Assembly (NCBI RefSeq): GCF_000233455.1
Contig: NZ_JH376427.1
Span: 128,035-192,034, forward strand
Direction of reading: 5' to 3'
DNA length: 64,000 nucleotides
Source: [Clostridium] citroniae WAL-17108
GTDB lineage: Bacteria; Bacillota; Clostridia; Lachnospirales; Lachnospiraceae
Shown: positions 1-64,000 of the stretch, in pieces
How positions within the stretch are numbered: position 1 is the first letter of the stretch
Layout: each line of letters starts with the position of its first letter
The notes under the pieces: generated by a model
Seen by the model: only the letters and a program-made list of their open reading frames with translations
What the model was told of the DNA's origin: nothing
The model's database searches: none
Translations under genes and position numbers: made by a program

Positions 1-470
1 GGAGCGGGGCTGTTGTCAATAGAACCGTGGAATACCGAAGCAGGCGGCACGGCCGCCTGTGAGGATATGCCGCGAAAGTCTATTGACATAAGCCCACGGA
101 TTATCCTGTCCAGCAGAAAAGGGGCAACTGCACCCTTTTCCTGCCTTCCGGCGAGGATGGGTTCGGGCAAAGCCCGAAATCGGGTCAAGGGACGAGTCCC
201 TTGTGGGGGTTGGGGCAAGGCCCCAAGATCTTAAAACCATTAATATCTGCAATTTTCAAGGTTCGGTTGAGCCTATTTTTTAGACTCCGTTTTTTCATAG
301 ATTACTTGACACTACCTTTTTTTGCAGGGAACCTTTCTCCTGTACTGATACGGACTCCTTCCCTGGTTCTATTATACCACTGAACCCAAAATATGTATCA
401 CAATTGATCATGGGATACGGAGTGAAAAATCTTTATAAAAAATCTTTATAGAAATCTCCCAAGAAAAATA
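1..470. other. Gene-free stretch with small GC-rich palindromes
   Basis: I see no convincing gene here; the short open frames have no ribosome site and no recognisable product. Bases 1-230 carry several small palindromes: a 9-bp inverted repeat (15-23 with 79-87) around a GGCGGC/GCCGCC hairpin, and then three close hairpins near 166-225 of the forms GGGCAAAGCCC, AAGGGACGAGTCCCTT and GGGGCAAGGCCCC. From about 235 the sequence turns AT-rich towards the riboflavin promoter. Such hairpin clusters occur at the edges of mobile elements, but no transposase or attachment site is visible. Confidence 0.5.
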
Positions 471-472
471 TC

Positions 473-501
473 TTGACAGATCCGGTTTACCTGTCTATAA
501 T
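473..501 (+). promoter_or_regulatory. Sigma-A promoter of the riboflavin operon
   Basis: A perfect -35 box TTGACA (473-478) and a perfect -10 box TATAAT (496-501) are separated by 17 bases. Transcription should begin near 508, about 13 bases before the FMN riboswitch, so the strong promoter is gated by the riboswitch. Confidence 0.9.
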
Positions 502-520
502 TACATTCAATTGAATCAAT

Positions 521-628
521 ATCTTCAGGGCAGGGTGCAATTCCCTACCGGTGGTACAGCCCACGAGCCGCGAGGCATGATTCGGTGAAACTCCGAAGCC
601 GACAGTAAAGTCTGGATGAAAGAAGATA
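521..628 (+). ncRNA. FMN riboswitch (RFN element)
   Basis: The conserved RFN core is readable: an opening ATCTTC and closing GAAGAT stem, the GGGCAGGGTGCAATTCCC block, CCGGTGGTA, AGCCCACGAGCC, GATTCGGTGAAACTCCG and GCCGACAGT. The aptamer lies between the promoter and ribD. In this class FMN binding lowers expression of riboflavin synthesis or transport genes, usually by premature termination, which fits the hairpins just downstream. Confidence 0.97.
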
Positions 629-682
629 GGATGGTTGGATCTGTTTTATTCAATGGATCCATACCTGTTAGAATGTTTAACT

Positions 683-716
683 GCCCTGGAATGATTTTAT
701 CATTTCAGGGCTTTTT
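683..716 (+). terminator. Riboswitch expression-platform terminator
   Basis: Twelve-base arms (683-694 and 700-711; outer part GCCCTG/CAGGGC) close a short loop and are followed by a T run. The hairpin sits about 55 bases after the FMN aptamer and is the best candidate for the FMN-controlled terminator. Confidence 0.8.
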
Positions 717-830
717 GGATTGCGGATCCGTCCGGGCGGCATCATGTCCGTTCTTTAATGTCATATATGAACGGAACCCGCCATCTGCCAGCTATTTGAT
801 TTCCAAACATTCCCAGTTCCTGTTCTACAC

Positions 831-857
831 GCCCTGAACCTTTGTTCAAGGCGTTTT
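831..857 (+). terminator. Second terminator-like hairpin before ribD
   Basis: GCCCTGAAC (831-839) pairs with GTTCAAGGC (844-852) with one mismatch and is followed by a run of six T. It lies about 50 bases before the ribD ribosome site. It may be a backup terminator of the riboswitch leader; its role is inferred. Confidence 0.55.
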
Positions 858-915
858 TTGTTTTCCATAAAACAGATCCCCCATACAACCCAACCACAGA
901 TTTGGAGGTGTTTTA

Positions 916-2031
916 ATGACAGATGTAAAAATGACAGATGAAGAATACATGGGCCTTGCCCTGAAGCTGGCCCAAAAAGGGGAAGGCCGGGTGAATCCCA
1001 ATCCACTGGTGGGAGCGGTTATTGTCAAGGACGGGATGATCATAGGCCGGGGATACCACCGTGAGTACGGCGGTCCCCACGCGGAACGGGAGGCCCTGGC
1101 TTCCCTGACCCGGACGGCCCGGGGCGCCACCCTCTACGTCACGCTGGAACCATGCTGCCACTGCGGAAAGACTCCCCCCTGTACGGATGCCATTATGGAA
1201 AGCGGCATAAGCCGCGTTGTCATAGGGACCGCGGATCCCAATCCCCTGGTGGCGGGAAAAGGGATCTCCCTCCTTAACAGCCACGGGATCCAGGTGGTTC
1301 AGGGCGTGCTTGAAGCAGAGTGCATTTCCCAGAATCAGGTTTTCTTTCATTTCATCCGCACAAAACAGCCTTACGTTGTGATGAAGTACGCCATGACCAT
1401 GGATGGAAAGACAGCCACCTGTACGGGACGGTCCAGGTGGATCACCGGAGATGAGGCAAGGATGCGGGTCCACAGGGACAGGAACCGCTACAGCGCCATT
1501 ATGGCAGGTGTGGGAACCATCCTTAAGGACGATCCCCTTCTCACCTGCCGTCTGCCGGACGGCAGGAACCCTGTGCGGATCATCTGCGACACACGCCTTC
1601 GCACACCTGCCACTTCCAGGATCGTATCCACCGCCAGGTCGGTCAGGACCATTCTGGCCACCTGCCGTACAGAGGAGGATATAATCCGTCCCTATGAGGA
1701 AGCGGGCTGCGAGATCCTCACCCTGCCTCAGGCGGATGGGCATGTGGACCTGGCCGCCCTGATGAAGCGGTTGGGGGAAATGAACATTGACAGCATCCTG
1801 CTGGAAGGAGGGGCCGCACTTAACTGGTCCGCACTGGATCAGGGTCTGGTACATAAAGTCCAGGCCTATGTGGCGCCCAAGCTGTTCGGAGGAAAGGACG
1901 CTCCATCCCCTGTGGACGGAAAAGGCGTGGGAGCTCCCGGACAGGCTTTCTTCTTAAAACAGCCCCGTATCACGGTGCTGGGAGATGATATTTTACTGGA
2001 AAGCGAGGTATCCGCATGTTTACAGGCATAA
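916..2031 (+). CDS. ribD: Riboflavin biosynthesis deaminase/reductase RibD
   Basis: This bifunctional cytosolic enzyme carries out the second and third steps of riboflavin synthesis: deamination of the pyrimidine from GTP, then reduction of the ribosyl chain. The N-terminal half is a zinc cytidine-deaminase fold with the HAE motif near residue 55 and the PCCHC...PPC zinc cysteines near 79-89. Residues from about 147 form the reductase domain (MKYAMTMDGKTAT; LLEGG near 295). At 371 residues the length is normal. The start is set by GGAGGTG at 904-910. It is the first gene of the riboswitch-controlled operon and its end overlaps ribE by 16 bases. Confidence 0.96.
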   Translation: MTDVKMTDEEYMGLALKLAQKGEGRVNPNPLVGAVIVKDGMIIGRGYHREYGGPHAEREALASLTRTARGATLYVTLEPCCHCGKTPPCTDAIMESGISRVVIGTADPNPLVAGKGISLLNSHGIQVVQGVLEAECISQNQVFFHFIRTKQPYVVMKYAMTMDGKTATCTGRSRWITGDEARMRVHRDRNRYSAIMAGVGTILKDDPLLTCRLPDGRNPVRIICDTRLRTPATSRIVSTARSVRTILATCRTEEDIIRPYEEAGCEILTLPQADGHVDLAALMKRLGEMNIDSILLEGGAALNWSALDQGLVHKVQAYVAPKLFGGKDAPSPVDGKGVGAPGQAFFLKQPRITVLGDDILLESEVSACLQA

Positions 2032-2744
2032 TTGAAGAAACCGGCGCCCTGAGATCCATGATCAAAACCCCCGCCTCCTGCGTTCTTCAAATCGGCGCAG
2101 CTCTCATCCCTTCCGGCAGCCGGCAGGGGGACAGCATTGCGGTAAACGGCGTATGCCTTACGGTCACATCCCTGTCACAGGACAGCTTCAAGGCCGATGT
2201 CATGCATGAGACAATGGCGCGGTCATGCCTGGGGGATCTGAAAACAGGAAGTCTGGTGAACCTGGAGAGGGCCATGGCTGCGGACGGACGGTTTGGAGGC
2301 CATATTGTGTCGGGACACATTGACGGCACCGGAACCATTTCCATGATCCGGCAGGACGGGAACGCGGTTTGGTATACCGTGGAGGCGCCGCCGGGCATTC
2401 TGCTCTATATCGTGGAAAAGGGCTCCATTGCCATGGACGGCATCAGCCTGACCGTTGCCCGGGTCACGGACCATGATTTCAGCGTATCCGTGATCCCCCA
2501 TACCATCCGCCACACCACCCTTGGTGCAAAACGGGCCGGCGACAGGGTAAACCTGGAGAATGACTGTGTGGGAAAATACATTGGGAAACTTCTTGGCGCC
2601 TCATCTTTTTCCCAGGCCAAGGTTTCCCGGGCCGGCTTCACCGGACCCGGCGGCCCCCAGCCCAACATCTCCCGGGCCGGCATTTCCCAAAGTCATTGCG
2701 CCGGAACGATCACCAGAGATTTCTTAACAAAATATGGATTTTAA
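2016..2744 (+). CDS. ribE: Riboflavin synthase alpha chain RibE
   Basis: It dismutates two 6,7-dimethyl-8-ribityllumazines to riboflavin, the last step of the pathway. The protein begins with the family signature MFTGIIEETG and shows the usual duplicated lumazine-binding barrels (residues about 1-90 and 97-190; NGVCLTV and DGISLTV). At 242 residues it is some 30 longer than usual. The excess is a low-complexity stretch at about residues 195-228 with two copies of ISRAG/VSRAG, after which the normal ending (TRDFLTKYGF) resumes. The start lies inside the end of ribD, so translational coupling is likely. Confidence 0.94.
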   Translation: MFTGIIEETGALRSMIKTPASCVLQIGAALIPSGSRQGDSIAVNGVCLTVTSLSQDSFKADVMHETMARSCLGDLKTGSLVNLERAMAADGRFGGHIVSGHIDGTGTISMIRQDGNAVWYTVEAPPGILLYIVEKGSIAMDGISLTVARVTDHDFSVSVIPHTIRHTTLGAKRAGDRVNLENDCVGKYIGKLLGASSFSQAKVSRAGFTGPGGPQPNISRAGISQSHCAGTITRDFLTKYGF

Positions 2745-2765
2745 TTCTTAAAGGAGGTAAAGTAT

Positions 2766-3968
2766 ATGTTTCAGTTCAACACAGTGGAAGATGCCCTTAA
2801 AGACCTGCAAAAGGGCAGGATCATCCTGGTAACCGACCATGAGGACAGGGAAAATGAGGGGGATTTTATCTGCGCCGCCCAGTACGCCACAACGGAAAAT
2901 GTCAACTTTATGGCAGTACACGGCAAGGGGCTGATCTGCATGCCCATGAGTATGGAGCTCTGCCGTAAACTGGAATTTCCCCAAATGGTGGCGGACAATG
3001 GCGACAACCACGAAACCGCCTTTACAGTATCCGTGGACCATGTAAGCACCACCACCGGCATTTCCGCGGCCGAACGGGGGGCCACCGCCCGCTTCTGCAC
3101 GGATGACCATGCACGGCCCGGGGACTTTCGCAGGCCCGGCCATATGTTCCCCCTGATGGCAAGAAGAAACGGGGTCCTGGAGCGGGAAGGCCACACGGAA
3201 GCCACCGTGGACCTGATGCGTCTGGCAGGTTTAAAGGAGTGCGGCCTGTGCTGTGAGATCATGAAAGAGGACGGGACCATGATGCGGACTCCGGAGCTTA
3301 TGGACCTGGCCCGCAAGTGGGGGCTTTCCTTTATCACCATCCAAGCCATCAAGGATTACCGCAAGCAGCACGAATGCCTGGTGGAATGCATGGCGGTGAC
3401 CAGTATGCCCACCCGGTACGGAGATTTTAAAGCATATGGCTATGTGAACCGGTTAAACGGAGAACACCATGTGGCTCTGGTAAAGGGGGAGATCGGGGAC
3501 GGGCGCGGCCTGCTCTGCAGGGTCCATTCCGAATGCCTGACCGGCGATGCATTTGGCTCCATGCGGTGCGACTGCGGCCAGCAGTTTGCCGCTGCCATGG
3601 AGCGGATCGAAAAAGAGGGGCGGGGCATCCTGCTGTACATGCGCCAGGAGGGGCGGGGCATCGGCCTGATCAATAAACTGAGGGCCTACCAGCTCCAGGA
3701 CCAAGGCATGGATACCCTGGATGCCAATCTGGCCCTTGGATTTGACGGTGACATGAGGGAGTATTATATCGGAGCGCAGATTTTAAGGGATCTCGGGGTA
3801 AAGACCCTGCGGCTGCTCACCAATAATCCGGATAAGGTCTACCAGCTGTCCGGTTTCGGCATGGAGATCACGGAACGGGTCCCCATCCAGATCGAGGCAA
3901 CGGACCATGACATCTTTTACCTGAAAACAAAGCAGAAACGCATGGGACATATCCTGAACTACAGGTAA
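2766..3968 (+). CDS. ribBA: Bifunctional DHBP synthase / GTP cyclohydrolase II RibBA
   Basis: It makes both precursors of the pathway: 3,4-dihydroxy-2-butanone 4-phosphate from ribulose 5-phosphate (residues about 1-200, metal motif [11 protein letters not shown]) and the pyrimidine from GTP (about 205-400). The cyclohydrolase zinc motif [18 protein letters not shown] starts near residue 253 and is followed by RQEGRGIGL. At 400 residues it is full length. A near-perfect AAAGGAGGT at 2751-2759 fixes the start. Confidence 0.96.
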
Positions 3969-3994
3969 GGAAACATACACTTTTGAACATAAAA

Positions 3995-4023
3995 GTGTAC
4001 TCTCGGAGACTCCGAGGGTACAC
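3995..4023. repeat. Dispersed palindrome, family A copy 1
   Basis: Fourteen-base arms GTGTACTCTCGGAG and CTCCGAGGGTACAC flank one central base, with one wobble mismatch. It lies between ribBA and ribH, inside the operon. Related copies occur at 7616-7642, 10330-10343, 27717-27747 and 52529-52586. There is no T run, so it is not a typical terminator. Confidence 0.85.
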
Positions 4024-4046
4024 AAAACCAAAAAGGAGAAATGATC

Positions 4047-4514
4047 ATGACAATATATGAAGGAAAACTTGTATCAGAGCAGATAAGGGTGGGGATCGTA
4101 GCGGCCCGCTTTAATGAATTTATCACCTCTAAACTTTTGGGAGGAGCGCTGGACGGCCTGAAACGACTCAATGTGCGGGAGGAGGAGATCGATGTGGCCT
4201 GGGTTCCGGGCGCTTTTGAGATCCCGCTGGCGGCTGCCAAGATGGCTGCCAGCAGAAAATACGATGCCGTCATCTGCCTGGGCGCCGTCATCCGCGGAAG
4301 CACCAGCCATTATGACTATGTCTGCAGCGAGGTGTCCAAGGGCATTGCCCAGGCCTCCCTTTCAAACGGCCTGCCTGTGATGTTCGGGGTGCTGACCACG
4401 GATACCATCGAACAGGCCATTGAACGGGCCGGAACCAAAGCGGGCAACAAAGGATACGAATGCGCCCTGGGCGCCATTGAGATGGTCAATCTGTTTCGTG
4501 AGATGAAGGTGTGA
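4047..4514 (+). CDS. ribH: 6,7-dimethyl-8-ribityllumazine synthase RibH
   Basis: It condenses the RibD product with dihydroxybutanone phosphate to give lumazine, the substrate of RibE; family members form cytosolic 60-mers or pentamers. Family motifs visible are [33 protein letters not shown] (with the catalytic His) and FGVLTTDT. I prefer ATG 4047 to ATG 4041 because AAAGGAG at 4032-4038 is too close to the latter; this gives 155 residues. It ends the riboflavin operon, and its 3' end overlaps the convergent MATE gene by 29 bases. Confidence 0.95.
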
Positions 4515-5832
4515 CACGGGAAAATGAACGGCCAAAGCCCAGAATCCCCCGGGCGGATACCCCGCAGGCAGCCATCTCAGCCAGCACAAAGGCCATCCAC
4601 ACACCATCCATTCCAAATACCATGGGAAGGAGGACTGCCAGGGGAATGATCGCCGCACATCCCCTGATCACAGAGACGCCAAACGCCTTTCCCGTCTCCA
4701 TCACCGCACTTAAAAAGGCGGCGCTCACAATGTTCAGCCCCGCAAAGAGGAATCCCGCAAAATACAGCCGGATCCCTCTTTCCGCAATCATTGCCAGATC
4801 CCGGCTGCCCTCGCTGTTGAAAACCGCGATCACGGTCCCTGAGCACAGATTGGCGCTGATATAGATGCCCACGGCCAGGGACAGGGACAAGACCATGGCG
4901 GATCGAAGGATCATGTTCAGCATTTTACCGTCCCCTGCCCCGTATCCGCGGCTTACAAGGGGCTGGATTCCCTGGGCGATCCCTGTGAACACGGCGGTCA
5001 CCACCAGGGCCAGGTTCGCAACGATCCCATAGGCAGCCACCCCTGTATTGCCTGCCAGCCTCAGGATCACCAGATTGAATACAATGAGCACGACCCCTGA
5101 TGACATTTCCGTGACAAAGGAGGAAACGCCCGGTGACAGTATGGAAAGCGCCTCCTTCCATCTCCACTTGGATGAGCGCAGATGCAGGCTGCTCTTTTTG
5201 CTGGACAGATGCAGCGCAAGCACCCCCATGCTTATGACCGGCGCCAGCCCTGTGGCAAACGCGGCCCCAAACATCCCCATGGAAAAGGGGAACATGAATA
5301 CATAATCCAGAATAATATTGGCCATGCTTCCCGTCAGCATGGCGGCCATGGATATCCTTGGGTTTCCGTCATTGCGCACAAACGCCAGCAGAATGTTGTT
5401 CATGATAAAACAGGGTGCAAAACAGAGTATGACCCTGAGATAGACGGCCGTGTCCCCCAATATATCCCCGTTGGCTCCCAGTATCCCTGCGATCAGAGGC
5501 GCTGCCAAAACACCTGCCGCAAAAAATACGGCTCCTGCCATAAGTCCCAGCAGAACCGTCCGTGTAAATCCCCTCCTCCCCTCCTCCTGATTTCCCTGGA
5601 TATGGAAAATAGAAAAGCGTGTCGCTCCCCCGATCCCCAGCATCAGACCCGTGGCGCTGATCAGGCTGTACACGGAGATCGCCAGGTTCAGGGCAGCCAG
5701 CCCATTGGTGCCCATGGCCTTTGACACAAAAAACGTATCCGCCAGTATGTAACAGGAAAGACCTATCATGCCAAGGACATTCAGGCCGGTGTATTTTATA
5801 AATTCCCTTCCTATATGGTTATTTTCACTCAT
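4486..5832 (-). CDS. MATE family multidrug/Na+ antiporter
   Basis: This is an integral membrane exporter of the MATE (NorM/DinF) superfamily with about 12 hydrophobic segments over 448 residues, a normal length. Family-like stretches include [19 protein letters not shown] at the N-terminus and SRGYGAGDG mid-protein. The start at MSENNHIG is chosen because GGAGGAG lies just upstream (5835-5843); the open frame extends further but lacks a ribosome site. The substrate is unknown. It is convergent with ribH, and a link to flavin export cannot be shown. Confidence 0.9.
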
Positions 5833-6215
5833 GTTCTCTCCTCCGTTCAATATAAGATAGGACAAAAAAATGCCCGGACCCATTCCTTCCAGAGTGTATT
5901 TGAACATTCCTTTCCGGCAGACGCGATCCAAAACAGGGGCACGGATGGAGGAAAGGAATGTTCAAACACACGCCAAGACCTAACGGAATGTGTTCAGGCA
6001 CAGAAGCGGGCCATGGACACCATAACCCTGCTTCAGGCCGCCTACCCGGTGGCAGACAGCTGCGTTTTATGAAAGTCTACCACAAATCTGTGATTTTATC
6101 AAGGATTTGTGGTAGACTATATACCATTGATCTACACTACCCCCAGCGGACAAGCGGACACACGCCCCTTGTCCGCTTAAGGGTAAATCTGCGTTTAAGA
6201 AATGAGGAATGGAAC
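5833..6215. other. Intergenic region with three palindromes
   Basis: This 383-bp divergent gap between the MATE and PHP genes holds three separate inverted repeats: perfect 17-bp arms at 5899-5915 and 5950-5966, perfect 15-bp arms at 6074-6088 and 6104-6118, and a family B palindrome at 6139-6184. No gene longer than a shadow frame is supported. Confidence 0.7.
6139..6184. repeat. Dispersed palindrome, family B copy 1
   Basis: ACCCCCAGCGGACAAG pairs with CTTGTCCGCTTAAGGGT around a short CGGACACACGCCC centre. The core resembles CTCAGTGGACAAGGG found at 11407-11458, 52804-52828 and, in part, at 29357-29373. Confidence 0.7.
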
Positions 6216-6938
6216 ATGACACCAATTGAGCTTGACGTCCACACCCACACCATTGCCAGCGGACACGCTTACGCCACCATAACCGAGATGGCATCCGCCG
6301 CCTCCCGGCAAGGACTGAAGCTGTTAGGCATCACTGAGCACACCAAAGGTATTGCCGGATCCTGTAAGGACATCTACTTTCTGAACCTGAAGGTGGTCCC
6401 GCGTCAGATGTTCGGCATCCAGCTGATGCTGGGAGCTGAGATCAATATCATTGATCATAAGGGCACCCTGGATCTGGGGGAGCGCTACATGAAGCACCTG
6501 GACCTGAGGATCGCCGGAATACACAAGATGTGTTATAAACCAGGCTCCCCCAGGGAAAACACAGACGCCATCCTGGGAGCCATCGCCAATCCCTATGTGG
6601 ATATCATCAGCCACCCGGATGACGGAAGCTGTCCCCTGATCTATGAGGAGGTGGTGGCAGCAGCCAAGAGGCATCACACCCTGCTGGAGATCAACAACAA
6701 CTCCCTGCGCACCCCCACCCGCAAACACGCCCGGGAAAATACCCTCGTGATGCTGGACCTGTGCCGCAAGCAGCAGGTTCCTGTCATAGCAAGCAGCGAT
6801 GCCCATTTTACCTCGGACATCGCCAACCTAGATCACGTCCAGCCTCTTTTGGAGGAAGCGGATTTCCCGGAACGCCTGGTGATCAATCACAGCCTGGAGC
6901 AGTTCCGGGAGTTTATTGCCCACAACAGGACTTTATAA
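6216..6938 (+). CDS. PHP-domain phosphatase (YcdX-like)
   Basis: This cytosolic metal-dependent hydrolase belongs to the polymerase-and-histidinol-phosphatase family and resembles E. coli YcdX. Metal ligands appear in the expected order: DVHTHT and H in the first 20 residues, TEHT, GAEIN, SHPDDG and SSDAHF near the C-terminus. At 240 residues it matches the family. I chose ATG 6216 because the family begins at the D-x-H-x-H motif; the ribosome site is weak (GAGGAA). Its end overlaps the convergent RraA-like gene by 6 bases. The substrate is unknown. Confidence 0.88.
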   Translation: MTPIELDVHTHTIASGHAYATITEMASAASRQGLKLLGITEHTKGIAGSCKDIYFLNLKVVPRQMFGIQLMLGAEINIIDHKGTLDLGERYMKHLDLRIAGIHKMCYKPGSPRENTDAILGAIANPYVDIISHPDDGSCPLIYEEVVAAAKRHHTLLEINNNSLRTPTRKHARENTLVMLDLCRKQQVPVIASSDAHFTSDIANLDHVQPLLEEADFPERLVINHSLEQFREFIAHNRTL

Positions 6939-7589
6939 GATGCCGAATTTATGGAAGGCCTCTGTGGCGGACATACCGTTTTCAATGGCCTTCCTCACCT
7001 GCTTTTCACCGGCCGCCTTTTTTAAAGCATCCTCAATACACCGGATGGCCGCTTCCTTGGGGATGATAAGAACGCCGTCCATGTCACCGAATACCAGGTC
7101 GCCGTCATGTATGATCACGCCTCCGATTTCAATGGTGCACCTGAAATCAATAACATTGGTGCGTATGCTGGAATCCTGGGCCCAGCGCCCGGTTGCAAAT
7201 ACCGGGAAGTCCTGCTCCAGAACCTGGGGCGTATCCCTGGTATATCCGTCAAGAACCGCGCCCACGGCTCCGCGCATCCGGGCAGTGGCTGTCAGTATCT
7301 CTCCCCACATGGCGCTGTTGTGCGCGCCTGTGGCAATGTAAACCTCATTCTTCTCCAGCTGGTCCAATGCCTCTGTCAACAGTCCAAAGGGCTTTTTCTG
7401 AGCCTGGTATACATTGCACTCCAGAATGGTACATGCCTTGCCCGCCACCTTCATGCCATCCCTCAGGGGCTGGATGGCAGCCGGCAGGAACTGGTGGGAA
7501 TAACCCATAACATCCAGGATATCCCCCACCACAGGCGTGTACAGTTTCTCTTTCATTAAAGCAAACATTTCGTCTTCATTTTTCCACAT
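6933..7589 (-). CDS. RraA-family protein (HMG aldolase / oxaloacetate decarboxylase-like)
   Basis: It belongs to the RraA/4-hydroxy-4-methyl-2-oxoglutarate aldolase family, whose members cleave or decarboxylate 2-keto acids. The family core GAVGAVLDGYTRDT contains the RD pair that binds metal and substrate. The start at MWKNEDEMF has GAGGAGG (7599-7605) nine bases upstream, giving 218 residues. It is the third gene of a dehydrogenase-dehydratase-RraA operon, so a role at the keto-acid cleavage end of an acid-sugar pathway is likely. Regulation of RNase E is unlikely in this context. Confidence 0.85.
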   Translation of the reverse strand: MWKNEDEMFALMKEKLYTPVVGDILDVMGYSHQFLPAAIQPLRDGMKVAGKACTILECNVYQAQKKPFGLLTEALDQLEKNEVYIATGAHNSAMWGEILTATARMRGAVGAVLDGYTRDTPQVLEQDFPVFATGRWAQDSSIRTNVIDFRCTIEIGGVIIHDGDLVFGDMDGVLIIPKEAAIRCIEDALKKAAGEKQVRKAIENGMSATEAFHKFGIL

Positions 7590-7615
7590 TGGTATGATCC
7601 TCCTCATTAATTTTA

Positions 7616-7642
7616 TGTACTCTCGGAGTCTCCGAGAGTACA
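7616..7642. repeat. Dispersed palindrome, family A copy 2
   Basis: Perfect 13-base arms TGTACTCTCGGAG and CTCCGAGAGTACA flank one T. It lies between the dehydratase and RraA genes of the operon, just upstream of the RraA ribosome site. This is the same position relative to the next gene as copy 1 before ribH. Confidence 0.9.
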
Positions 7643-7652
7643 CCTTTTATGG

Positions 7653-8993
7653 TCAGCTCCAAATCCTGTCATGAGACCATTCATGGTCCCATTCGTCCGT
7701 GCTCTTCCACAATCCCGGCCGTTGGGGATTGATGTGGCTTACAAGTACCTCATCATCCAGTTCCTCGATCCCAAGCCCCGGCCTGTCCTTAAGTTTCAGC
7801 CATCCCCTGTCCACAATAGGCTGTGTACTTCCCTTCACCATGCTGTCCCACCAGTCCACATCATGGGCGTGATATTCCATGGCCAGGAGGTTATCCCCCG
7901 CCGCCGCGCATACATGGGCGGCAGCCATGCATCCCACCGGCGTCTCCGCCATATGTACCGCGGCCGCAATTCCCTTTTCCTCCGCCATTGTGATAATGTG
8001 CAGAGTCTCCCCGATCCCTCCCGCTGTGAGCACGTCCGGATGTATTACAGATACGGCGCGGTTGTCGATCAGAGGGCGGAAGGCCTCGCGGCCGAATATA
8101 TCCTCACCCGTACACATGGGTATGCAGGTGTGGTCGCTGAGCGCTTTCCACTGTTCTGTGTAAAACCAGGGCACACAGTCCTCCATCCAGAAAATATTAA
8201 ACTTTTCCAGCCGCCTGGCCAGCTTAAGACAGGTCTGATAATTCACATGTCCAATGTGGTCAATGGCCAGCGGTATCTCGTACCCCACCATGTCCCTGGC
8301 CTGTTTTACATAATCCTCCAGATAGTCCAGGCCCGTCTCCGTGATGGAAAGGCCGGTAAACGGATGAGGGACGCTCATAAAATCAGCAAATCTTTTATCC
8401 GTTATTCCAAAGGACAATTCCTCCTGGTCAAACCGGCGCATCCGTTCCACATATCCCAGAGGGGCGTTGAGGGCGCCTTCCACATTGACCAGGAGGTCCA
8501 CGCCCAAGTCCATTTTCAGCATGGTATATCCGCTGTCCATCCTGGATCGCAGGGCACGCCCCATATCCGATCCTGTGTGCTTTCCGCCAACGTCCGTATC
8601 ACAGTAGATCCTTATGCTGTCACGGCATTTTCCTCCCAGCATCTGGTAAACGGGAATCCCATATGCCTTACCTGCCAGGTCCCACAGAGCAGCCTCTATC
8701 CCACTGACGCCTCCGCCCTGCCTGGCATGTCCCCCAAACTGCCGGATCTTTCGGAATATACGGTTGATGCCGCACGGATTCTCTCCCAGGATCAGGCGCT
8801 TCAGTTCCAGGGCGTAGAACCGGTTGGAGAAATCCCGGATCTCCCCGTATCCGCTGATCCCCTGATTCGTATCGATCCTGAGAATGGTGCAGTCCATGGG
8901 CGCTCCCACAATATCGGTAAACCTCATGTCAGTGATCTTCAGCTGAGAGGGGCAGGAGGCTGTCTTTATGTTCATCTCATTTATTTTTTCCAT
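7653..8993 (-). CDS. Enolase-superfamily acid-sugar dehydratase
   Basis: It is a mandelate racemase/muconate lactonizing enzyme relative, most like D-galactonate/mannonate-type dehydratases that turn sugar acids into 2-keto-3-deoxy acids. Candidate metal ligands are D near 243 (LAIDHIGH), E near 270 (WMEDC) and E near 296 (TGEDI). A catalytic His is suggested near 346 (AVHMAETP), and LKMDLG precedes them. Length is 446 residues from the ATG behind GGAGGA. The stop of the upstream dehydrogenase lies one base before this start. The substrate is not determined. Confidence 0.87.
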   Translation of the reverse strand: MEKINEMNIKTASCPSQLKITDMRFTDIVGAPMDCTILRIDTNQGISGYGEIRDFSNRFYALELKRLILGENPCGINRIFRKIRQFGGHARQGGGVSGIEAALWDLAGKAYGIPVYQMLGGKCRDSIRIYCDTDVGGKHTGSDMGRALRSRMDSGYTMLKMDLGVDLLVNVEGALNAPLGYVERMRRFDQEELSFGITDKRFADFMSVPHPFTGLSITETGLDYLEDYVKQARDMVGYEIPLAIDHIGHVNYQTCLKLARRLEKFNIFWMEDCVPWFYTEQWKALSDHTCIPMCTGEDIFGREAFRPLIDNRAVSVIHPDVLTAGGIGETLHIITMAEEKGIAAAVHMAETPVGCMAAAHVCAAAGDNLLAMEYHAHDVDWWDSMVKGSTQPIVDRGWLKLKDRPGLGIEELDDEVLVSHINPQRPGLWKSTDEWDHEWSHDRIWS

Positions 8994-8994
8994 A

Positions 8995-10071
8995 TTATTC
9001 CTCCCCAGTCTCCCTGCCCTTATCAACGTATTCCAATACCTGGGGATTCACCACATTGGCGGGCCTGTTTCCCAGGAGCAGCTCCCTGGCTCCGTCCAGG
9101 CACTCCCTTGCCATATTCATCCTGGCATCCCACGTCTCACTGGCCACATGGGGTGTCAGGATCACCTGATCCAGACCCGCAAGCTCCCCTGTGGTATACG
9201 GTTCCTTTTCAAACACATCCAGGGCCGCTCCCTTTAACCGTCCTGACCTCAGGGCATCTGCCAAAGCCGCGGTATCCACCAGGCCGCCTCTGGATGCATT
9301 GACAAAATAGGCGCCCTGCTTCATTCGGGCAAACGCCTCCCTGCCAAACATATGGCGATTCTCTCCCGTGTAGGGCACATGCAGGGTAACGCAGTCACTT
9401 TTCTCCAGCACCTCCGCCAGGGAACCGTACTCAAACCCATTCTCCCTCTCCATTTCCTCCGCCAGGCGAAGGGGATCATGGTAAAGCACCTTCATTCCCA
9501 GGGTGGCGGCCTTTTTCCCCACACACTGCCCGATCCGGCCCATTCCCACGATCCCCAGCACATGGCCCGATACGGAGGTCTGGGTCGTCCCAAAGGCCGA
9601 TGTATTCCAAATCCCCGCCCTGACCTGGGCCGTATACCGGTACAGGTTGTGGAAAATCCCCATAACCAGGGCAATGGTATGCTCCGCAGTGGGCTCAGTC
9701 ACCTGGGTGGGACTGTTTACCACGGGAATCCTCTTCTCAGCGGCATATTCCACATCCACATGGTCATATCCCACCCCCAGGCTGGCTATGATCTTCAGGC
9801 CGCGGCCCTGCCCAATGCCGCTCCCCTGTTCAGGACTGCTCCCCTGCCCAACGCCCCTTCCATGCTCAGGACTGCTTCCCCGGTCAATCATATCCCTTGT
9901 AACAGGAGTACCTGCAATGGAAAACAATATGTCAGCCCGGGGCATCAGTTCCAGCAATTCCTCCCGGGCAAAGCTTCCCCCCTCCTTTTCCGGACAGATG
10001 AACTGAAATACATCCCCATACTCCGCTTCACACTCTCCGGGTATCCATCTGGTACATAATACATTTGTCAT
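8995..10071 (-). CDS. D-2-hydroxyacid dehydrogenase (NAD-binding)
   Basis: It belongs to the D-isomer-specific 2-hydroxyacid dehydrogenase family (phosphoglycerate or glyoxylate reductase-like). Visible features are LGIVGMGRIGQ (GxGxxG), NASRGGLVD with the substrate-binding Arg, and LTPHVASET with the catalytic His. Residues about 67-92 are a Gly/Ser/Pro-rich insertion made of two 12-residue tandem repeats (GSSPEHGRGVGQ, GSSPEQGSGIGQ), absent from the usual fold at this loop. It is the first gene of the operon and is divergent from the AraC regulator. The exact hydroxyacid is unknown. Confidence 0.88.
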   Translation of the reverse strand: MTNVLCTRWIPGECEAEYGDVFQFICPEKEGGSFAREELLELMPRADILFSIAGTPVTRDMIDRGSSPEHGRGVGQGSSPEQGSGIGQGRGLKIIASLGVGYDHVDVEYAAEKRIPVVNSPTQVTEPTAEHTIALVMGIFHNLYRYTAQVRAGIWNTSAFGTTQTSVSGHVLGIVGMGRIGQCVGKKAATLGMKVLYHDPLRLAEEMERENGFEYGSLAEVLEKSDCVTLHVPYTGENRHMFGREAFARMKQGAYFVNASRGGLVDTAALADALRSGRLKGAALDVFEKEPYTTGELAGLDQVILTPHVASETWDARMNMARECLDGARELLLGNRPANVVNPQVLEYVDKGRETGEE

Positions 10072-10366
10072 CTCTCTTTGCCCCTCCTGCGGCCTTCCTT
10101 TGGCTCATATGGCTTATATGGAAAAAATAACACAGATATCCCCTCATGAACATGGATTTTATTGCAATACATGTAAAAAATCGTACTAAAATTTATCATT
10201 TTCCGTTTCTATCTCATGACAAAGGAGATATAATGGCATTATCATTGGATCCATACTCTCCGCGTCCCCCGGTATTCAGATTTCCGGCTGATTTTCCGCC
10301 GGCCGCACACAAACCTGAGCACCAGGGGGCTCCGAGAGTACACCACAATCATCAGGGGGGAAGCAA
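10072..10366. promoter_or_regulatory. Divergent control region of the acid-sugar operon and araC-type gene
   Basis: This 295-bp gap must hold the promoters of both directions. It is AT-rich around 10110-10240. A right half of the family A palindrome is clear at 10330-10343 (CTCCGAGAGTACAC); a degraded left half (ATACTCTCC) may start at 10253. No clean AraC operator repeat could be identified by eye. Confidence 0.4.
10330..10343. repeat. Dispersed palindrome, family A copy 3 (half)
   Basis: CTCCGAGAGTACAC is identical to the right arm of the other copies and lies 23 bases before the start codon of the AraC gene. A degraded left arm may lie some 70 bases upstream, as in the split copy at 52529-52586. 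Confidence 0.65.
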
Positions 10367-11272
10367 ATGTTAGATCTGCAGACATTCATTGATTCAAAAA
10401 ACCTGTTTCTGATCCCCTATCTTGGCAACAGCAGCCGGCGCAGGAATTTCTCCGGATGGTATCGCGGCAAGACAGGCAAGGAGGACCGCCATGAGTTCTA
10501 TCTGATCACCAGGGGACAGGGCGTTTTCACTGTGGGGGAGGAAATCTGCCAGGTATGCGAGGGGGATCTGGTCTACATTCCCTCCATCAAAGGAATCCCA
10601 TATAATCTGAACCCGGGCAAGAACCTGGTGGACTATTACTCCATCAACATATCCTGCGCCGTTGCCGCACATAAAAACGAGGTCTGGCTGTACGATGAAA
10701 GCGCCCGCTATCACTATCAGTCCGTACCTTATCCTGAAAATGAGGAGTGGTCCTTTAAGCGCAGCCAGGAGCCCTTTGACCTTCCGGCCGCATGCTCCAT
10801 GGACAACTATGCCAAACTGCGGGAGCTGATGTCCCGAATCCATAAGATGCGGACAGATTCAGATCCCATCAATTACTGGGAGGAAAAGAACATACTCCAG
10901 CAGTTCCTGTGCGGTGTGGCCCTCCAGAACCAGTCCCCGGACCGGGAGGACATGAACACCCGCAGGCTCCGCCGGATCACCGCATACATCAGGCAGCACT
11001 ACATGGAGGACATCACCCTAAAGACGCTGTGCAGCACCGTATCCCTGAGCCCCAGCTATGTCATAAAGCTGTTTAACCGGCACTTATCCCTATCCCCCAT
11101 GGCCTATGTCAGCCGTATACGGGTGGAAGCCGCCAAGGAAATGCTGTTGGAAAGCCCTTTATCCATTGCGGAAATCGCTGCCAGGACCGGCTTTCAGGAC
11201 GGTTTTTATTTCTCCAAGAAATTTAAACAGCTGACCGGAATGACACCGCGGCAGTACAGGAACACGCTGTGA
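10367..11272 (+). CDS. AraC-family transcriptional regulator
   Basis: This cytosolic DNA-binding regulator has an N-terminal cupin-like sensor (residues about 20-150; GQGVFTVGEEICQVCEGD and PGKN) and a C-terminal double helix-turn-helix (about 205-298; LSPSYVIKLFNRHLSLSP and IAEIAARTGFQDGFYFSKKFK). At 301 residues it is normal for the family. It is transcribed divergently from the dehydrogenase-dehydratase-RraA operon, so it probably activates that operon in response to an acid sugar. The start follows a GGGGGGAA ribosome site. Confidence 0.9.
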   Translation: MLDLQTFIDSKNLFLIPYLGNSSRRRNFSGWYRGKTGKEDRHEFYLITRGQGVFTVGEEICQVCEGDLVYIPSIKGIPYNLNPGKNLVDYYSINISCAVAAHKNEVWLYDESARYHYQSVPYPENEEWSFKRSQEPFDLPAACSMDNYAKLRELMSRIHKMRTDSDPINYWEEKNILQQFLCGVALQNQSPDREDMNTRRLRRITAYIRQHYMEDITLKTLCSTVSLSPSYVIKLFNRHLSLSPMAYVSRIRVEAAKEMLLESPLSIAEIAARTGFQDGFYFSKKFKQLTGMTPRQYRNTL

Positions 11273-11302
11273 GGCGGAACTCCGGGCAGACCGGGAATCC
11301 AG

Positions 11303-11350
11303 GATATATACAAACTAAGATATATGTACAAACTAAGATATATATACAAA
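11303..11350. repeat. Short AT-rich direct repeats
   Basis: The unit GATATATxTACAAACTAA occurs about two and a half times in tandem between the AraC gene and its terminator hairpin. Function is unknown. Confidence 0.6.
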
Positions 11351-11383
11351 CGGGTATGGATCCCCGCTTATCCATACCCGTTT
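11348..11383. terminator. Bidirectional terminator after the AraC gene
   Basis: Perfect 13-base arms AAACGGGTATGGA and TCCATACCCGTTT enclose a 10-base loop. The A/T ends suit termination on either strand. Confidence 0.65.
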
Positions 11384-11406
11384 AACATGTAATATTATCT
11401 GCATTC

Positions 11407-11458
11407 CATACCCTCAGTGGACAAGGGCGCACACGCCCCCCTTGTCCACGGAAGGTAT
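11407..11458. repeat. Dispersed palindrome, family B copy 2
   Basis: ATACCCTCAGTGGACAAGGG is followed by a CGCACACGCC centre and a matching CCCCTTGTCCAC...GGTAT arm. It is the longest copy of the family and lies between two convergent genes. Confidence 0.75.
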
Positions 11459-11479
11459 CCGTTTATCAACAGCATTGGA

Positions 11480-12292
11480 TCAGCGTACCCGAAAGGACCG
11501 GGTCATAACCGGCTCCGACTTCACGGTGACCACGATCTTTTTCTCCCGTCCCTGCTCTTCCACGGAGGCCTGGGCATCCCCCCGCTTCAGGTACCAGATA
11601 TCCACCTGGCTGCCTGTCTGAAGGATAAACACCTGTCCTTTTTCCAGTTCACAGGAAAGGCAGGCTGATCTCATCTGCCTCTTTTTCCCGAAAGCCCCGG
11701 GGGCGCCCAGTCCCCACCATTCCCATCTGCGTCCACGGTTTCCGAACCGGTAAACATCCTTCCCATAATGATAGAGGGAGGGCTGTTCCTCCTTAAGCCG
11801 CCGCGGCACCGCATCTGCGCCCGGTGCTTTGGGGCTGTAAAAATCCGCCGGGCAGTCCGCCAGCCAGTTGACCACCGGAAGGAACAGCTCCCGGCGCACC
11901 CGGTTGTAGGGAAGAGCCGTCCGATGGATCTCATAGCGGGTTCCCCAGTAAATGGAAATACATCCCCTCAGCAGGTCTTCCGTACTGCAAAAGCAGAATA
12001 TGTCCTTTCTTTTTATCACGGTCTTAGTGACAGCCCCATCCTCTCCGCGCTCCAGGACCATTATTTCATCTCCAAAATATGAGAGCATATATTCCCGTAT
12101 GTCCGGCTGATAACGCGCGGCCGGGACCAGGATCACACATCCTAAGTCCACGCCGGCCCTAAGCCACATATTCAGGTATTTCCTGTAATCGGGACCGATA
12201 TCCTTCTTATCCCACATCCGCCTTGGAAAGTCAGCGGCCGTGGGAGCCGTATCAACGGATTCCCTTCCCAAACTGCCCTGCCGTCTCTTCAT
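11480..12292 (-). CDS. Uncharacterised protein downstream of hybrid kinase
   Basis: I do not recognise this 270-residue protein. It has no signal peptide or membrane segment, is rich in aromatic and charged residues, and contains CVILVPAARYQPDIREYML and a C-terminal strand-rich part. It follows the hybrid kinase on the same strand. An alternative GTG start at 12340 would overlap the kinase stop (GTGA), giving 286 residues. I prefer ATG 12292, which has AGGAAG at good spacing; that ribosome site lies in a duplicated GGCAGGAAGCATACC. A role in the kinase pathway is only inferred from position. Confidence 0.6.
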   Translation of the reverse strand: MKRRQGSLGRESVDTAPTAADFPRRMWDKKDIGPDYRKYLNMWLRAGVDLGCVILVPAARYQPDIREYMLSYFGDEIMVLERGEDGAVTKTVIKRKDIFCFCSTEDLLRGCISIYWGTRYEIHRTALPYNRVRRELFLPVVNWLADCPADFYSPKAPGADAVPRRLKEEQPSLYHYGKDVYRFGNRGRRWEWWGLGAPGAFGKKRQMRSACLSCELEKGQVFILQTGSQVDIWYLKRGDAQASVEEQGREKKIVVTVKSEPVMTRSFRVR

Positions 12293-12336
12293 GGTATGCT
12301 TCCTGCCTTCCGGTATGCTTCCTGCCTTTTGCCGCG

Positions 12337-14274
12337 TCACACAAACTTCTTTAGTTCATCCAATACCAGGTCGATATCCAGGGGTTTTACCAGATACCCT
12401 GTCATCCCTGCCTTGTAAGCCGTCACCTTATCCTCCTCAAATGCATTGGCCGTCATGGCCAGTATGGGCACTTTCCCTCCATCCGGGCGCGCCAGTGCAC
12501 GAATGGACCTGGTAGCTTCCAGTCCATCCATCACCGGCATCCGAATATCCATGAGCACGGCATCATAATACCCTGCCTCGTTCTTTTCAAACAGGTCCAG
12601 GGCCTCCTGCCCGTCATGGGCTGTTTCCACCTCCATGCCGTGCATCTCCAGCAGCGTTTTGGCAATCTCCCTGTTCAGTTCATTGTCCTCTGCCAGCAGG
12701 ACCCTGCAATGGCGCAGATCCGTCTTCTCCACCTTTTCCGCCGCCGGAAGGGTCCGGTCAACGGCACCTGCAAACGCATCATAGATGGAACTCCTAAACA
12801 GAGGTTTGGAAATAAAATAATCCACGCCCGCGCCTCTGGCCTCCTGCTCAATCACAGTCCAGTCATACGCCGATATCATGATAATGGTGGTATCCGGCCC
12901 CACCAGGCCGCGGATCCGCCGTGCAGTCTCCACCCCGTCCATGTCCGGCATCTGCCAGTCGATCATGGCGATATGGTAATACTTCCCGTTCTTCAGGTAA
13001 TGTTTCACTTCCTCCACCGCCCTGGATCCCGAGTCCACCCACACGCAAACAGCTCCCGCATCCCTGAGGATCTCCGTACACTGGCATCCCACCACGGGAT
13101 CGTCATCCACCACCAGCACATCCAGACCTTTCATCAGCTCCTTCTGCTTTCTCTGCTGCTCCTTCTGCCGGTCATCCTCCACCAATTTGAGAGGGATGGT
13201 TGCCGTAAATGCCGTCCCCTTGTTCTTTTCACTCTCCACCTCTATGGTGCCTCCCATGAGCTGCACCAGATTGTACACAATGGAGAGGCCCAGGCCGCTT
13301 CCCACATTATTGCGGGCAACCTCCGGGGATTCCTGTTCAAAGGGCTGGAAGATACGGGTGCGGAACTCCTTTGACATTCCTATCCCCGTGTCCTTGACAC
13401 AGAACTGGATATAGGAAAAACCATTGGTGCGCTTTTGTTCCTGAATGCAGATCTGTATGCTGCCGCCCTCCATGGTAAACTTAAGGGCATTGGACAGCAG
13501 GTTCATGAGCACCTGCTTCACCCTGAGGGCATCCCCGATATAGTACTGCTCCAACGGTTCCTGATGGTATATCTCATACCGGATCCGCTTTTCCCTGGCC
13601 TGGGGATAGATGATCTGATCGATCTCCCCGATCAGCTCCGTGAAATCAAAATACTCGCTGGTCAGATCCATTTTCCCGGTCTCGATTTTGGACATGTCCA
13701 GTATATCGTTGATCAATGAAAGTAAATATCTGGAAGATGCATCGATCTTCCTAAAACAATCATGAACGCTTTTTTGATCCTCCAGCTTCAGCTGTCCGAT
13801 GGTGCTCATGCCGATAATGGCATTCATGGGCGTGCGGATATCATGGCTCATCCTGGAAAGGAAATCAGACTTAGCCCGGTTGGCGGCCTTGGCAGATGCC
13901 AGGGCATCCCGCAAAAGCTGCTCCTGGCGGGCCTGCTCTGAGCGCTGAGAATCCAGGACTTTCACCAGGTCAATGGCCAGCACATCTCCATTAAAAGGAT
14001 TTTCCACATAGATCAGCTGTACGGATATCCAGTGGTATACCCCATCCATACCGATCTGCTGAAGCTCCATATACAGCTCACGTTCCCCTGAGGCAAACCG
14101 GGCCAGCACACTGTCCCGGTCAAACGCAGCTGCAAAATCCTCCCGATAGCTGGGATAGATCAGTGGGACCGAATGGCTGACCATGTCCGAATACCGGCCC
14201 TGGCGCTCCACCGGGTATGCATTCTGTTCTTCAATAAAGCAGTTATATGTATCCTTTGTCAGGTTTACGCTCAC
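12337..14274 (-). pseudogene. Hybrid sensor histidine kinase, C-terminal part after frameshift
   Basis: Domains in order are the end of a PAS-like sensor (residues about 1-100), a dimerisation/phosphoacceptor domain with MSHDIRTPMNA, an ATPase domain (NLLSNALKF; DTGIGM; GSGLGLSI), and two receiver domains (VLVVDDDPV...MIDWQMPDMDG and VLLAEDNEL...MDIRMPVMDG). This open frame begins at a GTG with no ribosome site, three bases after the stop of 14277-15218. The reading frame of the upstream gene continues into this one if a single base is restored near 14300-14306. I therefore treat both as one broken gene of about 970 residues; translation as a separate kinase cannot be excluded. Confidence 0.75.
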
Positions 14275-14276
14275 GA

Positions 14277-15218
14277 TCAGGGGATAGGCTGTACAGATCG
14301 CACCCTCAGAGAGCGGTTCTCGATGAGCTGCTGGCGCTCCTGCTCCTGTTCCATGCGCTTTACATCAGTGATATCCGTGAACACGGCCTGAATCACCTCC
14401 AGCCCGTCCGCATTGACGATCCGGCCCATGACCACGCTGAGCCATACCGGCTGTCCGTTCCTGCGGGATCCCTGGCGGATGTAGGAAGCATTCTCCCCGT
14501 CCAGGGAAAGGCTGTCGATCAGCCCCACGATCCACGCCCGGTCCTCATCCCTTACCAGCTGCACCGGACTTTTCACCTCGGCGCGGTACTCCTCCTCGGA
14601 CCCGTATCCATAGAATTCCCACACCATCCTGTTTATGTTGACCACCCTGTGGCAGGGATCCGTGGAAAACTGGATAATGCCGCAGGGCACGGAATTATAG
14701 AGCTGGCTCAGGAAATCCGCCTGCTGCTTATATTCCTGTTCCCTGCGCTTTAGCACTCCCTCCAGTCTCAGATATTCCTCCCTTCCGGCTTCCGCCGGAA
14801 ACAGCTCTCCCTCCTGGATGTCCTGGAAGGGCACCGAGTTATGGATATGGACGACCTTCAGTTCCCCGTCCTGCTCCTGAAACACAAAGGTGACCCTCTG
14901 CTGCACCTTGACATACACGCCAGTGCCTTCCTTGGACTGGAGCCGGCTGGTTCCCTCGCACAGGTAACAGCCGCCGCCCAGGCATCGGACCTCATACACT
15001 TCATCATACATATCGCAGGGTGACAGGTCCTCCCGGCCGGCCAGGAAACAGGCGGCCACCGCCTCTTTTCCCTCCGCCTTCTGCAGTTCCCCTGCCCCAA
15101 GCCAGACAATATCATCTGCAAAGGTGGATATCAGGAAGTCCACATCACAATCACAAAAATATCGGTTCAGGATCTCACCGGCAAACTCCTGTATCTCTTC
15201 CTTTGACCTTTTTATCAT
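14277..15218 (-). pseudogene. Hybrid sensor histidine kinase, N-terminal sensor part before frameshift
   Basis: The 313-residue frame holds a SnoaL/NTF2-like domain (residues about 1-130; ILNRYFCDCDVDFLI, TFVFQEQDGELKVVHIHNS) and a PAS domain (about 165-295; GIIQFSTDPCHRVVNINR) ending in the linker TDITDVKRMEQEQERQ. It then stops at SLRVRSVQPIP. In the other frame the same bases read GAICTAYPLIVSVNLTK, a natural bridge into the next domain. The start has AGGAGG upstream. The sensor would thus be cut off from its kinase unless ribosomes shift frame or this is a sequencing error. Confidence 0.75.
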
Positions 15219-15283
15219 AATAAAAGCCTCCTACGGCAAACATTACAGCTTAACTTGCAGCTGAGCTAAGTCACAACTAAATA

Positions 15284-15312
15284 ATTATAACATTAACCCA
15301 AAGCAAACGCAA
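15284..15312 (-). promoter_or_regulatory. Possible promoter of the hybrid kinase gene
   Basis: On the minus strand a perfect -10 TATAAT (15289-15284) has TTGCGT 17 bases upstream. It is about 65 bases before the kinase ribosome site. The -35 match is partial. Confidence 0.4.
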
Positions 15313-15381
15313 CGCGCCGGGAGGCAGATATTCTTATATTCTTATCATTTTCTAACAGTTCAGACATCATTTTAAAGGCTG

Positions 15382-15900
15382 TTACATTTTAATCACAACA
15401 TGTCCGCTGCACAGTGACCGCCTTACATCTATAATCCTCTGGTTAGAGGATCCCTTAAAGGCCAGGCTGATATCCTTTAACTCCTCCACAAACCTTCCGT
15501 CCACCAGCACATCGATCATGCCCAACATCTCATCCGTGACCTCACACCTGGCCCTGCTTTCCTGTAAAAGCTCCCGGTCCAGCAGATATCCCGTATAACA
15601 CCAGATATCCTTTTGAGGATATTTCTCTTTTACCTGTCTTAAAAGCCCCGCCAGCACACGCTGGTTTTCCGGCTCAAAGGGTTCTCCGCCCAAAAGGGTA
15701 AGGCCGTTTATATATTCCGGGGAAAGGGCCGCCAGGATCTCCTGCTGCGTTTCCCCGGTAAAAGGACGGCCGAAGGCGAAATCCCAGGCCTCCTGGTTAA
15801 AGCAGTTTGTGCAGTGATGGGAACAGCCTGACACAAACAGGGATACCCTGACACCCTCTCCGTTGGCAATGTCATATTTTTTGATCGCACCGTAGTTCAT
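15382..15900 (-). CDS. nrdG: Anaerobic ribonucleotide reductase activating protein NrdG
   Basis: This radical-SAM enzyme uses a 4Fe-4S cluster and S-adenosylmethionine to put the glycyl radical on NrdD. The cluster cysteines are C26, C30 and C33 (CSHHCTNC), preceded by the family opening MNYGAIKKYDIANGEG. LLGGEPF is the SAM-binding GGE motif. Length is 172 residues, normal for NrdG. The start lies one base after the nrdD stop, so the pair is co-transcribed and probably translationally coupled. Confidence 0.95.
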   Translation of the reverse strand: MNYGAIKKYDIANGEGVRVSLFVSGCSHHCTNCFNQEAWDFAFGRPFTGETQQEILAALSPEYINGLTLLGGEPFEPENQRVLAGLLRQVKEKYPQKDIWCYTGYLLDRELLQESRARCEVTDEMLGMIDVLVDGRFVEELKDISLAFKGSSNQRIIDVRRSLCSGHVVIKM

Positions 15901-15901
15901 A

Positions 15902-18061
15902 TTATAAATGCAGCACCCTTTCCTTTATCTCCTGGGTCCTTCCCTGGTTCCAAAACTGGGTTCCGATATAACCGCAGGTCCTTCTGGCCACGTTCAGCTT
16001 ATTCTCATCCCGGTTTCCGCACTTGGGGCATTCCCACACAAGTTTTCCGCTCTCGTCTGTGACGATCTTTATCTCGCCGTCAAACCCGCATTCCTGGCAA
16101 TAATCGCTCTTTGTATTCAGCTCCGCGTACATAATGTTGTCATAGATATAACGGATCAGCTGGAGCACGGCGGGAATGTTGTGCTGCATGTTGGGGACCT
16201 CCACATAGCTGATGGCGCCGCCTGTGGAAAGCGCCTGGAACTGGGACTCGAATTTCAGCTTGGAAAACGCATCGATCTCCTCCGACACATTCACATGATA
16301 GCTGTTGGTAATATAGCTTCTGTCCGTGATCCCCTCAATGATCCCAAAACGCTTCTGAAGGCATTTCGCAAACTTGTAGGTAGTGCTTTCAATGGGGGAA
16401 CCGTAGATGCTGAAACCAATATTGGTCTCCTCCTTCCAGCGGTTACACGCCTTATTCATATACTCCATCACTTCCAGGGCAAAGGGAGTTGCTCCGGGGT
16501 CTGTGTGTGACAGCCCTGTCATATACTTCACGCACTCATAAAGTCCCGCATATCCAAGGGAAATGGTGGAGTATCCGCCGTACAGCAGACGGTCAATGGT
16601 TTCTCCCTTTTTCAGCCTTGCCAGCGCGCCGTTCTGCCAGAGGATGGGCGCCGCGTCTGACAGGGTTCCTTTCAGGCGGTTGTGCCGGCACATAAGGCCC
16701 CGGTAACACAGATCCAGCCTTTCATCAAACAGCTTCCAGAAAGCGTCCATATCCCCGCCTGAGGACAGGGCCACATCCACCAGATTGATGGTCACCACTC
16801 CCTGGTTAAAACGGCCGTAAAACTGGTAGTTCCCATTCTCATCCTTCCACGGGCTCAGCGCACTGCGGCATCCCATCACCGGGAAGCAGTTGCCTTCCTT
16901 CAGCTCTTTCATCTTTTTCTCGGAAATATAATCGGGGACCAGACGTTTTGCCGTACATTTGGCAGCCATCTCAGTGAGGTAATAATACTCGGTCCCTTCC
17001 TCTATATTATCCTCCTCCAGCACATAGATCAGCTTGGGGAATGCGGGGGTGATCCATACGCCGGACTCATTCTTTACGCCCTGGTAACGCTGCTTTAGGG
17101 TTTCCTCAATGATCATGGCCAGGTCTTTCTTCTCCCGCTCATTCCCTGCCTCGTTCAGGTACATGAACACGGTCAGGAATGGGGCCTGCCCATTGGTGGT
17201 CATCAGTGTGATGACCTGGTACTGTATGGTCTGCACGCCCTTGATCACCTCTTTGCGCAGCCTGTTCTCCACCACCTCATGGATGGCTTCGTCAGAAGGC
17301 GCGCAGCCGAATGTCTTAACCTCTTCCAGTACCTCTGCATAAATCTTCTTTCTGGACACGTCCACAAAGGGAGCCAGATGAGCCAGGCTGATGCTCTGCC
17401 CGCCGTACTGGTTGCTGGCCACCTGGGCAATGATCTGGGTGGCAATATTGCAGGCAGTGGAAAAGCTGTGGGGCTTTTCAATCCTGGTCTCGCTGATCAC
17501 GGTTCCGTTCTGCAGCATATCCTCCAGGTTTACCAGGTCACAGTTGTGCATGTGCTGGGCAAAGTAATCCGAATCATGGAAATGGATGATCCCCTCCTGG
17601 TCCGCCTCCACGATATCCTGGGGAAGAAGCATACGCTTGGTCAGGTCCTTACTCACCTCACCGGCCATATAATCCCTCTGCACGCTGTTGACCGTGGGGT
17701 TCTTATTGGAGTTTTCCTGTTTCACATCCTCATTATTACATTCGATCAAAGACAGGATACGGTTGTCCGTGGTATTGGCCTTACGGATAAGGGAGCGCTG
17801 ATAGCGGTATCTCACATAATCCTTAGCCAGTTCAAACGCGCCGGTGGACATGATCTGGTTCTCCACCATGTCCTGGATCTCCTCCACAGACACTGCCCTG
17901 TTCAGTTTGTCGCATTTATATTCCACATAATCGGCAATATCCTTGATCTGCTCCAGGCTCAGCTTGTTCTTTCCGGCCGCCGTATTAGCTTTTGACACAG
18001 CTACCACGATCTTGTTTATGTCAAAATCTTCTTCCGCGCCATTCCTCTTAATAATCTTCAT
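15902..18061 (-). CDS. nrdD: Anaerobic (class III) ribonucleoside-triphosphate reductase NrdD
   Basis: It reduces ribonucleoside triphosphates to deoxy forms without oxygen. An N-terminal ATP-cone occupies residues about 1-95. The catalytic barrel follows, then a zinc site (CQECGFDG and CPKCGNRD), and the C-terminal radical segment RRTCGYIGTQFWNQGR contains the glycyl-radical Gly. Length is 719 residues, as expected. The start has AAAGGAG upstream. A possible NrdR box lies about 125 bases upstream. This gene pair fits a strictly anaerobic host. Confidence 0.96.
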   Translation of the reverse strand: MKIIKRNGAEEDFDINKIVVAVSKANTAAGKNKLSLEQIKDIADYVEYKCDKLNRAVSVEEIQDMVENQIMSTGAFELAKDYVRYRYQRSLIRKANTTDNRILSLIECNNEDVKQENSNKNPTVNSVQRDYMAGEVSKDLTKRMLLPQDIVEADQEGIIHFHDSDYFAQHMHNCDLVNLEDMLQNGTVISETRIEKPHSFSTACNIATQIIAQVASNQYGGQSISLAHLAPFVDVSRKKIYAEVLEEVKTFGCAPSDEAIHEVVENRLRKEVIKGVQTIQYQVITLMTTNGQAPFLTVFMYLNEAGNEREKKDLAMIIEETLKQRYQGVKNESGVWITPAFPKLIYVLEEDNIEEGTEYYYLTEMAAKCTAKRLVPDYISEKKMKELKEGNCFPVMGCRSALSPWKDENGNYQFYGRFNQGVVTINLVDVALSSGGDMDAFWKLFDERLDLCYRGLMCRHNRLKGTLSDAAPILWQNGALARLKKGETIDRLLYGGYSTISLGYAGLYECVKYMTGLSHTDPGATPFALEVMEYMNKACNRWKEETNIGFSIYGSPIESTTYKFAKCLQKRFGIIEGITDRSYITNSYHVNVSEEIDAFSKLKFESQFQALSTGGAISYVEVPNMQHNIPAVLQLIRYIYDNIMYAELNTKSDYCQECGFDGEIKIVTDESGKLVWECPKCGNRDENKLNVARRTCGYIGTQFWNQGRTQEIKERVLHL

Positions 18062-18185
18062 CTTTACTACACTCCTTTATCCACATGCTTACATACCCCC
18101 CGCTTTCCCTTCAGCGGAAGTATATGGGTATCCTATCATAAAATACTGGAAAATTCTGTTGCTTGTGCAACAGTATATGATTTTA

Positions 18186-18201
18186 ACACTAAATGTTGTG
18201 T
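18186..18201 (-). promoter_or_regulatory. Candidate NrdR box upstream of nrdD
   Basis: ACACTAAATGTTGTGT resembles the 16-bp NrdR box (ACACwAwATxxwGTGT), which represses ribonucleotide reductase genes. A weaker box-like run (18170-18185) lies directly beside it; the usual pair is about three helical turns apart, so only the first box is supported. The 18062-18420 gap otherwise shows nothing I can name. Confidence 0.45.
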
Positions 18202-18420
18202 TTTTCAAGCGGAAGATATACGATAGGATGTATTTCAGAAAAATGCCAGAAACTGTGGGACTTCCGGGAATTGGCACTGACAAAATGCCGGGAGAGGGGT
18301 CTTTTAAGACAAATGTTTTAGAACCCCTGATCTTCAGACAGACGTGCGGCGGCTCGGCTTTAGATGTACAGAAAAAGCGGGGCAAAAGGATCCGGTCCCC
18401 GATGCCCCGCCGACCGGTTT

Positions 18421-18660
18421 TCAATCCAGATACGTTCCCACCGGCGAAGTGTTATACTGCTTTAAAATCTCAACCATTACAGACCCATCCGGCTCCACTG
18501 ACTCTGCAAGGATCTTGTACTGGGTCCTGTTCCGGTCCAGCTGCATCTTATATTTGTCCACTTCCTCCCGCACCAGCTTTACTGCCAGGTCGTGGTTGAT
18601 ATCCTCCTTCAGCAAAAAATGCAGGGTTTGTTTGATACATGCCGCTTTGATTCGTTTCAT
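18421..18660 (-). CDS. Small conserved-looking protein of unknown function
   Basis: I cannot name this 79-residue protein. It is charged and probably helical at the N-terminus (MKRIKAACIKQTLHFLLKED) and strand-like at the C-terminus (SVMVEILKQYNTSP). It has no membrane segment. A good ribosome site (AAGGAAGG) and a strong hairpin upstream support it as a real gene. Confidence 0.7.
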   Translation of the reverse strand: MKRIKAACIKQTLHFLLKEDINHDLAVKLVREEVDKYKMQLDRNRTQYKILAESVEPDGSVMVEILKQYNTSPVGTYLD

Positions 18661-18706
18661 ACTTAAATACCTTCCTTTTTTATTTTCATATTAATCTACC
18701 GGAGCG

Positions 18707-18757
18707 TTTTTTGTATCATAGGAATTCCGTCTGAATTTCCTATGATACAAAAAAAGG
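18707..18757. terminator. Long bidirectional terminator hairpin
   Basis: Arms of about 20 bases centred on GTATCATAGGAA/TTCCTATGATAC, with T and A runs at the outer ends, enclose a five-base loop. It separates the LacI gene from the small gene and could stop transcription on either strand. Confidence 0.75.
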
Positions 18758-18950
18758 ACCTGTCTCACTCAGCGAATTTGAGCGAAACAAATCCTTTTGT
18801 TTACCCGGGAAATTACTGGAGCGTGCCTGAAAATTACGATCTGCAGTCAGAACTTAACAAGCGTTCTCTTTGCTTTATTATAGCAGATTTTAAGAATTTT
18901 CGTAAGCAGAATTTTATCCGAAACAGTCCCAAAACCGGATCTAAGCCAGC

Positions 18951-19979
18951 CTACGGCCTTTTGTAAACAGCACAGCTGTCCCGTTCTACCAGATGATGTG
19001 GTACAATAATCTTAGTGGCAACCAGTTCGGGATTTTCCACGTGTTCGATCATCTGGGCAGCTGCCTGGGTTCCCAGCTGGCAGGAATTTACATCCACCGA
19101 TGTGAGGGAGGGAACGGTCAGTCTGGCAAGAAGGGAATTGTTAAAGGAGATAATGGACACATCTCCGGGTATGGAAAGCCCCAGTTCCATACACCCCTTT
19201 TCCAGGGCCACCGCCAGGATATCATCGCTGACCAGAACTGCCGTGGGTCTGTCCGTGCGGGTCAGCAGTGCATGGAGCACCTCATTCTGCTTCTCAGGTA
19301 CGGAGGGTACCTCCACACACAGTTCCGGCAAGAAACCGATCCCCCGTTCTGTCAATGCCAGCATATACCCCATCCTTCTGTCGTTGTTAAACAGCAGGGA
19401 ATGGTCACCGGACAGATAGGCGATCCTCTCATGCCCCAGTTCCAGGAGATACTCAGCAGTCTCCTTGCCCGCAAGCACATTGTCGTTATCCACATAAATG
19501 GTCTGGTTCACATTCCTGTACGCCTTTCCCACCAGGACATAGAGGATCCCCTCCTCGTACAGATAATCCAGCACCGGATCCTGTTCCCTGGAATACAGGA
19601 CGATAAACCCTTCCGCCAGACCTGTCCTGACCATGTTCTTGATCACCTGAAGAATCTCCTCCTCGTTCTGCCCGGTGATCACCGTATTAATGTACTGTCT
19701 CTGATTGCAGTACTGGCTGATTCCGCGGATGACCTCCAGATAAAATGCGTTCTGGTACGCCTCCCACTCCGAGGGGGGCAAAATGATGCCGATGGTCCGG
19801 GAATTCTGGGTGGCCAGGCTGCTGGCCTGGAAATTCGGCTCATATCCCAGCTTTGCCATGGCCTGGCGCACCTTCTCCTTGGTCTGGCGGCTGATGGACG
19901 GATGATCTTTGCAGGTGCGGCTTACGGTTGAGGGGGACACCCCCGCAAGGGCGGCAACATCTTTAATTGTAACAGGCAT
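18951..19979 (-). CDS. LacI-family repressor (MalR-like)
   Basis: The N-terminal helix-turn-helix (TIKDVAALAGVSPSTVSRT, hinge EPNFQASSLATQ) is followed by a periplasmic-binding-protein-like effector domain (residues about 60-335). At 342 residues it is typical. It is divergent from the alpha-glucoside PTS, EEP and malQ genes across a 404-bp gap with two palindromic operator candidates. I infer it represses that unit and perhaps itself, with release by a maltose-related signal. Confidence 0.88.
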   Translation of the reverse strand: MPVTIKDVAALAGVSPSTVSRTCKDHPSISRQTKEKVRQAMAKLGYEPNFQASSLATQNSRTIGIILPPSEWEAYQNAFYLEVIRGISQYCNQRQYINTVITGQNEEEILQVIKNMVRTGLAEGFIVLYSREQDPVLDYLYEEGILYVLVGKAYRNVNQTIYVDNDNVLAGKETAEYLLELGHERIAYLSGDHSLLFNNDRRMGYMLALTERGIGFLPELCVEVPSVPEKQNEVLHALLTRTDRPTAVLVSDDILAVALEKGCMELGLSIPGDVSIISFNNSLLARLTVPSLTSVDVNSCQLGTQAAAQMIEHVENPELVATKIIVPHHLVERDSCAVYKRP

Positions 19980-20253
19980 AGGACGCCTCCTTATTGATAA
20001 TTTGTAACGGTTCAGGACATTCGTTGTAAAATAGATCCTTATTCTATATTGTAAGGTTTAATGCAACGTTTGTCAAACTTTTTTGCGCTGTTTGCGCGAT
20101 TTAGTTTCATCATTTGCACTGTTCCCCATGATTCCCCCCTCAATACAAGAGGGGAATTTGCACAAATACAGGCTGTTTTCTTTGTGCAAATGGTAGAAAA
20201 CACTTCATTTTTAAAATAAGTATTGCTTTCTTCACGCAAACAGATTATATTTA

Positions 20254-20269
20254 ACGCAAGCGGTTGCGT
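20254..20269. promoter_or_regulatory. Candidate LacI/MalR operator
   Basis: ACGCAAGCGGTTGCGT is a 16-bp palindrome with a central CG and one mismatched pair, as expected for LacI-family operators. It lies about 115 bases before the PTS gene. Confidence 0.55.
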
Positions 20270-20307
20270 AATCAATGCAACATATTTTTCAACATAGCAA
20301 TCCATCT

Positions 20308-20352
20308 AAAACGGCAACCTGTTTAACACGGCAACCTATTTAACACGGCAAA
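20308..20352. repeat. Tandem 17-bp direct repeats before the PTS gene
   Basis: The unit AACACGGCAACCTxTTT occurs about two and a half times directly upstream of the ribosome site. It may be a leader or protein-binding element, but nothing decides this. Confidence 0.55.
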
Positions 20353-20383
20353 CATGCAACAAATCATTTCAGGAGGTTACATA

Positions 20384-22582
20384 ATGAACAAGAACACCGA
20401 TGGCTGTATTGGTATCCAGATCCTCTCCCCCTTAACCGGAACTGCGGTTCCCCTGGAAGATGTCCCGGATCCGGTATTTTCCCAGAAGATCATCGGGGAT
20501 GGGATCGCGGTCCTGCCCCGGGACGGCAGGCTGGTAAGCCCTGTTGACGGAGAAGTCGTCTCAGTGGCCGACACCCTTCACGCCTATGGCCTGCGCTCGG
20601 ATGAGGGCATTGAAGTCATGGTCCATTTCGGACTTGAGACCGTTTCATTAAAAGGAGAGTTTTTTACCTGCCATGTCAAACCGGGTGACAAAGTAAAGGC
20701 AGGGGACCTGCTGGCCGAAGCAGATCTCAAGGGCCTGGAGGAGAAACAGGTCAACACCATCACACCGGTACTCATCTGCGGAGGCATGGAGGGCCGCTCC
20801 ATGAACGCTGCCCTTGGCCCCGTAACAGCGGGAAAGGATGCGGTCATCACCCTGCTGGACCAGTGCCCGCCTGAGGCGGAATCTTCCCAAACAGCCCCCG
20901 ATGACAGCCCTGTATCAAAACCTGCTAAAAAGAAGTCAAAATCCCTGATCAATTTTGACTTTCTCCAGAAACTAGGAAAAGTATTGATGACCGTGATCGC
21001 TGTCATGCCTGCCGCAGGTCTCATGATCAGCGTGGGAAAGCTGATCCAGATGGCTGGCGGGGATATGAACCTGGTCATCACACTGGGAAGCACCATGGAA
21101 ACCATAGGCTGGGCCATTATCAACAACCTGCACATCCTTTTTGCAGTTGCCATCGGCGGCTCCTGGGCAAAGGAGCGGGCCGGAGGCGCATTCGCGGCAG
21201 TCATTGCATTTATCCTTATCAATGTGATCACCGGCGCCCTGTTCGGGGTCAGCAGCGCGGACCTGAATGATCCGGCGGCCGTCACCCGTACCCTCCTTGG
21301 ACAGGAGATCCTGGTAAACGGTTACTTTACCTCTGTCCTGGGAGCCCCCGCCCTGAACATGGGCGTGTTCGTGGGCATCATCGCAGGTTTTACAGGGGGT
21401 GTCATCTACAACAAGTATTACAACTACAGAAAACTTCCCGATGCCCTGGCCTTCTTTAACGGCAAACGCTTTGTTCCCATGGTCGTCATTGCATGGTCCG
21501 TGATCATTTCCCTGGTACTGGCTCTTGTATGGCCGGTGGTACAGACAGGCATCAACTCCTTTGGAGTATGGATAGCCAATTCCTCCTCCACCTCCCCGGT
21601 GCTGGCCCCCTTTATCTACGGAACCCTGGAGCGCCTCCTGCTTCCCTTTGGCCTGCACCACATGCTGACCATACCCATGAACTATACCTCCTTTGGCGGC
21701 ACCTATACCATCCTCACAGGCGTCAACGCAGGTTCACAGGTGTTTGGCCAGGATCCTCTGTGGCTGGCATGGGCCACCGACCTGATCAACCTCCAGAATG
21801 CAGGAGACGCCGCCGGGTATCAGAACCTGCTGGCCACCGTGACACCGGCACGTTTCAAAGTGGGACAGATGATCGGCGCCACCGGCCTTCTGCTGGGTAT
21901 TGCCCTGGCCATGTACCGCCATGTGGACCCGGATAAGCGCAAAAATTACAGGTCCATGTTCCTGTCCACCGTGCTGGCAGTATTCCTCACAGGTGTTACC
22001 GAGCCCCTGGAATTTATGTTCATGTTCTGTGCGCTTCCCCTGTATCTGGTATACGCAGTGCTTCAGGGATGTGCATTTGCCATGGCAGGCATCATCCACC
22101 TGAGGCTCCACTCCTTTGGAAACCTGGAATTTCTCACCCGTATTCCCATGTCCATCCGGGCCGGGCTGGGAGGCGATGTCATCCATTTTGTCATCTGCAT
22201 TGCTGTCTTCTTTGCCGCGGGATATGCCATTGCCTATTTTATGATCGGAAAATTCCGCTTCGCCACCCCCGGGCGCCTGGGTAATTATACGGACGACAGC
22301 GCCGCGGATGAAACAGGCAGTCCATCTGCAGGCGCCGCGGTTTCCGGAAACAGCCAGGCAGAACGCATCATTTCCCTGTTGGGCGGAAGGGATAATATTG
22401 TGCTGGTGGATGCATGCATGACCCGCCTTCGGGTCACTGTCAAAGATGTGGGTAAGGTAGCCGAACTGCCCGCCTGGAAAGCTGAGGGAGCCATGGGACT
22501 GATCAAAAAGGACGAAGGCATCCAGGCCGTATACGGCCCCAAGGCAGATGTGCTGAAATCCGACATCAACGATATACTGTGA
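20384..22582 (+). CDS. PTS transporter of the glucose/maltose class, fused IIA-IIC-IIB
   Basis: It imports and phosphorylates a sugar, probably maltose or another alpha-glucoside given the neighbours. Residues about 15-150 form a Crr-like IIA with the phospho-His near residue 81 (VMVHFGLET). A linker precedes the IIC membrane domain (about 190-620). The IIB domain at the C-terminus has the phospho-Cys near 678 (VDACMTRLRV). At 732 residues all three units are complete. The IIA-first order differs from the common C-B-A or B-C-A fusions. AGGAGGT sets the start; an upstream in-frame start is not used. Confidence 0.9.
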   Translation: MNKNTDGCIGIQILSPLTGTAVPLEDVPDPVFSQKIIGDGIAVLPRDGRLVSPVDGEVVSVADTLHAYGLRSDEGIEVMVHFGLETVSLKGEFFTCHVKPGDKVKAGDLLAEADLKGLEEKQVNTITPVLICGGMEGRSMNAALGPVTAGKDAVITLLDQCPPEAESSQTAPDDSPVSKPAKKKSKSLINFDFLQKLGKVLMTVIAVMPAAGLMISVGKLIQMAGGDMNLVITLGSTMETIGWAIINNLHILFAVAIGGSWAKERAGGAFAAVIAFILINVITGALFGVSSADLNDPAAVTRTLLGQEILVNGYFTSVLGAPALNMGVFVGIIAGFTGGVIYNKYYNYRKLPDALAFFNGKRFVPMVVIAWSVIISLVLALVWPVVQTGINSFGVWIANSSSTSPVLAPFIYGTLERLLLPFGLHHMLTIPMNYTSFGGTYTILTGVNAGSQVFGQDPLWLAWATDLINLQNAGDAAGYQNLLATVTPARFKVGQMIGATGLLLGIALAMYRHVDPDKRKNYRSMFLSTVLAVFLTGVTEPLEFMFMFCALPLYLVYAVLQGCAFAMAGIIHLRLHSFGNLEFLTRIPMSIRAGLGGDVIHFVICIAVFFAAGYAIAYFMIGKFRFATPGRLGNYTDDSAADETGSPSAGAAVSGNSQAERIISLLGGRDNIVLVDACMTRLRVTVKDVGKVAELPAWKAEGAMGLIKKDEGIQAVYGPKADVLKSDINDIL

Positions 22583-22592
22583 GGTATTCCAT

Positions 22593-23435
22593 ATGAAACT
22601 CCTGACTCTAAACACACACAGTCTGGAAGAGACAGACTATGAATCCAAACTCCTGGCATTTGCCGGGGGTATATGGAAAGAACAGCCTGATATAATCGCC
22701 CTTCAGGAAGTCAATCAGACCCAGACCTCCTCCCCGGTTGACCTGCAGACCCTGAAACAGTGCGGATATGTTCCCTGTATGCCTTGTGAAAACGGTATAA
22801 GGCAGGATAACCATGGATTCCGACTGGCCTGCATGTTCGCCAGCCGCGGCATCCCTTACCAGTGGACCTGGTGCGGGGCAAAAACAGGTTACGGCAAATA
22901 TGACGAAGGCCTGGCTGTTTTCAGCCGCTTTCCTGTCTCAGACACACATCAGTTTTACATTACGGGTATCCATGACTATTCCAACTGGAAGACAAGAAAG
23001 ATCCTGGGGATCTCTCTTGACCTTCCCTGGGGCAGGGAATATTTCTACAGTGTACACATGGGATGGTGGGATGACGGTGAAGAGCCATTCCAGGATCAGT
23101 GGGCAAGGATCAGCCAAAACCTCCCCCGCTCTGCCGGCTCAAGGACCTGGCTCATGGGCGACTTTAACTCCCCTTCCCATATAAAAGGAGAAGGGCGGGA
23201 TCTTCTGTTACGGTCAGGCTGGCATGACAGCTATGATATGGCGGATGACAAAGACAGCGGGATCACGGTCAGCCATGCCATTGACGGCTGGAAGGAACGG
23301 GGTGATATTCCGGGAATGCGCATCGACTATATCTGGACTGACCGGCCTCTCCGTGTCAGGACCAGCCGGACCATCTTTAACGGAACCTTTTATCCTGTTG
23401 TGTCTGACCATTTTGGGACCATGATCGAATATTGA
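22593..23435 (+). CDS. Endonuclease/exonuclease/phosphatase-family protein
   Basis: The EEP fold is readable: N-terminal LTLNTHS, metal-binding QEVNQ near residue 42, WLMGDFNSP near 187, IDYIWTD near 250 and VSDHFG near the end. At 280 residues it is a single domain with no signal peptide. It sits 10 bases after the PTS gene and before malQ. The fold covers DNases and phosphodiesterases or phosphatases; here hydrolysis of a phosphorylated metabolite is more plausible than DNA cleavage, but that is inferred from context. Confidence 0.85.
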   Translation: MKLLTLNTHSLEETDYESKLLAFAGGIWKEQPDIIALQEVNQTQTSSPVDLQTLKQCGYVPCMPCENGIRQDNHGFRLACMFASRGIPYQWTWCGAKTGYGKYDEGLAVFSRFPVSDTHQFYITGIHDYSNWKTRKILGISLDLPWGREYFYSVHMGWWDDGEEPFQDQWARISQNLPRSAGSRTWLMGDFNSPSHIKGEGRDLLLRSGWHDSYDMADDKDSGITVSHAIDGWKERGDIPGMRIDYIWTDRPLRVRTSRTIFNGTFYPVVSDHFGTMIEY

Positions 23436-23438
23436 CCT

Positions 23439-23480
23439 GGGCATTGCCCATAAAATCAACCAGGGCATTGCCCACAAAAA
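23439..23480. repeat. Twin GGGCATTGCCCA repeats
   Basis: The small palindrome GGGCATTGCCCA occurs twice, 22-23 bases apart, in the 59-bp gap between the EEP gene and malQ. It may tune mRNA processing; no function is shown. Confidence 0.55.
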
Positions 23481-23494
23481 GGAGTGCGGAATAA

Positions 23495-24994
23495 ATGAAA
23501 CGAGAAAGCGGAATCTTACTGTCCATTGCCAGCCTGCCTTCCAGGTTCGGGATCGGCTGTTTTTCAAAGGAGGCCTATGAGTTCGTGGACCAGCTAAAGG
23601 AAGCTGGCCAGTCCTACTGGCAGATACTCCCCCTGGGACCCACCAGTTACGGTGACTCCCCTTACCAGTCCTTTTCCACCTTTGCAGGAAACCCATACTT
23701 TATCAGCCTGGAGGACCTGATAGAAGAAGGAGTCCTTACCCGGCAGGAGTGTGAGGAAGCGGACTTTGGGGAAACACCGGACGCCGTGGACTATGCTAAA
23801 ATATATGAGGCGCGTTTTCCCCTGCTGCAAAAGGCCTATGAACGCAGCAACATCAGCCGGAACACGGAGTTTCAAAACTTCCTGGAAGAAAACAGATGGT
23901 GGCTTGAGGACTATGCCCTTTTCGTGGCAGTTAAATCCAGGTTTGGAGGCAGGGCATGGACCCAATGGGCTGAGGATATCCGGCTTCGCTGGCAGAATGC
24001 GCTGGATTACTACCGCAGGGAGCTGTACTACGAGATCGAGTTCCACCAGTACCTTCAGTATCTGTTCTCCAAACAGTGGAACCAACTAAAATCCTACGCC
24101 AACAAAAAGGGAATACGCATTGTGGGCGACATCCCCATCTATGTGGCCATGGACAGCGCGGACGCCTGGGCTCATCCCGAACTGTTCCAGCTGGACCAGG
24201 ACAATGTGCCCACCGCTGTGGCGGGCTGCCCTCCGGACGGCTTCTCCGCCACAGGCCAGCTCTGGGGCAATCCCCTTTACCGCTGGGAATATCACAGGCA
24301 GACCGGATACCAATGGTGGATCAGCCGCCTGTCCTACTGCTACAGACTGTATGACGTGGTAAGGATCGACCACTTCCGTGGATTTGATGAATACTACTCC
24401 ATCCCGTCCGGCTCTGATACGGCTGTGGACGGCCATTGGGAGCAGGGGCCGGGGATTGAATTTTTCCAGGCAGTCAAACAGGCACTGGGCGAAAAGGAGA
24501 TCATAGCCGAGGACCTGGGATATGTGACGGATTCCGTCCGCCGGTTGGTATATGACAGCGGATTCCCGGGCATGAAGGTCCTGGAATTTGCCTTTGATTC
24601 CAGGGATTCGGGCTGTGCCAGCGATTATCTGCCCCACAATTACCCGGAAAACTGTGTGGCCTACACAGGCACCCATGACAATGAGACCATCACAGGCTGG
24701 TACGGCTCCATCACCCCTGAGGAGAGAAAGCTGGCCCGTGACTATCTGTGCGACTTTTACACTCCGGAAAACAGATTGTATCTGTCCTTTATCAGCCTGA
24801 TCATGCGCAGCCAGGCCAGGCTGTGTATCATCCCCCTTCAGGACTATATGGGGCTGGACAATAAATGCCGCATCAACACCCCCTCCACAGTTGGAGAAAA
24901 CTGGAAATGGCGCCTGCTGCCAGGCCAGGTAACGGAAGCGCTCTTAGAAACCATAGGGGCTGTCACGCTTCGGTACGGACGCTGGAACTGGTAA
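23495..24994 (+). CDS. malQ: 4-alpha-glucanotransferase MalQ (amylomaltase)
   Basis: This GH77 cytosolic enzyme transfers alpha-1,4-glucan chains, turning maltose and maltodextrins into glucose and longer chains. Visible motifs are LPSRFGIGCF and LPLGPTSYGDSPYQ at the N-terminus, the catalytic Asp in VRIDHFRGF near residue 290, the acid/base Glu in IIAEDLGY near 338, and GTHDNETITGWY near 393. The length of 499 residues is normal. It ends the maltose unit and is followed by a strong terminator. Confidence 0.96.
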   Translation: MKRESGILLSIASLPSRFGIGCFSKEAYEFVDQLKEAGQSYWQILPLGPTSYGDSPYQSFSTFAGNPYFISLEDLIEEGVLTRQECEEADFGETPDAVDYAKIYEARFPLLQKAYERSNISRNTEFQNFLEENRWWLEDYALFVAVKSRFGGRAWTQWAEDIRLRWQNALDYYRRELYYEIEFHQYLQYLFSKQWNQLKSYANKKGIRIVGDIPIYVAMDSADAWAHPELFQLDQDNVPTAVAGCPPDGFSATGQLWGNPLYRWEYHRQTGYQWWISRLSYCYRLYDVVRIDHFRGFDEYYSIPSGSDTAVDGHWEQGPGIEFFQAVKQALGEKEIIAEDLGYVTDSVRRLVYDSGFPGMKVLEFAFDSRDSGCASDYLPHNYPENCVAYTGTHDNETITGWYGSITPEERKLARDYLCDFYTPENRLYLSFISLIMRSQARLCIIPLQDYMGLDNKCRINTPSTVGENWKWRLLPGQVTEALLETIGAVTLRYGRWNW

Positions 24995-25034
24995 ACCGCC
25001 AGGGACAGCATTTAACAGTAAAAACAAACACATG

Positions 25035-25082
25035 AAAATGCTGCCGCAAAACAGTTGATCAACCGTTTTGCGGCAGCATTTT
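25035..25082. terminator. Bidirectional terminator between malQ and the amidase gene
   Basis: Perfect 18-base arms with AAAATGCTGCCGC and GCGGCAGCATTTT at the outer ends enclose a 12-base loop. It serves two convergent transcripts. Confidence 0.9.
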
Positions 25083-25148
25083 CCATATCGTTCCATATCA
25101 TTTAATATCATATACCCGGCACCGTGACCGCATACGCGCGCTGCCCTG

Positions 25149-25931
25149 TCAATAGATGGCCCGCTCCCTGACAAGCATTGTGGGATATCCCATATTGCGC
25201 AGATTCCGTTCCATCTGGACCGCATGATCCATGTTAAGGAATGCTCCCACCCTGACCTTGTACAGGCCATCGTCATAGACCATAAAGGCAGGAAATCCCC
25301 TGGACTGCAGTTCATCCACCAGTCTCTGCGCAGGCATCCTTGTTCGGAATGCCCCGATCTGCACCTGGTAATACTCCGGGCGCTGCTGCTCCTGTTCCCG
25401 TATGGTCTGGAGCACGCCGTCCGCAATGGCCTGGGCAATGGCTTCAAAATTCTCGTCAAAAAACTGATTATCCTGTGGATTGTCAATAAATCCTGCCTCC
25501 ACCAGCACGGCCGGCATCTGGGTGCGGCGCAGCACAATGAGTCCCGGCCGTTCCTGGATCCCCAGGTCGTTAAATCCGGTTTCCACCAGGTTGCGCTGGA
25601 TATTCTCCGCCAGCATGGCCGGCACGCCCTCGTCCTGATACACCAATGTAGTCACACCGCTTCCAGTGCCGGGCACCGGCATGGCGTTGCGGTGAATGGA
25701 GACAAAATAATCAGCCCCCGACCGGTTGGCAATCTGCGCTTTTTCCAGTGGCGTATCAAAGGTGTCGGTGGTCCTTGTATAAACCACGTCCACTCCATTA
25801 TTTTCCAGTATCTGTCCTACTGCAAGAGCCAGCCTAAGGGTATCATCCTTTTCCCGCCGTCCGTTAAACATGGCTCCAGGCTCCACACCGCCGTGTCCGG
25901 CATCTATAATCACTCTCTTAAGGTCTGCCAT
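25149..25931 (-). CDS. N-acetylmuramoyl-L-alanine amidase with SPOR domain
   Basis: The Amidase_3 catalytic domain (residues about 5-175) cleaves the bond between muramic acid and the stem peptide. Zinc-site motifs are DAGHGG near residue 11, SIHRNA near 78 and VEAGFIDN near 142. A SPOR domain at about 186-258 (YYQVQIGAF...GLYKVRVGAF) binds denuded glycan. The protein starts at MADLKRVIIDAGHGG with no signal peptide, which is odd for a wall enzyme; it may be released by lysis or act at sporulation. The ribosome site GAAGGAG supports this start. Confidence 0.92.
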   Translation of the reverse strand: MADLKRVIIDAGHGGVEPGAMFNGRREKDDTLRLALAVGQILENNGVDVVYTRTTDTFDTPLEKAQIANRSGADYFVSIHRNAMPVPGTGSGVTTLVYQDEGVPAMLAENIQRNLVETGFNDLGIQERPGLIVLRRTQMPAVLVEAGFIDNPQDNQFFDENFEAIAQAIADGVLQTIREQEQQRPEYYQVQIGAFRTRMPAQRLVDELQSRGFPAFMVYDDGLYKVRVGAFLNMDHAVQMERNLRNMGYPTMLVRERAIY

Positions 25932-26005
25932 ATCAGACTCTCCTTCACATATGACTCTACATTATACCATATGTGAAGGTGAGACAAATGTTGACAAAAC
26001 CTTAA

Positions 26006-26446
26006 TTAAATTTCGTCCACATCCACCCCTCTGGGACCTACCTGCGTGGAAAATACGATCTGCGTGCTTGTCTTTCCAAACTTCTGCAGCTGCCCTATGA
26101 ACATATCCAGCTCCATGGTGCTCTGAAAGGCCACCTTCATCAGCATGGAATACTCTCCCGTAACGCAGCTGCACTCCAGCACATTGGGCACTTCCTTTGC
26201 GTAGGCATAGAATTTCGGCTTGTCCTCCGGAACCACATCCAGGTTGATAAACGCCAGAATGTGGTAGCCCAGCTTCATGGGATCCACCATGGCGTGATAT
26301 CCTGTTATGATCCCCTCCTTTTCCAGTCTCTCGATCCTGGCGGATACGGCGGGCGAAGACAGAAATGTGTTCTCTGCAACGGTCTTCAGGGACATTCTTG
26401 CATTGGCCTGTAACAGCTTCAGGATCTTGCGGTCAATATCATCCAT
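26006..26446 (-). CDS. Lrp/AsnC-family transcriptional regulator
   Basis: The N-terminal helix-turn-helix (DIDRKILKLLQANARMSLKTVAENTFLSSPAVSARIERLE is the standard region) is joined to a C-terminal RAM domain (residues about 65-140; GEYSMLMKVAF) that senses amino acids. At 146 residues it is typical. It follows dapL on the same strand with a 26-bp gap, so control of amino acid synthesis is plausible. A palindrome at the dapL promoter could be its site, which is only inference. Confidence 0.9.
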   Translation of the reverse strand: MDDIDRKILKLLQANARMSLKTVAENTFLSSPAVSARIERLEKEGIITGYHAMVDPMKLGYHILAFINLDVVPEDKPKFYAYAKEVPNVLECSCVTGEYSMLMKVAFQSTMELDMFIGQLQKFGKTSTQIVFSTQVGPRGVDVDEI

Positions 26447-26472
26447 ACTCTCTTGTTCCTCCCTTGGCAGTT

Positions 26473-27693
26473 CTATTTTCTGAGGGCTTTTATCCTCTCC
26501 ACTGCTTCCACTGTATTTTCATAGGTTCCAAATGCGGTAAGCCGGAAATATCCTTCCCCGCTGGGGCCGAAACCGCTTCCCGGAGTTCCCACCACATTGG
26601 CCTGTTCCAGCAGATGATCAAAAAATTCCCAGCTGGTCATCCCCTGCTCTGTCTTAAGCCAGATATAAGGGGAGTTTACGCCTCCGTAAACCATATATCC
26701 CGCTTCCTTAAGGCCATTGTAAATGACCCTGGCGTTCCTCATATAGTAGGCCACCTGTTCCATGACCTGCCTGTTTCCCTCCTCTGAATACACGGCCAGC
26801 CCCGCCCTCTGCTCAATATAGGGAGCTCCGTTAAACTTGGTGCCGTGCCTGCGGGCCCACAGGGAATGAAGCATCACATCACCGCACATCAGGTCCTTGG
26901 GCACCACGGTAAATCCCAGCCTGACGCCGGTAAATCCCGCTTTCTTGGAAAATGAGCGGAACTCGATGGCACAGGTCCTGGCCCCCTGGATCTCAAAAAT
27001 GCTGTGAGGTACCTCAGGCTCGGCTATATATGCCTCATAGGCGGCGTCATAAAGGATCACGGCCCCGATCCGGTTGGCATAGTCCACCCACACCTTTAGC
27101 TGCTCCCTTGTGAGCGTGGTGCCTGTGGGGTTATTGGGATTACACAGATAGATCAGATCCGGAGTCTCCTTTGGCAGCTCTGGCACAAAGTGGTTCTCTG
27201 ACCGGCAGGGCATATAGATCACATTGCTCCACATTCCCTTTGCTTCATCATATTCACCCGTGCGGCCGGCCATGACATTGGAATCCACATACACCGGATA
27301 CACCGGGTCACACACCGCGATCCTGCTGTCCGGGCTGAATATCTCCTGTATATTGCCGCAGTCGCTCTTGGCCCCATCGGAAATAAAGATCTCATCCGGG
27401 GATATCCGGCATCCCCATGCCATATAATCCTTTTGCACAATGGCTTCCCTTAAAAAATCATATCCCAGATCCGGCGCATAGCCGTGAAATGTCTCGGCAT
27501 GTCCCATCTCGTCAGCTGCTTTATGGATGGCCTCCACCACGGCCGGGACAATGGGAAGGGTCACATCACCGATCCCCAGGCGGATGATGGTCTTGTCCGG
27601 ATTGGCCTGCTGATATGCCGCCACCTTTTTGGCAATGGTGGAAAAAAGATAGCTGCCAGGCAGTTTCAGATAGTTTTCATTGATCTTAAACAT
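26473..27693 (-). CDS. dapL: LL-diaminopimelate aminotransferase DapL
   Basis: This PLP enzyme converts tetrahydrodipicolinate directly to LL-diaminopimelate, the short route to meso-DAP and lysine. Family motifs are [13 protein letters not shown] at the N-terminus, [28 protein letters not shown] and the PLP-binding Lys in [13 protein letters not shown] chose ATG 27693 with AGGAGG upstream, giving 406 residues; the frame extends upstream through palindrome A without a start signal. The neighbouring dapF converts its product. Confidence 0.95.
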
Positions 27694-27716
27694 AATTTGC
27701 TCCTCCTTGTTATGAA

Positions 27717-27747
27717 GTGTACTCTCGGAGTATCCCCGGGAGAACAC
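27717..27747. repeat. Dispersed palindrome, family A copy 4 (degraded)
   Basis: The left arm GTGTACTCTCGGAG is intact; the right arm is mutated (CCCCGGGAGAACAC). As at other copies it lies directly before the ribosome site of the next gene, here dapL. Confidence 0.75.
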
Positions 27748-27910
27748 TGAGCAGATGCGCTCTTAAACATAAACGCTCCCAGGAAACCCGCCTGGCTCCA
27801 TACAGGGCGCTAAGACAGCAAATGTTCACCATCACAGGACCTGTACAGAGACATAACCGCACATCTTCGTGCCCTTGGTCCCTGAGAGTGTGTATTTGAT
27901 TACATGTAGT
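27748..27910 (-). ncRNA. Long structured leader upstream of dapL (unidentified)
   Basis: The predicted dapL transcript has a leader of about 215 bases. Several local hairpins are visible on the minus strand: GCAC-GAAGAT-GTGC, CCAGG-CGGGTTT-CCTGG and GAGC-GCATCT-GCTC. I looked for lysine riboswitch, T-box and SAM signatures and could not match them. It may be a cis-regulatory RNA, but this rests only on length and visible stems. Confidence 0.3.
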
Positions 27911-27920
27911 TTAAAGTGTT

Positions 27921-27944
27921 AAATGACTAAAGTCATTTTGTCAA
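27921..27944 (-). promoter_or_regulatory. dapL promoter -35 with overlapping palindromic operator
   Basis: On the minus strand TTGACA (27944-27939) is followed directly by a perfect palindrome AAATGACTAAAGTCATTT (27921-27938) filling the spacer. The -10 is weak (TAACAC near 27921-27916). A repressor at the palindrome would block RNA polymerase; which protein binds is unknown, with the nearby Lrp-type regulator a candidate. Confidence 0.5.
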
Positions 27945-28771
27945 TCATAATATATTTCCCGTGGTATGTCAATACTTCCGCTGAATACTTCCACCGCAGG
28001 ACCTGTCATAAACAGATGTCCCGTTCCCCTGTCCAGCCGGATCTGCAGGCTTCCGCCCCGCAGGCTGACCTGCACCTGGTCATCCACATACCCCATGAGG
28101 ATAGATGCCATCACACTGGCCGTGGCTCCGGTACCGCAGGCCCACGTCTCACCGCTGCCCCTTTCCCATACGCGCATCCTCAGATGTCCCCTGTCCACCA
28201 CCTGGATAAACTCCGTGTTCACCCGGTGGGGCTGGAACCTCTCATGCAGTTCAAAGGCCGGTCCTATCTTCTCCAGATCAAGACTGTCAATTTCTTCCAT
28301 ATAATAGACGGCATGGGGATTCCCCACATCAATACCCACAAACCGGTAGTCCGTCCCATCCACCGTGATGTCCTCGGGAAGCTCAGAAGTGAGGAAAGCC
28401 TCACCCATGTCCACCGTAATGGACACCGCCCTGCCATCCAGTATGTCCAGATCCAGGTTCTTGATCCCTCCCAGCGTCTCCACGGTGATCTGTCTGCGGT
28501 CCGCTGGCACAAGGCCGTGGTCGTAGGCATACTTGCCCACGCAGCGCACTCCGTTCCCGCACATGATGCCCTGGGAGCCGTCCGCATTGTACATCTCCAT
28601 TCTGCAGTCCGCCACATCCGAGGGGCAGATGAGGATCAGGCCATCTGAACCGATCCCAAAATGCCGGTCGCTGACAAACCTTGCAGTCTTGCCCGGCTCC
28701 TCTACTTTTTCCTTAAAACAGTCCACATATACATAATCATTTCCAATTCCCTGCATCTTTGTAAAATTCAT
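27941..28771 (-). CDS. dapF: Diaminopimelate epimerase DapF
   Basis: It converts LL- to meso-diaminopimelate for lysine and peptidoglycan. Both catalytic cysteines are present: C71 in MCGNGVRC and C212 in WACGTGA. FTKMQGIGNDYVYVD at the N-terminus and GNPHAV mid-protein are family motifs. At 276 residues it is normal. It lies 19 bases after the ANTAR gene on the same strand and next to dapL, so glnA, the ANTAR gene and dapF may form one transcript. Compare the cysteine-less paralogue at 30868-31743. Confidence 0.95.
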   Translation of the reverse strand: MNFTKMQGIGNDYVYVDCFKEKVEEPGKTARFVSDRHFGIGSDGLILICPSDVADCRMEMYNADGSQGIMCGNGVRCVGKYAYDHGLVPADRRQITVETLGGIKNLDLDILDGRAVSITVDMGEAFLTSELPEDITVDGTDYRFVGIDVGNPHAVYYMEEIDSLDLEKIGPAFELHERFQPHRVNTEFIQVVDRGHLRMRVWERGSGETWACGTGATASVMASILMGYVDDQVQVSLRGGSLQIRLDRGTGHLFMTGPAVEVFSGSIDIPREIYYD

Positions 28772-28790
28772 CGTTCCCTCCCGTCAAAAC

Positions 28791-29339
28791 TCACACATGG
28801 ATCAGACTGATCACCATCTGGGCTGTCTCCACCAGATTGGTTCCGCTGTCCATACTGCATTTCTGGATATATCTGTGAGCCTCCGACTCTGTCATGTTGT
28901 TCCGCTCCATCAACAGCTGCTTTGCCCGGGCGATCAGGTTCTGCTCCTCCTCGCTGCGCTCCTTTGGCTTGCCGCGCATCTTTCTGCGAAAGCGCATCTG
29001 GGCCTGGACCATCATTTCCAATGTATTTAGCAGATCATGGACCTTCAAAGGCATGGGCAGGCAGATGACATTGCCGGGGGCCTGGCCGCTCCATCTGCTG
29101 GGCGAAGAGATAAGGAGCATGTCAAATGTCCCCGGCAGGTATTGGCGCAGCTCGTCATACAGCATATCCTCGAACCGGTAACCGCTTACCACAATACCGC
29201 TGCTTAAGCCTTCCGCCGCCGAGAGGGTCTGTGCGCCCGAGGTGCAGACAGCAACCACCTGAAAACCGTTTCGCACCAGGATCCCCTTTATATTCTTTCC
29301 ATCCTCCGGTTTGGAGAATGCCACGATAATATTAGTCAC
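28791..29339 (-). CDS. nitR: ANTAR-domain antiterminator (NitR-like)
   Basis: The C-terminal ANTAR domain (residues about 125-180; ARAKQLLMERNNMTESEAHRYIQ) binds RNA hairpins to prevent termination. The N-terminal 115 residues resemble a receiver but lack the usual phospho-Asp (GIVVSGYRFED at that strand), so it is a pseudo-receiver. I use GTG 29339, which has GGAGG at seven bases; an upstream TTG would put the ribosome site inside the gene. It directly follows glnA, as nitR does in solvent-forming clostridia, and its likely target is the terminator in the glnA leader. Confidence 0.87.
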   Translation of the reverse strand: MTNIIVAFSKPEDGKNIKGILVRNGFQVVAVCTSGAQTLSAAEGLSSGIVVSGYRFEDMLYDELRQYLPGTFDMLLISSPSRWSGQAPGNVICLPMPLKVHDLLNTLEMMVQAQMRFRRKMRGKPKERSEEEQNLIARAKQLLMERNNMTESEAHRYIQKCSMDSGTNLVETAQMVISLIHV

Positions 29340-29356
29340 ATGTCTCACCTCCAAGT

Positions 29357-29373
29357 CCCTTGTCCGCTGAGAG
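29357..29373. repeat. Dispersed palindrome, family B partial copy
   Basis: CCCTTGTCCGCTGAGAG is the reverse complement of a family B arm (CTCTCAGCGGACAAGGG). It lies in the short gap between glnA and the ANTAR gene. Confidence 0.45.
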
Positions 29374-29380
29374 TAAGCAA

Positions 29381-30718
29381 TCAGTATTTATACAGATATT
29401 CGCTTACTTCCCAGTCCGTCACCTGGGCCCTGAAGTCACGCCATTCCTTTTCCTTTGCCTCCAGGTATTTGGTGTAAATATGTTCCCCCAGCACTCCCTT
29501 TATAAATGAATCCCCCTCATATGCCTCAATGGCGTCTCCCAGGGTCTCCGGGATGCGCTCCACATTCCTGGACCTCATCTCCTCTGGCTCCATGGTGAAC
29601 ATATTGCCCTCCACACAGGCGGGAAGCGCCATCTTTTTCTCAATCCCATCCAGGCCGGCACGCAGGCAGGCGGCCAGGGCCAGATACGGGTTCATGGCGG
29701 AATCCGGGCAGCGCAGCTCGATCCTCGTGTTTCCTCCCCTTGGGGAGGGGATGCGGATCAGGGAACTGCGGTTGGAGGTGGGCGACCACGCAATATAGAT
29801 GGGCGCATCATATCCCGGTATGAGGCGCTTGTAGGAATTGACAAGGGGATTTGTGAGGATGGTCATGGGTTTCATATGGTGGAGGATGCCCGCCATAAAG
29901 TAATATGCAGTGGCGCTCAGGCCCAGGGCATCGGTGTCATCCACAAACAGGTTCTTTCCCAGCATATCCGACAGGGACATGTTGATATGCATGCCGGAGC
30001 CGTTGACGCCTTCCTTGGGCTTGGGCATGAAGGTGGCATGAAGGCCGTGGCGCTTTGCAATGGTCTTGGCCGCCATCTTAAATGTCATGATATTATCTGC
30101 CGCGCAAAGGGCATCGGTGTACTGGAAATCGATCTCATGCTGCGCCGGAGCAATCTCGTGGTGGCTGGCCTCCACCTCAAAGCCCATCTCCTCCAGGTTG
30201 AGCACAATATCCCTGCGTACATTTTCCGCAAGGTCAATGGGGGACACGTCAAAATATCCCGCAGTCTCATGGGTGTTGGTGGTGGGCCTTCCCTCCTCGT
30301 CCGTATGGAACAGGAAAAACTCGCACTCCGGCCCAACGTTAAACACAAACCCCATATCCCTGGCCTTTTCCACCGCCCGTTTCAGCACATTCCTGGGATC
30401 CCCGGTAAAGGCCGTGCCATCGGGGTTATACACGTCGCAGATCAGCCTTGCCACCTTGCCCTGCTGGGGCCTCCATGGAAATATCTCAAAGGTATCCAGA
30501 TCCGGATACAGGTACATGTCGGACTCATCGATCCTGACAAATCCTTCAATGGCGGACCCGTCAAACATGCAGCGGTTCTCCAGTGCCTTGTTCAGCTGGC
30601 TTGAGGTAATGGCCACGTTCTTAAGCATGCCGAAAATATCCGTGAACTGAAGACGGATAAATTCCACATCCTCCTCTTCCACCATGCGGACAATGTCTTC
30701 CTTACTGTATTTGCTCAT
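29381..30718 (-). CDS. glnA: Glutamine synthetase type I (GlnA)
   Basis: It makes glutamine from glutamate, ammonia and ATP, the main ammonia entry route. Motifs include FTDIFGMLKN, MFDGSAIEGFVRI, GPECEFFLF, HHEIAPAQHEIDF, KPKEGVNGSGMHINMSL and SPRGGNTRIELRCPD. The length of 445 residues fits the GSI-alpha form, which is generally controlled by feedback rather than by adenylylation. It is preceded by a consensus promoter and a terminator hairpin in the leader, and followed by the ANTAR gene. Confidence 0.96.
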   Translation of the reverse strand: MSKYSKEDIVRMVEEEDVEFIRLQFTDIFGMLKNVAITSSQLNKALENRCMFDGSAIEGFVRIDESDMYLYPDLDTFEIFPWRPQQGKVARLICDVYNPDGTAFTGDPRNVLKRAVEKARDMGFVFNVGPECEFFLFHTDEEGRPTTNTHETAGYFDVSPIDLAENVRRDIVLNLEEMGFEVEASHHEIAPAQHEIDFQYTDALCAADNIMTFKMAAKTIAKRHGLHATFMPKPKEGVNGSGMHINMSLSDMLGKNLFVDDTDALGLSATAYYFMAGILHHMKPMTILTNPLVNSYKRLIPGYDAPIYIAWSPTSNRSSLIRIPSPRGGNTRIELRCPDSAMNPYLALAACLRAGLDGIEKKMALPACVEGNMFTMEPEEMRSRNVERIPETLGDAIEAYEGDSFIKGVLGEHIYTKYLEAKEKEWRDFRAQVTDWEVSEYLYKY

Positions 30719-30758
30719 CTTTCCTCTCCCTCTCTTGCAGACTGTGAAACCATAAAAT

Positions 30759-30791
30759 ACAAAAGGCAGGGCGCTTTGTGGCGCTCCCGCC
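30759..30791 (-). terminator. Terminator hairpin in the glnA leader (attenuator)
   Basis: On the minus strand GGCGGGAGCGC and GCGCCCTGCC form ten pairs with one bulged A around the six-base loop CACAAA, followed by TTTTGTATTTT. It lies between the glnA promoter and start codon, so readthrough must be regulated. ANTAR proteins act at hexaloop hairpins that compete with terminators. The loop lacks the canonical A1/G4 pattern and only one hairpin is seen, so a direct match is not proven. Confidence 0.7.
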
Positions 30792-30805
30792 TCAATACTA
30801 ACAAA

Positions 30806-30834
30806 AATATATCAGCAGATATTTTATTTGTCAA
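30806..30834 (-). promoter_or_regulatory. glnA promoter
   Basis: TTGACA (30834-30829) and TATATT (30811-30806) on the minus strand are separated by 17 bases. The predicted start near 30799 places the whole terminator hairpin inside the leader. Confidence 0.8.
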
Positions 30835-30867
30835 TGCGATTTAATGATTTCGTGGTTTTCACCAATA

Positions 30868-31743
30868 TCACTTTAATGCGCGAAGTTGTTCGGTAAAATG
30901 ATTACCTAATTTAATGGTGCCCACATACCCCACATCACCGGTCATGTGCACAATGCCCCGCTCATCGATCTCCAGTTCCAGTGTGCCGCCCGGCATCTGG
31001 ACCACCATCTTGGGATCTGTCAGGCCCAGGCGGTAGGCTGCGGCCGCCGCTGCGCAGCACCCGCTTCCCGATGCCAGGGTATAGCCCGCCCCTCTCTCAT
31101 AGACCTCGGTCTGTATGTGGGTACGGTCCAGCACCTTCATGATCTGGGTATTGATCTTTTCCGGAAACTGCTTTGCGCTCTCGGAATATTTCCCGATCCT
31201 GCACACCAGGTCCTTTGATATCTCATCCATGAGAATGACGCAGTGGGGGTTGCCGATGGACAGGCAGGTGACAGGGTAGGGGATCCTTCCAAAGACCATG
31301 GTCTCATTGATGATCTCCCTGCGGGGTCCCTCCACAGGCACGTCATCACTCCAGAAAGAGACCTTGCCCATGGAAGCCTTAAGCCTGGTCCCCTCCTCGT
31401 TGAGATAGTGGATGGCCGCCTCACCGCCCTGGGAATAGATGGTAAAATCCTTTTTCTGCACATAGCCCGCGTCTTTTAAGTACTTGGCAAAGATCCTCAC
31501 CCCGTTGCCGCTCTTTTCGGCAACGCTTCCGTCCGGATTCCACACCACCATGGAGATCCTGTCATTGTCAAGCACCGGCCCCTCCAGCACCCCATCGGCG
31601 CCCACGCCAAAATTCCGGTTGCACATCAGTTGTACATTAGACGGATTCAGCTCCATTTTATTTTTATTGGGATCATAGATCAGATAGTCGTTTCCAAGTC
31701 CATGATATTTTTCAACTGTTATCCTCAATTGCTTGCCCTCCAT
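30868..31743 (-). CDS. DapF-fold protein lacking both catalytic cysteines
   Basis: This 291-residue protein is clearly homologous to diaminopimelate epimerase: EKYHGLGNDYLIYD at the N-terminus, GVGADGVL, SGNGVR, IGNPHCVI and YERGAGYTLASGSG. Both catalytic positions are serine: S78 in KSGNGVR (normally CGNG) and about S225 in ASGSG (normally ACGTG). A true two-base epimerase with cysteines (27941-28771) is encoded 3 kb away. The protein is full length and otherwise well conserved, so another reaction or a binding role is likely. The start is uncertain: ATG 31743 has a poor ribosome site, and a TTG at 31782 is possible. Confidence 0.85.
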   Translation of the reverse strand: MEGKQLRITVEKYHGLGNDYLIYDPNKNKMELNPSNVQLMCNRNFGVGADGVLEGPVLDNDRISMVVWNPDGSVAEKSGNGVRIFAKYLKDAGYVQKKDFTIYSQGGEAAIHYLNEEGTRLKASMGKVSFWSDDVPVEGPRREIINETMVFGRIPYPVTCLSIGNPHCVILMDEISKDLVCRIGKYSESAKQFPEKINTQIMKVLDRTHIQTEVYERGAGYTLASGSGCCAAAAAAYRLGLTDPKMVVQMPGGTLELEIDERGIVHMTGDVGYVGTIKLGNHFTEQLRALK

Positions 31744-31900
31744 ATTTTTTCTGCACCAGTCGCCCCGTTCCCGGGTCACCAATCAGCATATTCTGTTTAT
31801 ATTTTAACAGGCATTTTTTTACAATTATATAGATATATTGCTATTTTATATTGCAAATCCTGCTGTATTTATTTTATACTATAAAAAAGGAGGTAATTAC

Positions 31901-32773
31901 ATGTATATAAACAGCGATCCGTCCGCCACCCCAAAGCAGGGATTCCTTCAGGGAGAATTCCGCCTGTTCCACATAAAAGATAAAGTACAGCGCGCCTATG
32001 AGCCCCACTACCACGATTTTCTCAAGATCGTGGTACTTTTGGAGGGAAATGTGACCTATATCATAGAGGGACGATCCTATTCCCTCCGTCCCGGCGACAT
32101 CGTGCTGGTGGACCGCGGACAGATCCACTGCCCCCAGGTGGATGCCTCCTCCCCCTATGAGCGGCTGATCCTGTATCTGTCTCCTGATTTTCTGGACCGG
32201 TACCGGGAAGGCGCCTCCTCCCTGGACAGCTGCTTTTCCACCGCCGCCTACCGCCACTCCAATGTGCTGCGGCTAAAGGATGAAGCCCGCCATCTTACCA
32301 TCTCCCTGCTAAAGAAACTGGAACACGCCCAGAACTGGCAGGAGGAGGAGTTTGCAGGCCCCCTGTACTGCCGCCTGCTGTGCCTTCAGTTTCTGGTGGA
32401 ATTAAACCGTGTGTCTCTGGACGATAATGCCCAGTATCTTCCGAACGGCGCCCTGAATTACCGTGTGTCAGGCCTCATCTCCTATATTAATGAACACCTC
32501 TGCGAGGACCTGAGCATCCGCAGCCTTTCCGCCTTAAACTGCGTCAGCCCTTACCACATGATGCGCATATTTAAGGAGGAAACAGGATACACCATCGGAA
32601 ACTATATCACGGAAAAGCGCCTTTTAAAGGCCCGCAACCTGCTGGCCGAAGGCACGGGGGCAACCCAGGCCTGCTATCTGTCGGGCTTTAACAATTACTC
32701 CACCTTTCTCAGAGCCTACAAGCAGCACTTTGGAGAGCTGCCCAAACGCTCCATGTGTGCTAAAAAAACCTAA
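31901..32773 (+). CDS. AraC-family transcriptional regulator
   Basis: The N-terminal cupin (residues about 15-110; YEPHYHDFLKIVVLLEGNV, LRPGDIVLVDRGQIHCP) senses a ligand. The C-terminal AraC domain (about 185-285; LSIRSLSALNCVSPYHMMRIFKEETG) binds DNA. ATG 31901 with AAGGAGGT fixes the start at 290 residues; the frame upstream is not translated. It is divergent from the DapF-like gene and lies 161 bases before the liv operon on the same strand, so it could act on either one. Confidence 0.88.
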   Translation: MYINSDPSATPKQGFLQGEFRLFHIKDKVQRAYEPHYHDFLKIVVLLEGNVTYIIEGRSYSLRPGDIVLVDRGQIHCPQVDASSPYERLILYLSPDFLDRYREGASSLDSCFSTAAYRHSNVLRLKDEARHLTISLLKKLEHAQNWQEEEFAGPLYCRLLCLQFLVELNRVSLDDNAQYLPNGALNYRVSGLISYINEHLCEDLSIRSLSALNCVSPYHMMRIFKEETGYTIGNYITEKRLLKARNLLAEGTGATQACYLSGFNNYSTFLRAYKQHFGELPKRSMCAKKT

Positions 32774-32800
32774 AAATAATAAAGTATTTTTTAAAATTCA

Positions 32801-32828
32801 TTGAAATTTTTATAATATCTGTTATAAT
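32801..32828 (+). promoter_or_regulatory. Promoter of the liv operon
   Basis: TTGAAA (32801-32806) and TATAAT (32823-32828) are separated by 16 bases in a very AT-rich stretch after the AraC gene. It lies about 107 bases before the livJ start. Confidence 0.75.
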
Positions 32829-32934
32829 ATATTCATTGTTTTCCCATTGAGGACAGTTGTCTTTGCTGCATGAACACGCGCTGGCAAATCCGCTGTGATC
32901 AATGAACTATCAAGCAAAACAGGAGGAATGTATT

Positions 32935-34095
32935 ATGAGAATCAGGAAAATCATGGCTATTACCATGGCTGCATGTCTGGCTGTTGGCGCCCTTGCAGGA
33001 TGCGGCAAAAAGGCGGAGGACAAAGTCATCAAGATCGGCGTATTTGAGCCAACCACAGGAGAGAACGGAGGCGGCGGCTTCCAGGAAGTACTGGGCATCC
33101 GCTATGCCAATAAGATCCATCCCACTGTAAAGATAAACGGCGAAGACTACAAGGTAGAGCTGGTGGAGGTTGACAACAAGTCCGACAAGACCGAGGCTGT
33201 CAATGCTGCCCAGAAGCTGGTAAGCGAGAAGGTAAGCGTTGTTCTGGGAAGCTATGGCTCCGGTGTGTCCATTGCCGCGGGACAGATTTTCGCAGATGCA
33301 AAGATTCCGGCCATCGGTTGTTCCTGCACCAACCCACAGGTAACCGAGGGCAATGACTACTACTTCCGTGTATGCTTTATCGATCCTTTCCAGGGCACTG
33401 TAATGGCCAACTACGCATTCCAAAACGGTGCAAAGAGCGCGGCCGTGATCACACAGCTGGGCGATGACTACTCCTCAGGACTGGGCTCTTTCTTTAAGGA
33501 CGCATTTGCCAAATTAGGCGGCGATATCGTGAGTGAAGAGCAGTTCCAGACCAACCAGACTGATTTTAAGGCAATCCTGACCAATATTAAGGCGGCTAAC
33601 CCTGATATCATCTTTGCTCCTTCCTCCATCACCACTGCCCCCCTTATTATCAAGCAGGCAAGGGAACTGGGGATCACCGCAACCATTGCTGCCGGTGATA
33701 CATGGGAGAACTCAACCATCATTGAGAATGCAGGCAAGGATTCCGAGGGCGTTGTGCTCTCCACCTTCTTTGACGAGGCCGAGCCGGCCAATGACGAGGC
33801 TTCCTCTTTCATCAAGGGCTTTAAGGAGTATCTGGTAGAGAATAAGCAGGAGGATATCATTCCGGCCGTATCCGCCCTGGGCTATGATTCCTACCTGGCG
33901 GCCATCAAGGCAATTGAGACAGCAGGCTCCACTGACACATCCGCGATCCGTGACGCGTTACAGGGTGTCCAGATCGATGGCGTCACAGGAAGCATTACCT
34001 TTAACGAGACAGGTGATGCCAACAAGGATATCGCTTTCATCAAGACGATCAAGGACGGCAAGTTCCAGTTCCTTACAACCACAACGGTAGAGTAA
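32935..34095 (+). CDS. livJ: Branched-chain amino acid ABC substrate-binding lipoprotein
   Basis: This extracytoplasmic binding protein for Leu/Ile/Val or related amino acids is anchored as a lipoprotein. The signal peptide ends in the lipobox ALAGC with the lipidated Cys at residue 23. Family features follow: IKIGVFEPTTGENGGGG, LGSYGSGVS, and the two lobes to residue 386. AGGAGG fixes the start. The gene leads the operon and is separated from livH by a hairpin, which should give it more transcript than the permeases. Confidence 0.93.
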   Translation: MRIRKIMAITMAACLAVGALAGCGKKAEDKVIKIGVFEPTTGENGGGGFQEVLGIRYANKIHPTVKINGEDYKVELVEVDNKSDKTEAVNAAQKLVSEKVSVVLGSYGSGVSIAAGQIFADAKIPAIGCSCTNPQVTEGNDYYFRVCFIDPFQGTVMANYAFQNGAKSAAVITQLGDDYSSGLGSFFKDAFAKLGGDIVSEEQFQTNQTDFKAILTNIKAANPDIIFAPSSITTAPLIIKQARELGITATIAAGDTWENSTIIENAGKDSEGVVLSTFFDEAEPANDEASSFIKGFKEYLVENKQEDIIPAVSALGYDSYLAAIKAIETAGSTDTSAIRDALQGVQIDGVTGSITFNETGDANKDIAFIKTIKDGKFQFLTTTTVE

Positions 34096-34119
34096 GACCA
34101 TAGTTACATATGACACAGA

Positions 34120-34153
34120 GGCCGCAGGCGGCAGCCAATGCCCTGCGGCCTTT
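34120..34153 (+). terminator. Intra-operon hairpin after livJ
   Basis: GGCCGCAGG (34120-34128) pairs with CCTGCGGCC (34142-34150) and is followed by only three T. It probably acts as a partial terminator or 3' stabiliser of the livJ message. Confidence 0.7.
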
Positions 34154-34217
34154 CTCCAGCTTTACCGATTTATGCCCATTCAGGATACTACTATTAAAAA
34201 ACAGGAGGCAGACTCTT

Positions 34218-35099
34218 ATGAGTTTAACAACATTTCTTCAGCAGTGCCTGACCGGTATTTCCCTTGGAGGCGCCTATGCGCTGATTGCCATTGGATATAC
34301 GCTGGTCTACGGCATCCTCCGTCTGATCAACTTCGCCCACGGCGACATTTTCATGATGGCAGGTTATTTTATGATCTTCGCAATGGCAAGTCTTCCATGG
34401 TTCATCGCGATCCCGGTGACGCTGCTTGTCACCGTTGTACTGGGTGTGTCCATTGAGCGCGTGGCTTACCGCCCCCTGCGCTCCGCCCCAAGGATGTCCG
34501 TTATGATTTCTGCCATCGGCGTTTCCTACCTGCTGCAGAACCTTGCCACCTATCTGTTCACAGCCCTTCCAAAAGGCTATCCGGAGATCCCTTTCCTGAA
34601 AAGGATCTATCAGATCGGCGGACTGTCCGCTTCCTTCGTGACCTTTCTGACCCCTGTCCTGACCCTGATCCTGGTGTACCTGCTGATCGCCCTGATCAAC
34701 CACACCAAGATCGGAATGGCAATGAGGGCCGTATCCAAGGATTATGAGACAGCATCCCTGATGGGTATCAAGATCAATAAAACCATCTCCTTTACCTTTG
34801 CCATCGGCTCCCTGCTGGCCGGCATCGGCTCCATCCTTTATTTCACGGACCGTATGACCGTATTCCCGTTCTCCGGCGCCCTGCCCGGGCTCAAGTGCTT
34901 TGTGGCAGCTGTATTCGGCGGGATCGGAAGCATCCCCGGCGCTGTGATCGGAGGCTTTATCCTGGGGCTTGGAGAGACAGCCCTGGTTGCCATGGGCCAG
35001 TCCACCTTCAGCGATGCATTTACATTTATCCTGTTGATCGTTATGCTTCTCATCCGTCCTACCGGCCTCTTTGGTGAGAAGACAACCGATAAAGTGTGA
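34218..35099 (+). CDS. livH: Branched-chain amino acid ABC permease LivH
   Basis: It is one of two membrane subunits of the ABC importer. It has about eight hydrophobic segments over 293 residues and family stretches LGGAYALIAIGYTLVYG, INFAHGD, MRAVSKDYETASLMGI and FGGIGSIPGAVIGG. ATG 34218 behind AGGAGG is used; the frame reads further upstream into the hairpin without a start signal. It is followed after 10 bases by livM. Confidence 0.94.
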   Translation: MSLTTFLQQCLTGISLGGAYALIAIGYTLVYGILRLINFAHGDIFMMAGYFMIFAMASLPWFIAIPVTLLVTVVLGVSIERVAYRPLRSAPRMSVMISAIGVSYLLQNLATYLFTALPKGYPEIPFLKRIYQIGGLSASFVTFLTPVLTLILVYLLIALINHTKIGMAMRAVSKDYETASLMGIKINKTISFTFAIGSLLAGIGSILYFTDRMTVFPFSGALPGLKCFVAAVFGGIGSIPGAVIGGFILGLGETALVAMGQSTFSDAFTFILLIVMLLIRPTGLFGEKTTDKV

Positions 35100-35109
35100 G
35101 GTGGCCAAC

Positions 35110-36225
35110 ATGAAAAATATGACAAAGAACAAAAACAAAGTTTATACCATTATTGCCCTGGCTGTGCTGATCGGCATCCTGGCCTTTCTTCAGTCTGACA
35201 AAGCGGAGTACAGCTACCAGATATCCATTCTGGAACGAAGCGCCATCTATGCGGTGGTGGCTGTTTCCATGAACCTTTTAACCGGCTTTACCGGACTGTT
35301 TTCCCTGGGCCAGGCGGGTTTTATGGCCATTGGCGCCTATGTTGTGGCCATTTTCACCATCCCGGTGGGCTCCCGGGCCAGCGTGTATTATGTAAGCGGC
35401 ATTTCCCCTGTGATCGCCAATGTACAGCTTCCCATTCCCGTGGCCCTTCTCCTTGGCGGACTGGCCGCAGCAGGGCTGGCAGCCTTGATCGGAATCCCTG
35501 TGCTGCGCCTTAAGAGCGACTATCTGGCCATTGCGACCCTGGGATTTTCAGAGATCATCCGGGCCTTTATCGCAGCCCCCATGTTTGACACCATTACCAA
35601 CGGCTCCTACGGCTTAAAGAGCATTCCGGGATTTCCCAATATCTTTGCGGTATTCGGACTGGCAGCCCTGTGCATCGGCCTTATGATGCTGCTGATCAAT
35701 TCCTCCTATGGCCGGGCCTTTAAATCCATCCGTGAGGATGAGATCGCCGCCCAGTCCATGGGCATCAACCTGTTCCACTACAAGGAGCTTTCCTTTGTCA
35801 TCTCCTCCTTTTTCACAGGCGTGGGCGGAGGAATGCTGGCCATGTTCATGCGCTCCATTGATTCCAAGACCTTTCAGGTGGCCCTTACATACGACATCCT
35901 GCTGATCGTGGTCCTGGGCGGCATCGGAAGCGTGACAGGCAGCGTGCTGGGATCCTTTGTGGTCACTGCCGGCCGCGAGGCACTGCGTTTCTTTGACGAT
36001 CCGCTGACCATTGCCGGTATTCACATCCCATTGTTCCGTTCCGGCTTCCGTATGGTCATCTTCTCCATCCTGCTGATGGCAGTGGTGCTCTTTTACAGCC
36101 GCGGCATCATGGGAAACAAGGAGTTTTCCTGGGAAGGGCTGTTCCGCCTGATCAGGGGCATCCCCCATAAGCTAAAGGGGAAAAAGAAAAAGGCCTCAGC
36201 CTCAAAGAAGGGGGGCGCACAGTAA
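35110..36225 (+). CDS. livM: Branched-chain amino acid ABC permease LivM
   Basis: It is the second membrane subunit, 371 residues with about ten hydrophobic segments. Motifs include LTGFTGLFSLGQAGFMAIGAY, LRLKSDYLAIATLGF, FKSIREDEIAAQSMGIN and GGIGSVTGSVLGS. The C-terminus is a basic tail rich in Lys. Its stop overlaps the livG start (TAATG), so the two are translationally coupled. Confidence 0.94.
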   Translation: MKNMTKNKNKVYTIIALAVLIGILAFLQSDKAEYSYQISILERSAIYAVVAVSMNLLTGFTGLFSLGQAGFMAIGAYVVAIFTIPVGSRASVYYVSGISPVIANVQLPIPVALLLGGLAAAGLAALIGIPVLRLKSDYLAIATLGFSEIIRAFIAAPMFDTITNGSYGLKSIPGFPNIFAVFGLAALCIGLMMLLINSSYGRAFKSIREDEIAAQSMGINLFHYKELSFVISSFFTGVGGGMLAMFMRSIDSKTFQVALTYDILLIVVLGGIGSVTGSVLGSFVVTAGREALRFFDDPLTIAGIHIPLFRSGFRMVIFSILLMAVVLFYSRGIMGNKEFSWEGLFRLIRGIPHKLKGKKKKASASKKGGAQ

Positions 36226-37079
36226 TGGACACCATTAAGAATGTACTTCATATGGATCATGTGACCATGCAGTTTGGCGGCGTGGTTGCTGTGAACGGAC
36301 TGTCGCTGGATGTAAATGAACACGAGATCGTGGCCCTCATCGGTCCCAACGGCGCTGGAAAGACAACCGCCTTCAACTGTGTCACCGGTATCTACCAGCC
36401 CACCTATGGCTCTGTATCCTTTAACAGCCAGGTCATACTGGCGGATACGCCCCAGGGCAAGATGCGCCGTCTCTATGCAGGTGATGTGGAGCCCACTGCC
36501 CTGACACCGGTGCGCAAGACGCCGGACCAGATTACCAGGCTGGGGATTGCCAGGACCTTCCAGAACATCCGTCTGTTCGGCAACCTGACCGTGTTTGAAA
36601 ATGTACTCATTGCCAAGCACATGCGGGCAAAACAAAATGTATTTTCCGCCGCCCTGCGCCTAAACCACGCGGAGGAAAAACGGATGAGGGATGAATCCCT
36701 CAGCCTTTTGGAAATGCAGGGCCTGGTGCATCTGAAGGATGAGACTGCCTCCTCCCTGCCTTACGGCCTCCAGCGCCGCCTGGAGATCGCCAGGGCACTG
36801 GCAACCAGCCCCAGCCTGCTGCTCCTTGATGAGCCTGCTGCGGGCATGAATCCCCAGGAAACCCAGGACCTCACTGATTTTATCAAACAGATCCGTGACG
36901 ATTACCACCTGACCATTTTCATGATCGAACACCACATGGATCTTGTCATGCAGATATCAGACCGTATCTATGTGCTGGATTTTGGCAAGCTCATTGCCCA
37001 GGGCACACCGGATGAGGTCCAGAACAATCCAAAAGTAATTGAAGCATACCTGGGGGTGAGTGACGATGTTAAAGATTAA
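36225..37079 (+). CDS. livG: Branched-chain amino acid ABC ATPase LivG
   Basis: It is one of the two cytosolic ATPases. It carries Walker A (GPNGAGKTT, near residue 38), the LivG-type [12 protein letters not shown], a signature region [15 protein letters not shown] and Walker [13 protein letters not shown]. The length is 284 residues. Its last bases overlap the livF start by 14. Confidence 0.95.
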
Positions 37080-37788
37080 AGACCTGAGAGTAAATTACGG
37101 CGGGATCGAGGCGGTGAAGGGAATCAGCTTTGAGGTTCCTGAAAAATCCATTGTCACCCTGATCGGTGCCAACGGAGCGGGCAAGAGCACCACCCTGCGC
37201 TCCATCACCGGCCTGGTAAAAGCCTCCGGCGGTTCCATCCAGTTTGACAATGCAGAACTCCTTGGCATGGATACACCTGATATCGTGGCCAAGGGCATCA
37301 CCCTGGTGCCTGAGGGGCGGCGGGTCTTCCCCGACATGACGGTGATTGAAAATATTAAGATCGGCGCTTATCTGAGAAGCGATTCCCTGGAAGACGACAT
37401 CAACTGGGTCTACGACCTGTTTCCCCGCCTAAAGGAGCGAAGCTGGCAGCTGGCCGGCACTCTTTCCGGCGGTGAACAGCAGATGCTGGCCGTTGCAAGA
37501 GCTCTGATGAGCCATCCTAAGCTGATGATGATGGATGAGCCGTCCCTTGGCCTGGCCCCCCTGATCGTCCAGGATATATTTAATATTATCAAGGAGATCA
37601 ATAAACAGGGAGTGACCATCCTCCTCATTGAGCAGAACGCCAACATGGCACTGCGCATCGCAGACCAGGGATACGTGCTGGAGACAGGGCGGATCTCACT
37701 GACCGGTACCGGCAGGGAGCTGCTGGCGGACGAGTCGGTAAAGGCCGCGTATCTGGGAAAAAAGAAAAGCAATTCAAATATGGGTTAA
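37066..37788 (+). CDS. livF: Branched-chain amino acid ABC ATPase LivF
   Basis: It is the second ATPase, with Walker A GANGAGKST, VPEGRRVFPDMTV (typical of LivF), signature LSGGEQQMLAVARAL and Walker B LMMMDEPSLGLAP. I take ATG 37066 rather than GTG 37060 because GGGGGTGAG has proper spacing to it; length is 240 residues. It closes a complete livJHMGF operon. Confidence 0.95.
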   Translation: MLKIKDLRVNYGGIEAVKGISFEVPEKSIVTLIGANGAGKSTTLRSITGLVKASGGSIQFDNAELLGMDTPDIVAKGITLVPEGRRVFPDMTVIENIKIGAYLRSDSLEDDINWVYDLFPRLKERSWQLAGTLSGGEQQMLAVARALMSHPKLMMMDEPSLGLAPLIVQDIFNIIKEINKQGVTILLIEQNANMALRIADQGYVLETGRISLTGTGRELLADESVKAAYLGKKKSNSNMG

Positions 37789-37789
37789 T

Positions 37790-37827
37790 AAAAGGGGGAG
37801 GCTCCATGGACTGGGCCTCTCCCTTTT
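37790..37827. terminator. Bidirectional terminator after livF and the sortase gene
   Basis: AAAAGGGGGAGGC and GCCTCTCCCTTTT form a strong stem with A and T runs on the outside. It lies between two convergent operons and can serve both. Confidence 0.88.
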
Positions 37828-37832
37828 ATCTG

Positions 37833-38597
37833 TCATTCTATCCGCTTTGCATCCGCCTCTATTGCCAGCCGTTCCTCATTTTTCCCGGCCACACAGGTCA
37901 CCAGTGTGACCCCGGCATCTCGGTCCGCTTTGCCACTTTCGTCTGCTTTGCCACTTTCACCTGTTTCCTCCTCTTTATCCCGCATGTTGGAAAAAAAGTC
38001 GGTCTGCGCAGGGATCCTGCGGCGGTCCGTAATATGGCACAGGAAATTATCCCCCTCTGCCGTGTACAGGTAAAAGGAGGCGTGTTCCCTATAATATTCA
38101 TTATCCCAGTAACGCTTCAGGGAACCGAACATGGAACCGTTTTTCATGTTATGTCCATAGAGGACCGTGTTCCCGCCCTCTGAGGGCAGACTGCTTCTGT
38201 AATCCATGAAAATGCATCCGGCCCCGTTATATGCACCGGAAAATGTCCTGGTCAGGTAATAGGAATTGTCCTCACCCCGGGTCACAGGATAGCTTACCGG
38301 CGTCCCGGGAATGTGGATCCATGCAATGATATGGGGATTCAGCTTTTTAAGGGCCTCAAAATCAACGGCCAGCATGGGCTCCTGCTCCCCGGCGGGCAGG
38401 CTGCCCGGAGACTGGGGAGCAGGTTCCTGTCCGGAAGCCTTGGCTGTATACTGCCGAAGCTCCCCGTACTCCTTTTCCCCTTTCCTGTATTCATACAGGG
38501 AACGGCACAGCAGTCCCGCGGACACCAGAAAGATTGCCAGGACTGAAAGGATGGACAATGTCAGGACGGTACGCCTGATCCCCTGCTTTTTGACCAT
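37833..38597 (-). CDS. Class B-like sortase
   Basis: This membrane transpeptidase joins surface proteins to the wall or to each other. An N-terminal membrane anchor (residues about 8-32) precedes the catalytic barrel. Catalytic residues are H149 (LYGHNMKNGSMFG), C235 (TLVTC) and R243 (EERLAI). The AWIHIPGTPVSYPV region is typical of class B. Before the Cys there is a charged insertion with a short tandem repeat (ESGKAD twice). Its start overlaps the stop of the LPKTG protein (TGATG), so the two are coupled. The 254-residue form is chosen on this basis. Confidence 0.92.
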   Translation of the reverse strand: MVKKQGIRRTVLTLSILSVLAIFLVSAGLLCRSLYEYRKGEKEYGELRQYTAKASGQEPAPQSPGSLPAGEQEPMLAVDFEALKKLNPHIIAWIHIPGTPVSYPVTRGEDNSYYLTRTFSGAYNGAGCIFMDYRSSLPSEGGNTVLYGHNMKNGSMFGSLKRYWDNEYYREHASFYLYTAEGDNFLCHITDRRRIPAQTDFFSNMRDKEEETGESGKADESGKADRDAGVTLVTCVAGKNEERLAIEADAKRIE

Positions 38598-40231
38598 CAC
38601 ACCTGATCCTCTTTCCTGCGAGTCCTGAACCACAGAACCCCCAGGGCTGACAGCAGAAGGAAACTGACCGCGGTCATGGCTCCCAGCATAAGCAGCGGGG
38701 TGGTGTCCCCTGTTTTTGGAAGTGCTGCCAACGGGATCTCAGGATCAGGGATCATGACAGCCTGGGGAACCTCTGTGTCATCAATGGTGGTTACGCTTCT
38801 TCGGCCTCCGCCGCCTCCGCCGCCACCACCACCTCCTCCGCCATTATCTGAGAATGTCTGGATCATAAATTCCCAGTCGATCTTGGCCAGCTGGTCGGCA
38901 TAGACGCACGCTCCCGTTACCGGGTCACAGGTAATGGATGGATCCAGCTGCAGCTCCACCTGGATTTCCTCGGATGTACCACTTTTCAGATAACACAGGG
39001 GGATCAGTTCCTGGAGATTCTCACCTTCCCCGTATCTGGCGCCGGTCACCTTTCCTTCATAGAGGACACTGCCCTGGAATATGACTTTCATGGTGATCTT
39101 TTCCAGGAGCTCGTCTTTTATCTGCTCCTGCTCTCTTGGATCGATCCGCATATAGACTCTGGCAGTCTGGTTGGATGTGGTATTCTCCACCTTCAGGCGG
39201 TCTTTGTAAATACCTCCCGGAACCATGTCCGTAAAACTCATAAACCAGTTCCCTTCCTCCTCCCCGGTCCCTGAGCGGTAAGGTACATACTCAAGCCTCT
39301 GGCTTCCCCGGTTGTAGACCAGGGTCAGCTTCTTTTCCAGGCCTGAGGCGTCATAGACGCCGGGATCCGCCACCTGATCGGCCAGGTAGCGGATCACTTC
39401 CTGGTTAAACCCGCCGGTGAACGTATGCTCCACCGCCGCCTTGGTGGCCTGCACCGTGGTGGCCTTTATATCCATGGTATATCTGCTGCTGTCATACCCG
39501 TATTTGGCATTGGTGCGGGTCACGGTAATCTGCTTGTAACCATCCTCTGTCTTCTCATAATAGGTGTCTTTTCCCGTTATGGTGTTCTCCAGAAGGGGGT
39601 TCATGGTCACGCTTTCCAAAAACACCGGCGAGTCTTCCCCCGGCTGTATCACCCCTATGTAATACAATATATAATTTCCTGTCTCAGACGGCTCCTCATC
39701 CACCAGGAGCCACTTTCCCCTGGCATCCTCCACCTTGTCTGCATAGGGCAAATTCAGGCGTATGCCGGCATCCTGAGCCATTCCGGACCGGAGCACCATA
39801 ACGGCTTCTTTATTAAATGCAGGAATTGCCGCATACTGGCGCTCTCCCTGGTCTGTTACAAAGTCAGGGGGCAGCGCTTCCCCCTCAAGGGGAGGGACCG
39901 CTGTCTCATTGCCATTCTGATCCAGGACGTAAACATTTTCCCGCCTGATCCAGCTCTGGTGGATCTCCACCCTGGCAATGGCGGGCACACCGCTCTCCAG
40001 GCTGCCGTCCTCTGCTTTCAGGTTGTTGGATACCCATACCTGCTTTTGTGTGGTTATACCTGGCTGCCAGTCATCCGGCTGGCGGAAATGCTCCTCAAGG
40101 CTGGTTTTGTACCTGGGAACCCTGTATTCATTGCCGGTCCGTATTACCTGGGACCACGCCGCCCAGGTAGTTCCCACCGATGCAGCCGCCAGAACTGCCA
40201 GGCCCAATAACATGATCTTGCCTTTTTTCAT
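38597..40231 (-). CDS. LPKTG wall-anchored TasA/BsaA-like protein
   Basis: It is probably the anchor of a surface fibre. The N-terminus (MLLGLAVLAAASVGTTWAAWSQ) is a SipW-type signal peptide followed by the same TG-x-Y-x3-Y-T-x-L-E-E pattern as the neighbouring secreted proteins. After about 470 residues of strand-rich sequence comes a run of 13 glycines, then a sorting signal near residue 505: LPKTGDTTP, a hydrophobic segment and the tail RTRRKEDQV. It is coupled to the sortase gene, the likely enzyme for its anchoring. It has 544 residues. Function is inferred from layout. Confidence 0.85.
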   Translation of the reverse strand: MKKGKIMLLGLAVLAAASVGTTWAAWSQVIRTGNEYRVPRYKTSLEEHFRQPDDWQPGITTQKQVWVSNNLKAEDGSLESGVPAIARVEIHQSWIRRENVYVLDQNGNETAVPPLEGEALPPDFVTDQGERQYAAIPAFNKEAVMVLRSGMAQDAGIRLNLPYADKVEDARGKWLLVDEEPSETGNYILYYIGVIQPGEDSPVFLESVTMNPLLENTITGKDTYYEKTEDGYKQITVTRTNAKYGYDSSRYTMDIKATTVQATKAAVEHTFTGGFNQEVIRYLADQVADPGVYDASGLEKKLTLVYNRGSQRLEYVPYRSGTGEEEGNWFMSFTDMVPGGIYKDRLKVENTTSNQTARVYMRIDPREQEQIKDELLEKITMKVIFQGSVLYEGKVTGARYGEGENLQELIPLCYLKSGTSEEIQVELQLDPSITCDPVTGACVYADQLAKIDWEFMIQTFSDNGGGGGGGGGGGGGRRSVTTIDDTEVPQAVMIPDPEIPLAALPKTGDTTPLLMLGAMTAVSFLLLSALGVLWFRTRRKEDQV

Positions 40232-40281
40232 AACATCAATCTCCTGTCCAAACGGATTACAGCTCTGCTTCCAACAGGCGT

Positions 40282-40779
40282 TTATGCCTTTTCCTCCCGC
40301 TTCTTTCCCGGGCAGATAAAATCAAGTAATATCCCAATCACCAGGATCCCTCCCATGACCCCAATTGCCTGGGGTGTCCTGCCGCAGGTGACAAAGTATC
40401 CGGCATAGGGGATCTTCACATCAGCCGCCCTGCCTGCCACTCGGTCATATGAAACCGGGTTGGGGTCCGCAGTCTCATTGGCATCTCCCTTAGTGATAAA
40501 ATCACGGCTCAGCTCCTGTTTTTCCACCACCCTGTGGGTGACCAGCGAGCCATCCTCACCTGCATGGAAGGTGATGGGGTCTCCCTCCTGAATCTGCTCA
40601 AAGGCGGCCCCTTTATAGTAGATCACACTCCCAACAGGAAAGGCGGGCTCCATACTTCCGCTGAGCACCACCACCGGCCGGTAACCGGCCAGCATGGGCG
40701 CTGCGATCAGAAGGTACCCCACAATGCACAGATACACGGGCCATGAAAGGATATTAAACAATTGTTTCAGAACGTTCAT
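40282..40779 (-). CDS. sipW: Signal peptidase I of the SipW (Ser-His) type
   Basis: This membrane protease removes signal peptides from a special set of secreted proteins. The nucleophile is S42 in VLSGSMEPAF, and the general base is a His (H82, LVTHRVV) in place of the Lys of ordinary bacterial type I enzymes, the hallmark of SipW and ER-type peptidases. Hydrophobic segments lie at residues about 8-30 and 138-158. It has 165 residues. It sits between the LPKTG protein and four SipW-type substrates, its expected clients. Confidence 0.94.
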   Translation of the reverse strand: MNVLKQLFNILSWPVYLCIVGYLLIAAPMLAGYRPVVVLSGSMEPAFPVGSVIYYKGAAFEQIQEGDPITFHAGEDGSLVTHRVVEKQELSRDFITKGDANETADPNPVSYDRVAGRAADVKIPYAGYFVTCGRTPQAIGVMGGILVIGILLDFICPGKKREEKA

Positions 40780-40794
40780 TCATCAGCCTCTGTA

Positions 40795-41730
40795 TTATGG
40801 TGTAACGGTTTTATTCTCAAGATTCACGCCGTCCTCTGCATTAACCTGTACATTGGTCAATGCAGTGATATCGAAATCTTTCCAGGAATCGTTTACTGCA
40901 TCAGCGGTGGCCTGGACAAACTCAGAGGTAACGGTCAGTGTGTAGTTGGAATCCCCGTAGCCCTTCTTATTGCTGTCCAAATTGGATTCGGATTTGCGGA
41001 ACAGGCTCTCTCCCTCAGGAATAGACGTGACAGCTGCCAGGTCGCGTATATCTTTAAGGCCGTCATTATTCTCATCACTAACCTGGGTCCAGTCGATCAA
41101 TGTCCAGGCACTGGTATTATCCAGATCCGGCTGTGTTGCCGCAACGGCATAGTACTCTTTTGTCTCATAGTGGCCAAGGTCGATATCCGTGGCCATGGTC
41201 AGCCCTTCCAACAGGTGGGTGGTGCTGGACTTATCTGATCCCTTTTTCTCCAGAACGCCGTTCCAGTACCAGTATCCGTCCCCTCCATCGATCCAGCCGT
41301 CATTGGTCAGGATGTTCTTATGTACCACGGTGCCGTCTTCTGCGGGTGCCAGGCCATCGGTGTCATTAACCTGGTCTGCGTCAAAGATTCCGCCGGCATA
41401 GGTCCCGTTGTCAAACAATTCCGATTCGCTCAATATGGTTTTGTAGGGATCCGTTTCTCCCTTGTAGGACCAGTTTTCTTTCATGCTTACCCTGACAAGG
41501 ACGGGATAATCTCCGGTATTCTCCGCCCCTACATTCTTATCCCACTTAGCGCCCGGCTTTAAATCTTCCGTTGGCGGCGTGTAATCCTCCACCAGCTGGG
41601 TGGTATATTTGCCCGTGCTCAACGGGTTATCCAGGGACGCCGTCTGTGAATAGTACGCAAATGTTCCTCCCACCAGGGCTAATGCTCCAAGCCCGATTCC
41701 TGCTGCTGCTTTCTTATTTAACTTCTTCAT
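40795..41730 (-). CDS. BsaA/TasA-like SipW-dependent secreted protein 1
   Basis: A SipW-type signal peptide (KAAAGIGLGALALVGGTFAYYSQTASL) is followed by the shared N-terminal block NPLSTGKYTTQLVEDYTPP and a strand-rich domain with NTGDYPVLVRVSMKENW. The length is 311 residues. This family includes camelysin/CalY and TasA, which form amyloid-like matrix fibres in Bacillus. It is the gene nearest to sipW and is the best candidate for the major subunit, though that rank is only inference. No LPxTG signal is present. Confidence 0.88.
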   Translation of the reverse strand: MKKLNKKAAAGIGLGALALVGGTFAYYSQTASLDNPLSTGKYTTQLVEDYTPPTEDLKPGAKWDKNVGAENTGDYPVLVRVSMKENWSYKGETDPYKTILSESELFDNGTYAGGIFDADQVNDTDGLAPAEDGTVVHKNILTNDGWIDGGDGYWYWNGVLEKKGSDKSSTTHLLEGLTMATDIDLGHYETKEYYAVAATQPDLDNTSAWTLIDWTQVSDENNDGLKDIRDLAAVTSIPEGESLFRKSESNLDSNKKGYGDSNYTLTVTSEFVQATADAVNDSWKDFDITALTNVQVNAEDGVNLENKTVTP

Positions 41731-41846
41731 GTCTTTTCCTCCTGCTTTTTCATATTATTATGCTTTCATTTTGTTATATTGGTCCGTCCATCAAAAAACA
41801 TAGGCGGCAATAACCTGTTTGATCATTCTTTTATGGACAGCTGAAC

Positions 41847-42812
41847 TTACTTCTGGACCTCTGATTCGCTGATCAGCTTCCACTCACATCCAAGCTGCTT
41901 AAAATCAAAGACACCGCCTCCTCCAAAAACCGTGTTGACGGCCTGGTCCGTTGCCTGTACGGTCTGGGCTGCCACCACCAGGGTATAATCAGCGTCACTG
42001 TACCCGGCCAGCCTGGCATCTGTGAGATCAGTAACTGATTTCATAAAGGTTATCTGGCTTCCATCCGCTTTCAGGCGCTCATTCATTTCCCTGGTGGAAA
42101 TGTAATCATATCCAAGAGGGCTGGACGCATTGCTGGCCGTGGCGAATTCCACCCAGTCGTTGCTTCCATTTTCAGGTCTTTGACCCGTGGTGGCATAATA
42201 CCGGATCTCCTTGTAGGAACCCATATCCACATTTTCCGCCAGGGTCACTCCGTCAAGGAGCTTGGTTGTCTCCGCAATTTCATGGCTGCCATCCTCTTTC
42301 TCTACTGCGCCGGGAAGGACATACATATAGTAATAATATCCATCCGCCGGATTATAAACCCAGCCGCCGTCCGGCATCATGCTTTTAAATACCACTGAGT
42401 CATCCGCGTCAGGATCGGCAATTCCGTCTTCCGGGTCACCCTGGTAAACATTCTCAAATGCATTGTTGGCATTGGATGGGCTTCCAATGGCGACCGGCCG
42501 CTCCTTTTCCTGGGAGGTGTCTGTAAAATAAAATTCCTCTTGTCCTCTGACCCACTTTTCCTGGAATTTCACCCGCACTACCACGGGTAGGGTACCTGTG
42601 TTACGGATTGTCACATCTTTATTCACACTGGTTCCAGGCCCCCAGTTCTCACCCTCCGAAGGCTTAAACTCTTCAACCAGTTCCGTATCATATTTCCCTG
42701 TATCAAATATGTTGGCGGCTGTCAAAGTCTGGTTAAAGTAAGCAAATGTCCCGCCGATCCCGGCCACTGCCAGCATTGCGGCCACTGCTATCACTTTTCC
42801 ATTTATTCTCAT
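41847..42812 (-). CDS. BsaA/TasA-like SipW-dependent secreted protein 2
   Basis: It is a paralogue of the previous protein: signal peptide VIAVAAMLAVAGIGGTFAYFNQTLTAAN, then FDTGKYDTELVEEFKPSEG and RNTGTLPVVVRVKFQEKW. It has 321 residues from MRINGKV, where ACAGGAGA lies upstream. It is acidic in the middle (DGIADPDADD). The C-terminal QTVQATDQAVNTVFGG resembles the matching part of protein 1 (FVQATADAVNDSW), so the whole fold is shared. Probably a fibre subunit or cap. Confidence 0.87.
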   Translation of the reverse strand: MRINGKVIAVAAMLAVAGIGGTFAYFNQTLTAANIFDTGKYDTELVEEFKPSEGENWGPGTSVNKDVTIRNTGTLPVVVRVKFQEKWVRGQEEFYFTDTSQEKERPVAIGSPSNANNAFENVYQGDPEDGIADPDADDSVVFKSMMPDGGWVYNPADGYYYYMYVLPGAVEKEDGSHEIAETTKLLDGVTLAENVDMGSYKEIRYYATTGQRPENGSNDWVEFATASNASSPLGYDYISTREMNERLKADGSQITFMKSVTDLTDARLAGYSDADYTLVVAAQTVQATDQAVNTVFGGGGVFDFKQLGCEWKLISESEVQK

Positions 42813-42829
42813 TCTCCTGTCCTCCTGTA

Positions 42830-43573
42830 TCATTCACCGGCCCGGCTGCCCTGACTCCATGTCAGTACGCCGCTGCTGTCTTCCTGAACCACCATATTCC
42901 ACTGTGACTGTACCCCCAGTGCCGAATCATGTTCCTCAACAGGAACCGCCTCTGCATGGAAGGTCAGTTTATAAATCTTATCACTGTAATCCACGTCATG
43001 CCGGTCATTTGACACTTCATCGCTTAAACTGATGCTCTCAAGGATACAGTCCGTGGTTTTCCCTGCCGGGAGGACCTGTTTATAATACCGGTAGCTCTTT
43101 CCGTTCTCATCCGTATATGACTTTGACCAGAACTCAGTCTCCATGTTCATATAATCTACATTTCCCTCTGCTTGGCCGGAATCGGTCCAGACTCCCGGAT
43201 TCCAATGTTTGATCACATGATCCGTGTCGTAGCCAGCCTCCTTTTCAAGGATAACAGGCGGGCTGCTCCCCTGTCCCTTTTGGCACCAGCTCTCCTGTGG
43301 CGGTACTTCAACACGCAGGAACAGGTCCATTTCACCTGTGTTTTGGAACGAAACTTTTTTAATCACTGTCTCTCCGGGCAGGAACGAGCTCTCCGGGTCG
43401 AAAATTTCCACCATGGCCGCCCCGCTGTGGGAAGTTCCCAGGGGATTGGCCAGGGTCATCACATCACTGTAATATGCCAATGTGACTGCAAATGACAGGA
43501 GCAATATAACCAGTATCAGGAGACCGGCTGTCTTTTTGTTTTTCAGCCGTGTATGGATCTCTAATCGTTTCAA
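42830..43573 (-). CDS. BsaA/TasA-like SipW-dependent secreted protein 3
   Basis: It is a shorter paralogue (247 residues) with signal peptide TAGLLILVILLLSFAVTLAYYSD, the block ANPLGTSHSGAAMVEIFDPESS and FQNTGEMDLFLRVEVPP. I choose the TTG start at 43573, giving MKRLEIHTRLK, because AGGAGG is eight bases upstream; a GTG at 43582 is too close. The gene is tightly packed after protein 4. The more divergent sequence suggests a minor or assembly subunit. Confidence 0.82.
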   Translation of the reverse strand: MKRLEIHTRLKNKKTAGLLILVILLLSFAVTLAYYSDVMTLANPLGTSHSGAAMVEIFDPESSFLPGETVIKKVSFQNTGEMDLFLRVEVPPQESWCQKGQGSSPPVILEKEAGYDTDHVIKHWNPGVWTDSGQAEGNVDYMNMETEFWSKSYTDENGKSYRYYKQVLPAGKTTDCILESISLSDEVSNDRHDVDYSDKIYKLTFHAEAVPVEEHDSALGVQSQWNMVVQEDSSGVLTWSQGSRAGE

Positions 43574-43585
43574 AACAACCACCTC

Positions 43586-44245
43586 CTAATTTTTTCCGGA
43601 ATCAACATTCCAGTTAATACTGCATCCATATTTATTGTTGTCCCAGTTATCCGGCGTCACTGAAATGTCCCTGTCAAAAAGCCGCTGCACTGCCTTCAAG
43701 CTGACATTCCAGTCATCGCTGGACTGCACGATCTCCATTGTGAAATGGAATTTATACTCCGCATTTTGATACCTCTGGTCCTCTATCCCTGACAAATCTA
43801 TAAAATCCACGCCCCGGACCAGCTTTTCCGTACTGCGGTCCTGGATGCCTGATACGGAACCGGGAAGCACCTTTTTGTAGTAATACCATCCATCCTCCCC
43901 GCTTTCCCAATTGCCGTCCAATGAAAGGCTGGGGACAGCCAAAGGCAGAGACTGGCCGGATGCATCCACTATATGATTAGGGAGAACCGTGCCATCCTGT
44001 GCAATCCATGACTGCGCAAATGCAACTCTTAAAAACACATCTGCCTCCCCATTATTTGTAAAAGAAACCTCCTTTGCCCCCTGGTCCAGGTTTTCTGTTA
44101 TACCCCCTTCTACAACAGGCGTCTTTATGGGATTTTCCAGTTGCATGGAGTGGATGACCGCGGCGCCTGTTACTCCGGCTGCAATGGATAGGGATACCAG
44201 CACGATCATTGGCAGCAGCTTGGATAAGACCTTTCTTTTATCCAT
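43586..44245 (-). CDS. BsaA/TasA-like SipW-dependent secreted protein 4 (divergent)
   Basis: This is the most divergent paralogue: 219 residues, signal-like N-terminus (LLPMIVLVSLSIAAGVTGAAVIHSM) followed by QLENPIKTPVVEGGI, and FTNNGEADVFLRVAFAQSW, which matches the N-x-G-x-x-x-x-x-LRV block of the others. Its start overlaps the end of the giant adhesin gene by 8 bases, so the two should be translated together. ATG 44245 is preferred over 44254 because the ribosome site is too close to the latter. Confidence 0.8.
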   Translation of the reverse strand: MDKRKVLSKLLPMIVLVSLSIAAGVTGAAVIHSMQLENPIKTPVVEGGITENLDQGAKEVSFTNNGEADVFLRVAFAQSWIAQDGTVLPNHIVDASGQSLPLAVPSLSLDGNWESGEDGWYYYKKVLPGSVSGIQDRSTEKLVRGVDFIDLSGIEDQRYQNAEYKFHFTMEIVQSSDDWNVSLKAVQRLFDRDISVTPDNWDNNKYGCSINWNVDSGKN

Positions 44246-47200
44246 AAAGATCATCTCCTTTCTCCAGTTTTCTCTGGCCGCGCGCTACACCTCTGTCTTC
44301 AACAAACACCATGATGCAGTCCGAGGTAAAGGCCGATGCCATATACTGAGGATTGTCACTTCCATGATATTCTGTAAACGGGTTCTCCGGCCTGAAATCC
44401 GTTCCCTCCCCATTTGTAAATCCCTTTACATTGGTGACTGATGCGGTGTGATGGAAATAGCTCTCATGGTCAGGGGTGTTTGTAAGAATCACCAGGATAT
44501 CGTCACCTGGTTTCACTGTAACTTTGTCCCCGTTCTCAGCTCCTGAGAGCGCGTCTGCCGGTTCGCTTTCCATACGTGACATGGTGTATTCCATTGGTAC
44601 GATCTCCGCAATGGAAAAGATCTGCCCTTCCTTGGGAGGAATCACAAGGATTGCCCCGCTTTCCTCTCCATTTCCAAGAGCAGTCTGTGTATAGACAGCT
44701 CCCTTACTGTCCATGACCTGTATCACAAACTTGTAGGAAGAATCAATGGGTTCATTTTCAAGGCCGTTCTGTTCCACTGTCTTTTTGATCCTCAGTTTTG
44801 CCGCCAAAAGGGTATTGGTTATTTGAAACGGATTGGCGGATGTCCCCGTACCGCTGGAATCGTAGGATGCTGAATAAGAGTATCCGGAGGATAATACCGC
44901 CGTACTGCCATCCTCTATGGGCTGGCCAGCCTGGTCCAGTTCTCTCACCGTGTAAACATACGGCGGGGAGCTTCCATCGGCTTTTACAGGCAGGTCTTTC
45001 CAACCTGCTGTCCATTTGTTGGCATCGCTGAGTTTTACAGGTTCGCCAAAGGCCGCCCCATTCTGATACAGCTGGACCTCCAATATCTCAGGCCGCGTAT
45101 GGTAGGCATTTTCATAATCCACCCATACTTTTTTCACTGCCAGGTCTTTCTGATTATAAGTATTGGTTATCACAGAGTGATCACTGCTGTAAGTGACAAT
45201 ATATTGTCCCTCACCAATCTGTACCGTGCTTCCGGCTTCCACCTTATTACCGGAAGAGTCAACCTCATAGGGAACATAGTTGATCTTTGTCCCTCCAGAA
45301 TCATACCCCGGCAGATTCTGCCATGTGCCGTACCAGTTATTAGAGCTGTCCAGTGTGATAATGTCACCCGTCCTTGTACTTCCATCCTTAAACAATCCCA
45401 CCTGAACAGAACCCTCTCCGGCACCACCGACCCACTGTTTCCTCACATTGATATCCGTGAGCCGGGTATTAGTGATGGTCATCCCATTGATGCTTGATGT
45501 ATAACCAACAATTGTTCCTATTTCCTCTACGGTATAAACATGCTCCTCATTTGAATTTACTTCCTTATATTTGGGCAGGTTATCCCACGTATACTCCCAG
45601 CCATTGGAGGCCTCCAGCCTGACCGCACTACCGTAGGAAGCGCCATCTTGTTTCAGCTGGACATAGATATATTCAGGCCGTTTCTTATCCTCATTATTTC
45701 CATCCAGCCACAGCTTCCGGACCGTGCGGGAAACCGTCTCGGATTCCGGGGTTGGGATTGATGTGACGCTTGGGAGTGTGAATTTCATGTAACAGCAGGA
45801 ACCGGTTCCTCCTCTCTCTATAAAGAAGACCGACATGGTATGTTTCTGGTTCTTATCGCTTAGAAGGCCCTTGTTCTGCATCCATGACTTCAGGTCCACA
45901 TAAGCGCCTTCCGCGGAATGGATTCCTCCCAGATCAACGTCACTTACCAAATTGCCGTCCACATACAGCCAGAAATCATCATCTCCCCTGAAGTAATAGT
46001 CCATGGGCCCGGTGTAATCTCCCAGGACAAACTCAAAGTCATAGCGCATTCCAAAAAACCAGTTGTGGGTGATCCCCTTTTTGTTCACGTCCTCATCATT
46101 TTGAGGGAATCCGTAATGGTTATAGCCAAACAGAGGATCCCTGTTTTTTCCGTTAACCGCGTTGTTGTAACTGACACTGTCCATAGGCCAGAACAGGTTG
46201 GAATAAAGTTTTTTGGATCCGTTCCAGCTGTCACATGTATAGACGATCTGATCCAGGTTTTTCAAAAGTGTTTTTCCCGAACTGTCATATACGGATTCCA
46301 GTGTATAGGTGTCCCCCTGGCGTTCAAAACCCAGCTGATAGTTCGGCAGGTATTTCTTGGCATAATAGGTCACCTTTTTACCGTCCTTATATGTTTCACT
46401 GGTGGTGATATCCTGGGTTGCAAAAAGGCCCGGATCCTGATAATTAAACTTAATCGTATTGTCTGCGGCCAGGGTTTCTTTGGGAATCCCCGTCACCACG
46501 GAACCTGCATTGTTTGGCACCCCTGTATAACCATGGCGTATCTGTGCCTGGCCGTTTCCTCCGATCCCAACGCCGATGCGGGTGGAGCTGTTTCCCAGGG
46601 AGGTATTGTTCATTCCCACCTTGCTGGTGTTAAGGGTTCCATGGTTCCCATCCGTGGTCTTTCCTTCCACCGTAACATTATAATCGTGGAATCCCGTATA
46701 TCCCTTAATGGTGCCCGAGGTAGGCACATAGTTGATTTTTATCTTATTGTTGGCCGCAGTGAGATAGATCTTCTGGTCTGTGGCATTTTCCGTAAAGGTC
46801 TGTCCATTGGGGTAATTCGCATTGGTTATGGTCACGCTTTTTACCGTATAATTACCGCCCAGGGCAACCTTACTCCAGTTGGAGACTGCAATAGAGTAAT
46901 CCACCCCTGTGCCTGATCCATTGGGCAGGGTCAGGTTATCATCGCTGTATATTTTTACCTCCTGCTTTGCATACGTGCTTCCGCTTTGGGCTCCCGGATA
47001 CAGTCTGTTCCCGGAGACAGATTCCTTTATTTTACCGCTATTGTCAAATGTCATCTTATCCAGCTGTGCCCAGTGTTCCACTGTCACAGGCACTTCTTTT
47101 GCCTCCGGCACGTTGACCACAATGTATATGGAAAAATGATCTGTTTCCATCACTACAGTTCCGTCAGATGCCACCGTGCTGTTCATCTCATTTGCTACAA

Positions 47201-49352
47201 CCTGCGTTTCATCCAGATGGTAGACTTTGATCTCATCTCCTCCGGATTGGATCCGTTCACTGGGGTCTGCCGGTTCCTCCTGCCGGGACAACACCTGGAT
47301 TGCACCCGGTACATCCGCCAGCGTGTTGGATGCAGCCGCAGGATCACGCTTTTCCAGCTCCAGATTTTTAAAGGCTACATTGATAGGGCCTACCGGTTCA
47401 ACCTCAACCCCGTCCGCGTAGAGCTTTATATCCAGGGCTTTGTAGGATTGAATAGAGATCCCCTCCTCCTGAGACTTTTTCTCCAACGCCTCGTCCACCT
47501 GGGCCATATGCTCCTGCCCTACTTCGGAGACTCTCACAGCCATCTGGTCCGCCTCAGGAAAGGAATCCACTGGTCCGCTTACCGTAACGGCAGCATTCCC
47601 AATCCGGCCTTCCAGGGAGATCTCCCCGTCACCTGTTACAATCAGTGAGAATCCCTGGGTGGATTTGCAGGTTTTTCCTTTTATCTTGCTCTCCTGGGTA
47701 ATCTTTCCAAAATAGATCCCGGGGCTCACATTCCCGGACACGCGGTACGAACAGATCAGCATATTCTCCCTTACATCATCCACCATTGCCTTTCTCACCT
47801 TAAAGCCGTTTAACTTGGCGTTGTACATTTCAATCCTGTAATTTACTTTCCCAAGGTCTACCGTATAATCTTCGCTTTCCTCCTCATCTGCATTTTTCCG
47901 GGTTTCCCCGGCATCTTTTGCAGCGGTATCTTTATGTTCATTTGAAGGATCTTCCGATTTTGATTCAATTACAACCACGGATTCAGACCCCATTTTTTCA
48001 CTTTGGTCCTGCTCTGTCACCCCTGTCTCTGTCAAATCCCCTTGAGCGTGTTCTGATGACATGGTTGGTGCTGCTTCTGTGTCTGCCGCTTCTGTGTCTG
48101 CTGCTTCTGTTAGTCCTGACTCGTCTGACGCCTGGGCTGTGGTTTCCTCTGGATCTGTTGATCCTGCCTCCATGGATGCCTGTGTCTGGTTTTCCCCTGA
48201 ATCAGTGGGTGAAGATTCTGTGGATTCCTGTGTCTCGGTTCCCCCTTGCTCGGCGGCCGCTTCCCCAGCGGAGGGCAGAGGAGTGGTTCCCTCAGTCTCC
48301 GTGGGTGCCTGTGTCTCGTTTTCCCCTGACACTGTCGGCAATGCCTCTGTGGTTTCCTCTGTCTGGTTTTCTCCCGAATCAGAGGGTGCCTGGGCCTCAG
48401 TTTCCCGGGGTATGCCCGGGCCTTCTTCCGTCATCTCTTGTACCGGCTTTGTGGGTATATCCGGCCGGGCCTGTGACGGCGTGGCAGGAAGTGCTTCTGA
48501 TGGCGTAGCCGGTGGAACGACCGGAACAGCCTCTGACGGTGTAGCAGGAGCAATATCTGCCTCATCCTTAAAGGAATCTTCCAGGATTGCGTCAAAATCA
48601 AACATGGATGCACGGATTCCCATAGTGACCATCTCACCTGTTCCTATTCGGTTTCCATCTTGGAACTCAACGGAATCCATATTCAGATAATTGACCGTAT
48701 ATAAAAAATTCTCACGGACGCGTATTCTCTTTTCTTCACCTTTTCCATTAAACTGGAATTTTACCTGCTGGTTCCGTACCCCCTCGATATCTTCATCAAT
48801 GGAAAATGTAAAACGTACTGAATAAATCTGCCCGGGAACCAGTTCGATCCCATCGATCCGCTCCAGCCCTTTTGTGCCATCCTCATTTTCCGGAATACCT
48901 GTTTCCAGTGTGCCATCATCCGCTATACTATCATCCGGTATGCCGGTATCAAATGCATCTTCTTCTGACTCCTCCAAAAGAAAAAACTCCGCCGAGTCCG
49001 CCTGAATCCCCTTTGCGCTATATGTCAGTGTGCCATCTGTGACCACAGTTCCCGTCTCATTCTTAAGATGAACATCCAAGCTGACCAGCCCCCCTGGGCG
49101 GAAGTCCCCCTCCTCCGAAAAAATGCTGATTACCACATCATCCTTTTTTGAATTTTTGAAACTGGCATTGCTGACCATGGCCTTGGAAAATTCGCCAAGC
49201 TCCGACAGATCCGTCTCCTCCCGGTAGAACCTGTCGCCATATTCTTCGGCAAATGCAATCCCGGAATTGCCCAGTATCAGTATGCTTACAATGGTAAACG
49301 CCAAAAAACCAGACGTTATCCTCTTCCAGCCCGCTTCCAATCTCCGATTCAT
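44238..49352 (-). CDS. Giant secreted adhesin with PA14/fibro-slime and Cna-B-like domains
   Basis: The protein has 1704 residues. An ordinary signal peptide ends near residue 36 (GIAFAEE). A strand-rich part (about 40-260) is followed by a Thr/Ser/Glu/Pro-rich linker with imperfect SGENxTxAxxE repeats (about 270-490), then more strand-rich sequence. A PA14/fibro-slime domain follows (about 1050-1200, core RGDDDFWLYVDG near 1121), then at least three Cna-B-like repeats (VRKLWLDG near 1211, VRKQWVGG, VKKVWVDY near 1407) and a SpaA-like end (LRIKKTVEQ near 1521). Such proteins bind glycans or matrix. There is no LPxTG signal or C-terminal membrane helix, which is odd in a sortase locus. Confidence 0.87.
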   Translation of the reverse strand: MNRRLEAGWKRITSGFLAFTIVSILILGNSGIAFAEEYGDRFYREETDLSELGEFSKAMVSNASFKNSKKDDVVISIFSEEGDFRPGGLVSLDVHLKNETGTVVTDGTLTYSAKGIQADSAEFFLLEESEEDAFDTGIPDDSIADDGTLETGIPENEDGTKGLERIDGIELVPGQIYSVRFTFSIDEDIEGVRNQQVKFQFNGKGEEKRIRVRENFLYTVNYLNMDSVEFQDGNRIGTGEMVTMGIRASMFDFDAILEDSFKDEADIAPATPSEAVPVVPPATPSEALPATPSQARPDIPTKPVQEMTEEGPGIPRETEAQAPSDSGENQTEETTEALPTVSGENETQAPTETEGTTPLPSAGEAAAEQGGTETQESTESSPTDSGENQTQASMEAGSTDPEETTAQASDESGLTEAADTEAADTEAAPTMSSEHAQGDLTETGVTEQDQSEKMGSESVVVIESKSEDPSNEHKDTAAKDAGETRKNADEEESEDYTVDLGKVNYRIEMYNAKLNGFKVRKAMVDDVRENMLICSYRVSGNVSPGIYFGKITQESKIKGKTCKSTQGFSLIVTGDGEISLEGRIGNAAVTVSGPVDSFPEADQMAVRVSEVGQEHMAQVDEALEKKSQEEGISIQSYKALDIKLYADGVEVEPVGPINVAFKNLELEKRDPAAASNTLADVPGAIQVLSRQEEPADPSERIQSGGDEIKVYHLDETQVVANEMNSTVASDGTVVMETDHFSIYIVVNVPEAKEVPVTVEHWAQLDKMTFDNSGKIKESVSGNRLYPGAQSGSTYAKQEVKIYSDDNLTLPNGSGTGVDYSIAVSNWSKVALGGNYTVKSVTITNANYPNGQTFTENATDQKIYLTAANNKIKINYVPTSGTIKGYTGFHDYNVTVEGKTTDGNHGTLNTSKVGMNNTSLGNSSTRIGVGIGGNGQAQIRHGYTGVPNNAGSVVTGIPKETLAADNTIKFNYQDPGLFATQDITTSETYKDGKKVTYYAKKYLPNYQLGFERQGDTYTLESVYDSSGKTLLKNLDQIVYTCDSWNGSKKLYSNLFWPMDSVSYNNAVNGKNRDPLFGYNHYGFPQNDEDVNKKGITHNWFFGMRYDFEFVLGDYTGPMDYYFRGDDDFWLYVDGNLVSDVDLGGIHSAEGAYVDLKSWMQNKGLLSDKNQKHTMSVFFIERGGTGSCCYMKFTLPSVTSIPTPESETVSRTVRKLWLDGNNEDKKRPEYIYVQLKQDGASYGSAVRLEASNGWEYTWDNLPKYKEVNSNEEHVYTVEEIGTIVGYTSSINGMTITNTRLTDINVRKQWVGGAGEGSVQVGLFKDGSTRTGDIITLDSSNNWYGTWQNLPGYDSGGTKINYVPYEVDSSGNKVEAGSTVQIGEGQYIVTYSSDHSVITNTYNQKDLAVKKVWVDYENAYHTRPEILEVQLYQNGAAFGEPVKLSDANKWTAGWKDLPVKADGSSPPYVYTVRELDQAGQPIEDGSTAVLSSGYSYSASYDSSGTGTSANPFQITNTLLAAKLRIKKTVEQNGLENEPIDSSYKFVIQVMDSKGAVYTQTALGNGEESGAILVIPPKEGQIFSIAEIVPMEYTMSRMESEPADALSGAENGDKVTVKPGDDILVILTNTPDHESYFHHTASVTNVKGFTNGEGTDFRPENPFTEYHGSDNPQYMASAFTSDCIMVFVEDRGVARGQRKLEKGDDLYG

Positions 49353-49492
49353 CATTTACCTCCTGTATGTTCTGCAAACTCTTATATTTTTCTTAATCTA
49401 GGGCACTGTTCCTTAATGCTAATTTTATCAAAGGGGGGTATCCTGCATCCTGCCACATCCAATGCATTTTCCCAATTTTCTATGTGCGGCGC

Positions 49493-49526
49493 AAAAATAT
49501 CGCCATCCCGCATTGCAATGGCGATA
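49493..49526 (-). terminator. Terminator after the SARP regulator gene
   Basis: TATCGCCAT (49498-49506) and ATGGCGATA (49518-49526) pair, and on the minus strand they are followed by ATTTTT. It separates the regulator transcript from the adhesin gene, implying the surface genes have their own promoter or depend on readthrough. No clear promoter was found by eye in 49356-49490. Confidence 0.7.
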
Positions 49527-49532
49527 AAAGTT

Positions 49533-50780
49533 TTATTCCAGCATGGACTTTTCCAGTTCCTGGGTCATGGTCACATGGTACCACAATTCTCCCCGGCTGC
49601 CCGGCATCTTATTGTAGGCGGATTCGATCCGCTGAAATATGATACTGCAGGATTCCTTGTTGATCCTTGTGAGAAGGAGGATATAGTGGCGGTTTCCGTA
49701 CCGTGTATACGCATCCCCTTTTCTCAGGGAACTGCCGATCACGTCCTTCAGCAGCTCCATCTGGTATATGCGGTTGTCCTGCCCTCTTCTTTTTTCCTGC
49801 TGCCCCAGGGTGAGGAACATCAGCACCGGGTTCAGGTCATGGCGCTCCCTGGCCCGAAGCAGCAGGCGGCAGTAGTCAATAAAGCTTGGATATGTACAGT
49901 AATACGCTCCCGTGATAACGCCTTCCTCAAATATGGCCCTGGTGATATCTCCTTCCCTGCCCATAAAATACCGGTCCGTTATGTGCCATGCCTGAATGCT
50001 CCGTTTATGTTTCCGTTCAAACAGTTCCAGGTCTTCAAAACACTTCTGCATCTCCTCCGCCGGCGGACTCCCCATCTCCCTTGCGTAGAGTTCCATGGTT
50101 CTGTTATAAATATCAATGGCCTCCTCATACCGGTACATTTCCAGGCAGCACCGTATCTGCTCTGTCTGCCAATTCTCAAAGGGATAGACGGCAGATGCCC
50201 TGGTGTAAAGCTTCAGCAGGTTCTGGTAGTCATTATTGGATTTAAACGCCTGCTCCAACTCCCGGATCGTCTGCACATATAGGCGTTTAAAAGATTCACT
50301 CTTCTCATAGAACCACATGTCGGACTGGTTCATGGGCAGCAGCTCTCCGTAATAGTTTTGATTGGCCTGAAGGAACAGCGCGGTCCGTTCACCTCCCCGG
50401 CTCCCCTCTGCCTTATGTACCAGTGTTTCAAAATAGGCCGCATCTAATTCAACCTTAAAGCTGCTCTTCCACCTGCATATCCCATCCTGTATAACTACAT
50501 ATTCCTCCTCCGGAAGGCCGGAGGCCGCCAGCTGTCCCTTGAGCCGGTAGCACAGATTGTTCAGGTTTTTATTGCGGTTGCCCGCGTCAGTCCCCTCGCT
50601 CCACCCATAGAGGAAATCCATGATCTCACTTTTTGCAATCCCCTGCTCTCCTGATAGCAGCAGCATCTGGAAAAGACGCACGGATTTAGCGTTGCCTGTT
50701 TTATGGAACAGTATGTGGTCCTCCCCATAACGCATTGTAAATTTACCCAGCATCTGTACACGCAGAATCTTACCGCCCAT
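49533..50780 (-). CDS. SARP/BTAD transcriptional regulator with degenerate GGDEF domain
   Basis: This 415-residue cytosolic regulator has an OmpR-like DNA-binding domain (residues about 5-105; VQMLGKFTMRYGEDHI), a bacterial transcriptional activator domain of TPR-like helices (about 110-250), and a C-terminal domain (about 275-415) that resembles GGDEF but has GNRHY at 362-366 in place of GGDEF. It should not make cyclic di-GMP; it might bind a nucleotide. AAAGGAGG upstream of ATG 50780 fixes the start. It lies between the invertible switch and the adhesin gene and is the likely activator of the surface locus. Confidence 0.82.
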   Translation of the reverse strand: MGGKILRVQMLGKFTMRYGEDHILFHKTGNAKSVRLFQMLLLSGEQGIAKSEIMDFLYGWSEGTDAGNRNKNLNNLCYRLKGQLAASGLPEEEYVVIQDGICRWKSSFKVELDAAYFETLVHKAEGSRGGERTALFLQANQNYYGELLPMNQSDMWFYEKSESFKRLYVQTIRELEQAFKSNNDYQNLLKLYTRASAVYPFENWQTEQIRCCLEMYRYEEAIDIYNRTMELYAREMGSPPAEEMQKCFEDLELFERKHKRSIQAWHITDRYFMGREGDITRAIFEEGVITGAYYCTYPSFIDYCRLLLRARERHDLNPVLMFLTLGQQEKRRGQDNRIYQMELLKDVIGSSLRKGDAYTRYGNRHYILLLTRINKESCSIIFQRIESAYNKMPGSRGELWYHVTMTQELEKSMLE

Positions 50781-50844
50781 ACGGTCCGCCTCCTTTATCA
50801 TCATGTGCCGGAGCCATTGCCCTGAAAAGCTCCCTGCTCCTGGT

Positions 50845-51351
50845 TTACAGCTGTATCATGCTGATCATGCGCATCAGTTCCAGGGCGCTTCTGAAATTTA
50901 CCACCTTGCCCTTGGTGATCTTTCCTCTGATGCTTCCCTGCAAACTGGAGAACTGTCTGTATTTCACATAGACGATCAGCACTTCCCTGGCCTTTAACGC
51001 CTGCTTAAAGGGAATCTGGTCCATGGTGTACGTCAGGTTGCTCCTGTCCGCCTGTGGATGATGGGAACCGGCTTCCCTGTAACGCCTTTCCGTCTCCATA
51101 TTCAGGAAGCGCGGATCCGTTGTTGCATGAGGCATACCAACCCAGTTGCACATCTCATCCAGCTTCAGCACCATGTCTCCCACTCCGCTGAACCATATGG
51201 GTTCCTTAAGGTAGCAGCTGTAAATTTCCCCGCACACTTCCCCCTCCTCAGTTCCCTGAATACAGACCAGCATGGTGCTGGACCGGTCCGATACCACCAG
51301 CTCCTCAATGCGTTTCATGGCTTCTTCGTCCTGTATGATCTCACTGCCCAT
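50845..51351 (-). CDS. Uncharacterised protein, first gene after the invertible segment
   Basis: I do not recognise this 168-residue soluble protein. It is alpha/beta in look, with ELVVSDRSSTMLVCIQG, a central EPIWFSGVGDMVLKLDEMCNW and a C-terminal basic stretch. I use ATG 51351 (MGSEIIQDEE). The frame continues upstream through the left 29-bp repeat to 51489, so inversion would change any longer N-terminus. It lies 64 bases before the SARP regulator on the same strand and may be its partner. Confidence 0.65.
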   Translation of the reverse strand: MGSEIIQDEEAMKRIEELVVSDRSSTMLVCIQGTEEGEVCGEIYSCYLKEPIWFSGVGDMVLKLDEMCNWVGMPHATTDPRFLNMETERRYREAGSHHPQADRSNLTYTMDQIPFKQALKAREVLIVYVKYRQFSSLQGSIRGKITKGKVVNFRSALELMRMISMIQL

Positions 51352-51389
51352 CTCTTCGTCCCCTTTACTTAAAGTACCTTGGCTTCTAT

Positions 51390-51418
51390 TTACAACAGAA
51401 TTCCTCTTTTGTTGTAAA
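51390..51418. repeat. Left 29-bp inverted repeat of the invertible segment
   Basis: Reading TTACAACA, a 12-base centre, TGTTGTAA and a final A, this is the exact reverse complement of 51629-51657. The 8-base arms around an asymmetric centre look like the two half-sites of a tyrosine recombinase core site. It lies 38 bases before the start of the 50845-51351 gene. Confidence 0.95.
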
Positions 51419-51485
51419 TTTCTCCTTTGTAACTGTCTCCTCATCCATTCAATCCCCCGGATCATCTGAGGGAACAATAAAATAA

Positions 51486-51538
51486 GCACAATAAACAGGC
51501 TGGAAAAAATTTGATTTAGACCAGCTTATTTATTGTGC
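51486..51538 (-). terminator. Hairpin inside the invertible segment
   Basis: Arms 51486-51503 and 51521-51538 (GCACAATAAA...CTGG with CCAG...TTTATTGTGC) match at 16 of 18 positions. On the minus strand the stem is followed by TTATTTTATTG, as in a terminator for leftward transcription. In the present orientation it would block readthrough from the recombinase into the regulator genes. Confidence 0.6.
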
Positions 51539-51577
51539 CGATAATTCAAAAAAATGTATGAGGCAATCACATTTCTA

Positions 51578-51606
51578 TGGCAAACATAAAAAATATGTAG
51601 TATAAT
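51578..51606 (+). promoter_or_regulatory. Promoter inside the invertible segment (now facing right)
   Basis: A perfect -10 TATAAT (51601-51606) has TGGCAA at the -35 distance (51578-51583, 17-base spacer), in an AT-rich run. It is the best promoter I see in the segment on either strand. In the present orientation it reads towards the end of the recombinase gene, antisense to it. Confidence 0.65.
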
Positions 51607-51628
51607 AACTCCAAACGATATCCTTTTG

Positions 51629-51657
51629 TTTACAACAAAAGAGGAATTCTGTTGTAA
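51629..51657. repeat. Right 29-bp inverted repeat of the invertible segment
   Basis: It is the exact reverse complement of 51390-51418. It encodes the last eight residues (YNRIPLLL) and the stop of the recombinase, so inversion at this site leaves that protein unchanged. Confidence 0.95.
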
Positions 51658-52502
51658 TGTTCTATGAGCAGCCCCATTCGTTCCAACTGTCTGACATGTT
51701 TTTCCCCGCTTTCCATTGTATAGATACGTGTCGTGTTGACACTGCTGTGCCCCAGTATGTCTGACAGCCGCAGCAGATCCTTTTCCTGGCTGTAGTACAC
51801 CCTTGCAAAGAGGTGGCGCAGATTATGGGGAAATATCTTTTTCGGATCGATCCCTGCCTTTATTCCGATTTTTTTCATCTCACGCCATATATTGCTGCGG
51901 TCCATGGGCTTTCCGCTTCGTGTCACAAAAATGGCGCCGGACTGTATCTTCCTTTTCCCCGCATACTCCTTAAGAAGCCTGCACAGCTGCTGTGTGAGAA
52001 AGATGGTCCTGACCTTTCCTTTGCAGTCCACCTGTGCAATCTGATTTTCCACCGCATCCACCGTAATATAGGAAAGTTCCGATATTCGTATGCCTGTGGA
52101 GCACAGGGTCTGAAGCAAAAGGCATAGCCGCTCATTTCCATTTACACGCGCAGCCTCCACCAGCCGCAGGTATTCCTCACGTTTCAGTTCCTTTTGTCCG
52201 GAACAGAAGACCTGCTGCTTCACTTTTATAAACTTAACCAGACAGTCATTCCATTCCAAGTACCGGAAAAATCCATTGACAGCAGCCAGGGCGCCGTTAA
52301 CGGTCACCGGCGACAGATTTCCCCTAAGTGTTTCCTTCCAGGCCATAACCCTTTCTTTGGTAACTGCTGACCCATCCATAAACTGTTCAAACTGGTTCAG
52401 ATAATATCTGTATTTATAAATGGTTCCCTGGCTCATCTCATTATGCTGCAGCCAGAGACAGTATTCTTCGATCGTTCCGCCTGCAATTGTTCGTTTCAAC
52501 AT
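51630..52502 (-). CDS. Tyrosine site-specific recombinase (probable invertase)
   Basis: This 290-residue XerC/FimB-like recombinase has an N-terminal SAM-like core-binding domain (residues about 8-95) and a catalytic domain with R139 (TGIRISEL), H226 and R229 (FPHNLRHLFA), H252 (GHSSVNTT) and the nucleophile Y261 (TRIYTMES). All key residues are present. The start at MLKRTIAGG has AGGAGG upstream. Its 3' end lies inside the right inverted repeat, which strongly suggests it inverts the adjacent 51390-51657 segment. No phage or transposon genes accompany it. Confidence 0.92.
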   Translation of the reverse strand: MLKRTIAGGTIEEYCLWLQHNEMSQGTIYKYRYYLNQFEQFMDGSAVTKERVMAWKETLRGNLSPVTVNGALAAVNGFFRYLEWNDCLVKFIKVKQQVFCSGQKELKREEYLRLVEAARVNGNERLCLLLQTLCSTGIRISELSYITVDAVENQIAQVDCKGKVRTIFLTQQLCRLLKEYAGKRKIQSGAIFVTRSGKPMDRSNIWREMKKIGIKAGIDPKKIFPHNLRHLFARVYYSQEKDLLRLSDILGHSSVNTTRIYTMESGEKHVRQLERMGLLIEHYNRIPLLL

Positions 52503-52528
52503 GTCCGTTCCTCCTACTAGATTGTTTA

Positions 52529-52586
52529 GTGTACTCTCGGAGTCTCCCCGGCACCCATCTTTGCGGCTGAGATTCCGAGAGTACAC
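52529..52586. repeat. Dispersed palindrome, family A copy 5 (split)
   Basis: The arms GTGTACTCTCGGAG (52529-52542) and TCCGAGAGTACAC (52574-52586) are kept, but about 31 bases with a partial inner stem separate them. It lies 27 bases before the recombinase start. Confidence 0.85.
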
Positions 52587-52618
52587 TTTATGTTTCTTAT
52601 TTTGCCGGGTAAATATAG

Positions 52619-52647
52619 AAAAGGAAGCCCGTATAAGGCCTCCTTTT
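52619..52647. terminator. Bidirectional terminator-like hairpin
   Basis: AAAAGGAAGCC pairs with GGCCTCCTTTT with one mismatch around a seven-base loop. It lies between the recombinase and the phosphoribosyltransferase-like gene. Confidence 0.65.
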
Positions 52648-52779
52648 AGCTTGGTTTTTTATTTCGCAAATCATACTCCCATTTCTGTTTTTCCCGTACA
52701 AAAATAAATATAACATTTTATTGTAAAAAAAATCAAGCAGCGGATCCCCTTTGCAAAGGAAATGCAGCAGAAGGAACAT

Positions 52780-52828
52780 GCCGGACAGATGTCCGGCACA
52801 ATTGATACCCTCAGTGGACAAGGGTATG
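52780..52828. repeat. Two small palindromes, the second of family B
   Basis: GCCGGACA-GAT-GTCCGGC at 52780-52797 is followed by ATACCCTCAGTGGACAAGGGTAT at 52804-52828, a short family B element keeping the CTCAGTGGACAAGGG core. Confidence 0.6.
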
Positions 52829-52852
52829 ATTCCATATTATAATGCTTTATCC

Positions 52853-53491
52853 TTACAGGCTGGTATACCCGTAGGAATTCACCAGCGCCTCCAGCTTCCT
52901 GCCCTGTTTGCAGAACGGGCAGTCCCTGTAATCATAGAACGCATATTCCGGAACATCTCTTTTATTAAATATAGAAGTGATCTTATGCCCGTTTATCTCA
53001 TCCAGAGCACTGAATATGGCCGTGATCCCTCTCAGAACCCCTCCATAATACAGGACAGACTCGATCCCCTTATTCAGGGCAAGCCCGGTTGTGACCGATG
53101 CGGTCAGCAGGATCACATTCTTGCCCCGTATCATGGGCAGGATATTTTCCTTAAATACCATCTGGCTGTTGCTGTTGTACTCCGGCGTCACAATGTAGAT
53201 GGTTTTGTGGGCATTCATGGAGAGAACTCCGGCTCCGGTCAGCTCCTGAGCCAGAAAACTTCCGATCACCTGGGTTCCCTCCAGGCACACAATGGTGTCC
53301 ACAACCGTGTCATAGAGGAACATTCCCATCAGGCTTTTGGCAATCTCCTGCGCCTCACTGAGCCTTGTCTTCAGAGTAGTCATATCAATGTAATAATTGA
53401 TATGGGCATGATTGGTGGCAAAGTGTCCGGGTGTAACCTTAAGCGGTGCCTCACAGCCGGTTGTATGTATCTTCACATACTTGTTATCCAT
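52853..53491 (-). CDS. Phosphoribosyltransferase-like protein (PyrE-related)
   Basis: This 212-residue protein has the type I phosphoribosyltransferase layout: a PRPP-loop region GKNVILLTASVTTGLAL near residues 124-140, where the usual acidic pair is replaced by TA, and a flanking strand TIYIVTPEY. The C-terminus has a CPFC motif (DCPFCKQGRKLEALVN), which may bind zinc. Orotate phosphoribosyltransferase is the closest family I recognise, but the changed PRPP loop makes the activity uncertain. No pyrimidine genes are nearby. Confidence 0.7.
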   Translation of the reverse strand: MDNKYVKIHTTGCEAPLKVTPGHFATNHAHINYYIDMTTLKTRLSEAQEIAKSLMGMFLYDTVVDTIVCLEGTQVIGSFLAQELTGAGVLSMNAHKTIYIVTPEYNSNSQMVFKENILPMIRGKNVILLTASVTTGLALNKGIESVLYYGGVLRGITAIFSALDEINGHKITSIFNKRDVPEYAFYDYRDCPFCKQGRKLEALVNSYGYTSL

Positions 53492-53815
53492 AAAAACGCC
53501 CCCTTTTCAGTGGTTCACAACATCGGTATCTATCTATTATTATACTAAAGAATCACGTCTGATACAAGGGTTGAGTGAATCCAGGGCATGAATCCAGAAC
53601 ATGCAGCCAGGTCATTGGCAACAGTGCCCAATGGAAAATCCCCTCCATGAAAGTGAACTGGAACTAAAGATCATTGAACTGTACAGCGTTTCCGGAAACC
53701 TGATCGGCCACGTCCCTGAAACAGGCGCCTTCCAGCACGCATCTCCCGGTTCGGCCGGGCCCTCGGCCAGGCCTTCAAATTCGCCTTGATGAGCCTGATT
53801 CTGGCAGCGGTCGGA
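53492..53815. other. Intergenic stretch without a supported gene
   Basis: This gap lies between the phosphoribosyltransferase-like gene and the remnant reductase. The short open frames lack ribosome sites and known motifs. I see no repeat or RNA element in it. Confidence 0.5.
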
Positions 53816-54168
53816 TCAAAAGCCGATATGATCCGGATCCGGCCCCGTCCTTCCATCCTCACCCAATCCGGTGATGCGGACACACTCCTGGGCTGTAAGA
53901 CAGAAGTCAAATATATCTGCATTTTGAGCCATCCGCCCCGGGTTCATGGACTTGGTGATCGGAATAATATCCTGCTGCAGTTCCCACCGCAGGGCAATCT
54001 GGGCAGATGATTTATGGTACTTGCTGCCAATCTCACAGAGCACCTGGTTGTCTAACACGGTGCTGCCTGCACCGCCTCATTCCCCTCCGGTGTCCTCCAT
54101 GTGCCATATCCCAGACAGGGGATCTTTACCCCATTCTTTAAAACAAAGCAGTCGCTTAAATGATTCAT
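53816..54168 (-). pseudogene. Aldo/keto reductase remnant with internal deletion
   Basis: The first 36 or so codons read as an aldo/keto reductase N-terminus (FVLKNGVKIPCLGYGTWRTPEGNEAV). After a stop and frame change near 54055-54060 the sequence continues with the family's C-terminus (LCEIGSKYHKSSAQIALRWELQQDIIPITKSMNP). The central 150-170 residues, with the catalytic Tyr, Lys and His, are gone. It is therefore a dead gene made by a deletion. It sits beside the TRAP transporter operon, where a sugar-acid reductase would once have fitted. Confidence 0.85.
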
Positions 54169-54197
54169 CTGAATGATCCTTTCATCCTATTCTTCAG

Positions 54198-55475
54198 TTA
54201 ATAAAGCAATCGCGGCAGGAATAAAACCGCATCCGGGAAAAACGCCAGGAGTCCAATGGCCAGAAGGATCGCGGCTAAAAATGGGATCATGGACTTTGTG
54301 TATTCCTGCAGCGAACAGTCCAGTATGGTATTGACCGTGTACATACTCATTCCAACCGGCGGCGTATTAACGCCCATGGTAACTATCACACACATGAGAA
54401 GCCCCAGATGGACCGGGTCAATCCCCACGGACTGGCACATGGGGAGGAGGATGGGGGTCAGAAGCAAAATTACAACCGAGCCCTCCATGAACATTCCCAC
54501 AAATACAAGAAGTATTATGATGAGTACAAGCACCAGCGCCGGATTGGTTGTGATCCCTGTAATAAATGCAGTCATCTTCTGAGGTATCTTGTCAATGGGA
54601 ATCCCATAACCAAACAGCGCGGTCAGGGATACGATCATCATAATGGAGCCGATATCCCCAATGCTGTCCTTCAATGCCTTGAGGAAGGACTGAACGGTCA
54701 GTTCCTTATAGATAAATGCGCCCACAAACACAGAATAAAAGCAGGCAAATGCTCCCACCTCGGAAGGTGAGAAAAATCCCATCCTGATGCCCACCAGCAG
54801 AATCACAGGAAACATAACCGCCCATATGGTCTCCTTCAGGTTAATGCCGATCTCCCTTAAAGTGGCTCGTTCCCGGCGTATGGGCTTGTATCCCCTCATT
54901 CTGGCAATAACTGCCACAGACACCATCAGGACGATCATCATATAAAGCCCCACAAAGATACCGGCTGAGAACAGCTTGCCAATGGAAACGCTTCCTGTTG
55001 TACCGTAGATGATCAGCCCTACTCCCGGAGGGATCGTGGCTGTGATCAATGAAGTGAAGGTCAGCACATTGGCGGAAAATCCTTTGGAATAACCGCTCTT
55101 GATCATATCCGGGCCCAAAAGACGCGCCTCCATGGCTGCATCCGCGGTAGCTGAGCCGGACACGCCTCCCATCAGGGTGCTGAGCACCACGCTGGTCTGG
55201 GCAAGGCCGCCTCTCATATGTCCGGTGAGCAGTGTTGCAAGACTTACAAGGCGTTTTGTGACCCCTCCGTTATTCATCAGGTTTCCGGCCAGGATAAACA
55301 GAGGAATGGCAAGCATGGATATGCTCTGGACCTGGGTAAGGGGAAGCTGTGCAACATGGGTAAGAGGAAAATGAGTATTCTGCAAAAAGAACACCATTCC
55401 CGATGCACCGATTGCAAATGCAACCGGCACACCTATGATCAAAAGGATCAAAAATACGATAAAGACAGTAATCAT
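54198..55475 (-). CDS. TRAP transporter large permease (DctM family)
   Basis: This 425-residue protein with about 12 hydrophobic segments is the channel subunit of a tripartite ATP-independent transporter. Family stretches are VPVAFAIGASGMVFF, LFILAGNLMNNGG, MGGVSGSATADAAME, ATIPPGVGLIIYG and GVNTPPVGMSMYTVN. It works with the small permease (55489-55977) and the binding protein (56017-57120) to import an organic or sugar acid. All three lie in order on one strand. Confidence 0.93.
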   Translation of the reverse strand: MITVFIVFLILLIIGVPVAFAIGASGMVFFLQNTHFPLTHVAQLPLTQVQSISMLAIPLFILAGNLMNNGGVTKRLVSLATLLTGHMRGGLAQTSVVLSTLMGGVSGSATADAAMEARLLGPDMIKSGYSKGFSANVLTFTSLITATIPPGVGLIIYGTTGSVSIGKLFSAGIFVGLYMMIVLMVSVAVIARMRGYKPIRRERATLREIGINLKETIWAVMFPVILLVGIRMGFFSPSEVGAFACFYSVFVGAFIYKELTVQSFLKALKDSIGDIGSIMMIVSLTALFGYGIPIDKIPQKMTAFITGITTNPALVLVLIIILLVFVGMFMEGSVVILLLTPILLPMCQSVGIDPVHLGLLMCVIVTMGVNTPPVGMSMYTVNTILDCSLQEYTKSMIPFLAAILLAIGLLAFFPDAVLFLPRLLY

Positions 55476-55488
55476 AATGTTTTTCTCC

Positions 55489-55977
55489 TTACATCTTTGA
55501 TATGACTGTGCTGTCTGTTGTTTTCATAAGGTCATACAGACGCTTAACAGCTGTTATGAACATCAGGGAAAAACCAACCGGTATGGAGGCGGCAACCCAT
55601 ACATAGCTTAGAAAGGGAATCCCCTCCAGGGTCCGTTTGCCCACATTGGCGCATAGCTGAAGCCCCTGCCTTACCATCACAAACATCATGACCAGCAAAA
55701 CGGCGTATACGATCAGAGCCACTGCTTTTTGAAGTGCAACCGGAAGCTTACCTATTAATATATCCACATTCACCATTCTTCCTGCCCTGAACGCCACATC
55801 CCCGCCCAGGAATGTAGTCCAGGCCAGCATCAAAAGGGCCACATCGTTACACCAGTTTAAGGGATGGCCTGTCAGGCGCACCGCGGCCCCCAGCATTAAT
55901 ACGGATGTAAAACCCACTACACAGGTCATTGTAATTGCAAGCTCTGCCTTGTTCAGAATCTCAAAAAACTTTTTCAT
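55489..55977 (-). CDS. TRAP transporter small permease (DctQ family)
   Basis: This 162-residue protein has four hydrophobic segments, as is typical for DctQ. WCNDVALLMLAWTTFLGGDVAFRAGRMVNVDIL is the conserved family region. It pairs with the DctM subunit 13 bases downstream. The start has GAGAGGT upstream. Confidence 0.9.
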   Translation of the reverse strand: MKKFFEILNKAELAITMTCVVGFTSVLMLGAAVRLTGHPLNWCNDVALLMLAWTTFLGGDVAFRAGRMVNVDILIGKLPVALQKAVALIVYAVLLVMMFVMVRQGLQLCANVGKRTLEGIPFLSYVWVAASIPVGFSLMFITAVKRLYDLMKTTDSTVISKM

Positions 55978-56016
55978 CCTCAGTTTTACCTCTCTTTATA
56001 CCGGAATCACTCATCC

Positions 56017-57120
56017 CTATCTTCCAAGTGCTTCCATCACCTGGTTATATGTATCTGTAAGCCCAAGCTGCTCATAAGATGTCTTTGCAGCTTCCCGGAA
56101 CGCATCAACATCTATCTCTGAATGGTCAATCACAGTCATACCCTCGTCAATACACTTCTGTTTTGCTTCTTCCGTAAACTCACCAAGCATCTTTTCCGAG
56201 CAGGCGCTGCTTGCCTCATCGCAGGTTTCCATCAGAATGGTCTGGTACTCCTCGGGAAGGCTGTTGAACCATCCGGCGTCAACTACCACGGGATTTAACA
56301 GCAGAATATTATGTGTCTCGGAAATCGTATTCACGTTCTTGATCTCATAATAGCTTTCGGAAACAATACAGGGATACACATCTTCGTAACCATCAATCAC
56401 CTTGTTTACAAGATTATTATAAATGTCCCCGCGTCCCATTCCCTGAACGCTGCATCCAAGTGAACTCACAGCCGCTCTCCAGATCTCCGTATTGGGGCAG
56501 CGGAGGGTAAGTCCCTTCAGGTCCTCGGGTTTGGTCACCGCCTTGCCTGCCACCACGTTCCTGTAACCCTGCACAAGATTCAGGGACACTACCTTAATAT
56601 CGTTCTCAGCCTCCAGTTCCTGGATCCACTCTTTTACCATATCCAGCTCTTTGACCGCATTGATATCATCCATGGTTTCCACAAAATATGGAAGATTGAA
56701 CATTGCCAGCTCCGGTACATAGGTTCCCAGACGGGCAAAATCCGTGTTGTAGCCCCAGTTTGTGTCTGAATCCTTAAATGAGTTAATGATATCCTCCTCT
56801 GAGCCAAGTGTGTTGCTGGGGTACAGGTCAATGACAAGTCCACCATTCGTCTTTTTTGCAACCGCATCCGCCCATTCCTGGAAACATGCCTGGTATGGAT
56901 GGGTCTCGGTCTGGGCATGTCCGAACATCAATGTGTAGCTCTCACCGGCCGCCTCTGTTCCTTTTTCTTCTTTCTCCTCTTTGGACTGGGCAGCGTCTGT
57001 GCCTTCCTTTTGAGTGGATGCAGGAGCTGCACTTCCTGAATTGGAAGAGCAGGCGGTTGCCGTCATTGCGATTGCCATTCCCATTGTCACTGCTGCCATA
57101 CGTTTCATCATCTTTCTCAT
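56017..57120 (-). CDS. TRAP transporter substrate-binding lipoprotein (DctP family)
   Basis: This 367-residue extracytoplasmic binding protein has a lipobox (TATAC, Cys at residue 24) followed by a Ser/Ala/Glu-rich linker. The DctP fold follows: HPYQACFQEWADAVAKKTNGGLVIDLYPSNTLG, the RCPNTEIWRAAVSSLG region with the carboxylate-binding Arg, and the C-terminal lobe. The ligand is probably an organic or sugar acid. It is the first gene of the TRAP operon and is divergent from the epimerase gene. Confidence 0.93.
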   Translation of the reverse strand: MRKMMKRMAAVTMGMAIAMTATACSSNSGSAAPASTQKEGTDAAQSKEEKEEKGTEAAGESYTLMFGHAQTETHPYQACFQEWADAVAKKTNGGLVIDLYPSNTLGSEEDIINSFKDSDTNWGYNTDFARLGTYVPELAMFNLPYFVETMDDINAVKELDMVKEWIQELEAENDIKVVSLNLVQGYRNVVAGKAVTKPEDLKGLTLRCPNTEIWRAAVSSLGCSVQGMGRGDIYNNLVNKVIDGYEDVYPCIVSESYYEIKNVNTISETHNILLLNPVVVDAGWFNSLPEEYQTILMETCDEASSACSEKMLGEFTEEAKQKCIDEGMTVIDHSEIDVDAFREAAKTSYEQLGLTDTYNQVMEALGR

Positions 57121-57210
57121 TTGAAGAACCTCCCTGATTATACGTTTTGTTAGTTTTTAGAGCCATCTCTATGGTGGTATTGTAATAAATGACCATATTT
57201 TTCGCAATGG

Positions 57211-57266
57211 TAATTGTGCACAAATTTTGAATCCATTTTTCGTATACAATTTTTGTATACAAATTT
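57211..57266. promoter_or_regulatory. Candidate GntR operators in the divergent TRAP/epimerase control region
   Basis: Three related palindromes lie in this AT-rich gap: ATTGTGCACAAAT (57212-57225 region), TTCGTATACAAT (57239-57250) and TTTGTATACAAA (57252-57263). Their TTGTxTACAA form suits a GntR/FCD regulator, and one is encoded just downstream at 58240. Binding is inferred. Confidence 0.55.
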
Positions 57267-57339
57267 TGTATTCTGTTTTAAACTATATTCAAGCTGAACG
57301 TAAACTACAATTAAATTTATATGGAGGATACAACCGGGT

Positions 57340-58200
57340 ATGAAACAAGTATCGTTTCCCTTTAAGACCAGTTTTCAATGTGTCTTGGAGACAAAAGAAC
57401 AGTTTTCTGAAATCAGGATGCTGTTCCGGCTTTTGCGCAGAGAAGGATTTTATGGTGTGGAATTAAATTTACCTGATTTAGGATTGATCAAACCGGAGGA
57501 ACTGCATGGTTTATTAAAAGAGTACGGCCTTAAGATGGATATGCTTGCAACCGGCGCCTATGCCAAAACACATCATCTCTCCCTCAGCAGCGCCATTCCC
57601 AGTGAACGGCAAAAGGCCGTTGAAGGGTGCCGTCAGAATATTGATTACGCTGCCGCTATGGGGTGCGGGATCATATTGGGATTTTTTAAAGGAGGCCCTG
57701 AGAGCGGCAGCAGGGACGGGGAACAGCATTTCCTTACATCCATGATGGAGCTGAAGCCGTATATAGAAGAAAAGCAGGTCCTGGTCCTCCTGGAGGCCAC
57801 CAACCACAAGGAATCATCCATTATCAAAACCCTGAAGGACGGGGCCAGGATCATTGACTGTCTGGACAGCCCCCTGATACGCCTTCTGGCTGATACATAT
57901 CATATGAACATAGAGGAAACCTCTGTGCTGGATTCCCTGAAAGCGTATCAGTCCTACTATCCTCACCTTCATATTTCCGATAACAACCGTGCATTCCCCG
58001 GGCTGGGAAGCATGGACTTTACCGCTATCTATGAAAAGCTGATAGAAATGGATTACAAGGGCACACTGGCAGTGGAAGGAAACATCCAGAACAGTCTTCT
58101 GTTTGACATAGAAGCCTCTGCCGCTTACCTTCATAACACATGCCGCAATTTATCCTTGCCCTCCCCTAATCACTTTGACATTTCACTGAAAATGGATTAA
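57340..58200 (+). CDS. Sugar phosphate isomerase/epimerase-like TIM-barrel protein
   Basis: This 286-residue protein of the xylose-isomerase-like TIM-barrel family has likely metal ligands in VLLEATNH (Glu near 151), LADTYHMNIEE (Asp and His near 185), HLHISDNNRAFPG (His near 210) and LAVEGN (Glu near 245). Such enzymes isomerise or epimerise ketoses or act on keto sugars. It is divergent from the TRAP transporter and followed by a GntR regulator, so it probably handles the imported compound. The start is behind GGAGGA. Confidence 0.87.
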   Translation: MKQVSFPFKTSFQCVLETKEQFSEIRMLFRLLRREGFYGVELNLPDLGLIKPEELHGLLKEYGLKMDMLATGAYAKTHHLSLSSAIPSERQKAVEGCRQNIDYAAAMGCGIILGFFKGGPESGSRDGEQHFLTSMMELKPYIEEKQVLVLLEATNHKESSIIKTLKDGARIIDCLDSPLIRLLADTYHMNIEETSVLDSLKAYQSYYPHLHISDNNRAFPGLGSMDFTAIYEKLIEMDYKGTLAVEGNIQNSLLFDIEASAAYLHNTCRNLSLPSPNHFDISLKMD

Positions 58201-58239
58201 AATGGTTCTATCATTTGGAAGCTGTTACAGGAGGATATG

Positions 58240-58995
58240 ATGGAAAAAGAAAGCAGTCTGGCTGTAAAGGCCTATGAGACAATACGGCAGCAGATTTTTG
58301 ATTTTGATCTGTTCCCCGGTCAAATCGTATCCGATTATCTTCTCAGCAAGGAACTGAACATGAGCCGTACTCCCATCAGGCAGGCATTAATGCGGCTGGA
58401 GAATGAGGGGCTGCTGGAAGAACAGAGCGGCAAGAAGAATTACCGCATTTCAACCATAACAACAGAGGATATACAGGATCTCTTTGATTTTCGAGAGGGG
58501 ATCGAAACCACGGCATTCATGCTTGCATGGAGGAGAGGGATCACACCTGACCAGCTGAAAGCCCTTCAGGATATAACCAATAATATGAAATCCACCAATG
58601 AAGCAGGCCAGGCCAAGGAGCATTTTTTCTATGATCAGCAGTTTCATAACGAGCTGGTTGCCCTTTCCAATAACAAGCGGTTGGTCAAAGCCCATGACGA
58701 GATCCTGCTTCAGCTGACCAGAATGCGTTTTCTCTCCTTTCTTGAAAATTCCCTGCAGAGCAAAGCCTGTGTCAAGCACCAGGCCATACTGGATGCCATC
58801 CGGGACCAGGACTATGAGAAAGGACGCCAGGCCGTCATTGACCATGTGCGCTCATCCAAGGAGGATTATATCAACCTCTTCGGCAACGGGCTTTCCTCCA
58901 ATTCCCTATGTCTGCTCCGGTATTTTACACGCACCCCCAAGGAGGAGCCGGAGGAAGGGACGTCCAATGGGACCGAGGGCGGAACCGGGCCCTGA
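58240..58995 (+). CDS. GntR-family (FCD/FadR) transcriptional regulator
   Basis: The N-terminal winged helix (QIFDFDLFPGQIVSDYLLSKELNMSRTPIRQALMRLENEGLLE region, residues about 15-75) is followed by an FCD effector domain (about 90-215) with likely metal-binding His in FHNELV and VKHQAILDAI. It has 251 residues with a Pro/Glu/Gly-rich tail. ATG 58240 fits the AGGAGG spacing better than ATG 58237. It follows the epimerase gene and likely represses the TRAP/epimerase region through the palindromes at 57211-57266. Confidence 0.88.
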   Translation: MEKESSLAVKAYETIRQQIFDFDLFPGQIVSDYLLSKELNMSRTPIRQALMRLENEGLLEEQSGKKNYRISTITTEDIQDLFDFREGIETTAFMLAWRRGITPDQLKALQDITNNMKSTNEAGQAKEHFFYDQQFHNELVALSNNKRLVKAHDEILLQLTRMRFLSFLENSLQSKACVKHQAILDAIRDQDYEKGRQAVIDHVRSSKEDYINLFGNGLSSNSLCLLRYFTRTPKEEPEEGTSNGTEGGTGP

Positions 58996-59030
58996 TCAAA
59001 CCTGATCCATAATCTCTTGCAGCCAATGCA

Positions 59031-59070
59031 AAAAAACTCCTTCCTGTTTCCATCCCAGGAAGGAGTTTTT
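59031..59070. terminator. Bidirectional terminator between gntR-type gene and kinase gene
   Basis: AAAAACTCCTTCC and GGAAGGAGTTTTT form a perfect stem around a 13-base loop with A and T runs on the outside. It ends two convergent transcripts. Confidence 0.92.
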
Positions 59071-59077
59071 CAGTGAT

Positions 59078-60574
59078 TTATTTCATTCTTTCGCCATGGT
59101 AATACCGCTTTACTGCCGGATAAATATCCAGGTAACGTTGATACAGCACGTCATAGAAAGCTGCCCGTTCCGGATCCGGCTTATAGGCAACTGAGCGTTC
59201 CCTGCTCTGGAGGGAATCTGTAAACTCCGAATACCCCTGTATCCTGCCTTCTGCCAGCAGCACCGCCGCCCCCAGGGCCAGGGCCGGGAGCATTTCCCCA
59301 TCTTTGTATACATACACGGTCTGGTTCAGGATATCGGCCAGTATCTGATTCCAGACGCCGACACGCCCTCCGCCGCCTATGACGGATATGTTTTTGGGCG
59401 GAACCCCAATGCATTCTATCCCCTGCCTGATGGAAAAGGCCACTCCTTCCAGACAACTCCTTATCATATCTCCCTGCCCCGTGGCAGCCGTGATTCCCAG
59501 AAAGCTTCCCTTTACCAGGGAATCCATCACCGGAAACCTTTCCCCGTTGAGATAGGGGAGGAATACCACGCCTCCGCTTCCCGGTCTGCTCTCCCTCAGC
59601 CGTTCCTCCACATATGGGTAATCGATGTTCTTCCGGGAATCCCGTGCTGTAAACAGGCTGCTGATCCATTTATGCACATTCCCTGCATTGAGAAAGGGAA
59701 CCACGTTGATATAGGCCCCCTGCTCCATTGCCGCCAGATTGAATATGCCCTCCGATCCCCTGGAAACCTCCCTGGATATGGTGGAAACCCAGCCTGAAGT
59801 CCCCAGGTTTATGTTATATTCCCCAGGGCGCCGGATCCCGCTGGCAAGGGTGGCTGCACCAGCATCCCCCACGCCTGCGTATATCCTGACCCCTTCGGCA
59901 AATCCCGTGGCTTCTGCCCCTTTTTTGCTCAGGGTCCCCACTGCCTGATGGGGATAATACAGTTCAGGCATGAGACTGGGATCGATTCCGGCAGCTGACA
60001 GGATCCTGCTATCCCAGGCGCCCAAAGCCATATTCATGGCTCCAGCCGTGGAGCAGGCCGTCATATCACCCACAGCCCTGCCAGTAAGCCGGAGAATAAT
60101 ATAATCTTTTGCGCTTATAAGGACCTTATGGATCTTCCCGTACAGATCAGGCTGGTTTTCCTTGATCCACATCAACTTGGGCAATGGGAGGGAACCGTCA
60201 TAATGGTTTCCTGTGACAGACTCCAGATAGTCCGTTCCCATGCGCTCAATGAGTTCCCGGGCCTGGTCAGCAGCCCGGCCGTCTGAATACAAGACAGCAT
60301 TTCCCACCGGACATCCTTCACGGTCCACAGGAATTACATCCTGCATCTGACCGCTCATGATGACTGCCTCCACAGGCGTCCCCTTGTCCATTGCCGCGAA
60401 TCCCTTCGAGATCCCGCAAAAGGCATCAAACCAATCCTGTGGCCTCTGCTCCTTTTTTTCATTATCAAAGATCGTACTGATTGTTTTTGACACGGAGGAA
60501 AGCACCTCCCCCTTTTCATTGATCAGCACGCCTTTGACTGCCGTTGTGCCTATGTCATATGTGGCAATTGTCAT
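59078..60574 (-). CDS. FGGY-family carbohydrate kinase
   Basis: This 498-residue cytosolic kinase phosphorylates a sugar or polyol taken up by the neighbouring ABC transporter. The FGGY layout is clear: N-terminal phosphate loop TYDIGTTAVKGVLIN, MSGQMQDVIPVD, DYIILRLTGRAVGDMT, and the C-terminal ISVIGGGGRVGVWNQILADILN. The closest relatives are xylulo- and glucono-kinases, but the substrate cannot be read off. ATG 60574 with AGGAGGG is used; the longer frame has no ribosome site. It is the last gene of its operon. Confidence 0.9.
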   Translation of the reverse strand: MTIATYDIGTTAVKGVLINEKGEVLSSVSKTISTIFDNEKKEQRPQDWFDAFCGISKGFAAMDKGTPVEAVIMSGQMQDVIPVDREGCPVGNAVLYSDGRAADQARELIERMGTDYLESVTGNHYDGSLPLPKLMWIKENQPDLYGKIHKVLISAKDYIILRLTGRAVGDMTACSTAGAMNMALGAWDSRILSAAGIDPSLMPELYYPHQAVGTLSKKGAEATGFAEGVRIYAGVGDAGAATLASGIRRPGEYNINLGTSGWVSTISREVSRGSEGIFNLAAMEQGAYINVVPFLNAGNVHKWISSLFTARDSRKNIDYPYVEERLRESRPGSGGVVFLPYLNGERFPVMDSLVKGSFLGITAATGQGDMIRSCLEGVAFSIRQGIECIGVPPKNISVIGGGGRVGVWNQILADILNQTVYVYKDGEMLPALALGAAVLLAEGRIQGYSEFTDSLQSRERSVAYKPDPERAAFYDVLYQRYLDIYPAVKRYYHGERMK

Positions 60575-60602
60575 TTGACGGATCCCTCCTTGCTGCAAGC
60601 AC

Positions 60603-61379
60603 TTAGCGTGCCTGCTCCATAATACCGGCCAGCTCATCTATAAAATCGTAAAGCTCTTCCTGGGATTTGTTCAGTTTTCTCATAATCTCGGTTCCAATAA
60701 TGGCCCCATAGAATCCGTTTTGTATCAGTTCCCTGACCCGTTCGCCTGAGCTGATCCCAAAACCCGCAAAGATTGTATTGCTATGGAACATTTTACCGTA
60801 ATCCAGCAGTTTTTCATAGTCGTTTCCACTGGTTTGCATGCCTGTAGGACCGCTGTATAAACGCTGATAGATCATTGGAAATTCCTGGATTGTCTTTGTT
60901 ATCTCATTAAAGCTGTCGTCACTGGAGATAAAACCAACCACGTCCAGACCATATCCGCTGATCTCAGCCTTTAACCGGATCCTGTCCTCAACCCCCATAT
61001 TGGGGATCACCAGGGCATCAAATAATCCTTCCTCCGCCAGATTCCTGTAAATTTCCGTATGGATCAGGTCCTCCCTGTATCCCATAAGCCATATGGGAAC
61101 TGAAACCTCAGCCCTAAGACGCCTCCAAAAATCCATGGCATGGCAAAGCCCTGTCCCCACGGTTTCATGGGCTTTTTTAATTACCTCCCCATCCTCGTAG
61201 GGATCCTTGGAAGGAAATCCTATTTCCAGTACCGGCAGCCCCCTGCGGCAGCACTCATGGATAATATGAAAAAAATGCTCCTCATCCGGATATCCGGCGG
61301 TTATGTACCCCACAAACAGATTCCTGTTGTCGTCTATACTTTTTTGCATACGTCTGCTGTGAACTTTTATCTGATCCAT
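60603..61379 (-). CDS. TrpA-like aldolase-fold protein in a sugar operon
   Basis: The 258-residue TIM barrel is homologous to tryptophan synthase alpha chain: LFVGYITAGYPDEE, LEIGFPSKDPYEDGEVI, YSGPTGMQT and GFGISSGERV. The catalytic pair of TrpA is kept as E52 and D63 (E49 and D60 in E. coli). No other trp gene is near; it lies between a sugar kinase and an ABC permease, with a TAATG overlap with the permease gene. A retro-aldol cleavage of a phosphorylated sugar is a reasonable guess, because TrpA itself catalyses retro-aldol cleavage of indole-glycerol phosphate. A role in tryptophan synthesis is unlikely. Confidence 0.85.
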   Translation of the reverse strand: MDQIKVHSRRMQKSIDDNRNLFVGYITAGYPDEEHFFHIIHECCRRGLPVLEIGFPSKDPYEDGEVIKKAHETVGTGLCHAMDFWRRLRAEVSVPIWLMGYREDLIHTEIYRNLAEEGLFDALVIPNMGVEDRIRLKAEISGYGLDVVGFISSDDSFNEITKTIQEFPMIYQRLYSGPTGMQTSGNDYEKLLDYGKMFHSNTIFAGFGISSGERVRELIQNGFYGAIIGTEIMRKLNKSQEELYDFIDELAGIMEQAR

Positions 61380-62329
61380 TACTTAGCGTCACCTCGTCCC
61401 AACTTCTGGGCAATTACAGCAACCACTATAATAATACCCGTAATAATATTCTGCATATAAGAGGGCATCTGCAGGATCGTCAGCCCGTTTGCCAGGATTG
61501 ACAAGATGGCAGCACCCACAAATGTCCCCGCCACATTGGGGATTCCCTGCCTGGATACCGTGCAGCCGATATAGGCAGCGGCATAGGACTGGAGGAAATA
61601 TCCGGCTCCCGCCGAGGTGTTGGCCGAGCCCACCCTTGACGCAACGGCGATTCCCGTTCCTCCTGCCAGGGCCCCGCACAGCATAAATGCCAGGATCTTA
61701 TATGTCTTCACATTGATGCCCGCGATCTTGGACGCCTCTTCCCCTCCGCCGATGGCATACATTTTCCTGCCCGAAGGCGTATGCTTCATAAAAAATGCAA
61801 AGGCCAGGACAAACAGGATCATAAGCACTGAAAGGAAGGGGATTCCCCCTATCTTAGAAGTTCCCAGCCAGGTAAAGCTCTTTGGTATGTTTTCAAAAAC
61901 AGTCGCCCCGCCTGTCAGCCTGTAGATCAGGCCGTCCAGCACTGTACTGATACCCAGTGTGGTGATAAAGGAGAGTACCTTGAATTTTGCCACAATGTAT
62001 CCGTTGACCCATCCGATCACCATACAGACCAGGACTGTTAGCAGGAAGCTGGCTCCTACCGGTATGCCCGCCACTGCCATCAGGGCCGCCATAACGCCTC
62101 CCAGGCTGGCCATACTGCCCACGGATAAATCAAATTCATTCACCACCATTACCATGGTGGCTCCAATGGAGATAATGGTAAGAGCCGCCATCTGCCGGCT
62201 GATATTAATAAAATTCTTTAGGGTGAGAAAAGCGGCAGGCTTCAGAACGCCGAATATCATGATGATCACAAGAAGTGCGATTATGGTTCCATAGGCCTGG
62301 GCCATCTGTTTAAAATCTGTCTTTTTCAT
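61379..62329 (-). CDS. Ribose-type sugar ABC permease
   Basis: This 316-residue inner-membrane permease of the RbsC family has about nine hydrophobic segments. Motifs include NISRQMAALTIISIGATMVMV, FDLSVGSMASLGGV, ALAGGTGIAVASRVGSANTSAG and GCTVSRQGIPNVAGTFVGA. I start at ATG 62329, which has AAAGGTG at proper spacing. It lies between the ATPase gene and the TrpA-like gene. Confidence 0.92.
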   Translation of the reverse strand: MKKTDFKQMAQAYGTIIALLVIIMIFGVLKPAAFLTLKNFINISRQMAALTIISIGATMVMVVNEFDLSVGSMASLGGVMAALMAVAGIPVGASFLLTVLVCMVIGWVNGYIVAKFKVLSFITTLGISTVLDGLIYRLTGGATVFENIPKSFTWLGTSKIGGIPFLSVLMILFVLAFAFFMKHTPSGRKMYAIGGGEEASKIAGINVKTYKILAFMLCGALAGGTGIAVASRVGSANTSAGAGYFLQSYAAAYIGCTVSRQGIPNVAGTFVGAAILSILANGLTILQMPSYMQNIITGIIIVVAVIAQKLGRGDAK

Positions 62330-62344
62330 CCTCTTCACCTTTCT

Positions 62345-63823
62345 TTATTTATCATAACAATAGGAAAGCACTTCATTTGATGTCAGGTTTTCATTCTTCA
62401 GCAGTTCCTTTGTGCATCCCCGTGACATGATCAGGATATTATCTGCCACTTCAAGAATCTCTTTTAAGTCAGATGACACATAAACCACCGCGCTTCCCGC
62501 CGCGGCCCGTTCCCTCAAAAGTTTATGGATTTCGTTGCGGGTCTTTACATCCACTGCCTGGGTCGGCTCGTCACACAGGAATACCTTGGGGTTTGTCATA
62601 AGCGCCTTTGCAAACACTACCTTTTGCTGATTTCCTCCTGACAGTTCAATGGCCCTCTGGTCCATCCCCGCCATCTTGATCTGAAGGCTTCCAACCCGCT
62701 CTGATACGGCCTGCTCCTCCTTCTTTGCGCTGAGCACCCCATGGCTGGAATATTCATCAATACAGGACAGGGTCACATTTTCCTTTATGCTCATGCTGCC
62801 GATCATTGCCTTTCCCCGTCTGTCCTCACAGATCAATACCATTCCTTCGCGAATGGAACACCCAGGTGACAGTCTCTCCATCTTCTTTCCGTCTATGGAC
62901 ACGGTGCCGCATTTGGCGGTCCTGTATCCATAAATACACTCCAAAAGTTCTGTCCTTCCACTACCGCCCAGTCCGAATATTCCAAGGATTTCACCGCTGT
63001 GCGCCTGAAGGCTGGCACGTTTGACGATCCCGTCTTTGGATGCCATCTCCCTTACCTCCAGCTGCACCGGCCCCAGTCCCCCGGTTTTATCAACGGTCTC
63101 TGCCTTCCACTGTTCGCTCATCAGGGAGATCAGTCCCTCTTTATCCACGTCCTTTGTGCCCACAACACCTGATTTTATGCCGTTTTTGAAGATGGTGATC
63201 CTGTCCGTGAGCCGGAAGATCTCATCCATCCTGTGTGTAACATAAAGGATGGATGTGCCTCTTTGTTTCAGGCGGTCAATGATGCCAAACAGGATCTCCG
63301 ATTCCTTATCTGTCAATGATGCGGTCGGCTCATCCAGGATCAGCAGCCTGCAATCCGTCATCATGGCCCGGATGATCTCCAGGCATGTCTTTTGGGGCGG
63401 GCTAAGCTGTGAGGCCGCCTTTGTAAGATCAATCTCGATCCCCAGTTCCTGCGCCTTGTGCTGCACCCGCTCCTTCATCTGCTTCCAGTCAATGGTTCCC
63501 CCTCTGCTCGGATATTCCATTCCAAGATACACGTTTTCCACCGCATTAAACGCCGGAATCAGCACGTGGTCCTGATGTATGACATTGATCCCTATCTTCC
63601 GGCTGTCAGTGGGGGTATGGATGGCAACAGGCTGGTCGTTCCAGTAAACCGTGCCTTCATCCAGTGAATACACACCTGTAAGGATCTTGATCAGGGTGGA
63701 TTTGCCTGCCCCATTTTCCCCAACCAGTCCATGTATCTCTCCCTCCTGGATATCCATGTCTATTCCCTTTAACGCATAGATCCCATTAAACTGCTTACTT
63801 ATATTTTCTGTCCTTAAAAGCAT
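62345..63823 (-). CDS. Ribose-type sugar ABC ATPase (two ABC domains)
   Basis: This 492-residue RbsA-like protein has two fused nucleotide-binding domains. The first has Walker A GENGAGKST near residue 39, LSPPQKTCLEI and Walker B LLILDEPTASL. The second has a degenerate Walker A (GLGGSGRTE), LSGGNQQKVVFAKAL and FLCDEPTQAVDV, as usual for this class. ATG 63823 with GGGAG upstream is used. It drives the permease at 61379-62329. Confidence 0.94.
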   Translation of the reverse strand: MLLRTENISKQFNGIYALKGIDMDIQEGEIHGLVGENGAGKSTLIKILTGVYSLDEGTVYWNDQPVAIHTPTDSRKIGINVIHQDHVLIPAFNAVENVYLGMEYPSRGGTIDWKQMKERVQHKAQELGIEIDLTKAASQLSPPQKTCLEIIRAMMTDCRLLILDEPTASLTDKESEILFGIIDRLKQRGTSILYVTHRMDEIFRLTDRITIFKNGIKSGVVGTKDVDKEGLISLMSEQWKAETVDKTGGLGPVQLEVREMASKDGIVKRASLQAHSGEILGIFGLGGSGRTELLECIYGYRTAKCGTVSIDGKKMERLSPGCSIREGMVLICEDRRGKAMIGSMSIKENVTLSCIDEYSSHGVLSAKKEEQAVSERVGSLQIKMAGMDQRAIELSGGNQQKVVFAKALMTNPKVFLCDEPTQAVDVKTRNEIHKLLRERAAAGSAVVYVSSDLKEILEVADNILIMSRGCTKELLKNENLTSNEVLSYCYDK

Positions 63824-63851
63824 GATCTTACTCCCTGCCAATGTGCTGGCG

Positions 63852-64000
63852 TCACTGTGCGTCTGCGTTTTCCTGGGTGATCAGTGTGGCCGGAGCATAC
63901 ATTTCCCCTTTTTCAATCTCCTCACCCTTAAAATACCGGTCCATCTGCTCATATACAATCTGGGCCATTCCCTCAAAATTCTGCTTTACCGTGGCCTTCA
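63852..64000 (-). CDS. Sugar ABC substrate-binding protein, C-terminal end (cut by window)
   Basis: The last 49 codons of a gene that starts beyond the window are present. The reading KATVKQNFEGMAQIVYEQMDR and the ending APATLITQENADAQ are typical of ribose-type periplasmic binding proteins. It lies 28 bases before the ATPase gene, so the operon order is binding protein, ATPase, permease, TrpA-like protein, kinase. The ligand is unknown. Confidence 0.85.
   Translation of the reverse strand, partial: KATVKQNFEGMAQIVYEQMDRYFKGEEIEKGEMYAPATLITQENADAQ

Follow-up and report, generated by a model that had tools for sequence, protein, structure and literature searches.

The 29-bp inverted repeats found in the window, the whole stretch of 64,000 nucleotides of [Clostridium] citroniae WAL-17108 DNA analyzed here, very probably belong to a promoter-inversion (phase-variation) switch acting on a gene that we call P3 and on a SARP-like regulator gene, and the gene layout makes it fairly likely that this regulator in a further step controls a fibre operon. 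In the mechanism that we propose, the recombinase would bind two dyad-symmetric repeats, one of which holds its own last codons, and would invert the 210 bp between them. In the OFF orientation the promoter would read antisense into the recombinase gene and the operon would be silent, with a central terminator blocking read-through from the recombinase side. In the ON orientation the flipped promoter, now at a distance of 21 bp from the left repeat, would read through this repeat into P3 and the SARP-like regulator gene, and the start codon of P3 would lie about 80 nt behind the predicted start of the transcript. The SARP-like regulator would then activate the separate Cna_B/BsaA/SipW/sortase operon, and a clonal population would divide into fibre-making and fibre-free cells. 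Our statements on inversion in this strain, on transcription and termination, on the action of the regulator and on an antisense effect on the recombinase are readings of the DNA sequence.

The original prediction held that perfect 29-bp inverted repeats lie 210 bp apart and that a tyrosine recombinase gene ends inside one of them, and both claims were borne out. The left arm (51390-51418) and the right arm (51629-51657) are 100% complementary at a spacing of 210 nt, and their length exceeds that expected by chance, as the longest perfect arm in 100 Markov-1 resampled windows (pairs 60-500 bp apart) was 16 nt and the second-longest in the real window 13 nt. Extended by one base on each side, each repeat forms an imperfect dyad with 13-nt halves and 6 nt between them; a dyad with a short spacer is expected for the core site of a tyrosine recombinase. 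No further copy of the repeat was present in the 6.65-Mb genome at up to three mismatches, a limit at which more diverged sites would escape, and this uniqueness points to a dedicated local enzyme. The Rfam search around the switch returned a single match, with 26.9 bits against a gathering score of 100.

The recombinase gene (51630-52502, minus strand) encodes 290 amino acids, counted from an ATG at 52502 behind GGAGG that is probably the start and that replaced the 318-aa reading frame called mechanically. Its stop codon (51630-51632) lies inside the right repeat, which codes for the C-terminus YNRIPLLL and the stop; since the perfect repeat extends into the stop codon, this C-terminus would be unchanged in both orientations. 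The protein matched the Pfam Phage_integrase domain with 103.8 bits (cut-off 27.1), and an N-terminal SAM-like domain was also above its cut-off. The catalytic motif of tyrosine recombinases consists of R, H-x-x-R, H and Y, and all of these residues are in place (R139, H226-x-x-R229, H252 and Y261). The best-matching solved chains were of the Xer type. The protein fell below the cut-off of all 11 NCBIfam models that it matched, including XerC (117.1 vs 335.15 bits) and XerD (124.1 vs 329.6 bits), which carry equivalog cut-offs, XerA, and the two tyrosine-type DNA invertase models PRK09870 and PRK09871 (27.9 and 37.4 bits vs 221 and 222), which we take to represent short invertases of the FimB/FimE type. 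Among the named loci found, its closest relative was that of [Clostridium] clostridioforme AGR2157 (88% identical). The recombinase leader contains a 60-bp palindrome (52528-52587; -35.8 kcal/mol, z -7.9) that is absent in AGR2157 and in the related genome G003. The end sequence of this palindrome has 42 forward and 31 reverse copies in the genome at up to two mismatches, compared to no control matches, and the copies include two pairs 41 bp apart and three pairs 146 bp apart. The palindrome is probably a small repeated element that is mobile, and it may affect the expression of the recombinase.

The TATAAT promoter that had been predicted inside the segment is present and lies in a conserved block, although its score alone does not rise above the background of the scan. 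It comprises ATGGCA (51577-51582) and TATAAT (51601-51606) on the plus strand, separated by 18 bp, and agrees with the consensus at 10 of 12 positions, with a weak -35 element. Because the scan found a total close to chance (21 promoter-like sites vs 16.8 expected), this promoter stands out by conservation and not by score: a 14-base block, TATGTAGTATAATA, was found without a mismatch in six loci and argues for an outward-facing promoter in the segment. The motif was taken from the same six loci, so that the match itself is no test and only its direction is informative. The block faces the recombinase in the window and in the loci L062 (G003), L065 (AGR2157), L069 (G011) and L073 (G012), and it faces the operon, i.e. 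the ON direction, in L066, which is the second of two copies in G004. Between the end of the -10 block and the repeat there are 21 bp. As assembled, the promoter faces the recombinase and thus away from P3 (50845-51351), and the invertible segment (51419-51628) is accordingly read as OFF. Orientation calls from the promoter motif were dropped for distant members of the family, where the scores were within chance, and ON/OFF calls are therefore limited to the six loci that match the block at all 14 positions.

Between the promoter and the left repeat lies a central hairpin (51486-51538), which is a probable two-way terminator. T-rich stretches follow its G-C part on both strands, and for this reason we read it as a terminator that probably insulates both sides of the segment. 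In the window the hairpin is far more stable than in shuffled sequences, with z scores of -5.9 for one strand and -6.1 for the other. The hairpin is kept in six loci (with L066 taken reversed), which are few and related; compensatory changes occur in 5 of the 21 predicted pairs, some pairs are broken, and the covariation term of the alignment was slightly unfavourable (+0.45 kcal/mol). A terminator scan restricted to loops of 3-8 nt did not list this hairpin and found no excess of sites in the window (14 vs 15.5 in shuffles).

The first gene behind the flipped promoter would be P3 (50845-51351, minus strand, 168 aa), which belongs to a family without a Pfam model that often adjoins SARP-like genes in Lachnospiraceae (38 distinct members aligned) and that, read by eye, has the motif YRQNxTWQG...FRSALELLKLID. 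It is followed by the SARP-like regulator gene (49533-50804, minus strand, 423 aa), whose product contains a BTAD domain (33.2 bits, cut-off 22.1), has an N-terminus without a Pfam model match and gave no NCBIfam match. Farther along the minus strand the fibre operon encodes a large Cna_B-domain protein (44238-49355, 1705 aa), four BsaA/TasA-like proteins (40795-44254), a SipW-type signal peptidase (40282-40779; above the cut-off of TIGR02228 and below that of the SipW model NF046067), a BsaA-like protein with an LPXTG-type anchor (38597-40231, 544 aa) and a class B-type sortase (37833-38633; above the Pfam Sortase cut-off and below that of TIGR03064). Four of the five BsaA-like proteins reached 82.5, 179.2, 151.2 and 147.7 bits with TIGR04090 (cut-off 60 bits) and the fifth 30.2 bits; within the group of four, the genes at 42830-43582, 41847-42833 and 40795-41730 are above this cut-off and that at 43586-44254 is below it.

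In a variant of the same switch, a single transcript would run through P3, the regulator gene and the whole 13.5-kb fibre locus, and the regulator would be dispensable. This variant, which is included in the high likelihood given to the switch as a whole, appears unlikely. All genes lie on one strand and, of the nine junctions between P3 and the sortase gene, seven are overlaps or gaps of at most 50 bp, as such read-through would have it, but a conserved terminator-like hairpin with a T-run (49493-49526, minus strand, 10 pairs and five T) directly follows the SARP-like gene, and behind it comes the remainder of a 177-bp gap before the Cna_B gene. Much of this remainder is also conserved in G003 and AGR2157, and it includes a leader of the fibre operon (49356-49480, minus strand), conserved in three genomes, which is a candidate for a regulator-dependent promoter. 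The hairpin has a z score of -2.65, with 5 of 200 shuffles folding as well; it is kept in G003 and AGR2157, and the terminator scan with its loops of 3-8 nt did not list it. Given this hairpin and the separate leader in front of the fibre operon, the regulator route fits better than read-through, and the original proposal that a flip turns on the gene at 50845-51351, the SARP regulator and, through it, the SipW/TasA/sortase locus is strengthened to that extent. SARP regulators bind repeats of a known kind; upstream of the fibre operon the sole candidate was a 7-mer present as one tandem pair, which was not used.

A second argument against read-through comes from SARP-like loci elsewhere in the family. 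In a sample of 299 genomes of the family, 55 had a SARP-like match at E <=1e-20. Of the 76 matches listed, with that of the window itself set aside, our survey covered 39 (two of them from this genome or genus) together with one P3 locus. In two of these loci, L162 and L174, SARP-like and P3 genes occur with Cna_B, BsaA and SipW genes, the SARP-like genes standing before the fibre genes, and no recombinase relative was found in the stretches examined; upstream DNA amounted to only 0.4-3.8 kb in some loci, including L162, and unrelated invertases would escape such a search. This layout suggests a lasting link between regulator and fibre genes, and the switch thus seems to have been added to an older regulator-fibre locus. 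Of the 39 loci, 19 have a relative of P3 (E <=1e-4) in the neighbourhood of the SARP-like gene. Recombinase relatives lie upstream of it in two loci, L158 and L186, both from genome G296, where two of them stand in tandem just ahead of SARP-like genes; near these twin recombinases no clear inverted repeat was found, only 11-bp pairs. In another locus, L157 (G127:C12:22000-41500), 17-bp inverted repeats 109 bp apart span the region from 234 to 91 bp upstream of the SARP-like reading frame. The stretch examined there contained no relative of the recombinase, and a switch served from elsewhere is possible. Longer repeats were seen 2.6-8 kb upstream in L162, L177, L183 and L192.

The placement of repeats at the 3' end of the recombinase gene is widely shared. 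Relatives of the recombinase were found at E <=0.001 in all 17 genomes of the genus, a threshold that includes distant tyrosine recombinases; the genus contributed 40 stretches among the matches listed, mainly the closest, and a search of the genome collection contributed 23 recombinase loci from 60 candidate stretches. The resulting census comprised 61 distinct loci, which are related and not independent, 57 of them with enough DNA, after the removal of L033, L034 and L035 as duplicates of L065, L069 and L073 and of L036, L042, L054 and L055 with too little 3' DNA. Perfect repeat pairs with arms of 13 bp or longer occurred at the recombinase 3' end in 48 of the 57 relatives and were missing in nine. 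In these 48 loci the start of the first arm falls anywhere from 81 bp ahead of the recombinase stop to 149 bp past it and the arms are 118-341 bp apart, within the 110 bp before to 160 bp after the stop and the spacing of 90-450 bp that the repeat finder allowed. Such repeats were found in none of 55 control regions 1 kb downstream, and mononucleotide shuffles gave an expectation of 0.1 loci. A rough sorting by pattern placed 19, 14 and 11 of the 48 repeats in three types and left four unsorted. Outside the census, L010 and L027 have repeats, and L017, L018 and L019 (28-29% identical) do not. Among seven of the 24 recombinase matches in the genome of this strain, repeats accompany the window's own, L056, L058 and L059 and are missing from L057, L060 and L061.

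The 48 segments were also compared with each other in both orientations. In 37 pairs the scores of the two orientations differed by at least 55, compared to a largest difference of 34 among 300 shuffled pairs, and of these clear pairs 25 had the same and 12 the opposite orientation, with L066 taking part in four, L085 in six and other loci in two weaker pairs. The segment of L066 is 71% identical to that of L069 (G011) when reversed and 45% as it stands; likewise, that of L085, the second reversed case, is 72% identical to L072 when reversed and 49% as it stands. Segments lying in opposite directions in relatives indicate that inversion has happened in the recombinase family. The claim of an invertible promoter is thus supported by the layout in the census and by the two directions in which one promoter block is found among relatives, which suggest such a promoter in the window as well. 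The comparison of orientation in related genomes, put forward with the original prediction, gave a divided answer, as L066 and L085 are reversed, whereas all three orthologous SARP/fibre switches (the window, L062 and L065) have the OFF orientation. In L066, which is ON, the switch lies before P3, but no adhesin or fibre operon follows there.

The common orientation of the three orthologues would also be expected if a former switch had become locked OFF, with repeats and recombinase persisting after inversion had ceased in the lineage. In line with this, L062 has its SARP-like gene broken up between different reading frames and L065 has lost most of P3, so that the regulator or P3 is damaged in two orthologues, and the leader of the recombinase in this strain carries the repeated palindrome that the other two genomes lack. 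On the other hand, the recombinase is intact with the catalytic residues that were looked for, and in nine loci inspected the arms are identical within each locus yet different between loci, as expected under continued exchange, a point of limited weight because the repeat finder picks perfect arms. We consider a locked switch quite unlikely. Most improbable is a reading of the repeats as a palindromic terminator or as the attachment site of a mobile element without any inversion system, for which one could point to the dyad in each repeat and to tyrosine recombinases often being part of mobile elements, but which is at odds with the segments reversed between relatives, the lack of an element gene between the repeats and the layout kept before differing operons in the 48 loci.

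The proposed promoter-inversion switch shares features with several known systems. In the fim system of E. coli an invertible promoter between short inverted repeats adjoins a tyrosine recombinase gene and has fibre genes as its target. The switch proposed here resembles fim in its invertible promoter, neighbouring tyrosine recombinase and fibre target; unlike fim, its recombinase has a SAM-like N-terminal domain and reaches just 28-37 bits against the invertase-model cut-offs of 221-222, it has longer repeats, which share sequence with the recombinase gene, and its first target is a regulator. In Clostridia, the tyrosine recombinase RecV of C. difficile switches cwpV and flg and acts at several distant sites (PMC5903667), and our case is likewise that of a surface-structure phase switch operated by a tyrosine recombinase. 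In contrast to the sites of RecV, the repeat described here occurs at two arms only (up to three mismatches), which is not the multi-site pattern of a master invertase. With regard to gene content, there is a likeness to sipW-bsaA of C. perfringens, which is expressed in a bimodal ON/OFF manner in a clonal population, the bimodality needing a two-component system and PilA2 (PMC7395162); BsaA fibres, SipW and a nearby sortase gene are common to both. That text does not mention inversion, a recombinase or phase variation, and unlike in C. perfringens the heterogeneity would here be written into the DNA.

Among gut bacteria, the study of the hCom2 community (PMC11892184) describes inverton group 139 with invertase group 35, in which 33 invertons, 32 of them from the class Clostridia, are linked to one tyrosine recombinase group. 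Its example from Clostridium sp. D5 has 26-bp repeats that are 205 bp apart by coordinates, and the orientation shifted over culture passages. This group is alike in having a tyrosine recombinase beside short invertible segments in Clostridia, and the recombinase family studied here may be the same as group 139/35. The main text of that study contains no mention of SipW, sortase or biofilm matrix, and a passage of PMC10939037 concerns Bacteroidales, with the words clostridium and firmicutes absent. Invertible promoters in gut bacteria, including Clostridia, are of an established kind, and a SipW/BsaA target is without an earlier report in the literature searched, in which most subscription papers were beyond reach; a described inversion switch of a SipW/TasA/BsaA locus was not found there, in line with the original statement that none was known. 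If our reading is true, the production of BsaA/TasA-type fibres in a gut clade would be bet-hedged by DNA inversion acting through a regulator, whereas C. perfringens obtains ON/OFF expression of the same kind of genes via a two-component system. Since the orientation can be read in ordinary sequencing data, the question of which gut cells make fibres would become testable from existing reads, and the layout at the recombinase 3' end would make such switches easy to recognize with nothing more than an assembly at hand.

The other targets of the family, which were mostly named by eye during inspection of reading frames, include giant surface proteins, exopolysaccharide operons and the SipW loci L037 and L058. 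We tentatively propose, with somewhat less than even confidence, that Lachnospiraceae and their kin possess modular one-gene switches in which the recombinase often ends in its own recombination site and which stand in front of many kinds of surface genes (two SipW loci of this strain, giant adhesins, exopolysaccharide operons and a flagellar operon); with the OFF promoter running antisense into the recombinase gene, orientation could feed back on flipping. Inversion in silico altered the C-terminal tail of the recombinase in 15 of the 36 loci in which a repeat starts before the stop, among them L037, L038, L074, L076 and L083, with L084 being uninformative owing to an earlier stop. In the genome of this strain, several distant tyrosine recombinase genes (26-30% identical) are clustered at G000:C11:143527-164502, and L058 (G000:C1:799500-819200) is a second SipW locus behind a related switch, with a recombinase of 42% identity and 21-bp repeats. 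L058 encodes two peptidases of the SipW type as well as a protein of 2332 aa whose match to LRR_5 stays below the cut-off; four other proteins tested there gave no NCBIfam family match, which leaves BsaA-type fibres without support at this locus. In genome G004, L067 (G004:C6:25000-44900, positions 3396-6938) contains a recombinase relative (43% identical) with a pair of 20-bp repeats. Immediately behind these come flgB, a gene that by eye resembles fliF, and fliG, and the locus is possibly a flagellar phase switch.
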